Shown here: one piece after another, positions 1-64,000 of the stretch
How the letters are laid out: every line of letters starts with the position of its first letter
How positions within the stretch are numbered: the stretch's first letter is position 1
Assembly: GCA_037893245.1 (NCBI GenBank)
Contig: JBAIAA010000095.1
Location: 186,001-250,000, forward strand
DNA: 64,000 nucleotides
DNA from: Crossaster papposus
Taxonomy: Eukaryota > Echinodermata > Asteroidea > Velatida > Solasteridae
Direction of reading: 5' to 3'
The notes under the pieces: generated by a model
Databases searched by the model: none
Seen by the model: only the letters and a program-made list of their open reading frames with translations
What the model was told of the DNA's origin: nothing
Made by a program: the position numbers and the translations under genes

Positions 1-258
1 AGAATAGTAAATAAGTTATTAATTTGATGAGAAAATCAATCAAAAAGTGTTTTGGGGAAATGGACCCACCCCGAGAATGGTACATGCACCTCATTGGCTT
101 TGAAAATGTGCATAATCGTGACGTACATTTGGGAACTCGTTGGCCCGCCAGTAGCTGAGCTACAGCGGCCGTGCTGCTACGCACGTGCAATCGATGCAGA
201 ATCATTCATTCCAGTTCGATCGTCGATTAGTTCTGGATTTTCTTTATTCTTCATAAAA

Positions 259-390
259 ATGACAGCCAGATGTGTTGCTGCAGGTTGCGGCAACACCAAT
301 AAAGCTGGTGTTAGCATGCATACATTTCCAATCATAAACTTCCAGTCATCATTAACACCAAGTTGGATTAATTTTGGCAATGTTTTCTAA
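259..390 (+). pseudogene. THAP-domain N-terminal half, module 1
   Basis: The frame reads MTARCVAAGCGNTNKAGVSM then HTFP. C-x4-C followed by GVSxHxFP is the usual start of a THAP zinc-binding domain (C-x2-4-C-x35-50-C-x2-H), a DNA-binding fold of nuclear regulators and P-element-type transposases. The second half (the later Cys, His and the AVPTIF motif) is not seen before the stop at residue 44, and I see no convincing splice donor after the HTFP codons. It is therefore either a first exon whose partner lies elsewhere or, more likely, a relic copied along with the module. The strand is opposite to the zinc-finger gene that follows at 1049. Confidence 0.5.
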
Positions 391-784
391 TTATGTGACC
401 TGGTACGTCAAAATCAGGCAAAGAGTCAATTTTGAGTTATCACATTTCCCAGCAAAAACTTGCTCTTTCAAATGCTACTTTGCTCTTGTAAATATTCCAA
501 AGCTAAGCTATTAAATTGTATCAATTCTAAACAAAATCTTGAACAAAGAGTCATTTTTGTGAAAAATCTTGCGTCTCTAAAAGTGTTTAAAAATACTTTT
601 GGGATGAAATTTCAGTTTGCCATTTTGCAGCTGTTTCTCCATTCGTAGCTCAGCCCTGCTTGATTTTGGAATACCACATTACATGTATACATGTATTGCT
701 AACGTGCCATTACTTTGAGGAGAAGAGCTTTTACACTGGTCGCTCACCGAGATTGCCTTGCCCAATAAAGAATTTTCCACAGAT

Positions 785-1048
<264 letters not shown>

Positions 1049-2704
1049 TTATTTCTCACCAAAGTGAATCTTCTTATGTTCTTTAAGATTCGGTCGGTGA
1101 GTAAAGGATTTACCACAGGTCTCACAAACAAATGGCTTCTCACCAGTGTGAATCCTCTCATGTATTTTGAGACTACTTTGTCGAGTAAAAGCTTTACCAC
1201 AGGTCTCACAAACAAACGTTTTTTCACCAGAGTGAATCCTCTCATGTCCTTTAAGATGACTTCGATTAGTAAAAGCTTTACCACAGGTCTCACAAACAAA
1301 CGGTTTTTCACCAGTGTGAATCCTCTCATGTTCTTTAAGATGACTTTGTCGAGTAAAAGCCTTACCACAGGTCTCACAAACAGATGGTTTCTCACCAGTG
1401 TGAATCCTCTCATGTTCTTTAAGATGACTTTGTTGAGTAAAAGCCTTACCACAGGTCTCACAAACAAACGGTTTTTCACCAGTGTGAATCCTCTCATGTC
1501 CTTTAAGATGACTTCGATTAGTAAAAGCTTTACCACAGGTCTCACAAACAAACGGTTTTTCACCAGTGTGAATCCTCTCATGTTCTTTAAGATGACTTTG
1601 TTGAGTAAAAGCTTTACCACAGGTTTCACAAACAAATGGTTTCTCACCAGTGTGAATCCTGTCGTGAACCTTTAAACTATTTTGGACTGTAAAAGCTTGA
1701 CCACAGGTCTCACAAACAAACGGTTTTTCACCAGTGTGAATCCTCTCATGTTCTTTAAGATGACTTTGTCGAGTAAAAGCCTTACCACAGGTCTCACAAA
1801 CAGATGGTTTCTCACCAGTGTGAATCCTCTCATGTTCTTTAAGATGACTTTGTTGAGTAAAAGCCTTACCACAGGTCTCACAAACAAACGGTTTTTCACC
1901 AGTGTGAATCCTCTCATGTCCTTTAAGATGACTTTGATTAGTAAAAGCTTTACCACAGGTCTCACAAACAAACGTTTTTTCACCAGTGTGAATCCTCTCA
2001 TGTCCTTTAAGATGACTTCGATTAGTAAAAGCTTTACCACAGGTCTCACAAACAAACGTTTTTTCACCAGTGTGAATCCTCTCATGATCTTTAAGATGAC
2101 TTTGTTGAGTAAAGACTTTACTACAGGTTTCACAAACAAATGGTTTCTCACCATTGTGAATCCTCTCATGTTGTTTAAGATTCGGTCGGTGAGTAAAAGC
2201 TTTACCACAGGTCTCACAAACAAACGTTTTTTCACCAGTGTGAATCCTCTCATGTTCTTTAAGATGACTTTGTTGAGTAAAAGCTTTACCACAGGTTTCA
2301 CAAACAAATGGTTTCTCACCAGTGTGAATCCTCTCATGTTGTTTAAGATTCGGTCGGTGAGTAAAAGCTTTACCACAGGTCTCACAAACAAACGTTTTTT
2401 CACCAGTGTGAATCCTCTCATGTTCTTTAAGATGACTTTGTTGAGTAAAAGCTTTACCACAGGTTTCACAAACAAATGGTTTCTCACCAGTGTGAATCCT
2501 GTTGTGAACCTTTAAACTATTTTGGACTGTAAAAGCTTTACCACAGGTTTCACAAACAAATGGTTTCTCACCAGTGTGGATTCTGTCATGTTGCTTTAGA
2601 CTATTTCGTTGTGTAAAACCTTGTCCACAGGTCTCACAAACAAACTGTTTCTCTCCGTTGTTGACCCTCTGGTAGCAAATCAGTTCAAGTCCTTCTGTGT
2701 CCAT
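1049..2704 (-). CDS. C2H2 zinc-finger protein, type A, 19 fingers
   Basis: An uninterrupted 551-residue frame, [20 protein letters not shown] followed by 19 tandem fingers of 28 residues, each [11 protein letters not shown]-helix-H-x3-H-TGEKP. The expected role is sequence-specific DNA binding in the nucleus. There is no KRAB, BTB, SCAN or other effector domain in the exon. Contact positions vary among a small set ([35 protein letters not shown]) while the framework is nearly invariant. The start is the ATG in AAAATGG; upstream the frame reaches a TGA with no other ATG. Compared with siblings it ends three fingers early, at GEK-stop. Mono-exonic as seen; an upstream non-coding or coding exon cannot be excluded. 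Confidence 0.8.
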
Positions 2705-3145
2705 TTTGCTCAAGTGTTTTTCTTGACCCCAACACTCCAGAATTCTCAAATTTAGTAGGTCGTCTAAATTACTGCATCAGTCTGAAGTTTTAGATGAACA
2801 GACGTCTAAATTGTAGGTCAGGTAGCCACTGGTGACACAATACATCATGACGCACTGCAGACACAGCTAGCTGTTTTTAGATGAATACAACAATTCAAAT
2901 TATAACGGCTTTTCCCCAAAAGGCACAATGCCTGCATTTTGATTTTTGCCATTGAATGCGAGCTTTGATTTCATGCAAACCAGAAAAAAAGAATCTGTTA
3001 ACCCTAACAACACTACAACAGTCCTCAATCCTCCAAAATCAATATGATTTTGCACACACACTAGATAGTTAGAGTTAATGGCATTATTTTGACATAGTTT
3101 ACTTCAAGTTTACTCCCGGAAACACTCGAACATTGCGACGGTTAA

Positions 3146-3350
3146 CCAGTTTGCACCGGAGGACGTATATACACTAAAGGTTTTCCCCAGACTCAGAACG
3201 GATGACGCATAAACAAGTCACGAGCAAGGCCGGAAAAGTCTGTCAGCAGTGAGTAAAGCAGGAAATGAATTCGCCTCGGATCGAGTTTCGTTAAATTATT
3301 CCCTCGCCTCGGCTCGGTGTTGGTGTTAAAATAATCCTGGCGCGAACTGG
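3146..3350. mobile_element. TTAA-inserting inverted-repeat element, old copy
   Basis: Flanked on both sides by TTAA (3142-3145 and 3351-3354). The ends are CCAGTTTGCACCGG and CCTGGCGCGAACTGG, matching the 234-bp family seen at 23229, but with more divergence and about 30 bases missing inside. TTAA duplication and short inverted ends are the hallmark of piggyBac-type cut-and-paste elements; with no coding capacity it is a MITE. The homologous gamma copies at 18189 and 30207 carry it too, so it inserted before the modules duplicated. Confidence 0.75.
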
Positions 3351-3775
3351 TTAATGATATAATTTGTACCTGCTTGACCATCAATAGATATTAAATATTC
3401 GGAAACCTTCGGACATTTCCAGAAATTTGGGCCGAGTTCGGGCGGTCCGTTCTTGACACGCGAACTCTGTTCTCGCGCTCGAACGGCGGGAACGCGACCC
3501 GTGAACATTGCACTCGGAACAAGAACACACACCACCTATCCACCAGGGTTTTGCAAGAACAAGTTACGCGTGTCAAGAATAGACCGCCCGAACTCGGCCT
3601 TGAGGACTGAATCTAGGACTCAGTAGAACACGCGACATGGCCTAATAATTCATAACAATTTAGCAAATTTTTGGGGTCCGGGAACCAGACTACTTTTTGT
3701 TGGCGGACTCTAGGAGAATTGTTTTAAGTACATTGTAGTAAATTAGTATATTAGTACATGTATAGTATTACTATG

Positions 3776-3923
3776 GTCAACTCGTACCCAAGTCAACCCG
3801 TACCCCAAATTTTACACCCAAGTCAAGTCGTACCCGAGTCAACTCGTACCCGTGCGCGCGTATACGTTGGAGAGGTACGGTAAGCGTCATTTTAGGCAGC
3901 GTCATGGTGACGGACGAGTTGAC
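3776..3923. repeat. Inverted-repeat element with GTCAACTCGTACC arrays
   Basis: Starts with repeated GTCAACTCGTACCC-like units about 15 bases long and ends with the inverse, GACGAGTTGAC. Homologous copies are at 18670-18838 and 30653-30811. It looks like a small inverted-repeat transposon whose ends became tandem arrays; family unknown. Confidence 0.5.
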
Positions 3924-4828
3924 TCGGGGCACAATAACTCAAATCTTTTGCCTCTCTTACCAAATCTCTTTCCCAAAAAAATACCCGTAGCCGTTTGATT
4001 TGGCATCGCTTTTTCTTTCGCGAGACTGGCTATTCTTTCATTGCTCTAAGTCCTAAATACCAGTATTTGTTAAAGACTGTTTACCTTCTCTAAATTACGC
4101 CGGCAAAACTACCGTTTACGATCCGACCGGATTGCACTTCGTCTTCGATCGGCCATAGAGCAAGGAACAGCTTCAAGAAGAAAAAACAGCGCCCTCTGTA
4201 GACTTTTGTTTAACACCGGCCACATAATTATTCTCACGGTCGGAGGCTGTTCCACCTATTGCACACGCCGTTGGACAAAGGGGTAACCCTCCATTCAATT
4301 TGTACAGGGAATTACGTGTTTTCTATATTTTTTTACAGCAATAAAAACATGCATACTTTTTTTTTGTCGGTGTATCGTGGGAGATTTTGTTACTTCATAA
4401 AACAATGAAATTTGGAAATATTTCGGTGTAGTGTTTAATAGATATTAGACAATAATTGATTATTTAGATTTTTTTCACATAGACCACAACACTATTTATT
4501 GCTACTCATTCCCCTTTGAGTCCAGAGGGGGTGATAACTAACAGCCACCACTGACCAATCAGAGACAAGAAACAGGGCCCGGTGACGTCATCCCGACCGC
4601 GAGAATGCATGCATGGCCGGTAATTCTGGACAAAATTTAATACATGTACATGTACCTAGGTAAAAGTGTCCCTGTCCCCCTCCCCCCTAGCCTTGACCAA
4701 CTTATTAAGCCTATTACCTAAACTACCGAGCGGTTGCTACTTGCTACTAGCTGCTAGTGCTAGCATTTTTGAGATATGGCTGACACAACAAGAGGGCGCT
4801 GTTTCATTTGGGTAAATACAAAATCGGA

Positions 4829-4849
4829 GGGGGGGGGGGGGGGGGGGGG
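4829..4849. repeat. G homopolymer run
   Basis: A run of about twenty G in gamma copy 1. The same position is a 210-bp G-rich minisatellite at 19314-19523 and a 35-base G run at 31356-31390. Confidence 0.9.
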
Positions 4850-4949
4850 AATTACACGCTACACCGGTGGTACACCGGGTTAAGGTTAGGCAAGTATTAA
4901 TATTAGAGCAAAACAAAAAGTGTTCTCCAACACGAGAGGTTAATAATCT

Positions 4950-5157
4950 CTATCAATAGTAGAGATATCTCTGTTTCGGACGTACAAAGTTAACATTAAA
5001 TTTGAATGAATAATAGCGATATCTCTAGAAACAAAACATCTTTTATTACAAAAGAGATATTTCTATTATAAATGTAAATATATATATTTATAATATAGAT
5101 ATCTATATTAATAATATAGATATATGTTATTAAAAGAGATATCTCTATTATTGATAG
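4950..5157. mobile_element. AT-rich palindromic MITE
   Basis: The ends are inverted copies of CTATCAATARTAGAGATATC, and the inside is filled with further GAGATATCTCT-type palindromes and ATATATA runs, so the whole can fold on itself. Copies are at 19618-19824 and, split by a 3-kb insertion, at 31481-34711. No coding capacity. The family cannot be assigned from the ends alone. Confidence 0.65.
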
Positions 5158-5543
5158 ACACCGGCATAATTATTATTATCTCCGCATCGGCGGCCCACGC
5201 GCATATTGCATACCGCGATTAGGACTTCTTGCAACCAACACAACTATTGGCGCTAAAGAAATTTGAAAAGAAGCATAGGATTTTCTTTTTAATATAAATT
5301 TGTTCCTTTCTTTGGTAATAACTGATAAAAAGTGATAACATCACTTAAAATCAGAAAAGGAGAATGTCTCAAACCTAGTTTTAGTTTTGTGAATACTCTT
5401 CAAGTAAACAGTATAAATATTCTACATCATTCTGATCACGGTACCTGATTTCGTCAACAGGCCGTTCTATTTCTAAAAATCAATTGTTTACTGATCGTTT
5501 GAAATCACCGATATACATGTATATCAATCCCAAAAGCATGCGA

Positions 5544-5673
5544 GTCGACTTGTCTCAACGGTCGACTTGTCTTTCCATTTATCGGACATACGGGCGAGTT
5601 GTCTCAACGGGCCAGTTGTCTCAACGGTCGACTTGTCCCGAGTCGAGTTGTCTCAACGGTCGACTTGTCTGAC
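5544..5673. repeat. GTCGAC/AGTTGTCTCAACG short tandem array
   Basis: Repeats of about 19 bases alternating TCGACTTGTCTCAACGG and TCGAGTTGTC. It equals the right end of the inverted-repeat element at 13223-13918, so it is probably a solo or truncated end. Copies are at 20219-20329 and 35087-35201. Confidence 0.7.
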
Positions 5674-5752
5674 CCCCGTTTCTTTTTATTATACGAGTGG
5701 AATTCTTTCATATGAAGAAACGTATAGCAAAGCGAAAAAAATAATGACACCA

Positions 5753-5768
5753 GGCGCGAACTGGTTAA
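5753..5768. repeat. Lone right end of the TTAA element family
   Basis: GGCGCGAACTGG followed by TTAA, with no matching left end nearby. It marks the left border of module alpha in every unit (also about 15205, 20412, 25863, 46519, 51598 and 61639). See the possible delta-size elements at 49139 and 59399. Confidence 0.6.
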
Positions 5769-6383
5769 TGAATTTGTCTGTGTCACATTTCGTTGTTTTT
5801 AAAATTGATCCACATACACCGTGTCCCAAAGATCAAGGTTTGACCCCAGTGAAGGGTTTAGTGGAGAATGTCAAACGAAGCTGGAGCAAAAAGTAACATA
5901 TACAAACAAAACACAATATCTGCCAGGAACTGATCATTAGTGTATTTTCTATTTGAATTCAATTTAATATTCAACACAACTACAGACAAACTTGTTGTGA
6001 TTATAAATTAAACAAACTGTGATAAGTTATTTTAATTGTTAACAATTTAAAGGGTCTAGGTAATGTGTTTTTTTGTTTTGTTATTAGCTTAAATCAAATC
6101 TTATATTTGAATGAGTGATTTCTAGACTCTAGACTAGTAAATAAGTTATTAATTTGATGAGAAAAAACAATCAAAAATTGTTTTGGGGAAATGGCCCCAC
6201 CCCGAGAATAGTACCTTATTGGCATTGAAAATGTGCATAATCGTGACGTACATTTGGGAACTCGTTGGCCGGCCAGTAGCTGAGCTACAGCGGCCGTGCT
6301 GCTACGCACGTGCAATCGATGCAGAATCATTCATTCCAGTTCGATTATCGATTAGTTCTGGATTTTCTTTATTCTTCATAAAA

Positions 6384-6488
6384 ATGCCAGCCAGATGTGT
6401 TGCTGCAGGTTGCGGCAACACCAATAAAGCTGGTGTTAGCATGCATACATTTCCAATCATAAACTTCCAGTCATCATTAATACACTAA
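6384..6488 (+). pseudogene. THAP-domain N-terminal half, module 2
   Basis: Thirty-four codons starting MPARCVAAGCGNTNKAGVSM, then HTFP and a stop. Same half-domain as at 259. It lies in module alpha (about 5769-6911), opposite in strand to the broken zinc-finger copy that follows. Confidence 0.5.
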
Positions 6489-6911
6489 GTTGGATTAATT
6501 TTGGCAATGTTTTCTTATTATGTGACCTGGTACGTCAAAATCAGTCAAAGAGTCAATTTTGAGTTATCACATTTCCCGGCAAAAACTTGCTCTTTGAAAT
6601 GCCACTTTGCTCTTGTAAATATTTCAAAGCTAAGCTATTAAATGTTATCAATTCTAAACAAAATCTTGAACAAAGAGTCATTTTTGTGATAAATCTTGCG
6701 TCTCTAAAAGTGTTTAAAAATTCTTTTGGGATGAAATTTCAGTTTGCCATTTTGCAGCTGTTTCTCCATTCGTAGCTTAGCCCTGCTTGATTTTGGAATA
6801 CCACATTACATGTATACATGTATTGCTAACGTGCCATTACTTTGAGGGGAAGAGCTTTTACACCGGTCGCTCACCGAGATTGCCTTGCCCAATAAAGACC
6901 TTTCCACAGAT

Positions 6912-8501
<1,590 letters not shown>

Positions 8502-9060
8502 TTTGCTCAAGTGTTTTTCTTGACCCCAACACTCCAGAATTCTCAAATTTAGTAGGTCGACTAAATTACTGCATCAGTCTGAAGTTTTAGATGAACAGAC
8601 GTCTAAATTGTAGGTCAGGTAGCCACTGGTGACACAATACATCATGACGCACTGCAGACAGCTAGCTGTTTTTAGATAATACAACAATTCAAATTATAAA
8701 GGCTTTTCCCCAAAAGGCAAAATGCCTGCATTTTGATTGTTGCCATTGAATGCGAGCTTTGATTTCTTGCAAACCAGAAAAAAAGAATCTGTTAACCCTA
8801 ACAACACTACAACAGTCCTCAATCCTCCAAAATCGATATGATTTTGCACACACACTAGATAGTTAGAGTTAATGGCATTAATTTGACATAGTTTACTTCA
8901 AGTTTACTCCCGGAAACACTCGAACATTGCGACGGTTAACCAGTTTGCACCGGAGGACGTATACATACACTAGAGGTTTTGCGCAGACTTAGAACAGATG
9001 ACGCATAAACAAGTCACGAGCAAGGCCGGAAATGTCTGTTTGCAGCGAGTAAGGCAGGAA
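8502..9060. repeat. Module gamma, copy 2, truncated
   Basis: Only the gene-proximal 0.5 kb of gamma remains. At about 9060 it jumps from inside a TTAA element into the 3' flank of the next zinc-finger gene, so most of gamma, the lone-end segment and a whole module alpha are missing. The join falls at shared bases GGAAA. Confidence 0.75.
8940..9060. mobile_element. TTAA element, left part only
   Basis: Begins after TTAA (8936-8939) with CCAGTTTGCACCGG as in the 3146 copy. The right half is lost in the deletion that joins gamma to the 3' end of the gene at 9122. Confidence 0.7.
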
Positions 9061-9121
9061 AGAGCTTTTACACTGGTCGCTCACCGAGATTGCCTTGCCC
9101 AATAAAGACTTTTCCACAGAT

Positions 9122-9868
9122 CTAACAAACAAATGGTTTCTCACTGGTGTGAATCATTTCATGTCTCTTTAGGTTAGATTGATTTGAAAAAGCTTTACCA
9201 CAGGTCTCACAAACAAATGGTTTCTCACCAGTGTGAATCCTCTCATGTTTCTTTAGGTTAGATTGACTTGAAAAAGCTTTACCACAGATCTCACAAACAC
9301 TAGTGAGAAATGATTTTTTACCATTGTGAATCCTCTCATGTCCTTTAAGATGACTTCGTTGAGTAAAAGCTTTACCACAGGTTATGCAAACAAACGGTTT
9401 CTCATTAGTGTGAACCCTCTCATGTTTGTTAAAATGACTTTGTACAGTAAAAGTTTTACCACAGGTCTCACAAACAAACGGCTTCTCACCAGTGTGAATC
9501 CGCTCATGTTCTTTAAGACGGCTTCGTTTAATAAAAGCTTTACCACAGGTCTCACAAACAAAAGGTTTCTCACCAGTGTGAATCCTCTCATGATCTTTAA
9601 GATGACTTTGTTGAGTAAAAGCTTTACCACAGGTCTCACAAACAAATGGTTTCTCACCAGTGTGAATCCTCTCATGATCTTTCAGATTACTTTGTTGAGT
9701 AAAAGCTTTACCACAGGTCTCACAAAGAAATGGCTTCTCACCAGTGTGAATCCTCTCATGATCTTTAAGATGACTTCGTTGAGTAAAAGCTTTATTACAG
9801 GTCTCACAATTGGGTAAAGGTTTCTCTTCCTTGTTGACCCTCTGGTGGCCAGGTCTTCTTGTGTCCAT
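9122..9868 (-). CDS. C2H2 zinc-finger protein, type B, 8 fingers
   Basis: A complete 248-residue frame: [20 protein letters not shown], then eight fingers and the common SEKPFVC end. It is the shortest intact array in the window. Helices include QRSHLKD, QQSNLKD, KRSRLKE, VQSHFNK and SQSNLKK. The linker between fingers 6 and 7 is unusual (NGKKSFLTSVCEIC in place of [11 protein letters not shown]), with extra residues that probably uncouple the two fingers. The ATG at 9866-9868 has AAAATGG context. The frame is open upstream for at least 37 codons (another ATG at 9914-9916), so an N-terminal extension or upstream exon is possible. Likely a nuclear DNA-binding protein of unknown target. Confidence 0.78.
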   Translation of the reverse strand: MDTRRPGHQRVNKEEKPLPNCETCNKAFTQRSHLKDHERIHTGEKPFLCETCGKAFTQQSNLKDHERIHTGEKPFVCETCGKAFTQQSHLKDHERIHTGEKPFVCETCGKAFIKRSRLKEHERIHTGEKPFVCETCGKTFTVQSHFNKHERVHTNEKPFVCITCGKAFTQRSHLKGHERIHNGKKSFLTSVCEICGKAFSSQSNLKKHERIHTGEKPFVCETCGKAFSNQSNLKRHEMIHTSEKPFVC

Positions 9869-10940
9869 TTTGCTGCAGTGTTTAGGCCGATGAATTACTA
9901 CATCAGTCTGTACCATACGTCTCAACAGATTGCTTGAGCGTGTGTTAGCATCGTCACCAGTGCTGCATGCTACTCCCAATTAAGTCTCTCCTTGACTCAA
10001 GATTCAAGACAGGACTCTGCTGTCAGTGACAGTCTCACCGGAAAGCCTGTGTTAAAACACAAGCAAATAATGTGCTTCACTACACATTTGGACCATAACT
10101 ACAAGGAATGTTTTAACCATTTAGCGCCAAGTTTATTTTCAAGTCACCGAGACCACTGGCGGGATCATTTTTCATTGAAAAAAAATGTTTGTTTTATTCA
10201 GTAAAATATTCCTGTTTTGAAATGCAACTACTACAAGACAGAGTTTATTAGCACGGTTATTTACAGGTTTTTGCCAAAATTCTGCATTTCGTGTAATCGC
10301 GCTAATGTACCGTCTGCACTTTGTTTGACCTCATTAATGGCCGCTCGGCCCGGTTGCTAGTGCGATTAGCGTGTACGCGTACATAGCGAGCGTGACGTCA
10401 ATGCAATTTGTTGCCAGTTGGCAATATCTGTAAATTAATATTAACTCACCAGTGTACGTTGACGTTGTGCTACGGCCCCACAATCTTGTACTATATTATT
10501 ATTAAGTTGTAGTCAATTCAATTCAGACAGCCTCGCCAGAATTGTCTCATAGTACAGCCTAATGAAGAGAAAGTGAAATGGGGCGAGTTAGTAAGGGGCA
10601 AGTCGGCCAGTTGTCCTAGCCTTAGGCTTAGCCGAGTAATGCATGCAGTGAGTAAACCAGTTGATGAGCCGTGTACGTTGAGGCATAAACCATTGGAGAA
10701 ATTTACAACGCCACATTCACGGGTATAATCTACATCATTCCTCAAGATGCATTCACAAATAGAACCTGCATCACTATGGCATTAATTACCATGTACATGT
10801 ACATCATGTATCGTTAAGCGCATTTTACAAACTGCAAGGTCTTCCTACCAGCCTACCTGATGAAAATTACGGCAAAACTACGACCAATACTGCACTGGTG
10901 GGCAACACAAGAACGAAACGCCGATGATGACAGCGCCCTC
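9869..10940. repeat. Module delta: 5' flank of type B gene, copy 1 (first part)
   Basis: Duplicated flank, also after the type B genes at 23735, 38374, 48892, 54945 and 59139. The first 150 bases are conserved and in frame with the gene. At 10113 there is TTAACCATTTAGCGCC and a stretch resembling the left end of the TTAA elements. Further on, AATCGCGCTAATGTACCG and its near inverse bracket 10300-10380. No convincing gene. Confidence 0.65.
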
Positions 10941-10945
10941 TATAT

Positions 10946-13138
10946 CAGGCCCGTCAGATGGGGGGGGGCGACGGTTGCGAACGCCCCCCCTTTAAAAATC
11001 TTTTTTTTGTTTTTTTTTTGTTTAAGGTAAAAATTGCGTTTTTGGTTAAGAGAATGATGGCGCTTTCCCATCCAGTGACATTCCTCTCTCTGTGACTTGT
11101 ATGGCTTAATTTAAGCACGAAATAGTCTAGGCCCGTTATGTCCGAAATAAATGGAGTGGGCGAACACTAAAGACTAGATGACCGTATGGTATAAGATAAA
11201 TCAAATGTGATTTTATTTGGGGTGCGAGGGGAGAATTGTAATCGCAAATTCTCTTGTGTTAGCAATAGCAGTGCTTTCGTGTCTTTACTGTTATGACACT
11301 CGTCAGTTGCAGGTAGGTGATTCCATGGTAAGGAATCGGGTCTAACTCGCAAGGTGTGTGGGTTTGGTGTGGTTACAATCAATGAACGTGAATTCCAGGT
11401 ATTTGGAACTTAGCCATATTATTTATATTGGGTCCGTATTATTTCTCTTGTATAGAGAGCAGTATGTTGGGTTACAACTGTGTTTTTTTACTGCTTGGTG
11501 TTTTAATTGTTACGGTCCGGTTGTTTATGGCTCGGTTGCTGATTGGAATTGGCGTTTTTGCGTTCGCATTTGCCAGAGAAGAGGTTTGATATTTGTTGGT
11601 TAAGTGATCTCATTTTTACCTTTTTTCGGTTTATTTCTTGCCATGGCTTTCCTATGCGGAAATTGTATATGAATATAATGAATATATTCGGATTGTGGGG
11701 CACATTGTAGGCAAGAAAAACCGTTTGGTTTGTTTTGGTTGATGAGATGTTTTAGGAGGGGTGTTTCCCTGGTTTTGTTGGTATTCTCTGGGGTATATAT
11801 GTACAGTTTGCGTACGTAAGATGGGTAGCGTGCAAAACGGCGTGGCCCGGTGGATGATACCGTGTTGTGATTGGTCATCTTATTATCCAATGGGTGCTCG
11901 GATGCGATAGAGCGGAAAACAGAGCATGGGTTGTGAACTCATGTTGTGGATTTGGGCTAAAAGTGTGTTTGTTTTTTGTTTGAAAAAGCCATTATTTATA
12001 TTTTCCTATTTTGGAAAATAGTTAAATGAGGTATGGGCTTTTAGATAATTTTTTCTTCTATCTTTTGATAGTTGTTTAAGAAAAAATCAAAACATCTAAC
12101 CGTGTGCGGTGATGGAAAGAGACGTTTTTTTTGGTGTTTGAAAAAGAAACATATGGTCAAACCGTGTGCGGTATTTGGACAAATATGTTTTGGTCGGCCC
12201 TTTGTTTATGAGTATAGCGGCTACGTTGTGGCTGGTTTGTTTCAAATGTTATAATGTATTGTAGGTGGAATAATCCCGTCTGCGGGTTATTTGTGTTCCA
12301 AATTACAGATTTGCTGATGTGCGTTCAGGTTTTTATTTGTTTAAACAAACGAGATGGCCGGGGTTTCCATGTTAGGATATTTGTACTTGTTGTTTTCCGA
12401 GTGCGAATGTGTGTGGGATATCGATGTCATGTGACGTCTTATGTGTGATAGACTTATTAAAGCCAAGTCTGTGGTTGTACATGAGTACTCAAAGCAGAGA
12501 GAGAAACAACCTAATTGACTTAAGCAACTACAGTTTGTAGTAGTCTCTACAGTTTGATCCATTGTAACTTCCTAACACCATTTATGCATTTGCTACAATG
12601 TTCCTCAAAGTTCCAACTAAGGGCTAGGCTGACGTCATTAATGCGCAAACAGACTACTGCGCATACTTATTATGCACGAACGGACATGTGCTTTAGTGTT
12701 GCTACGACAGTTGATTTTTAACCCGGATATTTAGTACTGATTAAGACATGGTTTTGAAACAATAATCTGACATAACGGTGTTACTTAGTCTATTTATGCA
12801 AATCACGACTTGGAATTAAAAGGATAGAAGGGAAATAAACGGTGTTTTCTCATTTCCTTGTACACTTATTTACACACGTGACCATGTTTTGTCACGTGAT
12901 CACACGCTGCAACTCGTCAACGGACTGGTGGTGGAAGGTTGTTAAGATTGTTGTAGAATCATGTCAAAAACTACTTCCGGTATTTCTGTGCGTCGACCAA
13001 CAAGAAAGGTAAACTATGACACCATAATGGAACATTAAAATAAGAGAATGAGCGTGTTTCCGAAGGAAAAATTTTTTTTTGACTTTTTTGTTGTTGTTGA
13101 AAACGCCCCCCCTTTGAAAAAAGTGTCTTACGGGCCTG
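10946..13138. mobile_element. CAGGCCCG-ended DNA transposon (hAT-like, 5-bp TSD), 2.2 kb
   Basis: Ends CAGGCCCGTCAGATGGG and ...GTCTTACGGGCCTG, flanked by TATAT on the left (10941-10945) and, after one extra G, TATAT on the right (13140-13144). The shorter relative at 62394-63275, in opposite orientation, shares both ends and about 0.5 kb next to one end but not the middle. The core (about 11100-12480) is strongly G/T-rich on the + strand and has no recognisable transposase; short frames such as 11358-11603 look like nothing known. A 50-base host segment (GGGCAACACAAGAACG...) is present on both sides, at 10897 and 13157. Confidence 0.7.
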
Positions 13139-13222
13139 GTATATAAAGTAATTTACTACTGGGCAACACAAGAACGAAACGCCGATGATGACAGCGCCCT
13201 CTATATATAGTTTCTTTTGGAT

Positions 13223-13918
13223 GTCAGACAAGTCGACCGTTGAGACAACTCGACTCGGGACAAATATAAAAATTATGAAATAATTAACGCAATGGTCGGT
13301 CTAGTGCGTGCGTGAACGGTACCGAATCCTAAATTCAAAAACGAAGTCCCCGTGCATGGTATACGGCCTCGTTGGATCGACCGACCGGGGATGGGATAAA
13401 GTTGGCGCACAGGCCCGGCAAAAAACGATGCCACCGTGCACGGTACGGCTACGTTGGCCGGGGATAAGTGCGCACACAGGCCCGGCAAAAACGAACGAGG
13501 TGCACGGACAATCACACTGCGCTATATCGGCTCTGTTATATGCAACAAAAGGCAGATATGTAATGCCCAATGTACCTCTTAGTTTACAAGGTATTTTAAC
13601 CCAGTTTTCAATGGGATAGCACCATCATTTTCCTAAACTAAACTAGCAGCTAGACCTATCATCTCGCCCAGCGGCAACCCCATCCTTATATCATGGAGCT
13701 TATATCAACCCGGCCCGAACAACAAAACAAAACCTCATGTATCATAACTCCCAAACGGCGATCAGCCGCCGTCAAAATCCCCGCTACTATCCCAAAAGCA
13801 TGCGAGTCGACTTGTCTCAACGGTCGACTTGTCTTTCCATTTATCAGACATACGGTCGAGTTGTCTCAACGGTCGAGTTGTCCCGAGTCGAGTTGTCTCA
13901 ACGGTCGACTTGTCTGAC
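13223..13918. mobile_element. Inverted-repeat element with GTCAGACAAGTCGACC ends
   Basis: The left end GTCAGACAAGTCGACCGTTG and the right end ...GGTCGACTTGTCTGAC are inverted copies over about 40 bases. The middle (13262-13798) is moderately GC-rich, with the motif CAGGCCCGGCAAAAA twice and no good reading frame. It is the only copy here with both ends; the arrays at 5544, 20219 and 35087 are right ends only. Superfamily unknown. Confidence 0.65.
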
Positions 13919-13956
13919 CCCCGTTTCTTGTTATTATACGAGTGGAATTCTTTCAT

Positions 13957-15190
13957 ATTTCATTTCATTTATTATTTCGCAGGGCACAAAAAGAAAAACA
14001 GATATAAATTTACAATCATTCGAAAGTTAAGAATATCCATTTTAACAGTTACAAGATATCAAGTAAGTAAACAAATTACTACATGTACATGTAATATTTA
14101 TTTTCATTAAATTCAGGAACAAGACAAGACAAAATACAACGAGGAGACTGCACACCCCTGCAGGATTTAATCACTATCAAGTAGCTCTGAGAATGCGCGA
14201 CTAAATCACTGAAAGACAACAGGAGAGACAAACAAAGAACACAGACTGAGACAAACAAGGAAGGACACATACTGGCACGAACAGACAGACACCAAAACAA
14301 AAATAAAAAAAGACAAGCACAGTTAGATCGACACAGACAGGTACGGACAGACTTAGCAAAATAACAAGCACATATAGACAGACAGACCGAGACACACACG
14401 TACAGACAAGCAGATCAATGAGATATAAATACAAACTATAAAATACATGTACGTGTAAACGAATAAGCAAACGAGATAATGTAGTACGTTGTATGTTGTA
14501 TCCCGGAGTTAGCCAGTGTGTTTTCAGTTTGGCGGTAAAGCTATTCAGACCATGCAAGATCAGACTATCTTTAATGTCAGACGGCAAAGAATCCCACAGA
14601 CGCGGAAATGTAATGAAAAGTGATTGCTTAAGAGCGTTTGTTCTGGAAAACTGATGGGAAAATTTAAGGTTGTTTTCATGTCTACGATTAATACAAATGT
14701 AATTCTCAAACGGGATATCAAATTTCTTATACAAACATTTGGCTACAAAGACTACTGATAAGTAATTCAACCTATTCATTAAGTACGGTAAGCCCAGTTT
14801 GGTGCAGCGAATGGGGGGGTTATTCGGTTTACTAATGTTGTTGCTATTGGAGTTTGGTATGTGGCGTCTAAAGAGGCCCAGACAGGAACGACTAAATCTT
14901 CTCTGAACTTGTTCCAAGGATTTATTTTGAGAAGTGGAACGTAAGCACCAAACTGGAGCAGCATACTCAAGAATAGGTCTTACGAGAGCGGTGTATAATT
15001 TTACAAGAACTTGAGGATTATTACAATTTGTCAATCTAATGAAACCAGACATTCTAGTTGCCTTACTGACAGTGGAATTTACATGAAGGTTCCAAGTAAG
15101 ATCACTAGAAATAATGAGTCCCAAGTATTTATAATGGTCAACACGGTCTAAGTTGTGAGAATCTATCTGATAAGATGTTACACATGGAGT
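13957..15190 (-). mobile_element. LINE (non-LTR retrotransposon), 3' end, reverse-transcriptase C-terminus
   Basis: The frame 14201-15124 reads GLIISSDLTWNLHV, then LYTALVRPILEYAAPVW, EQVQRRFSR, KLGLPYLMNRLNYLS and FPRLWDSLPSDIKDSL. This is the thumb and C-terminal region typical of CR1/Jockey/L2-type reverse transcriptases; fingers and palm are absent, so the copy is 5'-truncated as usual for LINEs. The last 70 codons run through a CAGACAGA-type low-complexity stretch. The 3' tail (left end, 13957-13980) is made of AAATG repeats. It sits within the segment between the element at 13223 and module alpha. Confidence 0.85.
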
Positions 15191-15204
15191 AACCTATGAC
15201 ACCA

Positions 15205-15220
15205 GGCGCGAACTGGTTAA
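15205..15220. repeat. Lone right end of the TTAA element family
   Basis: GGCGCGAACTGG plus TTAA at the start of the fourth alpha segment, as at 5753. Confidence 0.6.
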
Positions 15221-15753
15221 GGAATTTGTCTGTGTCACAATTCGTTGTTTCTAAAATTGATCCACATACACTGTGTCCCAAAGATCAAGGTTTGACCCCG
15301 GTGAAGGGTTTAGTGAAGAATGTCAAACGAAGCTGGAGCAAAAAGTAACATAAACACAAACAAAACAGTGTCTGCCAGGAATTGATCATTAGTGTATTTT
15401 AATTGTTAACAATTTAAAGGGTCTAGGTAATGTGTTTTTTTGTTTTGTTATTAGCTTAAATAAAAGATTATATTTGAATGAGTGATTTCTAGACTCCAGT
15501 AAATAAGTTATCAATTTGATGGGAAAAACAATCAAAAAGTGTTTTGGGGAAATGGCCCCGCCCGAAAATGGTACATGCACCTTATTGGCATTAAAAATGT
15601 GCATAATCGTGACGTACATTTGGGAACTCGTTGGCCGGCCAGTAGCTGAGCTACAGCGGCCGATACGCACGTGCAATCGATGCAGAATCATTCTTTCCAC
15701 CGCAGTCAGTTCGATCATCGATTAGTTCTGGATTTTCTTTATTCTTCATAAAA

Positions 15754-15858
15754 ATGCCAGCCAGATGTGTTGCTGCAGGTTGCGGCAACACAAATAAAGC
15801 TGGTGTTAGCATGCACACATTTCCAATCATAAACTCCCAATCGTCATTAATAAACTAA
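15754..15858 (+). pseudogene. THAP-domain N-terminal half, module 4
   Basis: MPARCVAAGCGNTNKAGVSM, then HTFPIINSQSSLIN and stop. It lies in alpha (about 15221-16580), which here also carries a TTAA element at 16122-16353. The extra GCCAGCACTAAGC downstream of the frame is shared only with the modules at 26493, 47174 and 52209, defining an alpha subfamily. Confidence 0.5.
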
Positions 15859-16121
15859 GTTGGATTAATTGCCAGCACTAAGCATTTTGGCAATGTTTTC
15901 CATATGTAACCTGATACGTCAAAATCAGGCAAAAAGTCAATTTTGAGTTATCAAATTTCCCAGCAAAACCTTGCTCTTTCAAATGCCAATTTGCTCTTGT
16001 AATTATTCCAAAGCTAAGCTATTAAATTTTGAAATCTGTTAAATTTGTTGTCAATTCTGAACAAAATCTTGAACAAAGTGTCATTTTTGTAAAAAATCTT
16101 GCCTCTCTAAAAGTGTTTTAA

Positions 16122-16353
16122 CCAGTTCGCCTGGATTATTTTAACATCACCGAGCCGAGAGGCGGGATTATTTTTAACGAAACTCGATCTGAAGCGGGTT
16201 CAGGCCGATAGTGCCGGGAAGCACACCCACGCATTTCCGGCCTTGCTCGCTGCTGACAGACATTTCCGAACTTGAACTTGGCGTGTTTATGCGTCATTCG
16301 TTTTGAATTTGGGGAAAACTTTGCGTTTATATACGTCATCCGGCGCGAACTGG
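16122..16353. mobile_element. TTAA-inserting MITE, filled site in alpha
   Basis: A 232-bp element between TTAA at 16118-16121 and 16354-16357, with ends CCAGTTCGCCTGG and CCGGCGCGAACTGG. Sibling alphas at 6710, 21375 and 36247 have the empty site (GTGTTTAAAAA) at the same place, which proves insertion at TTAA. The copy at 26861 shares the site, so that pair descends from one event. Confidence 0.88.
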
Positions 16354-16580
16354 TTAAAAATACTTTTGGGATGAAATTTCAGTTTGCCATTTTGCAGCTG
16401 TTTCTCTATTCGTAGCTCAGCCCTGCCCGATTGTGGCATACCACGTTACATTACATGTACATGTATTGCTAACGTGCCATGTGGGTCCATTGATGTGCAG
16501 TCCCATTACTTTGAGGGAAAGAGCTTTTACACTGGTCGCTCACTCAGATTACCTTGCCCAATAAAGACTTTTCCACAGAT

Positions 16581-17744
16581 CTAACAAACAAATGGTTTCT
16601 CACTGGTGTGAATCATTTCATGTTTCTTTAGGTTAGATTGACTTGAAAAAGCTTTGCCACAGATCTCACAAACAAACGGTTTCTCACCAGTGTGAATCCT
16701 CTCATGTTTTTTAAGATTACTTTGTTGAGAAAAAGCTATGCCACAGGTTTTACAAACAAATGGTTTCTCACCAGTGTGAATCCTCTCATGTCCTTTAAAA
16801 TTCGGTCGGTGAGTAAAAGCTTTACCACAGGTCTCACAAACAAATGGTTTCTCACCAGTGTGAATCCTCCCATGTCCTTTAAGATGACTTCGTGTAGTAA
16901 AATCTTTACCACAGGTCTTACAAACAAATGGTTTTTCACCAGAGTGAATCCTGTCATGTTCTTTAAGACGACTTCGTTGAGCAAAAGCTTTACCACAGGT
17001 CTCGCAAACAAATGGTTTCTCACCAGTGTGAATCCTCTCATGTTCTTTAAGATGACTTCCTTGAGCAAAAGCTTTACCACAGGTCTCGCAAACAAATGGT
17101 TTCTCACCAGAGTGAATCCTGTCATGTTTCTTTAAATCATGTCGTGTAGTAAAAGCTTTCCCACAGTTTTCACAAACAAATGGTTTCTCACCAGTGTGAA
17201 TCCTCTCATGTTCTTTAAGATGACTTCGTTGAGCAAAAGCTTTACCACAGGTCTCACAAACAAATGGTTTCTCACCAGAGTGAATTCTGTCGTGTTTCTT
17301 TAAATCATGTCGTGTAGTAAAAGCTTTCCCACAGGTTTCACAAACAAATGGTTTTTCACCAGTGTGAATCTTCTCATGTTCTTTAAGATGACTTCGTCGA
17401 GTAAAAGCTTTACCACAGGTTTCACAAACAAATGGTTTCTCACCAGTGTGGATTCTGTCATGCTTCTTTAGACTATTTCGTTGTGTAAAACCTTGTCCAC
17501 AGGTCTCACAAACAAATGGTTTTTCACCAGTGTGAATCCTGTCGTGAATCTTTAAACTATTTTGGACTGTAAAAGCTTGACCACAGGTCTCACAAACGAA
17601 CAGTTTCTCATCATTGTGAACCCTGCCATGTCTCATTAGACTATTTTGGTGTGTAAAAGCTTGACCACAGGTCTCACAAACAAACTGTTTCTCTCCGTTG
17701 TTGACCCTCTGGTAGCAAATCGGTTCAGGTCCTTCTGTGTCCAT
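16581..17744 (-). CDS. C2H2 zinc-finger protein, type A, 13 fingers
   Basis: A complete 387-residue frame, [20 protein letters not shown] then 13 fingers and the shared SEKPFVC terminus. Helices include HQNSLMR, VQNSLKI, QRNSLKK, RRSHLKE, TRHDLKK (twice), QGSHLKE, HRPNFKG and SQSNLKK. TRHDLKK-QRSHLKE pairs occur in tandem, a sign of duplication by two-finger blocks. The linker after finger 1 is VHNDEK, a conserved type A oddity also in the gene at 27850. No stop or frameshift. Start at the AAAATGG ATG; the frame upstream closes at a TGA. Expected to be a nuclear DNA-binding protein; the target is unknown. Confidence 0.85.
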   Translation of the reverse strand: MDTEGPEPICYQRVNNGEKQFVCETCGQAFTHQNSLMRHGRVHNDEKLFVCETCGQAFTVQNSLKIHDRIHTGEKPFVCETCGQGFTQRNSLKKHDRIHTGEKPFVCETCGKAFTRRSHLKEHEKIHTGEKPFVCETCGKAFTTRHDLKKHDRIHSGEKPFVCETCGKAFAQRSHLKEHERIHTGEKPFVCENCGKAFTTRHDLKKHDRIHSGEKPFVCETCGKAFAQGSHLKEHERIHTGEKPFVCETCGKAFAQRSRLKEHDRIHSGEKPFVCKTCGKDFTTRSHLKGHGRIHTGEKPFVCETCGKAFTHRPNFKGHERIHTGEKPFVCKTCGIAFSQQSNLKKHERIHTGEKPFVCEICGKAFSSQSNLKKHEMIHTSEKPFVC

Positions 17745-18188
17745 TTTGCTCAAGTGTTTTTCTTGACCCCAACACTCCAGAATTCTCAAATTTAGTAGGT
17801 CGACTAAATTACTGCATCAGTCTGAAGTTTTAGATGAACAGACGTCTAAATTGTAGGTCACTCAGGTAGCCACTGGTGACACAATACATCATGACGCACT
17901 GCAGACACAGCTAGCTGTTTTTAGATGATACAACAATTCAAATTATAACGGCTTTTCCTTAAAAGGCACAATGCCTGCATTTTAATTTTTGCCATTGAAT
18001 GCTAGCTTTGATTTCATGCAAACCAGAAAAAAAGAACCTGTTAACCCTAACAACACTACAACAGTCCTCAATCCTCTAAAATCAATATGATTTTGCACAC
18101 ACACTAGATAGCTAGAGTTAATGGCATTATTTTGACATAGTTTACTTCAAGTTTACTCCCGGAAACACTCAAACATTGCGACGGTTAA

Positions 18189-18404
18189 CCAGTTTGCACC
18201 GGAGGACGTATACACTAAAGGTTTTACCAGACTCAGAACGGATGACTTAGAACAGATGACGCATAAACAAGTCACGAGCAAGGCCGGAAATGTCTGTCAG
18301 CAGTGAGTAAAGCAGGAAATGAACTCGCCTCGGATCGAGTTTCGTTAAATTATTCCCTCGCCTTGGCTCGGTGTTGGTGTTAAAATAATCCTGGCGCGAA
18401 CTGG
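18189..18404. mobile_element. TTAA element, old copy in gamma
   Basis: TTAA at 18185-18188 and 18405-18408 with ends CCAGTTTGCACCGG and CCTGGCGCGAACTGG. Positional homologue of 3146-3350, with an extra direct repeat of GGATGACTTAGAACAGATGA inside. Confidence 0.75.
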
Positions 18405-18669
18405 TTAATGATATAATTAGTACCTGCTTGACCATCAATAGATAATATTCCGAAACCTTCGGACATTTCCAGAAATTTGAGGACTGAAACTAGGACTCAG
18501 TAGAACACACGACATGGCGGCTACCGAAAAATAGGCTTAATAATTCATAACAATTTAGCAAAATTTTGGGGTCTGGGAACCAGACTACTTTTTGTTGGTG
18601 GACTCTAGTAGGAGAATTGTTTTAAGTACATGTACATTTACTGTAGTAAATTAGTATATTAATACTATG

Positions 18670-18838
18670 GTCAACTCGTACCCAAGTCAACCCGTACCCC
18701 AAATTTTACACCCAAGTCAAGTTGTACCCAAGTCAAGTTGTACCCGAGTCAACTCGTACCCGTGCGCGCGTGGAAAGACGTTGGAGAGGTACGGTAGCGT
18801 CATTTTAGCGTCATGGTGCACGTGACAGACGAGTTGAC
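18670..18838. repeat. GTCAACTCGTACC inverted-repeat element
   Basis: Homologue of 3776-3923. The left-hand array has one more unit (two GTCAAGTTGTACCC units). Confidence 0.5.
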
Positions 18839-19313
18839 TAGCCGTTTGATTTGGCATCGCTTTTTCTTTCGCGAGACTGGCTATTCTTTCATTGCTCTAA
18901 GTCCTAAATACCAGTATTTGTTAAAGACTGTTAATTACCTTCTCTAAATTACGCCGGCAAAACTACCGTTTACGATCCGACCGGATGGCACTTCCGGCCG
19001 TCTGAGCTTCAAGAAGAAAAAACAGCGCCCTCTGTAGACTTTTGTTTAACACCGGCCACATTAATTATGCTATTCCTCCATGATTATGCACATGGCCGGT
19101 AATTCTGAACACAATTTAATACATGTACATGTATCTAGGTAAAAGCATGAAACAATTTAATTTTGTTCCGTCTCCCTCCTAGCCTTGACCAACTTATCGA
19201 GCCTAGTATAATTACCTGAACCAATAAAGGAAACTACCGAGCGGTCGCTAGCATTTTTGAGATATGGCTGACACAACAAGAGGGCGCTGTTTGATTTAGG
19301 CAAATACAAAATC

Positions 19314-19523
19314 GGGGGGGGTGGGGCAGGGGGGCGGGGGGTGGGGCAGGGGAGGGTGGGGCAGGGGGCGGGGAGGGTGGGGCAGGGGAGGGTGGGGCAG
19401 GGGGGGTGGGGAGGGTGGGGCAGGGGGGGTGGGGAGGGTGGGGCAGGGGGGGTGGGGAGGGTGGGGCAGGGGGGTGGGGAGGGTGGGGCAGGGGGGTGGG
19501 GAGGGTGGGGCAGGGGGGTGGGG
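19314..19523. repeat. G-rich minisatellite (quadruplex-prone)
   Basis: About nine imperfect units of roughly 20-23 bases, consensus GGGTGGGGAGGGTGGGGCAG with an adjoining G run. The G runs of three or more at short spacing would suit G-quadruplex folding. Apparent glycine-rich or proline-rich frames through it are artefacts of the repeat. Confidence 0.9.
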
Positions 19524-19617
19524 CGAATTACATGCTACACCGGCGGTACACCGGGTTAGGCAAGTATTAATATTAAAGCAAAACAAAAAGTGTTCTCCAA
19601 CACGAGAGGTCAATCTC

Positions 19618-19824
19618 TATCAATAGTAGAGATATCTCTGTTTCGGACGTACAAAGTTAACATTAAATTTGAATGAATAATAGCGATATCTCTAGAAACA
19701 AAACACCTTTTATTACAAAAGAGATATTTCTATTATAAATGTAAATATATATATTTATAATATAGATATCTGTATTAATAATATAGATATATGTTATTAA
19801 AAGAGATATCCCTATTATTGATAG
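19618..19824. mobile_element. AT-rich palindromic MITE, copy 2
   Basis: Homologue of 4950-5157 with the same CTATCAATAG ends. It provides the uninterrupted form of the site that is split by 3 kb at 31545. Confidence 0.65.
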
Positions 19825-20218
19825 ACACTGGCATAATTATTAATATAAATATCTCCGCATCGGCGGCCCACGCGCGTTGCATACCGCGATTAGGACTTTT
19901 TGCAACCAACGAACCCATTGGCGCTAAAGAAATTTGAAAAGAAGCATAGGATTTTCTTGTTAATATAAATTTGTTCCTTTCCTTGGTGATAAATGATAAA
20001 AAGTGATAACATCACTTAAAATCAGAAAAGGAGAATGTCTAAAACCTAGTTTTAGTTTTGTGAATACTCTTCAAGTAAACAGTATAAATATTCTACATCA
20101 TTCTGATCACGGTACCTGATTTCGTCAACAGGCCGTTCTATTTCTAAAAATCAATTGTTTACTAATCTTTTGAAATCACCGATATATATCAATCCCAAAA
20201 GCATGCGAGTCGACTTGT

Positions 20219-20329
20219 CTCAACGGTCGACTTGTCTTTCCATTTATCGGACATACGGTCGAGTTGTCTCAACGGGCGAGTTGTCTCAACGGTCGACTTG
20301 TCCCGAGTCGAGTTGTCTCGACGGTCGAC
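20219..20329. repeat. GTCGAC short tandem array
   Basis: Right-end fragment of the 13223-type element, homologue of 5544-5673. Confidence 0.65.
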
Positions 20330-21055
20330 CCCCGTTTCTTTTTATTATACGAGTGGAATTCTTTCATTATGAAGAAACGTACAGCAAAAAGAAGAAAAAA
20401 AATTGACACCAGGCGCAAACTGGTTAATGAATTTGTCTGTGTCACATTTCGTTGTTTTTTAAATTGATCCACATACACCGTGTCCCAAAGATCAAGGTTT
20501 CACCCCGGAGAAGGGTTTAGTGAAGAATGTCAAACGAAGCTGGAGCAAAAAGTAACATAAACACAAACACAAACAAAACACAATATCTGCCAGGAATTGA
20601 TCATTAGTGTATTTTCTATTTGAATTCAATTTAATATTCAACACAACTACAGACAAACTTGTTGTGATTATAAATTAAAAAAACTGTGATAAGTTATTTT
20701 AATTGTTAACAATTTAAAGGGTCTAGGTAATGTGTTTTTTTGTTTTGTTATTAGCTTAAATAAAAGATTATATTTGAATGAGTGATTTCTAGACTCTAGA
20801 CTAGTAAATAAATTATTAATTTGATGAGAAAAACAATCAAAAAGTGTTTTGGGGAAATGGCCCCACCCCGAGAATGGTACATGCACCTTATTGGCATTGA
20901 AAATGTGCATAATCGTGACGTACATTTGGGAACTCGTTGGCCGGCCAGTAGCTGAGCTACAGCGGCCGTGCTGCTACGCACGTGCAATCGATGCAGAATC
21001 ATTCATTCCAGTTCTATCATCGATTAGTTCTGGATTTTCTTTATTCTTCATAAAA

Positions 21056-21160
21056 ATGCCAGCCAGATGTGTTGCTGCAGGTTGCGGCAACACCAATAAA
21101 GCTGGTGTTAGCATGCATACATTTCCAATCATAAACTTCCAGTCATCATTAATACACTAA
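21056..21160 (+). pseudogene. THAP-domain N-terminal half, module 5
   Basis: MPARCVAAGCGNTNKAGVSM, then HTFPIINFQSSLIH and stop, identical at protein level to the copy at 6384. The alpha segment is about 20428-21576. Confidence 0.5.
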
Positions 21161-21576
21161 GTTGGATTAATTTTGGCAATGTTTTCCTATTATGTGACCT
21201 GGTACGTCAAAATCAGGCAATTTTGAGTTATCACGTTTCCCGGAAAAAAACTTGCTCTTTCAAATGCCACTTTGCTCTTGTAAATATTCCAAAGCTAAGC
21301 TATTAAATGTTATCAATTCTAAACAAAATCTTGAACAAAGAGTCATTTTTGTGAAAAATCTTGCGTCTCTAAAAGTGTTTAAAAATACTTTTGGGATGAA
21401 ATTTCAGTTTGCCATTTTGCAGCTGTTTCTCCATTCGTAGCTCAGCCCTGCTTGATTTTGGAATACCGCATTACATGTATACATGTATAGCTAACGCGCC
21501 ATTACTTTGAGGGGAAGAGCTTTTACACTGGTCGCTCACCGAGATTGCCTTGCCCAATAAAGACTTTTCCACAGAT

Positions 21577-23860
<2,284 letters not shown>

Positions 23861-24081
23861 TCAAGATTCCAGACAGGACTCTGCTGTCAGTGTCTCACCG
23901 GAAAGCCTGAGTTAAAACACAAGGATTTTTTTTCATTGAAATTTATTTTTTTATTCAGTAAATTATTCCTGTTTTGAAACAAGACGCAGTTTATTAGCAC
24001 CGTTATTTACAGGTTTTTGCCAACATTCTGTTGCCTACGGCATTTTTTCTCTCTGCAGGCGTGATATTACGTCAACCGCTA

Positions 24082-24375
24082 CAGGCCCGTATGCCGGATT
24101 TTTTATGGGGGGTGCAAATTTGTACTGATAGGACAAAAAAATGGAACCAAAATTTGTTGTGTGCCAGTACCGTTATTTCTACCTCAAAATACCATTACTA
24201 CCCTGGAAAATGTGGACTTTTTGGTAATTTGGGGGGCGAATTTGTACTGATGGGACCAAAAATGGGACCAAATTTTCTCGTGTGCCAGTACAGTTATTTC
24301 TACATCAAAATACCATTATTTAAACTGGAAAATGTGAACCTTTTGGTAATTTGGGGGGGTGCAAATTCCGGCAAA
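24082..24375. mobile_element. CAGGCCCG-ended MITE, right end lost
   Basis: Begins CAGGCCCGTATGCCGG and contains two related units of about 130 bases (TTTGTACTGATRGGACCAAAAAATGG...). It lines up with 59603-59928, which keeps both ends. Confidence 0.6.
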
Positions 24376-24719
24376 TCTGGTGACTAGTCTGACAAAAATG
24401 GTCGAAATTGCAACTTCCCGCTTTTTTACACTAGTTGTCTCGTAACCCTCCGGTCTTCGACCGTCGGGAGGATGGGTTACGATTATCGCAACTAAATCCT
24501 CGGCTGTATGAATTTAATGGAGACAATGGAACTATAGGTGCTCAATAGGCCTAATCACTGAAGCGTGATGCCACAATATAGCGTATTATACACCTCCAAT
24601 GTGTCAACGAAGCATGCTTGGCAACGTTGACGTATATTCACGTCCGCCGCTGTTTATGCCATACATGTCAGTCGTGTATACCTGTCCACTGCAGTGGGGG
24701 TAGCTTTTGGCATAAATAC

Positions 24720-24857
24720 ATGTCAACCTCAACAACAAAGGTAACTTTTGCAGCGGAATTAAACTGCTGTGCCAGAGGAATTAACGCGTCATCTGTGGAT
24801 AGTAAACAATTTTTGTTGGGCCTAGCTCGGGACGTGTTTATTCGCGTTCGTTTTTGA
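24720..24857 (+). CDS. Short conserved open frame MSTSTTKVTF, unknown
   Basis: Reads MSTSTTKVTFAAELNCC, then INASSVDSKQF and a copy-specific tail. The same frame is kept at 49790-49894 and 60343-60447, with mostly silent or conservative differences and the same ATG. It lies on the + strand, divergent from the type B zinc-finger gene. Length 34-45 residues, with no recognised domain. It may be a first exon, a small peptide or chance conservation; confidence is low. Confidence 0.25.
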   Translation: MSTSTTKVTFAAELNCCARGINASSVDSKQFLLGLARDVFIRVRF

Positions 24858-26492
24858 ATCCATTCTCAGAATTTTTTGTCGAATATGTTTACGTCCTGCA
24901 GCACTATTCTGGTTAATTTCTAGCAAAGTTTACCAAAATTACAACAAAATTAAGAAGAATAATGCTCCAGTCACCAGGCCCAGACACAAACAAAATTGTA
25001 TTGGTCGGAGTTGAAATAAAAACTGGAAAATAATGATTGTGATTGGTCTAGTATGGGTCAATAAAGTTCATGCATATGACATCACACGCACATCGCATTT
25101 CACAACAGCGCCCCCAAAGAGGTCTTTGCGTAATCGCGCTAATGTACCGTCTGCACTTTGTTTGACCTCATAATGGCCGCTCGGCCCGGTTGCTAGTGCG
25201 ATTAGCGCGTACGCGTAGCGAGCGTGACGTCAATGCAACCCCTTTGTTGCCAGTTGGCAATTTCTGTAAATTAATATTAACTCACCAGTACCAGTGTACG
25301 TTGACGTTGTGCTACGGCCCCACAATCTGCAGAAAGATATTGTACTACAATTGTATATTATTATTAGGTTGTAGTCAATTCAATTCAGACAGCCTCGCCA
25401 GAATTGTCTCATACTAGTACAGCCTAATATAATGAAGAGAAAGTGAAATGGGGCGAGTTGGTAAGGGGTAAGTCGGCCAGTTGTCCTAGCCTAGCCTTGG
25501 GCTTGGCCGAGTAATGTTGGTCAGTGTAAACCAGTGGAGCCGTGTACGTTGAGGCATTGGAGAAATAATTCTTAATACAGTCAGTACTTATTTACAACGC
25601 ACGCCACATTCACGGGTATAATCTACACCATTCCTTAAGATGCATTCACAAATAGAACCTGCATCACTATGGCAGTACCAAGTACACTGTACATCATTTT
25701 ACAAACTAGTGCAAGGTCTACCTACCTGATGAAAATTACGGCAAAACTACGACCAACACAAGAACGAAACGCCGATGAGGACAGCGCCCTCTATATATAG
25801 TTTCTTTTTATTATACGAGTGGAATTCTTTAATATGAAGCGAGGAGAAAAATAATGACACCAGGCGCGAACTGGTTAATGGAATTTGTCTGTGTCACATA
25901 TGATTTCGTTGTTTTAAAAATTGATCCACATACACCGTGTCCCAAAGATCAAGGTTTGACCCCGGTGAAGAATTTTAAACGAAGCTGGAGCAAAAAGTAA
26001 CATATAAGAACATGAATACAAACAAAACACAATATCTGCCAGGAATTGATCATTAGTATATTTTCTATTTTAATTCCATTATTCCCCACAACTACAGACA
26101 AACTTGTACTTATAAATAAACAAACTGTGATAAGTTGAAATAATTGTTAACAATTTAAAGGGTCTACTGTAATGTGTTTTTTATTAGCCTAAATAAAAGA
26201 TTATATTTGAATGAGTGATGTCTAGACTCCAGTAAATAAGTTATTAATTTGAATAACAAATATGAGAAAAACAATCATAAAGTGTTTTGGGAAATGGCCC
26301 CACCCCGAGAATGGTACATGCATCTCATTGGCATTGAAAATGTGCATAATCGTGACGTACATTTGGGAACTCGTTGGCCGGCCAGTAGCTGAGCTACAGC
26401 GGCCGTGCTGCTACGGACGTGCAATCGATGCAGAATCATTCATTCCAGTTCGATCATCGATTAGTTCTGGATTTTCTTTATTCTTCATAAAA

Positions 26493-26597
26493 ATGTCAGC
26501 CAGATGTGTTGCTGCAGGTTGCGGCAACACCAATAAAGCTGGTGTTAGCATGCATACATTTCCAATCATAAACTCCCAATCATCATTAATAAACTAA
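26493..26597 (+). pseudogene. THAP-domain N-terminal half, module 6 (first copy)
   Basis: MSARCVAAGCGNTNKAGVSM, then HTFPIINSQSSLIN and stop, in alpha 25879-27253. Closest to the copies at 15754 and 47174. Confidence 0.5.
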
Positions 26598-26860
26598 GTT
26601 GGATTAATTGCCAGCACTAAGCATTTTGGCAATGTTTTCCATATGTAACCTGATACGTCAAAATCAGGCAAAAAGTCAATTTTGAGTTATCAAATTTCCC
26701 AGCAAAACCTTGCTCTTTCAAATGCCAATTTGCTCTTGTAATTATTCCAAAGCTAAGCTATTAAATTTTGAAATCTGTTAAATTTTTTGTCAATTCTGAA
26801 CAAAATCTTGAACAAAGTGTCATTTTTGTAAAAAATCTTGCCTCTCTAAAAGTGTTTTAA

Positions 26861-27093
26861 CCAGTTCGCCTGGATTATTTTAACATCACCGAGCCGAGGG
26901 GCGGGATTATTTTTTAACGAAACTCGATCTGAAGCAGGTTCAGGCCGATAGTGCCGGGAAGCACACCCACGCATTTCCGGCCTTGCTCGCTGCTGACAGA
27001 TATTTCCGAACTTGAACTTGGCGTGTTTATGCGTCATTCGTTTTGAATTTGGGGAAAACTTTGCGTTTATATACGTCATCCGGCGCGAACTGG
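26861..27093. mobile_element. TTAA-inserting MITE in alpha
   Basis: TTAA at 26857-26860 and 27094-27097, with the same target and orientation as 16122-16353 and only a few base differences, so the two alpha segments share the insertion by descent. Confidence 0.88.
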
Positions 27094-27253
27094 TTAAAAA
27101 AACTTTTGGGATGAAATTTCAGTTTGCCATTTTGCAGCTGTTTCTCCATTCGTAGCTCAGCACTGCCCGATTGTGGCATACCACGTTACATTACATGTGT
27201 ACATGTATTGCTAACGTGCCATGTGGGTCCATTGATGTGCAGTCCCATTATTA

Positions 27254-27849
27254 GTCTCATTCATTCCAGTTCGATCATCGATTAGTTCTGGATTTTCTTT
27301 ATTCTTCATACAAATGCCAGCCAGATGTGTTGCTGCAGGTTGCGGCAACACCAATAAAGCGGGTGTTAGCATGCATACATTTCCAATCATAAACTTCCAG
27401 TCATCATTAACACTAAGTTGGATTAATTTTGGCAATGTTTTCCAATTATGTGACCTGGTACTTCAAAATCAGGCAAAGAGTCAATTTTGAGTTATCACAT
27501 TTCGCAGCAAAAAATTGCTCTTTCAAATGCTACTTTGCTCTTGTAAATATTCCAAAGCTAAGCTATTAAATTGTATCAATTCTAAACAAAATCTTGAACA
27601 AAGAGTCATTTTTGTGAATAATCTTGCGTCTCTAAAAGTGTTTTAAAATACTTTTGGGATGAAATTTCAGTTTGCCATTTTGCAGCTGTTTCTCCATTCG
27701 TAGCTCAGCCCTGCTTGATTTTGGCATACCACGTTACATTAAATTACATGTATACATGTATTGCTAACGTGCCATTACTTTGAGGGGAAGAGCTTTTACA
27801 CTGGTCGCTCACTCAGATTACCTTGCCCAATAAAGACTTTTCCACAGAT
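27254..27849. repeat. Second, partial alpha segment in tandem
   Basis: From ATTCATTCCAGTTCGATC onward the alpha sequence starts again, without its upstream part, and runs to the zinc-finger stop. It belongs to the other alpha subfamily (FQSSLTLSWINFG), so this module was formed by recombination between two unlike alphas. Confidence 0.75.
27314..27490 (+). pseudogene. THAP-domain N-terminal half, module 6 (second copy)
   Basis: MPARCVAAGCGNTNKAGVSM, then a longer tail ending QNQAKSQF, 58 residues, as in the copy at 35863. The tail does not supply the missing THAP Cys and His. Confidence 0.5.
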
Positions 27850-29769
27850 CTAACAAACAAATGGTTTCTCACTGGTGTGAATCATTTCATGTTTCTTTAG
27901 GTTAGATTGACTTGAAAAAGCTTTGCCACAGGTTTCACAAACAAACGGTTTCTCACCAGTGTGAATCCTCTCATGTTTTTTAAGATTACTTTGTTGAGAA
28001 AAAGCTATGCCACAGGTTTTACAAACAAATGGTTTCTCACCAGTGTGAATCCTCTCATGTCCTTTAAGTTGACTTCGTGTAGTAAAAGCTTTTCCACAGG
28101 TTTCACAAACAAACGGTTTTTCACCAGTGTGAATCCTCTCATGTCCTTTAAGATTGTGTCGGTGAATAAAAGCTTTACCACAGGTCTCACAAACAAATAG
28201 CTTCTCACCAGTGTGAATCCTTTTGTGCATCTTTAAACTATTTTGGACTGTAAACGCTTTCCCACATGTTACACAAACAAATGGTTTCTCACCAGAGTGA
28301 ATCTTCTTATGTTCTTTAAAATTCGGTCGGTGAGTAAAAGCTTTACCACAGGTCTCACAAACAAATGGCTTCTCACCAGTGTGAATCCTCTCATGTCCTT
28401 TAAGATGACTTCGTGTAGTAAAATCTTTACCACAGGTCTCACAAACAAATGGTTTTTCACCAGAGTGAATCCTGTCATGTTCTTTAAGACGACTTCGTTG
28501 AGCAAAAGCTTTACCACAGGTCTCGCAAACAAATGGTTTCTCACCAGTGTGAATCCTCTCATGTTCTTTAAGATGACTTCCTTGAGCAAAAGCTTTACCA
28601 CAGGTCTCGCAAACAAATGGTTTCTCACCAGAGTGAATCCTGTCATGTTTCTTTAAATCATGTCGTGTAGTAAAAGCTTTCCCACAGTTTTCACAAACAA
28701 ATGGTTTCTCACCAGTGTGAATCCTCTCATGTTCTTTAAGATGACTTCGTTGAGCAAAAGCTTTACCACAGGTCTCACAAACAAATGGTTTCTCACCAGA
28801 GTGAATTCTGTCGTGTTTCTTTAAATCATGTCGTGTAGTAAAAGCTTTCCCACAGGTTTCACAAACAAATGGTTTTTCACCAGTGTGAATCCTCTCATGT
28901 TCTTTAAGATGACTTCGTCGAGTAAAAGCTTTACCACAGGTCTCACAAACAAATGGTTTCTCACCAGTGTGAATCCTGTCATGTTCTTTAAGACGACTTC
29001 GTTGAGCAAAAGCTTTACCACAGGTTTCACAAACAAATGGTTTCTCACCAGTGTGGATTCTGTCATGCTTCTTTAGACTATTTCGTTGTGTAAAACCTTG
29101 TCCACAGGTCTCGCAAACAAATGGTTTCTCACCAGAGTGAATCCTGTCATGTTTCTTTAAATCATGTCGTGTAGTAAAAGCTTTCCCACAGTTTTCACAA
29201 ACAAATGGTTTCTCACCAGTGTGAATCCTCTCATGTTCTTTAAGATGACTTCGTTGAGCAAAAGCTTTACCACAGGTCTCACAAACAAATGGTTTCTCAC
29301 CAGAGTGAATTCTGTCGTGTTTCTTTAAATCATGTCGTGTAGTAAAAGCTTTCCCACAGGTTTCACAAACAAATGGTTTTTCACCAGTGTAAATCCTCTC
29401 ATGTTCTTTAAGATGACTTCGTTGAGTAAAAGCTTTACCACAGGTCTCACAAACAAATGGTTTCTCACCAGTGTGAATCCTCTCATGTTCTTTAAGATGA
29501 CTTCGTCGAGTAAAAGCTTTACCACAGGTTTCACAAACAAATGGTTTCTCACCAGTGTGGATTATGTCATGCTTCTTTAGACTATTTCGTTGTGTAAAAC
29601 CTTGTCCACAGGTCTCACAAACGAACGGTTTCTCATCATTGTGAACCCTGCCATGTCTCATTAGACTATTTTGGTGTGTAAAAGCTTGACCACAGGTCTC
29701 ACAAACAAACTGTTTCTCTCCGTTGTTGACCCTCTGGTAGCAAATCGGTTCAGGTCCTTCTGTGTCCAT
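27850..29769 (-). CDS. C2H2 zinc-finger protein, type A, 22 fingers
   Basis: A complete 639-residue frame: [20 protein letters not shown], 22 fingers and SEKPFVC. It is the largest intact type A array. Helices run HQNSLMR, QRNSLKK, RRSHLKE, QRSHLKE, TRHDLKK, QRSHLKE, TRHDLKK, QRNSLKK, QRSRLKE, RRSHLKE, TRHDLKK, QRSHLKE, TRHDLKK, QGSHLKE and so on. The block around RRSHLKE-TRHDLKK-QRSHLKE-TRHDLKK appears twice, and most of the gene at 16581 can be found inside it, so it grew by in-frame block duplication. The linker after finger 1 is VHNDEK, and finger 4 has YTGEK. No disruptions seen. Expected nuclear DNA-binding protein. Confidence 0.87.
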   Translation of the reverse strand: MDTEGPEPICYQRVNNGEKQFVCETCGQAFTHQNSLMRHGRVHNDEKPFVCETCGQGFTQRNSLKKHDIIHTGEKPFVCETCGKAFTRRSHLKEHERIHTGEKPFVCETCGKAFTQRSHLKEHERIYTGEKPFVCETCGKAFTTRHDLKKHDRIHSGEKPFVCETCGKAFAQRSHLKEHERIHTGEKPFVCENCGKAFTTRHDLKKHDRIHSGEKPFVCETCGQGFTQRNSLKKHDRIHTGEKPFVCETCGKAFAQRSRLKEHDRIHTGEKPFVCETCGKAFTRRSHLKEHERIHTGEKPFVCETCGKAFTTRHDLKKHDRIHSGEKPFVCETCGKAFAQRSHLKEHERIHTGEKPFVCENCGKAFTTRHDLKKHDRIHSGEKPFVCETCGKAFAQGSHLKEHERIHTGEKPFVCETCGKAFAQRSRLKEHDRIHSGEKPFVCETCGKDFTTRSHLKGHERIHTGEKPFVCETCGKAFTHRPNFKEHKKIHSGEKPFVCVTCGKAFTVQNSLKMHKRIHTGEKLFVCETCGKAFIHRHNLKGHERIHTGEKPFVCETCGKAFTTRSQLKGHERIHTGEKPFVCKTCGIAFSQQSNLKKHERIHTGEKPFVCETCGKAFSSQSNLKKHEMIHTSEKPFVC

Positions 29770-30206
29770 TTTGCTCAAGTGTTTTTCTTGACCCCAACAC
29801 TCCAGAATTCTCACATTTAGGCCGACTAAATTACTGCATCAGTCTGAAGTTTTAGATGTAACAGACATCTAAATTGTAGGTCAGGTAGCCACTGGTGACA
29901 CAATACATCATGACGCACTGCAGACACAGCTAGCTGTTTTTAGATGAAACAACAATTCAAATTATAATGGCTTTTCCCCAAAAGGCAAAATGCCTGCATT
30001 TTGATTTTTGCCCCTGAATGCGAGCTTTGATTTCATGCAAACCAGAAAAAAGAATCTGTTAACCCTAACAACACTACAACAGTCCTCAATCCTCCAAAAT
30101 CATTATGATTTTGCACACACACTAGATAGTTAGAGTTAATGGCATTAATTTGACATAGTTTACTTCAAGTTTACTCCTGGAAACACTCGAACATTGCGAC
30201 GGTTAA

Positions 30207-30413
30207 TCAGTTTGCACCGGAGGACGTATACATACACTAGAGGTTTTCCGCAGACTTAGAACAGATGACGCATAAACAAGTCACGAGCAAGGCCGGAAAT
30301 GTCTGTCAGCTGTGAGTAAAGCAGGAAATGAACTCGCCTCGGATTGAGTTTCGTTAAATTATTCCCTCGCCTTGGCTCGGTGTTGGTGTTAAAATAATCC
30401 TGGCGCGAACTGG
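30207..30413. mobile_element. TTAA element, old copy in gamma
   Basis: TTAA at 30203-30206 and 30414-30417. Homologue of 3146-3350 and 18189-18404. Confidence 0.75.
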
Positions 30414-30652
30414 TTAATGATATAATTAGTACCTGCTTGACCATCAATAGATAATATTCGGAAACCTTCGGACATTTCCAAAAATTTGAGGACTGAATCT
30501 AGGACTCAGTAGAACACGCGACATGGCCTAATAATTCATAACAATTTAGCAAATTTTGGGAGTCTGGGAACCAGACTACTTTTTGTTGGTGGACTCTAGG
30601 AGAATTGTTTTAAGTACATTGTACTGTACTAGTAAATTAGTATATTACTATG

Positions 30653-30811
30653 GTCAACTCGTACCCAAGTCAACCCGTACCCCAAATGTTACACCCAAGT
30701 CAAGTTGTACCCGAGTCAACTCGTACCCGTGCGCGCGTGGAAAGACGTTGGAGAGCTAGAGGTACGGTAGCGTCATTTTAGCGTCATTGTGCACGTGACA
30801 GACGAGTTGAC
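30653..30811. repeat. GTCAACTCGTACC inverted-repeat element
   Basis: Homologue of 3776-3923. Confidence 0.5.
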
Positions 30812-31355
30812 TCGGGGCACAATAACTCAAATCTTTTGCCTCTCTTACCAAATCTCTTTCCCAAACAATTCTCCGTAGCCGTTTGATTTGGCATCGCTTT
30901 TTCTTTCGCGAGACTGGCTATTCTTTCATTGCTCTAAGTCCTAAATACCAGTATTTGTTAAAGACTGTTTACCTTCTCTAAATTACGCCGGCAAAACTAC
31001 CGTTTACGATCCGACCGGATTGCACTTCCGGCCGTCTACTAATACTAGCTTCAAGAAGAAAAAACAGCGCCCTCTGTAGACTTTTGTTTAACACCGGCAC
31101 CGGCCACATTAATCATTCCTCCATGATTATGCACATGGCCGGTAATTCTGGACACAATTTAATACATGTACATGTACCCAGGTAAAAGCATGAAACAATT
31201 TAATTTTGTTCCGTCTCCCTCCTAGCCTTGACCAACTTATCGAGCCTAGTATATTACCTGAACCAATAAAGGAAACTACCGAGCCGTCGCTAGCATTTTT
31301 GAGATATGGCTGACACAACAAGAGGGCGCTGTTTGATTTAGGTAAATACAAAATC

Positions 31356-31360
31356 GGGGT

Positions 31361-31390
<30 letters not shown>
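31356..31390. repeat. G homopolymer run
   Basis: About 35 bases, G throughout except one T. Same site as 4829 and 19314. Confidence 0.9.
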
Positions 31391-31392
<2 letters not shown>

Positions 31393-32029
31393 TACATGCT
31401 ACACCGGCTGTACACCGGGTTAGGCAAGTATTAATATTAAAGCAAAACAAAAAGTTTTCTCCAACACGAGAGGTTAATCTCTATCAATAGTACTAGTAGA
31501 GATATCTCTGTTTCGGACGTACAAAGTTAACATTAAATTTGAATTCATAAATACCTGGAACAGTTTAGACATTCCTATTGGTCGAGAGCCCGTCACGTGG
31601 CCGGTATTAAACGGACGATAAAGACATGGCTGGAAGTGTTTAAACCACTGACCTCTATACATGGACAGATCATCATTGTTTCATTTTGAAGTCGGCATGC
31701 GGAGAAGTGCAACCGGCGGCGATTTTTTTTCCGTACCACTAACGCGTCAATTTGCCCGTTTCATTCGAATTGGGCGACTTGAATGGAGACCAAAGCGAGC
31801 GCTTCAATACGAATCGATTTTGATACGCGCGGAACGTATGACTAGAGCTAATGTGCTTCAGGAAGCACGGATATCAGCCTAAATAGTCTTTTGTAAGGCT
31901 TGTGTGAACCGCCTCGCACTAACCACTTGGTGATGACTACCACTCCCAAATTGCAAAAGCATCTAACCAAGTTTGACTGAACTAGTATAGAAGAAAATAC
32001 ATTTGATATGCTTCAATATAATGACCTCT

Positions 32030-32930
32030 ACTGACCATTAGTTGACCAGTGGCCAAATTAATTAGATCAAGGCTGTGGGAGAAGCATTTCGTTATTTTGA
32101 CAAAAAATGACCCCTACTGACCATTAGGTGACCACTGGTCAAATTCTGTGAACAACTTTTACGAGTTAATTAGATCAAGGCTGTGGGAGAATCATTTCGT
32201 TATTTTGAAAAGAAAATTACCCCTACTGACCATTAGGTGACCAATGGCCAAATTTTGACCCCTACTGACCATTAGGTGACCATTGGCCAAATTAATTAAA
32301 CCAAGACTGTGGGAGAAGAAGCATTTCGTAATTTTGAAGAAAATGACCCCTGCTGACCATTAGGTGACCACTGGCCAAATTCTGTGAACAACTTTTACGA
32401 GTTAATTAAATCAAGGCTGTGGGAGAAGCATTTCGTTATTTTGAAAGGAAAATGACCCCTACTGACCATTAGGTGACCAATGGTCAAATTCTGACCCTTC
32501 TGACCATTAGGTGACCATTGGCCAAATTAATTGGACCAAGACTGTGGGAGAAGAAGCATTTCGTAATTTTAAAGAAAATGACCCCTGCTGACCATTAGGT
32601 GACCATTGGCCAAATTATCGGTGTACACCCTATATGAGGCTTGGTCCAGATATATAACTGACCAAGTTTGACATGAATTGGATCAAAACTTTGGGAGAAG
32701 CAGCATTTCCTAATTTTGAAGAAAATGACCCCTACTGACCATCTGGTGACCACTGGCCAAATTCTGTGAACAACTTTTATGAGGCATGGTCCAGAGATGT
32801 AACTGGCCAAGTTTGACAATAATTGGACCAAGACTGTGGAAGAAGTAGCATTTTGTATTTTTAAAGAAAATGACCACTAGTGACCACTAGGTGACGTTTG
32901 ACCACACCTGCTGATCACTACAGATAGAAC
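32030..32930. repeat. Tandem repeat with TGACC half-site pairs
   Basis: About nine diverged units built on CCCCTACTGACCATTAGG, then TGACCACTGGCCAAATT, alternating with longer units containing GACCAAGACTGTGGGAGAAG and CATTTCGTAATTTTGAA. Unit length alternates between about 60 and 120 bases. No frame is conserved through it. Confidence 0.8.
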
Positions 32931-33025
32931 TCTGGTCAAGGAAGATCCTGTCCAAATTTGGTTGAAATCGGTCAAAGAATTTGGCAGATATTGAATTTGG
33001 CAGATTTTTTTGTGAGCGTTTGCCC

Positions 33026-33065
<40 letters not shown>
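33026..33065. repeat. GAAA microsatellite
   Basis: About ten GAAA units, followed by ATATCAGCC...GGCTGATAT, a short inverted repeat. Confidence 0.9.
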
Positions 33066-33715
33066 GCGACGAATACAATATATCAGCCTGCTTCGCACGG
33101 CTGATATAAAGACCAACGACGTTGACAGCCACAATTCACCAAAATTAATGGATACAGTCCCTAGTTAATTGTATACAGTCCCTAGTTTTTCGTATACACG
33201 ACTTTTATACCTTTTTCTATTAACCCAAATTATTGGTTAATAATCTCATCTAGATAGGGTCTTATAGAAAAAGTTATAAAAGTCTCTATTCAAGTCGCCC
33301 CATTCCAATGAAACGGGTAAATTGACGCGTTAGTGGTACGGAAAGAAAAATCGCCAACCGGCGGACCCACGACGTCACTCTGTGAGCCAATGAAATGTCT
33401 AGGTGTTGGTACGATACGTATTACGTAATGTTTATAAATACAAAATGTACAGAGTAAATCCACTGACCTCTACACCTGGACATTTCATTGGCTCACAGCA
33501 GTGACGTCTCGGGTCCGCCATGTTGCACTTCCAGTTCGCGCCGACTTCAAGTGTTAGCACAGCAGAATATGGACAATGATCCGTCCAGGTACGTGTGAGG
33601 TCAGTGGTTTAAACCCAGTTGGCAACAAAAGTGGCCTCCGCACATGGACAACATTATTCCTATCTCGGCGTTGCGCGACTGGTTGCGCGTCATTCCGTAT
33701 TTGGAGTGACGTCAC

Positions 33716-34150
33716 ATTTTCGATAAATATTTATTTTAATCAAAGAAGCCAAATTGTTGCTCCGAAAGTGGGTGGGTTATGAAGCTCAGGGAAATTTGGG
33801 GTAAAGAGAATAATTATTTTTAAACCCTTTTTTAAATGAGTTGTAATTTAAATCCATACAAGATGAATTAATAAATATAATCTTCTTGGCGAAGCCTGAA
33901 AAGTTGATGTAAAAATATCGTCTGCTTTCTCGGCGCTATTTTTGTTGTGACGTCATAATTTCTAGAGTTATTTACTTTTGTGAAAGAAGATAAATTGTTT
34001 TCCCCCCTAAAAAGGTGGGTTTCGGAGATCAGGAAATCTGGGATGAGAAAATAATTATACTTCAAACCATTTTTAAATAAATTGTAATTTAAAACCATTG
34101 AAAAAAAAGCAATAAATGCAAACCTCTTGACCGAGCCTGAAAAGTTCATG
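33716..34150. repeat. Diverged tandem duplication, about 235-base unit
   Basis: Two units share AATAATTAT, ATTGTAATTTAAA, ATAAATAYAA and GAGCCTGAAAAGTT in the same order, near 33800-33906 and 34045-34150, with matching upstream GTGGGT-containing starts near 33769 and 34013. Confidence 0.55.
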
Positions 34151-34399
34151 TTAAAATAGCGTACAGCTCTGGGAACGAGGTTGCCAATGCAGTGATGTCC
34201 ATTTAGTCTGGTTCATAGTAAATACGCTTTATTGCATGTATTGTGTAGAGCGACAGAGGCGGAAAAATGTTATTTGACAGTGGCCCATGAACATGGATAG
34301 GGGAAAACACACAGAATGGCGAAACACCGAAATTTACTTGCGACAATTTTCCGCGATTTGTTGGGCTTTTTAGCTGAATTTTACAAAAAGGTATTCATG

Positions 34400-34556
34400 A
34401 ATGGGAATAATTGTGTGTTCGGTCAGTATTAATCACTCTATTTAATACCGCTTAGAGTCTGGGTGCTGATAATTTCGGCGAGGGTAATTATCAGCACCCA
34501 GACTCCAAGCGGTATTAAACAGAGTGATTAAAACCTCTCGAACACACATTTATTCC
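34400..34556. mobile_element. Near-perfect 155-base hairpin MITE
   Basis: Arms of about 70 bases: GGGAATAATTGTGTGTTCG...GTCTGGGTGCTGATAATT and the inverse AATTATCAGCACCCAGAC...CGAACACACATTTATTCCC, around a loop of about ten bases (CGGCGAGGG). Few mismatches, so it is a young foldback element or a strong structured RNA locus. Confidence 0.75.
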
Positions 34557-35086
34557 CTTATTAATAATAGCGATATCTCTAGAAACAAAACACCTTTTAT
34601 TACAAAAGAGATATTTCTATTATAAATGTAAATATATATATTTATAATATAGATATCTGTATTAATAATATAGATATATGTTATTAAAAGAGATATCTCT
34701 ATTATTGATAGACACTGGCATAATTATTATTATCTCCGCATCGGCGGCCCACGCGCGTTGCATACCGCGATTAGGACTTCTTGCAACCAACACAACTATT
34801 GGCGCTAAAGAAATTTCAAAAGAAGCATAGGATTTTCTTTTTAATATACATTTGTTTCTTTCTTTGGTAATAACTGATAACAAGTGATAACATCACCCAA
34901 AATCCGAAAAGGAGAATGTCTAAAACCTAGTTTTAGTTTAGTGAATACTCTTCAAGTAAACAGTATAAATATTCTACATCATTCTGATCACGGTAAGTTT
35001 CGTTAACAGGCCGTTCTATTTCAAAAAATCAATTGTTTACTGATCTTTTGAAATCACCGATATATATAAATCCCAAAAGCATGCGA

Positions 35087-35201
35087 GTCGACTTGTCTCA
35101 ACGGTCGACTTGTCTTTCCATTTATCGGACATACGGTCGAGTTGTCTCAACGGGCGAGTTGTCTTAACGGTCGAGTTGTCTCAACGGTCGACTTGTCTGA
35201 C
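35087..35201. repeat. GTCGAC short tandem array
   Basis: Homologue of 5544-5673, right end of the 13223-type element. Confidence 0.65.
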
Positions 35202-35862
35202 CCCCGTTTCTTTTTATTATACGAGTGGAATTCTTTCATTATGAAGAAACGTACAGCAAAGAGAGAAAACAAATTGACACCAGGCACGAACTGGTTCATG
35301 AATTTGTCTGTGTCATATTTCGTTGTTTTTAAAATTGATCCACATACACCGTGTCCCAAAGATCAAGGTTTGACCCCGGTGAAGGGTTTAGTGGAGAATG
35401 TCAAACGAAGCTGGAGCATATACAAACAAACACAATATCTGCCAGGAACTGATAATTAGCGTATTTTCTATTTGGATTCCATTTAATATTCCACACAACT
35501 ACAGACAAACATGTGATTATAAATAAACAAACTGTGACAAGTTATTTTAATTGTTAAAAATTTAAGGGGTCTAGGTAATGTGTTTTTTGTGTTTTTTGTG
35601 TTTTTTATTAGCTTAAATAAAATATTATATTTGAATGAGTGATTTCTAGACTCCAGACTAGCCGCCCGAAAATGGTACATGCACCTTATTGGCATTAAAA
35701 ATGTGCATAATCGTGACGTACAATTGGGAACTCGTTGGCCGGCCAGTAGCTGAGCTACAGCGGCCAGGCTGCTACGCACGTGCAATCGATGCAGAATCAT
35801 TCTTTCCACCGCAGTCAGTTCGATCATCGATTAGTTCTGGATTTTCTTTATTCTTCATAAAA

Positions 35863-36039
35863 ATGCCAGCCAGATGTGTTGCTGCAGGTTGCGGCAACAC
35901 CAATAAAGCTGGTGTTAGCATGCATACATTTCCAATCATAAACTTCCAGTCATCATTAACACTAAGTTGGATTAATTTTGGCAATGTTTTCCAATTATGT
36001 GACCTGGTACGTCAAAATCAGGCAAAGAGTCAATTTTGA
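35863..36039 (+). pseudogene. THAP-domain N-terminal half, module 7
   Basis: MPARCVAAGCGNTNKAGVSM, then HTFP, with the longer 58-residue tail ending AKSQF. The alpha segment is about 35297-36447. Confidence 0.5.
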
Positions 36040-36061
36040 GTTATCACATTTCCCAGCAAAA

Positions 36062-36177
36062 ACTTGCTCTTTTCAAATGCCACTTTGCTCTTATAAATAT
36101 TCCAAAGCTAAGCTATTAAACTTGCTCTTTTCAAATGCCACTTTGCTCTTATAAATATTCCAAAGCTAAGCTATTAA
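36062..36177. repeat. Perfect 58-base tandem duplication
   Basis: ACTTGCTCTTTTCAAATGCC...GCTAAGCTATTAA occurs twice head to tail, in alpha only at this module. A very recent local slip or unequal exchange. Confidence 0.9.
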
Positions 36178-36447
36178 ATTGTATCAATTCTAAACAAAAT
36201 CTTGAACAAAGAGTCACTTTTGTGAAAAATCTTGCGTCTCTAAAAGTGTTTAAAAATACTTTTGGGATGAAATTTCAGTTTGCCATTTTGCAGCTGTTTC
36301 TCCATTCGTAGCTCAGCCCTGCTTGATTTTGGAATACCGCATTACATGTATACATGTATAGCTAACGTGCCATTACTTTGAGGGGAAGAGCTTTTACACT
36401 GGTCGCTCACCGAGATTGCCTTGCCCAATAAAGACTTTTCCACAGAT

Positions 36448-38373
36448 CTAACAAACAAATGGTTTCTCACTGGTGTGAATCATTTCATGTCTCTTTAGGT
36501 TAGATTGATTTGAAAAAGATTTACCACAGGTCTCACAAACAAATGGTTTTTCACCAGTGTGAATCCTCTCATGTCCTTTAAGATGACTTCGTGTAGTAAA
36601 AGCTTTTCCACAGGTCTCACAAACAAATGGTTTCTCACCAGTGTGAATCCGCATATGTTCTTTAAGATTCGGTCGGTGAGTAAAGGATTTACCACAGGTC
36701 TCACAAACAAATGATTTCTCACCAAAGTGAATCCTCTCATGTATTTTGAGACTACTTTGTCGAGTAAAAGCTTTACCACAGGTCTCACAAACAAACGGTT
36801 TTTCACCAGTGTGAATCCTCTCATGTTCTTTAAAATGACTTCGTGTAGTAAAAGCGTTACCACAGATCTCACAAACAAATGGTTTCTCACCAGTGTGAAT
36901 CCTCTCATGTCCTTTAATATGACTTCGTGTAGTAAAAGCTTTACCACAGGTCTCACAAACAAATGGTTTCTCACCAGTGTGAATCCTCTCATGTTCTTTA
37001 AGATGACTTCGTGTAGTAAAAGCGTTACCACAGATCTCACAAACAAATGGTTTCTCACCAGAGTGAATTCTGTCATGTTTCTTTAAATCATGTCTTGTAG
37101 TAAAAGCTTTCCCACAGGTTTCACAAACAAACGGTTTCTCACCAGTGTGAATCCTCTCATGTTCTTTAAGATGACTTCGTTGAGTAAAAGCTTTACCACA
37201 GGTTTCACAAACAAATAGTTTCTCACCAGTGTGAATCCTCTCATGTCCTTTAAGATGACTTTGTTGAGTAAAAGCTTTACCACAGGTCTCACAAACAAAT
37301 GGTTTATCACCAGTATGAATCCTGTCGTGAATCTTTAAACCATTTTGGAATGTAAACGCTTTCCCACAGGTTTCACAAACAAATGGTTTCTCACCAGTGT
37401 GAATCCTCTCATGTTCTTTAAGATGACTTCGTTGAGTAAAAGCTTTACCACAGGTCTCACAAACAAATGGTTTCTCACCAGAGTGAATTCTGTCATGTTT
37501 CTTTAAATAATGTCGTGTAGTAAAAGCTTTCCCACAGGTTTCACAAACAAACGGTTTCTCACCAGTGTGAATCCTCTCATGTTCTTTAAGATGACTTCGT
37601 TGAGTAAAATCTTTACCACAGGTTTCACAAACAAATAGTTTCTCACCAGTGTGAATCCTCTCATGTCCTTTAAGATGACTTTGTTGAGTAAAAGCTTTAC
37701 CACAGGTCTCACAAACAAATGGTTTCTCACCAGTATGAATCATGTCGTGCATCTTTAAACCATTTTGGAATGTAAACGCTTTCCCACAGGTTTCACAAAC
37801 AAATGGTTTCTCACCAGAGTGAATCCTTTCATGTTCTTTAAGTTTATTTCGTTGAGTAAAAGCTTTACCACAAGTCTCACAAACAAACGGTTTCTCACCA
37901 GAGTGAATCCTCTCATGTTCTTTAAGATTACTTCGTTGAGTAAAAGCTTTACCACAGGTCTCACAAACAAATGGTTTCTCAGCAGAGTGAATCCTCTTAT
38001 CATGTTTCTTTAGACTACTTCGGCGTGTAAAACCTTGTCCACAGGTCTCACAAACAAACAGTTTCTCACCAGTGCAAACCCTCTCATGTTCCTTTGGATC
38101 ACGTTGTCGAGTAAAAGCTTTACCACAGGTCTCACAAAAAAATGGCTTCTCACCAGTGTGAATCCTCTCATCATGTCCCGTAAGATGACTCCGTGTAGTA
38201 AAAGCTTTACCACAGGTCGCACAAACAAATAATTTTTCACCAGTGTGAATCCTCTCATGTTCTTTAACTTTAAGATGACTTAATTTGGTAAAAGCTTTAC
38301 CACAGGTCTCACAATTAAGTAAAGGTTTCTCTTCCTTGTTGACCCTCTGGTGGTCATGTGTTCTTGTGTCCAT
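36448..38373 (-). CDS. C2H2 zinc-finger protein, type B, 22 fingers
   Basis: A complete 641-residue frame, [20 protein letters not shown], 22 fingers and SEKPFVC. The frame is open a further 45 codons upstream to an ATG at 38508 (MHQSRRDLKRVACS). Finger 1 reads KLSHLKVKEH: two extra residues where the DNA has TTAACTTTAA in place of TTAA (38264-38273). Fingers 2 and 4 have one extra residue before the last His (HDERIH, HDKRIH), and finger 3 ends HERVC (His to Cys). A four-finger block FQNGLK-QQSHLKG-QRSHLKE-TRHxLKK is repeated. The upstream fingers match 21577 and 53108. Expected nuclear DNA-binding protein. Confidence 0.86.
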   Translation of the reverse strand: MDTRTHDHQRVNKEEKPLLNCETCGKAFTKLSHLKVKEHERIHTGEKLFVCATCGKAFTTRSHLTGHDERIHTGEKPFFCETCGKAFTRQRDPKEHERVCTGEKLFVCETCGQGFTRRSSLKKHDKRIHSAEKPFVCETCGKAFTQRSNLKEHERIHSGEKPFVCETCGKAFTQRNKLKEHERIHSGEKPFVCETCGKAFTFQNGLKMHDMIHTGEKPFVCETCGKAFTQQSHLKGHERIHTGEKLFVCETCGKDFTQRSHLKEHERIHTGEKPFVCETCGKAFTTRHYLKKHDRIHSGEKPFVCETCGKAFTQRSHLKEHERIHTGEKPFVCETCGKAFTFQNGLKIHDRIHTGDKPFVCETCGKAFTQQSHLKGHERIHTGEKLFVCETCGKAFTQRSHLKEHERIHTGEKPFVCETCGKAFTTRHDLKKHDRIHSGEKPFVCEICGNAFTTRSHLKEHERIHTGEKPFVCETCGKAFTTRSHIKGHERIHTGEKPFVCEICGNAFTTRSHFKEHERIHTGEKPFVCETCGKAFTRQSSLKIHERIHFGEKSFVCETCGKSFTHRPNLKEHMRIHTGEKPFVCETCGKAFTTRSHLKGHERIHTGEKPFVCETCGKSFSNQSNLKRHEMIHTSEKPFVC

Positions 38374-38988
38374 TTTGTTGCAGTGTTTAGGCCGATGAAT
38401 TACTACATCAGTCTGTACCATACGTCTCAACAGATTGCTTGAGCGTGTGTTAGCGTCGTCGTCAGTGCTGCACGCTACTCTCTTCAAGTCTCTCCTTGAT
38501 TGATGCAATTAGGAAAAATAACACTCCTGTCACCAGGGCCAATCACAAACAAAACTGTTGCCATTGGTCGGAGTTAAAATAAAAACTGGAAAATCTTGTT
38601 TGTGATTGGTCTAGTACGTCATATTTGCTAATTAATAGTAGTAATAAACTCACCAGTGTATGTTGTGCTACGACCCCACAATCTGCAGAAAGATCTTGTA
38701 CTAAGTTGTAGTCAATTAAATTCAGACAGCCTCGCCAGAATTGTCTCAGTCAGTACAGCCTATTAAAGAAGAGAAAGTGAAATGGGGCGAGTTGGTAAGG
38801 GGCAAGTCGCCCAGTTGACCTATAGCCTAGGCCGAGTAATTTTTGTCACTGTAAACCAGTTAAGCCGTGTACGTTGAGGCATTGGAGAAATAATTCTTAA
38901 TCATTCTCCTCCCATCCCATCCCCCCCACCCCCCCCCCCCCCCCCCCCCCCCCCTTCCCCGAGTCCGTCCCATGCTGCTGCGCGCCAT
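38374..38988. repeat. Module delta, copy 3 (first part)
   Basis: Shortened delta: the left-end-like TTAACCATTTAGCG block is missing, and it runs straight to AGTTGTAGTCAATT and a C run (about 38923-38954). The rest of delta resumes after a stack of insertions, at 39880-40190 and 46388-46530. No gene seen. Confidence 0.6.
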
Positions 38989-38989
38989 A

Positions 38990-39289
38990 AGGTCTATTGT
39001 CGATCGGTTGATTTCAACAGGTGGCGCCCTGCGCTACGCAAGAAAGGGAGCATCGCGCGCACGGCGAACCACTCGAAAATATGTCGTCATCAAAATTCCT
39101 AAATCTAAAAAGAAGACCAACTCTCATCTCATTTGAGGGCCAGAGGTGTTGTAGTAAATAATGAAAAGTACAAAGAGCTTGCCGAGAAGGCATACCGGGT
39201 CGAAAAGCTTGGTTTAGTTGCAAAACAGCTCCCTTTGTCTGCCCATCATGCTTTGCGGTATACTTTGGGATCGCGATTAGCAATAGACC
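38990..39289. mobile_element. 300-bp inverted-repeat element with TA duplication
   Basis: Ends AGGTCTATTGTCGATC and GATTAGCAATAGACCT, bracketed by TA on each side. The delta copy at 60925 reads CGCCATGGTTGAATTTGG across this point, which is the empty site. TA duplication suggests a Tc1/mariner-type MITE. Confidence 0.72.
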
Positions 39290-39323
39290 TTATGCCTGGT
39301 TGAATTTGGTCTACATGTAACTT

Positions 39324-39879
39324 AGTCCCACTAGTGTGCCCCCGGTATACTGCGATATACAGGGTCACACATCGGCACATGCTAAAATTGGTTGAAAACT
39401 TTGCTTTTTCGTGCGCACTCTGTGCGAGGAATTGTGGAGTCGCAATTATACTGGGTGTATTCTCTAATCTCTCAGCTATTACTATCTGGAATTGCGCTTA
39501 ATCTTACCTTCAAAATTTCGAGAAATTTGGGCATCTTTTTTTCAGTCGAACCGAGTGCAACGCGCAGTTAAGGCTGGATTATAATCCAATGACCCGTGAC
39601 ATCATTTGACTGAGTGTGCAAAGCGCAGCTGGAGGGCGCTTCACGAGTTGAGATGCTACGGCTGTTTTGTGTTGCATTTAACCTCCAAACAAGGTATAAT
39701 GTTATCATGAACAGGGTTGCGTTCCATGCCCATAAAATACGAGTAAATATACTTGGCAAATCCATTGCACACGAAACAGCCGTCGCATCCAACCAATTTT
39801 TCAACCAATTTTAGCATGTGCCGATGTGTGTGACCCTGTATATCGCAGTATACCGGGGGCACACTAGTATAGTGGGACT
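39324..39879. mobile_element. Element with about 90-base terminal inverted repeats
   Basis: The left arm AGTCCCACTAGTGTGCCCCC...GCTAAAATTGGTTGAAAA is mirrored at 39790-39879. The middle (about 380 bases) has no convincing frame. It is absent from the delta copy near 60940. Superfamily unknown. Confidence 0.75.
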
Positions 39880-40190
39880 ACATGTATTGTAACTGTAACT
39901 TTAATAGACACGGTCGTATAACGCCACGTTCACGAGTCTAAATCTACACCATTCTTATAAAAGATACATTCACAAATAAAACCTGCAGTAGTATACCATT
40001 ACCAAGTACATCATGTATAAGCGCATACAAACTGCAAGGTCCACCTAACTGATGAAAATTACGGAAAAGGTACGACCATGGGAGAAGGAATCGCAACACC
40101 AAGAACGAAACGCCGATAATGACAGCGCCCTCTATATAGTTTCTTGTTATTATACGAGTGGGATTTTTCACATGAAGCAGTATATACCAG

Positions 40191-40640
40191 GGGTGCGTTC
40201 CACTCCAGCGAACGTTGCCAACGTTGGCCAACGTTAGCGTTGTTCGCGTGAGTGGAACGCAATGTGCGCCAATTATGTTGGCCAACGTTAGCGAAAACGG
40301 CGAACGACATTCCGAGCTGTTCGCTGTTGGCCAGTGACGTATTTTAATGATGGCGAAGCGGTTAGCAGACGGCAGGGTTACTTTCACGGTTTTGATTTAC
40401 GTTTTATACTTTTCGTTATAAACGGTGGATTGTTTTGAGCATTCACAGGGATCTTTTAAAGAAAAATAATGAGTTGGACAAAAAGCAGCGAACCAAACGA
40501 TGTCACTTTCACTGGGCGCCGCCATTTTGAAAACGTAGTTTTTAAAATATCGTTCCACTTCAACTATAAACGCCAACTCAAAACGTTGGCGAACGTTCGC
40601 GCAAACAGTTCGCGTAGAGTTCTTGCGTTTTAGACCGTCA
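40191..40640. mobile_element. CAGGGGTGCG-ended inverted-repeat element, copy 1
   Basis: Starts CAGGGGTGCGTTCCACTCC, with internal inverted motifs (GCGAACGTTGCCAACG and, near the right side, CGTTGGCGAACGTTCGCGC). A second copy is at 41930-42383. The start resembles hAT-type ends (CAGNGGT). It is followed directly by an LTR-retrotransposon fragment, which separates it from its downstream part at 41749-41929. Confidence 0.6.
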
Positions 40641-40654
40641 ATAACCGTCGTACG

Positions 40655-41748
40655 CAAGCCTAGGCTCGTACTGGTCGGGACACAAGGTTGGGTTTTGGTT
40701 CAGCCGACGTCGTACTACCTGACGTATGATCAGAGCGTTCGGGGTTCGAACTTTGTGTCGTCTGCTCGACACTGTGATCATCAGCTGTAGATGAGTCCGA
40801 AGGAGAACTTGATGGCATCGCCTCATCAGAGATAATATCGAGTGGTCCTTGGGCAGGTTCACTCTCCTCTGGGCTGGGGACTGGTACATCACTGACGGGT
40901 GATACTGGCTCCGGTGCGGTTACTTCAGGGGTGAACACCGCAGCATCCGGGTTAAGACTGAGGGACTTCCTAGGAGCAGGCGTAGGACGAAGAACATAAA
41001 AGTTGTCTTCTGAAATGTCAGAATCCAAGGCATCGGCCATATCATCCGCTGGGTCGGGAAGTGGCCGTCTCACAGGGCGTCTTCGCCGAGGCTTAGGCTG
41101 GGGTCGCACCCTCTCACTGGGTATCTCATCATCAGGGGGATGAATCCACAAGGAAGTAGCAAGTTACGATGGAGAGTCCTACTTGGGCCATCGTCAGTAT
41201 ATAGTCGGGCTGACTACATAGACAGGCATGTCGGGGCTCACTCTCCGTGTCACTTGGTAGACAATCTTGCTCCAACGGTCGGAAAGTTTGTGTTTTCCCT
41301 TAAGGCCGACGTTTCTGACGAGAACTCGGTCTCCTTCCCGGAGTGCATTGTCCCGTACGGCTTTGTCGTACCTTGCCTTGTACCGCTGTGCTGTCTTCTC
41401 CATGACGGCCGAAGCGAGTTCATATGTGCCCGCCGGAGTCTCTCCTTCAACTCGACAGCGTACTGGTCGTGGTTCTTGTCACTCTGTTGCCCTGGCAACC
41501 CAAACTGAACATCAATGGGTAGGCGGGGGTCACGTCCAAACATTAAGAAATATGGAGAGACACCAGTGGACACATGTTTGGTACAATTGTAGGCGTGCAC
41601 CAAGGGGCCAACATGGAGTCTCCACTTCTTCTTCTGTTCATCCTCAAGGGTGCCCGCATGCTGAGCAGCGTCTGGTTAAAACGCTCACACTGGCCGTTCC
41701 CTTGAGGATGATAGGACGTGGTCCTGGTCTTTTTGATTCCAGAGACAG
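40655..41748 (-). mobile_element. LTR retrotransposon fossil (Ty3/Gypsy type), integrase 3' fragment
   Basis: A fragment on the - strand carrying the end of the integrase core (phrase SYHPQGNGQCERFNQTL), the downstream region with SPYFLMFGRDPRLPIDV, and a Pro/Ser/Asp-rich C-terminal tail. Gag, protease, reverse transcriptase and both LTRs are absent. It is broken, with at least two or three disruptions, and sits inside an inverted-repeat DNA element. Age: clearly decayed but still recognisable. Confidence 0.8.
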
Positions 41749-43932
41749 CAATCAGCACTTGCGAGTGTTCATGAGGTCAGTGGTGCTTGCGTTCCATCCA
41801 ATGAACTGTCGGCACTGTACCTTGGCTTGTTGTTATTCGTAATAAGGCCTGGCATACGATATACATGATTATTCTAATTATTAGTATATACACGCCCTCC
41901 TCCCGCTGGTGACTGACACGCCAGGGGTGCGTTCCACTCCAGCGAACGTTGCCAACGTTGGCCAACGTTAGCGTTGTTCGCGTGAGTGGAACGCAATGTG
42001 CGCCAACTATGTTGGCCAACGTTAGCGAAAACGGCGAACGACATTCCGAGCTGTTTGCTGTTGGCCAGTGACGTATTTGCGGTTAGCAGACGGCAGGGTT
42101 CTTTTCACGGTTTTTATTTACGTTTTATACTTTTCGTTATAAACGGTGGATTGTTTTGAGCATTCACAGGGATCTTTTAAAGAAAAATAATGAGTTGGAC
42201 AAAAGCAGCGAACCAAACGATGTCACTTTCACTGGGCGCCGCCATTTTGAAAACGTAGTTTTTAAAATATCGTTCCACTTCAACTAACGCCAACTCAAAA
42301 CGTTGGCGAACGTTCGCGCAAACAGTTCGCGTAAGTAGGGTTCTTGCGTTTTAGACCGTCAATAACCGTCCTACGCAAGCCCAGCCAATCAGCACTTGCG
42401 AGTGTTCATGAGGTCAGCGGTGCTTGCGTTCCATCCAATGAACTGTCGGCACTGTACCCTAGCTTGTTGTTATTCGTAATAAGGCCTGGCATACGATATA
42501 CATGATTATTCTAATTATTAGTATATACACGCCCTCCTTCCGCTGGCGACTGACACTCCAGATGTTTACAATGGCGCTTACAATGACGCCCGGCCCGCTT
42601 CTATTGTTAAAAGGTTCAATGGGATACGTACATGTACCGTATACATGGCGGGAATTTCAATGGGGTATTTTCAACATGCGGGTTGTAATTGAGAGGATCA
42701 AACCACTTTAAATGCAGGGAACACACAGGCCTGGTAATCACTTACACAAAGTATGGGGTATATAAACCAGCTTCCAGAGGGGGTGTTTGTCCCTAATGAA
42801 TATTAGTGCCGTCCACGCAAATTTTTTTATTACCGTCAGAGGTACCAAAACGCGGATGCCTTAAACTGGTGTATTCCATTTCCACCCCAGAGATAGAAAA
42901 GGGGTATATTAACTCTCACATCAGAACCCATAAACGTGCACCGTGACCCACCCCCAAACATAACGTAAAATGGGGCAACTTTGTCATGCTGGGTAACTTT
43001 GGCCACTACATGCAAAAAACAATCTTTTGTTGATGATTTTACTTGTATTTTTGGACATGGTTTTTATTATTTATGTAAATGATCAAAAAAAGAGTTGAAA
43101 AATAACATCCAACTGGATTTTATGTGATATTTTAGAAATGTTTGTCCCCAAACGATCTGACCAAAGTTACCCTAACCCTGAATTTCCTTTAATGAGTATA
43201 AAACGTACAATACGCTTCCGGAAAATTATTTAACTCATTGTGTGTAACGAGGGCAATCGTCAATTTTAGCTTTTCAGAAAATTCTGGTGTGTTTAAGATA
43301 TCAAATCGATTTTTATTTGTATTTTGTTTGTGTGCAAACGGATTTTATTTACGGTCAAAAAATGTTTGTTGGCTCAAACTCAACTCTATTGTAAAACATA
43401 ACACGGAAAATATAACATTATTGTTTAATATGCAAAAATATATTCTAAATTGTCTGAAAATATTGACCAAGGTTTCCCATTTTACGGTACAATGTCCACC
43501 AAACTGATACTGCGTAAGCAACGAGCAGTCGTTCGTGTTCCCTGCAATTGAAATGGTTTGATCCTGACAACCTGCATGTTGAAAATACCATTGAAATTCC
43601 CGCCACGTACGTATCCTATTGTACCTAGCCTTGTAACAATAGAAGCAGGGATCAGTCCTTGCAAACGCCATTGTCCAGGTACATATCTGGCGTGTTGGTC
43701 ACGCGACCAGCGGGGGGAGGGTGTGTCTACTTATGATTATAATAATCATGTAGATCGTGTGCCAGACCTTATTATGAATAACAATAAGCTACGGTACAGT
43801 CCCAATAGTTCATTGGATGGAACGCAAGCCCCGCTGATCGCACGAACACTCGCATGTGCTGATTGGCTAGTCTTGCGTACAACGGTAATTTACGGTCTAA
43901 AACGCACGAACTCTACTGGAACGCACCCCTGA
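41749..43932. mobile_element. CAGGGGTGCG element with long inverted arms, copy 2
   Basis: Starts with CAATCAGCACTTGCGAG...GACTGACAC (41749-41929), then a second CAGGGGTGCGTTCCACT start at 41930, the same CAATCAGC block at 42384-42556, a middle of about 1.1 kb, and the inverse of the block (43700-43932) ending AGTGGAACGCACCCCTG-like. Inner arms are also inverted (TTTCAACATGCGGGTTG near 42670, its inverse near 43565). The middle carries AATGGGGCAACTTTG, has a weak 89-residue frame at 43238-43507 and no known domain. Confidence 0.55.
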
Positions 43933-45203
43933 TGTGTACAATGGCGCTTACAATGCAATGACGCCCGGTCGGCTTCTATTGTTAAACGGTTCAATGGGAT
44001 ACGTATGTACATGTACTGTACATGGCGGGAATTTCAATAGGGTATTTTCAACATGCGGGTTGTAATTGTGAGGATCAAACCACTTTAAATGCAGGAAACA
44101 CATAGGCCTGGTAATTACTTACACCAAGTATAGAGTATATAAACCAGCTTCCAGAGGGGATGTTTGTCCCTAATAATTATTAGTGCCGTCCACGCAAAAA
44201 ACTTTTTTGTATTACCGTCAGACATACCAAAACGCGGATGCCTTAAGTTAACTGGTGTATTCTATTTCCACCCCAGAGATAGAAAAGGGGTATATATTAA
44301 CTCTCACATCAGAACCAATAAACGTGCACCGTGACCCACCCCCAAACATAACGTAAAATGGGGCAACTTGTTCATGTTCAAAAAACAATCTTTTGTTGAT
44401 GATTTTACTTGTATTTTTGTATTTGGTTTTTATTATTTATGTAAATAAGAGTTGAAAAATAACATCAAACTGGATTTTATGTGATTTTTTTAGAAAGGTT
44501 TTTCCCCAAACGATCTGACCAAAGTTGCCCTAACCCTGAATTTCTTTAAATGATTATAAAACGTACAATACGCTTCCGGAAACTTATTCAACTCATTGTG
44601 TTTAAAAAGGGCAATCGTCAATTTTAGCTTTTCAGAAAATTCTGGGGTGTTTGAGCAATCGAATGGATTTTTATTTGTAGTTTTTTTGTGTGCAAACGGA
44701 TTTTGTTTACGGTCAAAAATGTTTGTTGGCTCAAACCCAACTCTATTGTAAAACATAACACGGAAAATATAACATTATTGTTTAATATGCAGAAAATATT
44801 TGTAAATTGTCTGAAAATATTGACTAAGGTTTCCCATTTTACGGTACAATGTCCACCACACTGACTGCGTGAGCAACGAGCAGTCGTTCGTGTTCCCTGC
44901 ATTTAAATGGTTTGATCCCGACAACCTGCATGTTGAAAGTACATGTACATATCTGTCGTGTCAGTCATGCGACCGGGGGGGGGGGGGGGGGGGGGTGTAT
45001 ACTAATGATTATAATAATCATGTAGATCGTATGCCAGACCTTATTATGAATAACAATAAGCTACGGTACAGTCCCAATAGTTCATTTGATGGAACGCAAG
45101 CACTGCTGACCTCACGAACACTCGCATGTGCTGATTGGCTAGTCTTGCGTACAACGGTAATTTACGGTCTAAAACGCACGAACTCTAGTGGAACGCACCC
45201 CTG
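43933..45203. repeat. Tandem duplicate of the element middle plus right arm
   Basis: Repeats 42557-43932 head to tail (about 85-90 percent alike by eye), ending at the same CACCCCTG. A G run of about 20 bases lies at 44977-44996. Confidence 0.7.
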
Positions 45204-45210
45204 ATGAAAA

Positions 45211-46387
45211 TTAGCCTCTGTCATGAAATGACGAAAATCAACCGAAGAGGGCGTTTTGCGGAAATTTGTCAATATGGCTCCCGAGCTCTCGCGTAAGACT
45301 AACGTAATTAGCTATACCATGGAGGAAAGACAACATATACATGTAGTTAGCTTTTGCGGGGAAATACTTAATAAAAAAATGGCCAATCATAAAACTAGAT
45401 TTGCTTTCCTGCACTTGAAAAGACCCGCCGTGTATTTAAGCTCCTTAGAAAACCGGTTAAGCCCAACATTTTAACAATTTTTTGTTCCAGTGGCACTGAA
45501 CTGAACCTTTATTTGAATGCCATATATTTGAATGCCATACAGTAAACAAATTCTGGGGCCAATTCATACAAGCAATATTCTTTTTGCATTTTTAATTTTT
45601 TTTTTGGACATCAAATATAAATTTGGGGCTTTACACACACGCACTTTGTTTACATAATTACTATGGACGTTAAACCTCAACATTCCTGATCCTGCAATGC
45701 TAATTTAAAAACCAACCAGTTTTAAATACTGTCCCATTAAATGTAGACGCCTGTGAAATCTAATATCTTTCACCCTTTTATTGACTGAAACCTTACATGG
45801 GTCATAAATGACATTTACTATAAAAAGAAGTTCGTAAATATAAACTTGGATTTTCCAAGAATTATTCAATTGCGCCAAGACTTAGGGAATACTCGGTCGA
45901 TTGTGTGCCAAACTTTCTGGACGCCACCGTTTGTTTGTTTTTCGGACTAAGTTTACACGTAAATTGTTAAGGGTAAATAGCAAGCATTAATAACATTAAC
46001 ATGGTAAATGTACAATGAATTTGCAGTTTGTCAACAAAGAAGTTTGGCAACATTGCATGAGGAAAGTCGGCCCAACATTAACTGTTTATAAACAATGTAA
46101 ACGTCGAAGTACAGCTATAGCTACGCACGTACGTATAGCACAGCACACTTTCACCAACTGACCAATTTTTCAGTCGCTGTTTCTTTCTCTTTCGTAATTT
46201 TACGGTTTTGGATGACATTTAGCCTTATGCCTACGGTTTATTCTTCCGAAATAACCACAGCCTTTAGAGCTTCGTCGTAAGCCATTAAGTTCTGACATTG
46301 ACGACACACGTGTTGCTGTTGTTAAGCGCCGCCATCTTCACAATTTTCCGCGCGTTGACCTTTTAGAAAGGTCATGACAGAGGCTAA
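45211..46387. mobile_element. 1.2-kb element with TTAGCCTCTGTCATGA ends
   Basis: Inverted ends TTAGCCTCTGTCATGA, with TTA following on the right (46388-46390). Sibling deltas read GATGAAAATTACGGC, so the site is TTA, as for PIF/Harbinger (TWA). The 72-residue frame at 45256-45474 matches nothing I recognise. Confidence 0.68.
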
Positions 46388-46389
46388 TT

Positions 46390-47173
46390 ACGGCAAAACT
46401 ACGACCAACACAATAGAGAACGAAACGCCGATGAAGACAGCGCCCTCTATATATAGTTTATTTTTATTATACGAGTGGAATTCTTTAATATGAAGCAAAG
46501 AGAAAAATAATGACACCAGGCGCGAACTGGTTAATGGAATTTGTCTGTGTCACATTTCGTTGTTTTTAAAATTGATCCACATACACCGTGTCCCAAAGAT
46601 CAAGGTTTGACCCCGGTGAAGAATTTTAAACGAAGCTGGAGCAAAAAGTAACATATAAGAACATGAATACAAACAAAACACAATATCTGCCAGGAATTGA
46701 TCATTAGTATATTTTCTATTTTAATTCCATTATTCCCCACAACTACAGACAAACTTGTAATTATAAATAAACAAACTGTGATAAGTTGAAATAATTGTTA
46801 ACAATTTAAAGGGTCTACTGTAATGTGTTTTTTGTGTTTTTTATTAGCTTAAATAAACGATTATATTTGAATGAGTGATTTCTAGACTCCAGTAAATAAG
46901 TTATTAATTTGAATAACAAATATGAGAAAAACAATCATAAAGTGTTTTGGGAAATGGCCCCGCCCCTAGAATGGTACATGCACCTCATTGGCATTGAATG
47001 AAAATGTGCATAATCGTGACGTACATTTGGGAACTCGTTGGCCGGCCAATAGGAGCTACAGCGGCCGTGCTGCTACGTATACGTACGCACGTGCAATCGA
47101 TGCAGAATCATTCATTCCACTGCAGTTAGTTCGATCATCGATTAGTTCTGGATTTTCTTCATTCTTCAAAAAA
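46390..47173. repeat. Delta end and module alpha of unit 8
   Basis: The delta tail to the lone end at 46519-46534, then alpha up to the THAP start. Same content as 25790-26492. No other gene. Confidence 0.7.
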
Positions 47174-47251
47174 ATGTCAGCCAGATGTGTTGCTGCAGGT
47201 TGCGGCAACACCAATAAAGCTGGTGTTAGCTACATACATTTCCAATCATAA
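47174..47251 (+). pseudogene. THAP-domain N-terminal half, module 8, shortened
   Basis: MSARCVAAGCGNTNKAGVS, then YIHFQS and stop. The codons for MHTFP are altered by a small deletion, which supports these frames being relics without constraint. Confidence 0.55.
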
Positions 47252-47730
47252 ACTCCCAATCATCATTAATAAACTAAGTTGGATTAATTGCCAGCACTAA
47301 GCATTTTGGCAATGTTTTCCATATGTAACCTGATACGTCAAAATCAGGCAAAAAGTCAATTTTGAGTTATCACATTTCCCAGCAAAACCTTGCTCTTTCA
47401 AATGCCAATTTGCTCTTGTAATTATTCCAAAGCTAAGCTATTAAATTTTGAAATCTGTATTTTTTTTGGTCAATTCTGAACAAAATCTTGAACAAAGTGT
47501 CATTTTTGTGAAAAATCTTGCCTCTCTAAAAGTGTTTTAAAAATACTTTTGGGATAAAATTCCAGTTTGCCATTTTGCAGCTGTTTCTCCATTCGTAGCT
47601 CAGCCCTGCCTGATTTTGGCATACCACATTACATGTATACATTGCTAACGTGCCATTACTTTGAGGGGAAGAGCTTTTACACTGGTCGCTCACCGAGATT
47701 GCCTTGCCCAATAAAGACTTTTCCACAGAT

Positions 47731-48891
47731 CTAACAAACAAATGGTTTCTCACCAGTGTGAATCCTCTCATGTTCTTTAATAAGATAACTTCGTTTAGTA
47801 AAAGCTTTACCACAGGTCTCACAAACAAACGGTTTCTCACCAGTGTGAATCCTGTCATGTTCTTTAGGAAGACTTCGATTAGTAAAAGCTTTACCACAGG
47901 TCTCACAAACAAATGGTTTCTCACCAGTGTGAATCCTCTCATGTTCTTTAAGATGACTTCGTGTAGTAAAAGCGTTACCACAGATCTCACAAACAAATGG
48001 TTTCTCACCAGTGTGAATCCTCTCATGTCCTTTAAGATGACTTCGTGTAGTAAAAGCTTTACCACAGGTCTCACAAACAGATGGTTTCTCACCAGTGTGA
48101 ATCCTCTCATGTTCTTTAAGATTATGTCGGTGAATAAAGGATTTTCCACAGGTCTCACAAACAAATGGTTTCTCACCAGTGTGAATCCTCTTATGTCCTT
48201 TAAGATGACTTCGTGTAGTAAAAGCTTTCCCACAGGTTTCACAAACAAATGGTTTCTCATTAGTGTGAATCCTCTCATGTTCTTTAAGATGACTTCGTTG
48301 AGTAAAAGCTTTACCACAGGTTTCACAAACAAATGGTTTCTCACCAGAGTGAATTCTGTCATGTTTCTTTAAATCATGTCGTGTAGTAAAAGCATTACCA
48401 CAGGTCTCACAAACAAACGGTTTCTCACCAGTGTGAATCCTCTCGTGTTCTTTAACATGACTTCGTTGAGTAAAAGCTTTACCACAGGTTTCACAAACAA
48501 ATGGTTTCTCACCAATGTGAATCCTCTCATGTTCTTTAAGATAACTTCGTTGAGCAAAAGCTTTACCACAGGTTTCACAAACAAATGGTTTCTCACCAGT
48601 GTGAATCCTCTCATGTCCTTTAAGACGGCTTCGTTTAATAAAAGCTTTACCACAGGTCTCACAAACAAAAGGTTTCTCACCAGTGTGAATCCTCTCATGT
48701 TCTTTAAGATTACTTTGTTGAGTAAAAACTTTACCACAGGTCTCACAAACAGATGGTTTCTCACCAGTGTGAATCCTCTCATGTCCTTTACGATGACTTC
48801 GATTAGTAAAAGCTTTACCACAGGTCTCACAATTAAGTAAAGGTTTCTCTTCCTTGTTGACCCTCTGGTGGTCAGGTCTTCTTGTGTCCAT
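47731..48891 (-). CDS. C2H2 zinc-finger protein, type B, 13 fingers
   Basis: A complete 386-residue frame: [20 protein letters not shown], 13 fingers, ending TGEKPFVC at the shared stop. Helices are NRSHRKG, QQSNLKE, KRSRLKG, QRSYLKE, QRSHVKE, TRHDLKK, QRSHLKE, TRSHLKG, HRHNLKE, TRSHLKG, TRSHLKE, NRSLPKE and KRSYLIKE. The last finger has one extra residue (LIKEH) from a TAA inserted at its TTAA (47777-47783). It lacks the final SQSNLKK/NQSNLKR finger of the siblings. Finger 12 has Pro in the helix (LPKEH). Frame open upstream for about 34 further codons. Nuclear DNA-binding protein expected. Confidence 0.84.
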   Translation of the reverse strand: MDTRRPDHQRVNKEEKPLLNCETCGKAFTNRSHRKGHERIHTGEKPSVCETCGKVFTQQSNLKEHERIHTGEKPFVCETCGKAFIKRSRLKGHERIHTGEKPFVCETCGKAFAQRSYLKEHERIHIGEKPFVCETCGKAFTQRSHVKEHERIHTGEKPFVCETCGNAFTTRHDLKKHDRIHSGEKPFVCETCGKAFTQRSHLKEHERIHTNEKPFVCETCGKAFTTRSHLKGHKRIHTGEKPFVCETCGKSFIHRHNLKEHERIHTGEKPSVCETCGKAFTTRSHLKGHERIHTGEKPFVCEICGNAFTTRSHLKEHERIHTGEKPFVCETCGKAFTNRSLPKEHDRIHTGEKPFVCETCGKAFTKRSYLIKEHERIHTGEKPFVC

Positions 48892-50541
48892 TTTGTTGCA
48901 GTGTTTAGGACGATGAATTACTACATTAGTCTGTAACATACGTCTCAACAGATTGCTTGACGAGCGTGTGTTAGTGTCGTCACCAGTGCTGTATGCTACT
49001 CTCTTAAGTCTCTCCTTGACTCAAGATTCCAGACAGGACTCTGCTGTCAGTGTCTCACCGATGAAAGCCTGTGTTAAAACACAAGCAAATAATGTGCTTC
49101 ACTACACCTTTGGACCATAGCTACAAGGAATGTTTTAACCATTTAGCGCCAGGTTTATTTTCAAGTCACCGAGACCACTGGCGGGATTATTTTTCATTGA
49201 AAATGATATAATTTCATTTCAACAGAGAACGCAGGAACAGACTTTAACTTATGCAATGACGATATTATGTGCAAAAAAATCATGACAATTGTCTATTGAT
49301 GTTCCAGATACATGAAATTATATCATTTGTTGAACTAACTGAAATGAACCAAACCAGAAGCCTATCTATTAAAAAGTATTATTGATCCATTTTAGTGTAA
49401 ATAAAAGAAGCTCTCGCAAAAATATTTGTCAAAGGACTATCGCGTCATTACATTATTGTGTCATATCATATTCAAACATGTTGATGCATTGACAGCTCCC
49501 GTGGAAAAGCCATTTTTACACATACTCGCTAAAAATAGGAATATCTCCAAAAATATTAATGCAATATCTTCCCTATTTTTACCAATATTGCTCAACGATA
49601 TATGCTTTAATAATATCCAAACCAAATTACTAAAATATTTTATTATCCAGGAGAAAATGGCCTCCAAAGTTGGGTATAGTTTTTTTTGGACCACCCTGTA
49701 TATTCACGTCCACCGCTGTGTATGCCATACATGTCAGTCGTGTATACCTGTCCACTGCAGTGCTAGCGGGTAGCTTTTGGCATAAATACATGTCAACCTC
49801 AACAACGAAGGTAACTTTTGCAGCGGAATTCAACTGCTGTGCCGGACAAATTAACGCGTCATCTGTGGATAGTAAACAATTTTGTCGGGCCTAGCTCGGG
49901 ACGTATTCGCGTTCGTTTTTGAATCTCGGAATTTTTTGTCAAATATGTATACGTCCTGCGGCACTATTCTGGTTAATTTCTAGAAAAGTTTACCAAAATT
50001 ACAACAAAATTAGGAAAAATAATGCTCCAGTCACCAGGGCCAGACACAAATAAAATTGTATTGGCCGGAGTTGAAATAAAAACTGGAAAATCTTGTTTGT
50101 GATTGGTCTAGTAATGGTATGGGTCAATGTTGGCAATGTCTGCTACATGCACATGTAATTAACTCACCAGTGTACGTTGTGCTACGACCCCACAATCTGC
50201 AGAAAGATCTTGTACTAAGTTGTCGTCAATTCAATTCAGACAGCCTCGCCAGAATTGTCTCATAGTACAGCCTAATGAAGAGAAAGTGAAATGGGGCGAG
50301 TTGGTAAGGGGCAAGTTGGTAAGGGGCAAGTCGGCCAGTTGTCCTAGCCTAGGCTATAGGCCGAATAATAATGTTGGTCACGGCATGGAGCTCGAGTTGA
50401 GCCGTGTACGCCAAGAGGAATTGGAGAAATAATTCTTAATTATCACTATACCAATTTGTATATGTCGCGTTTATAAGCGCATTTTACAAACTGCAAGGTC
50501 TCAGGCTACCTACCTGATGAAAATAACGGCAAAACTACGAG
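48892..50541. repeat. Module delta, copy 4
   Basis: Contains TTAACCATTTAGCGCC (49135), an insert at about 49200-49700 not in the other deltas (with the inverted pair ATGATATAATTTCAT near 49204 and 49313, and a mariner-like right end AGTTTTTTTTGGACCACCCT at 49678), a conserved short frame (49790-49894), then a unique copy of GGGGCAAGTTGGTAA in tandem near 50300. No other gene. Confidence 0.6.
49790..49894 (+). CDS. Short conserved open frame MSTSTTKVTF, copy 2
   Basis: 34 residues, MSTSTTKVTFAAEFNCC, then QINASSVDSKQFCRA. See 24720. Unknown function; possibly not coding. Confidence 0.25.
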   Translation: MSTSTTKVTFAAEFNCCAGQINASSVDSKQFCRA

Positions 50542-51473
50542 TACAGACGTTTTCCTAGTTCCGGATCGCAAAAACAATTCAGGCTGTTTTCGGCAAGTCT
50601 AATCCTCGAAATTCAAATGAAATAGGTTTAGTAGTTTACCTTAACTAATGGAGAAACTACAGTTTTTGTTTCGATATTTATGCTCTTCTTAATTTGAAAA
50701 TACGACGTTTATACCGACAACACTTTTCCTAGTTGCGGATCGGTTTAACCAATTCCGGATCGGGTGAAAAAACGGCTTCGTACATGAAAAATAATCACAC
50801 TAGAACCAACCCGAATCAAGCCTATATTTCTGATAAAGTATTCATTAGTTTATATAAATACAGTTTCAAATACTTCAACTTCCAATAAAGTTTAAAAAAA
50901 AGACTTGCAAGGAAATGTTTTGAAATGTTTTGTCCGTGTAGCGTGCGCGACCGATACATGTGTGGCGCGGCAACGAGCCGATAAACGTTGACCGATCACA
51001 TCGCAGAACACGTCATATGAAAACGCTTGCGCGCGTGTAGTTGATGCATGTATTTTACGCGCGATCCGGAGCTAGGAAAAGATTTACGTTCAGTCTTTGG
51101 CAGATTTTTTAATACTGGAGACTTTTAGACTTATTTTTACCCAACAAATAATCGATGCATGAGTTGTATACAACTGTAGACTACAAAAAGGCATAAATGA
51201 AATCAAACGTTTTGAGTGACATGTCGCAGAATATTTGTTCGTGGTTTTGCGGCTCCCGTGATTTCTACAAACCGTCCAAACATGTCAAAGTACGAGTCGA
51301 AAATCTAGCCAAAACTCCTTTTCTGGATATTTTATTGAAAAGATATTTATGTATCAAGAAGCTTGTATGTTTCTTTTCAAAATGCACTTCATCTAAAAAA
51401 ATAGTATTGGAGACCAAGCCATAAGAGGTAGGTTTTTATTTGAAGCGATCCGGAACTAGGAAAACAACTGTAC
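50542..51473. mobile_element. 0.9-kb DNA transposon with repeated subterminal motifs
   Basis: Ends GTACAGACGTTTTCCTAG and its inverse, CTAGGAAAACAACTGTAC. The motif TTTTCCTAGTTCCGGATCG recurs inside near 50727 and 50750 and inverted near 51061 and 51448. Sibling deltas read ACTACGACCAACAC across the point. Only a 75-residue unrecognised frame (51197-51424) is present. The CAG...CTG ends next to TA suggest a Tc1/mariner-type MITE. Confidence 0.7.
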
Positions 51474-52208
51474 AACCAACACTAGCTGCGCAACGCCGAT
51501 GATGACAGCGCCCTCTATATATAGTTTCTTTTTATTATACGAGTGAAATTCTTTTATATGAGGCAAATATGAAACGAAGAGAAAAATAATGACACCAGGC
51601 GCGAACTGGTTAATGAAATTTGTCTGTGTCACATTTCGTTGTTTTTAAAATTGATCCACATACACCGTGTCCCAAAGATCACGGTTTGACCCCAGTGAAG
51701 GGTTTAGTGAAGAATGTCAAACGAAGCTGGAGCAAAAAGTAACATAAACACAAACACAAACAAAACACAATGTCTGCGGAACTGATCATTTGTATTTTCT
51801 ATTTGAATTCAATTTAATATTCCGCACAACTACAGACAAACTTGTGGTTATAAATAAACAAACTGCGATAAGGTAAATTAATTGTTAACAATTTAAAGGG
51901 TCTACGTTATGTGTTTTTTATTAGCTTAAATAAAAGATTATATTTGAATGAGTGATTTCTAGACTCCAGTAAATAAGTTAGAAAAACAATCATAAAGTGT
52001 TTTGGGAAAATGGCCCTGCCCCTAGAATGGTACATGCACCTCATTGGCATTAAAAATGTGCATAATCGTGACGTACATTTGGGAACTCGTTGGCCGGCCA
52101 GTAGCTGAGCTACAGCGGCCGTGCTGCTACGCACGTGCAATCGATGCAGAATCATTCATTCCAGTTCGATCATCGATTAGTTCTGGATTTTCTTCATTCT
52201 TCATAAAA

Positions 52209-52305
52209 ATGCCAGCCAGATGTGTTGCTGCATGTTGCAGCAACACCAATAAAGCTGGTGTTAGCATGCATACATTTCCAATCATAAACTCCCAATCATC
52301 ATTAA
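52209..52305 (+). pseudogene. THAP-domain N-terminal half, module 9, interrupted
   Basis: MPARCVAACCSNTNKAGVSM, then HTFPIINSQSSL, where a TTAA element (52306-52604) cuts in just before the usual end. Gly-Cys-Gly has become Cys-Cys-Ser. Confidence 0.5.
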
Positions 52306-52604
52306 CCCTAACCCTCCCAAATCCTCCAAATTCCTCATTGCAAAATGCAGGATTTTGCAGGATTGAGGTCACTTGGAGTTTGATGCATCGCAGGATTTTG
52401 CAGGATTGAGGTTACTTGGGTTTTTACTGACTGCAGCCAGGGCAAGACTGCAGGATTTTGCAGGATACAGGCTGTATGGTCACCAGTGACCAATATTGGA
52501 AGATTTTGCAGGATTCAGGTTACTTGGAGTTTTAACAATTTAGGAATTGGAGGATTTTGCAGGATTCAGGTTATGTGTAAGTAAAAATGGGTAGGGAGTT
52601 AGGG
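52306..52604. mobile_element. TTAA-flanked element with telomere-like ends
   Basis: 299 bp between TTAA at 52302-52305 and 52605-52608; the empty site is seen at 26588, 47266 and 15851. Ends CCCTAACCCTCCC and GGGTAGGGAGTTAGGG. The inside has five units of about 60 bases with GGATTTTGCAGGATT. CCC-starting ends at TTAA fit piggyBac-type elements and differ from the CCAGTTCGCG family. Confidence 0.8.
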
Positions 52605-53107
52605 TTAATAAACTAAGTTGGATTAATTGCCAGCACTAAGCATTTTGGCAATGTTTCCCATATGTAACCTGATACGTCAAAACCAGGCAAAAAGTCAATT
52701 TTGAGTTATCACATTTCCCAGCAAAACCTTGCTCTTTCAAATGCCAATTTGCTCTTGTAATTATTCCAAAGCTAAGCTATTACATTTTGAAATCTGTATT
52801 TTTTTTGGTCAATTCTGAACAAAATCTTGAACAAAGTGTCATTTTTGTGAAAAATCTTGCCTCTCTAAAAGTGTTTTAAAAATACTTTTGGGATAAAATT
52901 CCAGTTTGCCATTTTGCAGCTGTTTCTCCATTCGTAGCTCAACCCGCCTGATTTTGGCATACCACATTACATGTATATGTATACATGTATTGCTAACGTG
53001 CTGTGTGGGTTCATTGATGTGTAGTTCCATTACTTTGAGGGGAAGAGCTTTTACACTGGTCGCTCATCACCGAGATTGCCTTGCCCAATAAAGACTTTTC
53101 CACAGAT

Positions 53108-54944
53108 CTAACAAACAAATGGCTTCTCACTGGTGTGAATCATTTCATGTCTCTTAAGGTTAGATTGACTTGAAAAAGCTTTACCACAGGTCTCACAAAC
53201 AAATGGTTTCTCACCAGTGTGAATCCTCTCATGTTCTTTAAGATAACTTCGTTTAGTAAAAGCTTTACCACAGGTCTCACAAACAAATGATTTCTCACCA
53301 AAGTGAATCCTCTCGTGTATTTTGAGACTACTTTGTCGAGTAAAAGCTTTACCACAGGTCTCACAAACAAACGTTTTTTCACCAGTGTGAATCCTCTCAT
53401 GTTCTTTAAGATGACTTCGTGTAGTAAAAGCGTTACCACAGATCTCACAAACAAATGGTTTCTTACCAGTGTGAATCCTCTCATGTCCTTTAAGATGACT
53501 TTGTGTAGTAAAAGCTTTACCACAGGTCTCACAAACAAATGGTTTCTCACCAGTGTGAATCCTCTCATGTTCTTTAAGATGACTTCGTGTAGTAAAAGCG
53601 TTACCACAGATCTCACAAACAAATGGTTTCTCACCAGAGTGAATTCTGTCATGTTTCTTTAAATCATGTCGTGTAGTAAAAGCTTTCCCACAGGTTTCAC
53701 AAACAAACGGTTTCTCACCAGTGTGAATCCTCTCATGTTCTTGAAGATGACTTCGTTGAGTAAAAGCTTTACCACAGGTTTCACAAACAAATAGTTTCTC
53801 ACCAGTGTGAATCCTCTCATGTCCTTTAAGATGACTTTGTTGAGTAAAAGCTTTACCACAGGTCTCACAAACAAATGGTTTCTCACCAGTATGAATCCTG
53901 TCGTGCATCTTTAAACCATTTTGGAATGTAAACGGTTTTCCACAGGTTTCACAAACAAATGGTTTCTCACCAGTGTGAATCCTCTCATGTTCTTTAAGAT
54001 GACTTTGTTGAGTAAAAGCTTTACCACAGGTCTCACAAACAAATGGTTTCTCACCAGAGTGAATTCTGTCATGTTTCTTTAAATAATGTCGTGTAGTAAA
54101 AGCTTTCCCACAGGTTTCACAAACAAACGGTTTCTCACCAGTGTGAATCCTCTCATGTTCTTTAAGATGACTTCGTTGAGTAAAAGCTTTACCACAGGTT
54201 TCACAAACAAATAGTTTCTCACCAGTGTGAATCCTCTTATGTCCTTTAAGATGACTTTGTCGAGTAAAAGCTTTACCACAGGTCTCACAAACAAATGGTT
54301 TCTCACCAGTATGAATCCTGTCGTGAATCTTTAAACCATTTTGGAATGTAAACGCTTTCCCACAGGTTTCACAAACAAATGGTTTCTCACCAGAGTGAAT
54401 CCTTTCATGTTCTTTAAGTTTATTTCGTTGAGTAAAAGCTTTACCACAAGTCTCACAAACAAACGGTTTCTCACCAGAGTGAATCCTCTCATGTTCTTTA
54501 AGATTACTTCGTTGAGTAAAAGCTTTACCACAGGTCTCACAAACAAATGGTTTCTCAGCAGAGTGAATCCTCTTATCATGTTTCTTTAGACTACTTCGGC
54601 GTGTAAAACCTTGTCCACAGGTCTCACAAACAAACAGTTTCTCACCAGAGCAAACCCTCTCATGTTCCTTTAGATCACGTTGTCGAGTAAAAGCTTTACC
54701 ACGGGTCTCACAAAAAAATGGCTTCTCACCAGTGTGAATCCTCTCATCATGTCCCGTAAGATAACTTCGTGTAGTAAAAGCTTTACCACAGGTTGCACAA
54801 ACAAATAATTTTTTCACCAGTGTGAATCCTCTCATGTTCTTTAAGATGACTTAGTTTGGTAAAAGCTTTATTACAGGTCTCACAATTAAGTAAAGGTTTC
54901 TCTTCCTTGTTGACCCTCTGGTGGTCAGGTCTTCTTGTGTCCAT
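53108..54944 (-). pseudogene. Type B C2H2 zinc-finger gene, 21 fingers, one frameshift
   Basis: [20 protein letters not shown] and finger 1 (KLSHLKEH) are normal. Then at about 54809-54814 a T run one base longer than in the sibling at 38231 shifts the frame inside the second finger, so a protein from the usual start would end after about 53 residues. Beyond it 20 fingers remain open to SEKPFVC. Finger 2 keeps CATC; finger 3 has CETR (second zinc Cys lost) and ends HERVC. The rest parallels 36448-38373 finger by finger, including the repeated FQNGLK block. Either a recent pseudogene, a sequencing error in a T run, or translation from a downstream start. Confidence 0.8.
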
Positions 54945-55737
54945 TTTGTTGCAGTGTTTAGGCCGATGAATTACTACATCAGTCTGTACCATACGTCTCA
55001 ACAGATTGCTTGAGCGTGTGTTAGCGTCGTCACCAGTGCTGCATGCTACTCTCTTAACCAGTTCGCGCCGGGATTATTTTAACAACGCCGAGCCGACGGG
55101 CGGGATTATTTTTAACGAAACTCGATCCGAAGCGTGTTCAGGCTGATAGTGCCGGGAAGCACACCCACGCATTTCCGGCCTTGCGCGCTGCTGACATACA
55201 TTTCCGAACTTGAACTTGGCGTGTTTATGCGTCATCCGTTTTGAATTTTGGGAAATTTTTGCGTTTATATATGTCATCCGGCGTGAACTGGTTAAGTCTC
55301 TCCTTGATTGATGCAATTAGGAAAAATAACACTCCTCCTGTCACCAGGGCCAATCACAAACAAAACTGTTGCCATTGGTCGGAGTTAAAATAAAAAATGG
55401 AAAATCTTGTCTGTGGTTGGTCTAGTATGGTATGGGTCAATGTTGGCAATGTCTGCTAATTAACTCACCACTGTACGTTGTGCTACGACCCCACAATCTG
55501 CAGAAAGACCTTGTACTAAGTTGTAGTCAATTCAATTCAGACAGCCTCGCCAGCATTGTCTCAGTCGGTACAGCCTAAAGAAGAGAAAGTGAAATGGGGC
55601 GAGTTGGTAAGGGGAAAGTCGCCCAGTTGACCTATACTAGCCTAGGCCGAGTAATTTTTGTCACTGTAAACCAGTTAAGCCGTGTACGTTGAGGCATTGG
55701 AGAAATAATTCGTAATCATTCTCCTCCGATCCTCTCC
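54945..55737. repeat. Module delta, copy 5, cut short
   Basis: Conserved 5' flank with a TTAA element at 55058-55291, then the short form of delta as in copy 3, ending where a Penelope-like element begins. No gene. Confidence 0.65.
55058..55291. mobile_element. TTAA-inserting MITE in the type B 5' flank
   Basis: 234 bp between TTAA at 55054-55057 and 55292-55295. The empty site CTCTCTTAAGTCTCTCC is present at 23841 and 48999. Ends CCAGTTCGCGCCGGG and CCGGCGTGAACTGG. It lies about 110 bases upstream of the start codon, so it is in the leader or promoter of the gene at 53108. Confidence 0.9.
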
Positions 55738-57880
55738 GTCCAACTCCCCGTACTGTGAACCAGGTACAGCTCAGCCAAGATCTCACGAAAAGGTATCGGA
55801 GGATTCGTCTCCGTGAGTTTTTTCTTGATTCCGACCCTTGTGACCCAGAACCCTTCCGTGTCAAGAGCGCATGGGTACCCCCCAAGAATCGTGTACCAGC
55901 CCTTAAACGTATGTTCAAGTTGTCAATACCCAAGTCACTAACCCTGGTAACTTTCCCCACAGGACCCATGATAACCTCCCCAGAGAAGAGCGCCTTGCAC
56001 TTTTGCTTTGCGTTCTCGTACTGACATCATCATCAAGCCAGCTGATAAAGGGTCAGCCGTGGTCATCATGGATCGTCAGCAGTACATCGACGAGGCCCAC
56101 GGCCAGTTGGACAACCGTACTAACTACATGTATATCTGCCTCGACTCTGATCCCACAGGTACATTTTCTCGAGAGATACAGCAGTTGCTTGAGGACATGC
56201 GATCACGTGACCAACTGTCAAAGAAAGCTTACAAATTTCTTTTACCAACTGACTGTAGAACTGCTAGGTTCTATCTTCTAAGATTCACAAGACTGGTAAC
56301 CCTGGTAGACCCATCGTCTCGGGTAATGGGTCACCCACGGAACACATCTCCCTGTTTATTGGCAGTTTTCTTAAACCCCTTGTCCCTAGGATTCCATCAT
56401 ACATCCATGACACCCCAGACTTCTTGTGCAAGCTCGAAGGAATCAAAGACCAGATTCCCAGAACGGCCACCATTGGGACGTTTTATGTCTCATCCTTGTA
56501 CGCCAACATACCACATGAAGAAGGTATTCTTGCCTGTTCCATTACCATAGCTAGGGCAGGACGCACGACCCCTCCCATAACTGACATTCGCTCCCTCATG
56601 AAACTTGTACTAACGAATTAATTTTTTCTTCCTAGAAAAGCACTATCTACAGATATATGGCACTGCAATGAGTACTCGCATCGCACCCTCCTTTGCATGC
56701 CTCTTCATGGGCGACCCAGAGGAACTAATGCTTGCCTCAGCACCGTGCCGTCCCTGGATCTGGTGGAGATACATTTATGATGTATTTTTCATCTGGACCA
56801 GTGATGAGGACAGTCTGCTGACTTTCACTTATCACATGAATTGCTTCCACAGGACCATCAAGTTCACATCAGAGTACTCACATCATCAGGCCCAATTCCT
56901 GGATATCACCATCCACAGGGAGGATAACCTAATAACCATTGATATGTATTCTAAATACACAGACACACACCAGTATCTCCACTCCTCCAGCTGTCACCCT
57001 ATGCATTGTAAGTCTCGTATAGCATTTAGTCATCAGGCCCTCAGACTCAAAAGGATTTGTTTTAACGACGATGATTTCTCCCGCCATTCACAGATACTGA
57101 AGAATAACTTGGTTGCCAGTGGTCACAGCTCCCACCAAGTTCAACGTGCCATTGCCAAAGCCAAAGCCAAAGCCGTACCCAGAAATTTGGCTCTAAAGGT
57201 AAAGGCCCCCCAGGCTGATGCCAAAACCTAGAGTAAGACCCCCCCCCCCCCCCTGGTGACTACCTTTCACCCCAGTCTCCCTTCTCTCGCAAAATCACTA
57301 ACGACAGCCATCACATTCTCCACACTTCAGATCGCTTTGTCCGTGCCATCCCAGACAGCCCTGTATTGGCTTATAGATCGACGCCCTCGTAATCTACGAG
57401 ACCTCCTTGTTCGAGCCAAAGTTCCCTGCTTGGATGCATCTCCTCCCATCCAGCACGGAACTTTCAAGTGCAGTTCCAGATGTGTGGTTTGCCAGATCCA
57501 CATCCAGGAGTCGGACTCCTTTTCTGGCCACTCTTCTAGTACCACCCATAGAATTATTGGTAACATCACTTGTAGTACATCTAATGTCATATATCTCATC
57601 TCTTGCAGGTTTTGTGGAGTTCATTATGTCAGAGAGACCAAACATGGATACCCCCGTCAGTCATCACTTCAACCAGCCTAACCATTGCATTTCTGATATG
57701 ATTCTACAGGGCATAGAATCACTTGGCCATCGGAAAGACATCATAAAAATGTTTTGACCTCAAACAAATTGCAACAAACATTTTTTTTCACCACGATGCA
57801 TTTCTAAAAGTCAACACAATGACATATTAATGAAATATTAAGATCTTGTTAAGATCGAAATATTAGGCCCCCTTTAATTT
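55738..57880 (+). mobile_element. Penelope-like retroelement fossil, copy 1
   Basis: Parts in order: N-terminal region (LTKRYRRIRLREFF), reverse-transcriptase start (IIKPADKGSAVVIMDRQQYI), mid-RT (SLYANIPHEEGI), later RT (YIYDVFFIW in place of the YxDD box; DTHQYLHSSSCHP), and a terminal zone with CVVCQ and VIYLISCRFC, as in the linker and GIY-YIG endonuclease. The 3' end has a GATCTT...AAGATC hairpin followed by GAAA. It is broken, with several disruptions. It replaces module alpha before the gene at 58124. Confidence 0.85.
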
Positions 57881-57889
57881 ATTTGATTT

Positions 57890-58123
57890 CTTTAAGATTA
57901 CTTCGTTTATTAAAAGCTTTACCACAATCCCGTCATATCTCTTTAGATCATGTTGTTGAGTAAGGCTTTACCACAGGTCTCACAAACAAATGGTTTCTCA
58001 CCAATGTGAATCCTGCCCGTCGTGCATCCTTAAACTATTTTGGAATGTAAATGCTAACCCACAAGTTTCACAAACAAATAGTTTCTCACCAGAGTGAATC
58101 CTCTCATGTTCTTTAAGATTATG
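57890..58123 (-). pseudogene. Degenerate finger remnants
   Basis: Pieces of about three fingers (CETCGLAF-like, helix FQNSLRM) with indels, continuing the 3' end of the gene at 58124. The normal SEKPFVC terminus and module alpha are missing. Confidence 0.7.
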
Positions 58124-59138
58124 TCATTGAATAAAGGATTTACCACAGGTTTCACAAACAAATGTTTTTTCACCAGTGTGAATCCTCATGTGCTTTACGA
58201 TGACTTTGTTTAGTAAAAGCTTTACCACAGGTCTCGCAAACAAATGGTTTCTCACCAGTGTGAATCCTCTCATGTTCTTTAAGATGACTTCGTTTAGTAA
58301 AAGCTTTACCACAGGTCTCACAAACAAATGGCTTCTCATCAGTGTGAGTCCTCTCATGTATTTTAAGACTACTTCGTTGAGTAAAAGCTTTACCACAGGT
58401 TTCACAAACAAAAGGTTTCTCACCAGTGTGAATCCTCTCATGTTCTTTGAGATGACTTTGTTGAGTAAAAGCCTTACCACAGGTCTCACAAACAAATGGT
58501 TTCTCACCAGTGTGAATTCTCTCATGTTCTTTAAGATGACTTCGTTTAGTAAAAGCTTTACCACAGGTCTCACAAACAAATGGTTTCTCACCAGTGTGAA
58601 TCCTCTCATGTATTGTAAGACTACTTCGTTGAGTAAAAGCTTTACCACAGGTCTCACATACAAATGGTTTCTCACCAATTTGAATCCCGTCATGTCTCTT
58701 TAGATCATGTTGTTGAGTAAAAGCTTTACCACAGGTCTCACAAACAAATGGTTTCTCACCAGAGTGAATCTTCTCATGTTCTTTAAGATTACTTTGGTTA
58801 GGAAAAGCTAAACCACAGGTCTCACAAACAAATGTTTTTTCACTAGTGTGAATCCTCTCATGTTTTTTAAGATTAGTTCGTCGAGTAGAAGCTTTACCAC
58901 AGGTCTCACAAACAAATGGTTTCTCACCAGTGTGAATCCTTTCATGTTTTTTAAGATTATTTCGTTGAGTAAAAGCTTTACCACAGGTCTCACAAACAAA
59001 TGGTTTTTCACCAGTGTGAATCCTCTCATGTTCTTTAAGATGACTTCGTCTAGTAAAAGCTTTACCACAGGTCTCACAATTAAGTAAAGGTTTCTCTTCC
59101 TTGTTGACCCTCTGGTGGTCAGGTCTTCTTGTGTCCAT
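58124..59138 (-). pseudogene. Type B C2H2 zinc-finger gene, 3' end decayed
   Basis: [20 protein letters not shown] and ten fingers are open, then in finger 11 a 2-base deletion (GAATCCTCATG for GAATCCTCTCATG, about 58186) shifts the frame to KAHEDSHW and a stop at 58170. In the original frame a further finger ends at FIQ-stop (58124), where siblings have an Arg codon. Finger 5 has HDGIQ (last His lost). Short finger remains continue to about 57890, where the Penelope-like element begins. A 10-finger protein of about 322 residues could still be made. Helices: RRSHLKE, QRNNLKK, RRTNLKK, NQSNLKE, QQHDLKR, QRSSLTI, KRSHLKE. Confidence 0.8.
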
Positions 59139-59602
59139 TTTGCTGCAGTGTTTAGGACGATGAATTACCATACGTACGTCTGTACCATACGTCTCAACAG
59201 ATTGCTTGAGCGTGTGTTAGCGTCGTCACCAGTGCTGCATGCTACTCTCCTCCTCAAGTCTCTCTTTGATCGACTCAAAGTCTTCAGATTCCAGACAGGA
59301 CTCTGCTGTCAGTGTCTCACCGGAAAACCTGTGTTAAAACACAAGCAAATAATGTGCTTCACTACACATTTGGACTATAGCTACAAGGAATGTTTTAACC
59401 ATCGAGGGCCGGGTTTATTTTCAAGTCACTGAGACCACTGGCGGGATCATTTTTCATTGAATTTTTTTTTTTTATTCAGTAAAATATTCCTGTTTTGAAA
59501 CAAGACGCAGTTTATTAGCACCGTTATTTACAGGTTTTTGCCAACATTCTGTTGTCTAGGGCATTTTTTCTCTCTGCAGGCGTGATATTACGTCAACCGC
59601 TA

Positions 59603-59928
59603 CAGGCCGGTATGCAGGATTTTTTATGGGGGGTGCAAATTTGTACTGATAGGACCAAAAAATGGAACCAAAATTGTTCAAGTGCCAGTACCGTTATTTC
59701 TACCTCAAAATACCATTACTACCCCGGAAAATGTGGACCTTATGGTAATTTGGGGGGCAAATTTGTACTGTTGGGACCAAAAATGGGACCAAATTTTTTT
59801 GTGTGCCAGTACAGTACAGTTATTTCTACATCAAAATACCATTATTTAAATGTGAACCTTTTGGTAATTTGGGGGGTGCGTACGCACCCGTCGCACCCCC
59901 CCCCCCCCCCCCCCCTGCATACGGGCCT
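59603..59928. mobile_element. CAGGCCCG-type MITE, complete, 326 bp
   Basis: Starts CAGGCCGGTATGCAGG and ends GCATACGGGCCTG. Flanks CGCTA and CACTA (5 bases, one mismatch) fit a 5-bp target duplication. Two internal units contain TTTGTACTG and GGACCAAAAA. Confidence 0.72.
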
Positions 59929-60342
59929 GCACTACTCACCATAAATTCTGACGCTTGTGTATACGTCATCCGTGGAACTACACACAGGGCCGGGGACAAT
60001 TGTTCGCGGTAAAAGCTAAAAAGCACCCTTTCATCAAGAATTTCAAGGGAGACTAAAGGAACAATAGTTGGGAAATTTGAATGTCAAGAAACTACTGAAT
60101 GCAGCTGATAATCCTCAGCTGTATGAATTTAATGGAGACAATGGAACTAGGTGTTCAATAGGCCTAATCACTGAAGCGTGATGCCACTATATAGCGTATT
60201 ATACACCTCCACTGCGTCAACGAAGCATGCTTGGCAACGTTGACGTATATTCACGTCCACCGCTGTGTATGCCATACATGACAGTCGTGTATACCTGTCC
60301 ACTGTAGTGCTACTGCTAGCGGGTAGCTTTTGGCATAAATAC

Positions 60343-60447
60343 ATGTCAACCTCAACAACGACGGTAACATTTGCAGCGGAATTAAACTGCTGTGCCGGAC
60401 GAATTAACGCGTCATCTGTGGATAGTAAACAATTTTTTCGGGCCTAG
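60343..60447 (+). CDS. Short conserved open frame MSTSTTTVTF, copy 3
   Basis: 34 residues, MSTSTTTVTFAAELNCC, then RINASSVDSKQFFRA. See 24720. Confidence 0.25.
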   Translation: MSTSTTTVTFAAELNCCAGRINASSVDSKQFFRA

Positions 60448-61292
60448 CTCGGGACGTATTCGCGTTCGTTTTTGAATCTCAGAATTTTTTGTCAAATATG
60501 TATACGTCCTGCAGCACTAGTATTATGGTTAATTTCCAGCAAAGTTTACCAAAATTACAACAACATTGGTATGGGTCAATGTTGGCAATATCTGCTACAT
60601 GTACATGTAAATAACTCACCAGTGTACGTTGTGCTACGACCCCACAATCTGCAGAAAGATCTTGTACTAAGTTGTAGTCAATTCAATTCAGACAGCCTCG
60701 CCAGAATTGTCTTATACTAGTAGTACAGCCTAATGAAGAGAAGGTGAAATGGGGCGAGTTGGTAAGGGGCAAGTCGGCCAGTTGACCTATAGCCTAGGTC
60801 AAGTAATTGTTGTCACTGTAAACCAGTTAAGCCGTGTACATTGAGGCATTAATTCTTAATCATTCTCCTCCTCTTCCCTTCCCTCCCCCCCCCCCCCCCC
60901 CCCCCAAGTCCGTCCCATGCTGCTGTGCGCCATGGTTGAATTTGGTCAACTTGTGTTAATATATAAGACACGGTCGGCCGTGAACGAACGTGGCGTATAA
61001 TTAACGCCACGTTCACCAGTCTAAATCTACACCATTCTTATAAAAGATACATTCACAAATAAAACCTGCAGTATTATACCATTACCAAGTACATCATGTA
61101 TAAGCGCATACAAACTGCAAGGTCCACCTACCTGATGAAAATTACGGAAAAGGTACGACCAAACATGCGGGAGAAGGAATCGCAACACCAAGAACGAAAC
61201 GCCGATGATGACAGCGCCCTCTATATAGTTTCTTGTTATTATACGAGTGTGATTTTTCACATGAAGCAGCAACGTCGCGTACAGAACAAAGA

Positions 61293-61600
61293 GAACAATA
61301 ATTTCATTTCATTTCATTTATTATTTCTCAGGTGAACAAGAACATGACAAAATACAATGTATAAGTAACAAAATACAATACATAGAGTACAGGACGAGAC
61401 TGATAACATCCCTGAAGGACTGATTGCCAAAAAGCGAACCTAATCACTATCTGGTGGCTCTCCCATAATGCTATCAGTTAACGACAGTTACAGTTAAACT
61501 TACAGTGATCATTTGTACAAGTTTTTGGTTATTTTTTTTTAAACAATGATAATATCCTTAGAGTACAGATAACAATTACGTGACTGGTATTTACAAAATA
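61293..61600 (-). mobile_element. LINE 3'-end fragment
   Basis: AAATG-repeat tail (TTTCATTTCATTTCATTTAT on +) and the adjoining region match the 3' part of the LINE at 13957 (AAATACAA, TAATCACTATC). Only the non-coding tail region is left. Confidence 0.7.
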
Positions 61601-61639
61601 CCACTTGGGGAAAACATAATGAGGAAATAATGACACCCG

Positions 61640-62078
61640 GCGCGAACTGGTTAATGTAATTTATCTGTGTCACATTTCGTTGTTTTCAAAATGTCAAGGT
61701 TTGACCGCAGTTAAGGGTTTAGTGAAGAATTTTAAACCAAGCTGGAGCAAAAACATGAGAACATGAATACAAACAAAACACAAAGTCTGCCAGGAATTGA
61801 TCATTAGTTTATTTTCCTCTTAAATTCCATTATTCCCCACAACTACATACAAACTTGTAATTAGAAATAAACAAACTGTGATAAGTTAAATTAATTGTTA
61901 ACAATTTAAAGGGTCTATGGAATGTGTTTTTTATTAGCTTAAATCAAAGACTATATTTAAATGAGCGATTTCCAGACTCCAGTAATATGTTATTAATTTG
62001 ATTACTAAATATGAGAAAATTATTCATAAAGTGTTTTGGGTAAAGGGCCCTGCCCCTCATTGGCATATAACATTTGCT
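61640..62078. repeat. Module alpha remnant, no THAP frame
   Basis: Begins with the lone TTAA end (61639-61654) and runs through the alpha leader as far as AAAGTGTTTTGGG and GCCCCTCATTGGCAT, where it breaks off. The THAP frame and everything to the zinc-finger fragment are deleted. Confidence 0.7.
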
Positions 62079-62146
62079 TTAACAGGCCTCGCAAACAAAT
62101 GGTTTCTCACCACTGAGTGTGAACACTCGTGTTTCTTTAGGAATCT
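62079..62146 (-). pseudogene. Single-finger remnant of an eleventh zinc-finger copy
   Basis: [11 protein letters not shown] and part of the preceding finger (NLKKHE-like) on the - strand, between the alpha remnant and the second Penelope-like element. Confidence 0.7.
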
Positions 62147-64000
62147 GTCCAACTCCCCGTACTGTGAACCAGGTACAGCTCAGCCAAGATCTCACGAAAA
62201 AGTATCGGAGGATCCGTCTCCGTGAGTTTTTTCTTGATTCCGACCCTTGTGACCCAGAACCCTTCCGTGTCAAGAGCGCATGGGTACCCCCCCCCCCCCC
62301 AAGAATCGTGTACCAGCCCTTAAACGTATGTTCAAGTTGTCAATACCCAAGTCTAACCCTAGTAAATTTCCACACAGGACCCACAGGCCCGTAAGACACT
62401 TTTTTCAAAGGGGGTGCGTTTTCAACAACAACAAAAAAGTCAAAAAAAAAAATTTTCTTCGGAAACACGCTCATTCTCTTATTTTAATGTTCCATTATGG
62501 TGTCATAGTTTACCTTTCTTGTTGGTCGGAGCACAGAAATACCGGAAGTAGTTTTTGACATGATTCTACAACAATCTTAACAACCTTCCACCACCAGTCC
62601 GTTGACGAGTTGCAGCGTGTGATCACGTGACAAAACATGGTCACGTGTGTAAATAAGTGTACAAGGAAATGAGAAAACACCGTTTATTTCCCTTCTATCC
62701 TTTTAATTCCAAGTCGTGATTTGCATAAATAGACTAAGTAACACCGTTATGTCAGATTATTGTTGCAAAACCATGTCTTAATCAGTACTAAAAATCCGGG
62801 TTAAAAATCAACTGTCGTAGCAACACTAAAGCACATGTCCGTTCGTGCATAATAAGTATGCGCAGTAGTCTGTTTGCGCATTAATGACGTCAGCCTAGCC
62901 CTTAGTTGGAACTTTGAGGAACATTGTAGCAAATGCATAAATGGTGTTAGGAAGTTACAATGGATCAAACTGTAGAGACTACTACAAACTGTAGTTGCTT
63001 AAGTCAATTAGGTTCTTTGACAAATCATTTCAGAATTGAGCAAAATCAAATGAGATCAGAGTAGCATTTTTCAGTATTGTATTCTGCTTTACTTATGTTT
63101 GAACTAGTAAGTCACACAGTATTGGTATAGGTATTCTTGTTTACTACAAGCTAGCCTACTATTATTTGAAACTAAGAAAAACGCAATTTTTACCTTAAAA
63201 AAAAAACAAAAAAAACCAAAGATTTTCAAAGGGGGGGCGTTCGCAACCGTCGCCCCCCCCCATCTGACGGGCCTGACCCATGATAACCTCCCCAGAGAAG
63301 AGCGCCTTGCACTTACTGCTTTGCGTTCTCGTAATGACATCAAGCCAGCTGATAAAGGCTCAGCCGTGGTCATCATGGATCGTCAGCAGTACATCGACGA
63401 GGCCCACGGCCAGTTGGACAACCGTACTAACTATATCTGCCTCGACTCTGATCCCACAGGTACATTTTTTCGAGAGAGACAGCAGTTGCTTGATGACATG
63501 CGATCACGTCACCAACTGTCAAAGAAAGCTCACAAATTTCTTTTACCAACTGACTGTAGAACTGCTAGGTTCTATCTTCTAAGATTCACAAGACTGGTAA
63601 CCCTGGTAGGCCCATCGTCTCGGGTAATGGGTCACCCACGTAACACATCTCCCTGTTTATTGGCAGTTTTCTTAAACCCCTTGTTGTCCCTAGGATTCCA
63701 TCATACATCCGCGACACCCCAGACTTCCTGTGCAAGCTCGAAGGAATCAAGGACCAGATTCCCAGAACGGCCACCATTGGGACTTTTTATGTCTCATCCT
63801 TGTACGCCAACATACCACATGAAGAAGGTATTCTTGCCTGTTTCATTACTATAGCTAGGGCAGGACGCACGACCCCTCCCATAACTGACATTCGCGCCCT
63901 CATGAAACTTGTACTCACAAATTAATTTTTACTTCCTAGAAAAGCACTATCTACAGATATATGGCACTGCAATGGGTACTCGCATGGCACCCTCCTTTGC
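62147..64000 (+). mobile_element. Penelope-like retroelement fossil, copy 2, running off the window
   Basis: Same 5' boundary and parts as copy 1 (N-terminal region, KPADKGSAVVIMDRQQYI). It is interrupted by a CAGGCCCG DNA transposon at 62394-63275. It is broken, with several disruptions, and continues past the right edge of the window. Confidence 0.83.
62394..63275. mobile_element. CAGGCCCG-ended DNA transposon with perfect 5-bp TSD
   Basis: 882 bp; ends CAGGCCCGTAAGACAC and ATCTGACGGGCCTG; flanks ACCCA (62389-62393) and ACCCA (63276-63280). The uninterrupted site is in the sister element at 55960. About 0.5 kb is the inverse of 12500-13138 in the 2.2-kb relative, but the middle differs. 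No transposase frame. Confidence 0.85.

Follow-up and report, generated by a model that had tools for sequence, protein, structure and literature searches.

A TTAA-CT-TTAA insertion in a zinc-finger gene of Crossaster papposus: short tandem duplication weighed against transposon excision

Introduction

Transposons of the piggyBac class duplicate their TTAA target, have inverted ends of 12-19 bp and carry a CC[C/T]T terminal motif, according to the portion of PMC2872659 cited here, which also puts on record imprecise excision with retention of TTAA copies. Their excision normally produces complementary 4-nt TTAA overhangs that are rejoined seamlessly (cited passages of PMC7351741 and PMC3952818). 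Kolobok elements likewise duplicate TTAA; their ends are given as RR...YY in the relevant part of PMC9587614 and as AG in that of PMC6004289. Short tandem duplication, as a class of event, is already known: most short insertions in primates and flies have a tandem template (PMC2374710, in the section used here), and 134 of 151 insertions in human coding sequence are tandem duplications (PMC2151769, likewise). As in these collections, the insertion described below is a perfect adjacent copy of a few bases, and, like short tandem duplications, it is confined to one of two close copies. It differs from the published cases in that two events here share one TTAA tetranucleotide of a repeated unit.

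We analyzed a stretch of 64,000 nucleotides from Crossaster papposus (GCA_037893245.1, contig JBAIAA010000095.1, positions 186,001 to 250,000), hereafter the window, whose own numbering is used throughout. A first-pass annotation of its sequence had proposed that one TTAA site within a zinc-finger helix occurs in three states: filled by an element in gene 21577, bearing an excision footprint in gene 36448, and empty in gene 53108 (Table 1).

Results

The insertion in gene 36448 and its relatives

The + strand of gene 36448 reads TTAA (38264-38267), CT (38268-38269) and TTAA (38270-38273), ATGTTCTTTAACTTTAAGATGAC being the window sequence that spans 38264-38273; the six-base insertion is thus present as annotated, and so is the plain CTTTAAG of 53108. 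On the coding strand 36448 has CATC TTAAAG TTAAAG AACATG, versus CATC TTAAAG AACATG in 53108. In the alignment to the 84-bp unit consensus the inserted six bases are identical to the next six, and the + strand alignment of the paralogues also gives a perfect 6-bp tandem duplication. Both marks of a short tandem duplication are therefore seen, an insert identical to adjacent sequence and a single copy in relatives (one copy in 53108, the relatives being the paralogues in the window). The filler CT equals the host bases just before TTAA; its first base alone matches an end of the element in 21577, whose ends are CC...GG. No other unit in the alignment of ten arrays carries the insertion. The 36448 ORF contains 20 matches to C-x2-C-x12-H-x3-5-H, and the finger with the insertion, having x14, lies outside these 20. 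Judging from the motif, finger 1 of 36448, changed from x12 to x14, probably no longer folds normally.

Genes 36448 and 53108 are 98.1% identical over 1808 aligned bases, and their alignment has three gaps: an array gap at 36604 (at least 40 bases), one T, and the 6-bp insertion. The block downstream of the site is 98.8% identical between them, and they are 96.9% and 96.3% identical to 21577 there, respectively. From these block identities, and from the absence of the insertion in the closest copy, we infer that it is younger than the 36448/53108 split and represents the derived state. The extra T of 53108, at 54809 (an A in an A-run on the coding strand), puts finger 1 of that gene out of frame with its later fingers. 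The upstream half of the finger is similar in 36448 and 53108 but different in 21577, where the finger is third, with two more ahead of it, rather than first. Homology to 21577 is therefore secure on the downstream side only, while 36448 and 53108 can be compared cleanly across the site. The annotation of one site in three genes accordingly holds for the shared downstream half, but not for the upstream half or for the rank of the finger.

Table 1. Features of the window discussed in the text
Feature	Position	Strand	Remarks
Zinc-finger ORF, gene 36448	36448..38508	-	686 aa, stop to stop
6-bp tandem duplication	38262..38273	-	+ strand [CTTTAA][CTTTAA]; coding strand [TTAAAG][TTAAAG]; helix of finger 1 gains two residues; counted as +6 (38273) at helix TTAA
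Empty state CTTTAAG, gene 53108	54839..54845	-	closest paralogue of 36448
Filled state, gene 21577	23225..23466	.	234-bp TTAA element 23229-23462 and its two TTAA copies
5-bp tandem duplication, second TTAA-n-TTAA	7798..7807 (motif 7799-7807)	-	+ strand [CTTAA][CTTAA]; counted as +5 (7807) at helix TTAA
3-bp TTA tandem duplication	47777..47783	-	same helix position; coding TTATTAA; counted as +3 (47783) at helix TTAA
+3, ATG			away from TTAA; common to three genes
+3, ATA			away from TTAA; common to three genes
+1, A in A-run	54814 and 7436 (two genes)		away from TTAA
+9	9308		away from TTAA
+4	58019		away from TTAA
-2, AG lost	58187		away from TTAA
-1	57964		away from TTAA
-34	57926		away from TTAA
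+3, TCA duplication	53064		away from TTAA; just beyond last finger of 53108 array
Related element (A55059)	55054-55295		just upstream of 53108 gene
Related elements (A16120/A26860)	16118-16357, 26857-27097		one shared insertion site
Second element subfamily	3142-3354, 18185-18408, 30203-30417

The element in gene 21577 and related elements

The 234-bp element annotated in 21577 was confirmed, with TTAA on both sides (at 23225 and 23463). Its ends, 18 bp each (14 bp plus TTAA), are 100% complementary, and the upstream reading frame of 21577, having passed through two complete fingers and some of the next, terminates within it. The element resembles piggyBac-type elements in its TTAA duplication and in its short inverted CC...GG ends, whose length falls in the 12-19 bp range; unlike them, its ends begin CCAG rather than CC[C/T]T. 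With Kolobok it has the TTAA target duplication alone in common, the 5'-RR/YY-3' ends of that class being absent from it, and a Kolobok identity was set aside on this disagreement of end sequences. In its target duplication and its CC...GG ends the element is thus closer to piggyBac than to Kolobok, and we regard it as a putative piggyBac-like TTAA element. Sola3, which we take to be another TTAA class, was also considered. Among ten window ORFs scanned against Pfam none matched a transposase: eight had no match of any kind, and the other two, which are zinc-finger proteins, matched 34 families each, zinc-finger families leading among the best 25 of the 34. A viral collection yielded one match to the 18-base element end (L001, within a long ORF on a contig whose gene content is phage-like), which we consider a chance match, and the one exact 29-base linker pattern searched had 0 matches in that collection and 0 in the genome collection.

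Two other element sites could be compared with their empty copies, and none of the 12 copies listed (five for A55059, seven for A16120/A26860, none for the second subfamily) reads TTAA-n-TTAA. Of the A55059 empties, 23764 and 48921 are plain CTTAAG. Two additional bases stand ahead of TTAA at 9898, and the sequence is TCAAG at 38403 and 59178, which are longer by one and four bases; putative small gains beside TTAA do therefore occur at this site. All seven A16120/A26860 empties retain TTAA within a T-run and an A-run, five of them with one base fewer. The point that matches the A55059 site in the closest copy (~38484) reads TTCAAG, and two other paralogues have TTAAG there. Single ends that resemble TTAACCAGTTCGCGCC or TTAACCAGTTTGCGCC and run on into TGGTGTC or GGGTGTC occur at 25873, 46529, 51608, 5763, 15215, 20422 and 61649, and perhaps belong to a longer related element.

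Length changes inside the finger arrays

By our reading of the array and paralogue alignments, the arrays have undergone 13 independent changes in length, three at the helix TTAA and ten elsewhere. This count leaves aside compensated one-base shifts, differences common to array starts or ends, the end-of-array gap at 57887, the element, and variation in repeat length along the flank strips past the fingers. The first-pass annotation had set small indels occurring equally often away from TTAA against its own proposal; such indels are indeed frequent, but TTAA is over-represented among the array changes when these are counted per base. It had also looked to further TTAA-n-TTAA cases at fingers, and one was found: at 7799-7807 the coding strand reads TTAA-G-TTAA, a perfect duplication of TTAAG that puts the following fingers of gene 6911-8573 in another frame. 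Its filler C (7803) fits the host flank or the first base of the element alike. The TTA duplication at 47783 was rejected as evidence of excision, being like a TAA duplication at a TTAA outside the arrays (4941). Most likely the 6-bp duplication and its 5-bp and 3-bp counterparts at this helix position all belong to one type of event.

The helix target is itself common: the 175 well-matched units of the same ten arrays (element cut out) contain 134 TTAA at position 46 or 47 of the unit. Across the whole window, TTAANNTTAA has 8 occurrences against a shuffle mean of 4.35 (8 reached in 9 of 100 shuffles), TTAANTTAA has 4 (mean 4.00; observed count reached in 59 of 100) and TTAATTAA has 2 (mean 3.07; reached in 81 of 100), and the motif itself is therefore not rare.

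Length changes outside the arrays

As an outside control, 217 gap records between paralogous flanks (3-12 bp, local identity of 85% or more) were collapsed into 75 indel loci, in which gains and losses are mixed. Perfect tandem duplications account for 18 of them, 10 being of at least 4 bp, and one of these 10 (31092) directly adjoins a TTAA. By the definition used in our script, none of the 75 loci is a TTAA-n-TTAA, though seven have TTAA at the empty junction. That definition misses one of these seven, at 44243-44251, where TTAAGTTAA stands against TTAAA in the duplicated segment near 42861 (a 4-bp net difference). This difference, which is not a perfect duplication and may be a gain or a loss, was not accepted as an extra scar, and the locus was kept among the 75.

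Duplications of at least 4 bp that copy the helix TTAA make up 2 of 2 inside the finger units versus 0 of 10 outside the arrays, a split expected once in 66 by Fisher's test, computed post hoc on two events. Another 6-bp duplication, ATGTAT at 52971 in a flank strip, belongs to neither set; counting it as outside gives 1 in 78. Under uniform placement the two events have probabilities of 0.0217 (5-bp) and 0.0382 (6-bp), about 0.0008 jointly, again post hoc and from two events.

Discussion

We interpret the six bases, with a probability of roughly 0.82, as a short tandem duplication of TTAAAG that arose in 36448 when local copying or end joining went wrong; the insertion is most likely of an ordinary and very common kind. 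TTAAAG would have been duplicated within the codons that specify the recognition helix of finger 1 after 36448 split from 53108, either by polymerase slippage or by fill-in joining of a staggered break, and such a step would require no visit by a transposon. The tandem duplications among the outside loci imply that the process runs in this region, and small length changes also occur in the arrays away from TTAA. Slippage, which the first-pass annotation had named as the alternative to excision, thus belongs to the class of explanation that we favor. In its classical form, on a pre-existing repeat, it is unavailable, since at the junctions of the 5-bp and 6-bp duplications no homology extends past the repeat (left shift 0 in both). 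Against a simple duplication stand the restriction of both larger array duplications to the helix TTAA, the share of tandem duplications outside (18 of 75), which is lower than in the cited parts of PMC2374710 and PMC2151769, and the difference at 44243-44251, which is not a perfect duplication.

The proposed footprint, in which a TTAA element entered finger 1 of 36448 and imperfect repair left both TTAA copies and two filler bases, is disfavored. An element of the appropriate class does sit at the equivalent helix position of the sister gene 21577, but there the finger is the third and diverges in its upstream half. The second TTAA-n-TTAA, with a filler that is possibly the first base of the element, and, if it is a gain, the difference at 44243-44251 are also in line with excision. 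With random filler, 3 of 16 two-base and 2 of 4 one-base cases would look like a tandem duplication, so that the perfect form of the duplication is by itself compatible with a footprint. The filler in 36448 has the sequence of the host flank, however, and unlike what a piggyBac excision product might carry, CT is not the terminal sequence of the element. TTAATTAA, which would be expected from filled 4-nt overhangs, occurs at 32292 and 32402 only, both outside the arrays. The closest copy, 53108, is empty, and a footprint would therefore require at least two unseen events; the empty copies of the two other element sites and the usually seamless excision of piggyBac also argue against it. We keep it as an unlikely reading because retained TTAA copies are on record and because of the mild, post hoc excess at TTAA. 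Wilson 2007 is reportedly the source for such imprecise excision; a narrow combined literature search for imprecise piggyBac excision with small insertions at TTAA yielded no papers. In a broader version, which we find equally doubtful, TTAA elements would repeatedly enter the helix TTAA and some would leave imprecisely, both TTAA copies and one or two flank-templated bases staying behind and editing finger length, with 38264-38273 and 7799-7807 as scars.

Far less probable still is a misaligned exchange between fingers, for instance of an HVKEH with an HLK finger at a six-base offset, as the source of the two extra codons. An HVKEH finger does exist in the ORF 47731-49020, and the different upstream half of the finger in 21577 indicates that finger order has been reshuffled. 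Exchange of 84-bp units should nevertheless keep the register, and the flanks of the insertion match 53108 on both sides, so that no donor switch is seen.

Were the footprint real, a normally seamless class of transposon would leave in-frame scars in DNA-binding fingers. If instead the insertion is a tandem duplication, as we favor, local duplication can mimic a footprint wherever the target tetranucleotide occurs in the majority of repeat units, and calling a scar should therefore await a comparison of the filler bases with the host flank and with the ends of the element.

Elsewhere in the window, two ORF stretches without a Pfam match (55975-57231 and 63111-63854) look reverse-transcriptase-like by eye and are, we presume, perhaps Penelope-like.
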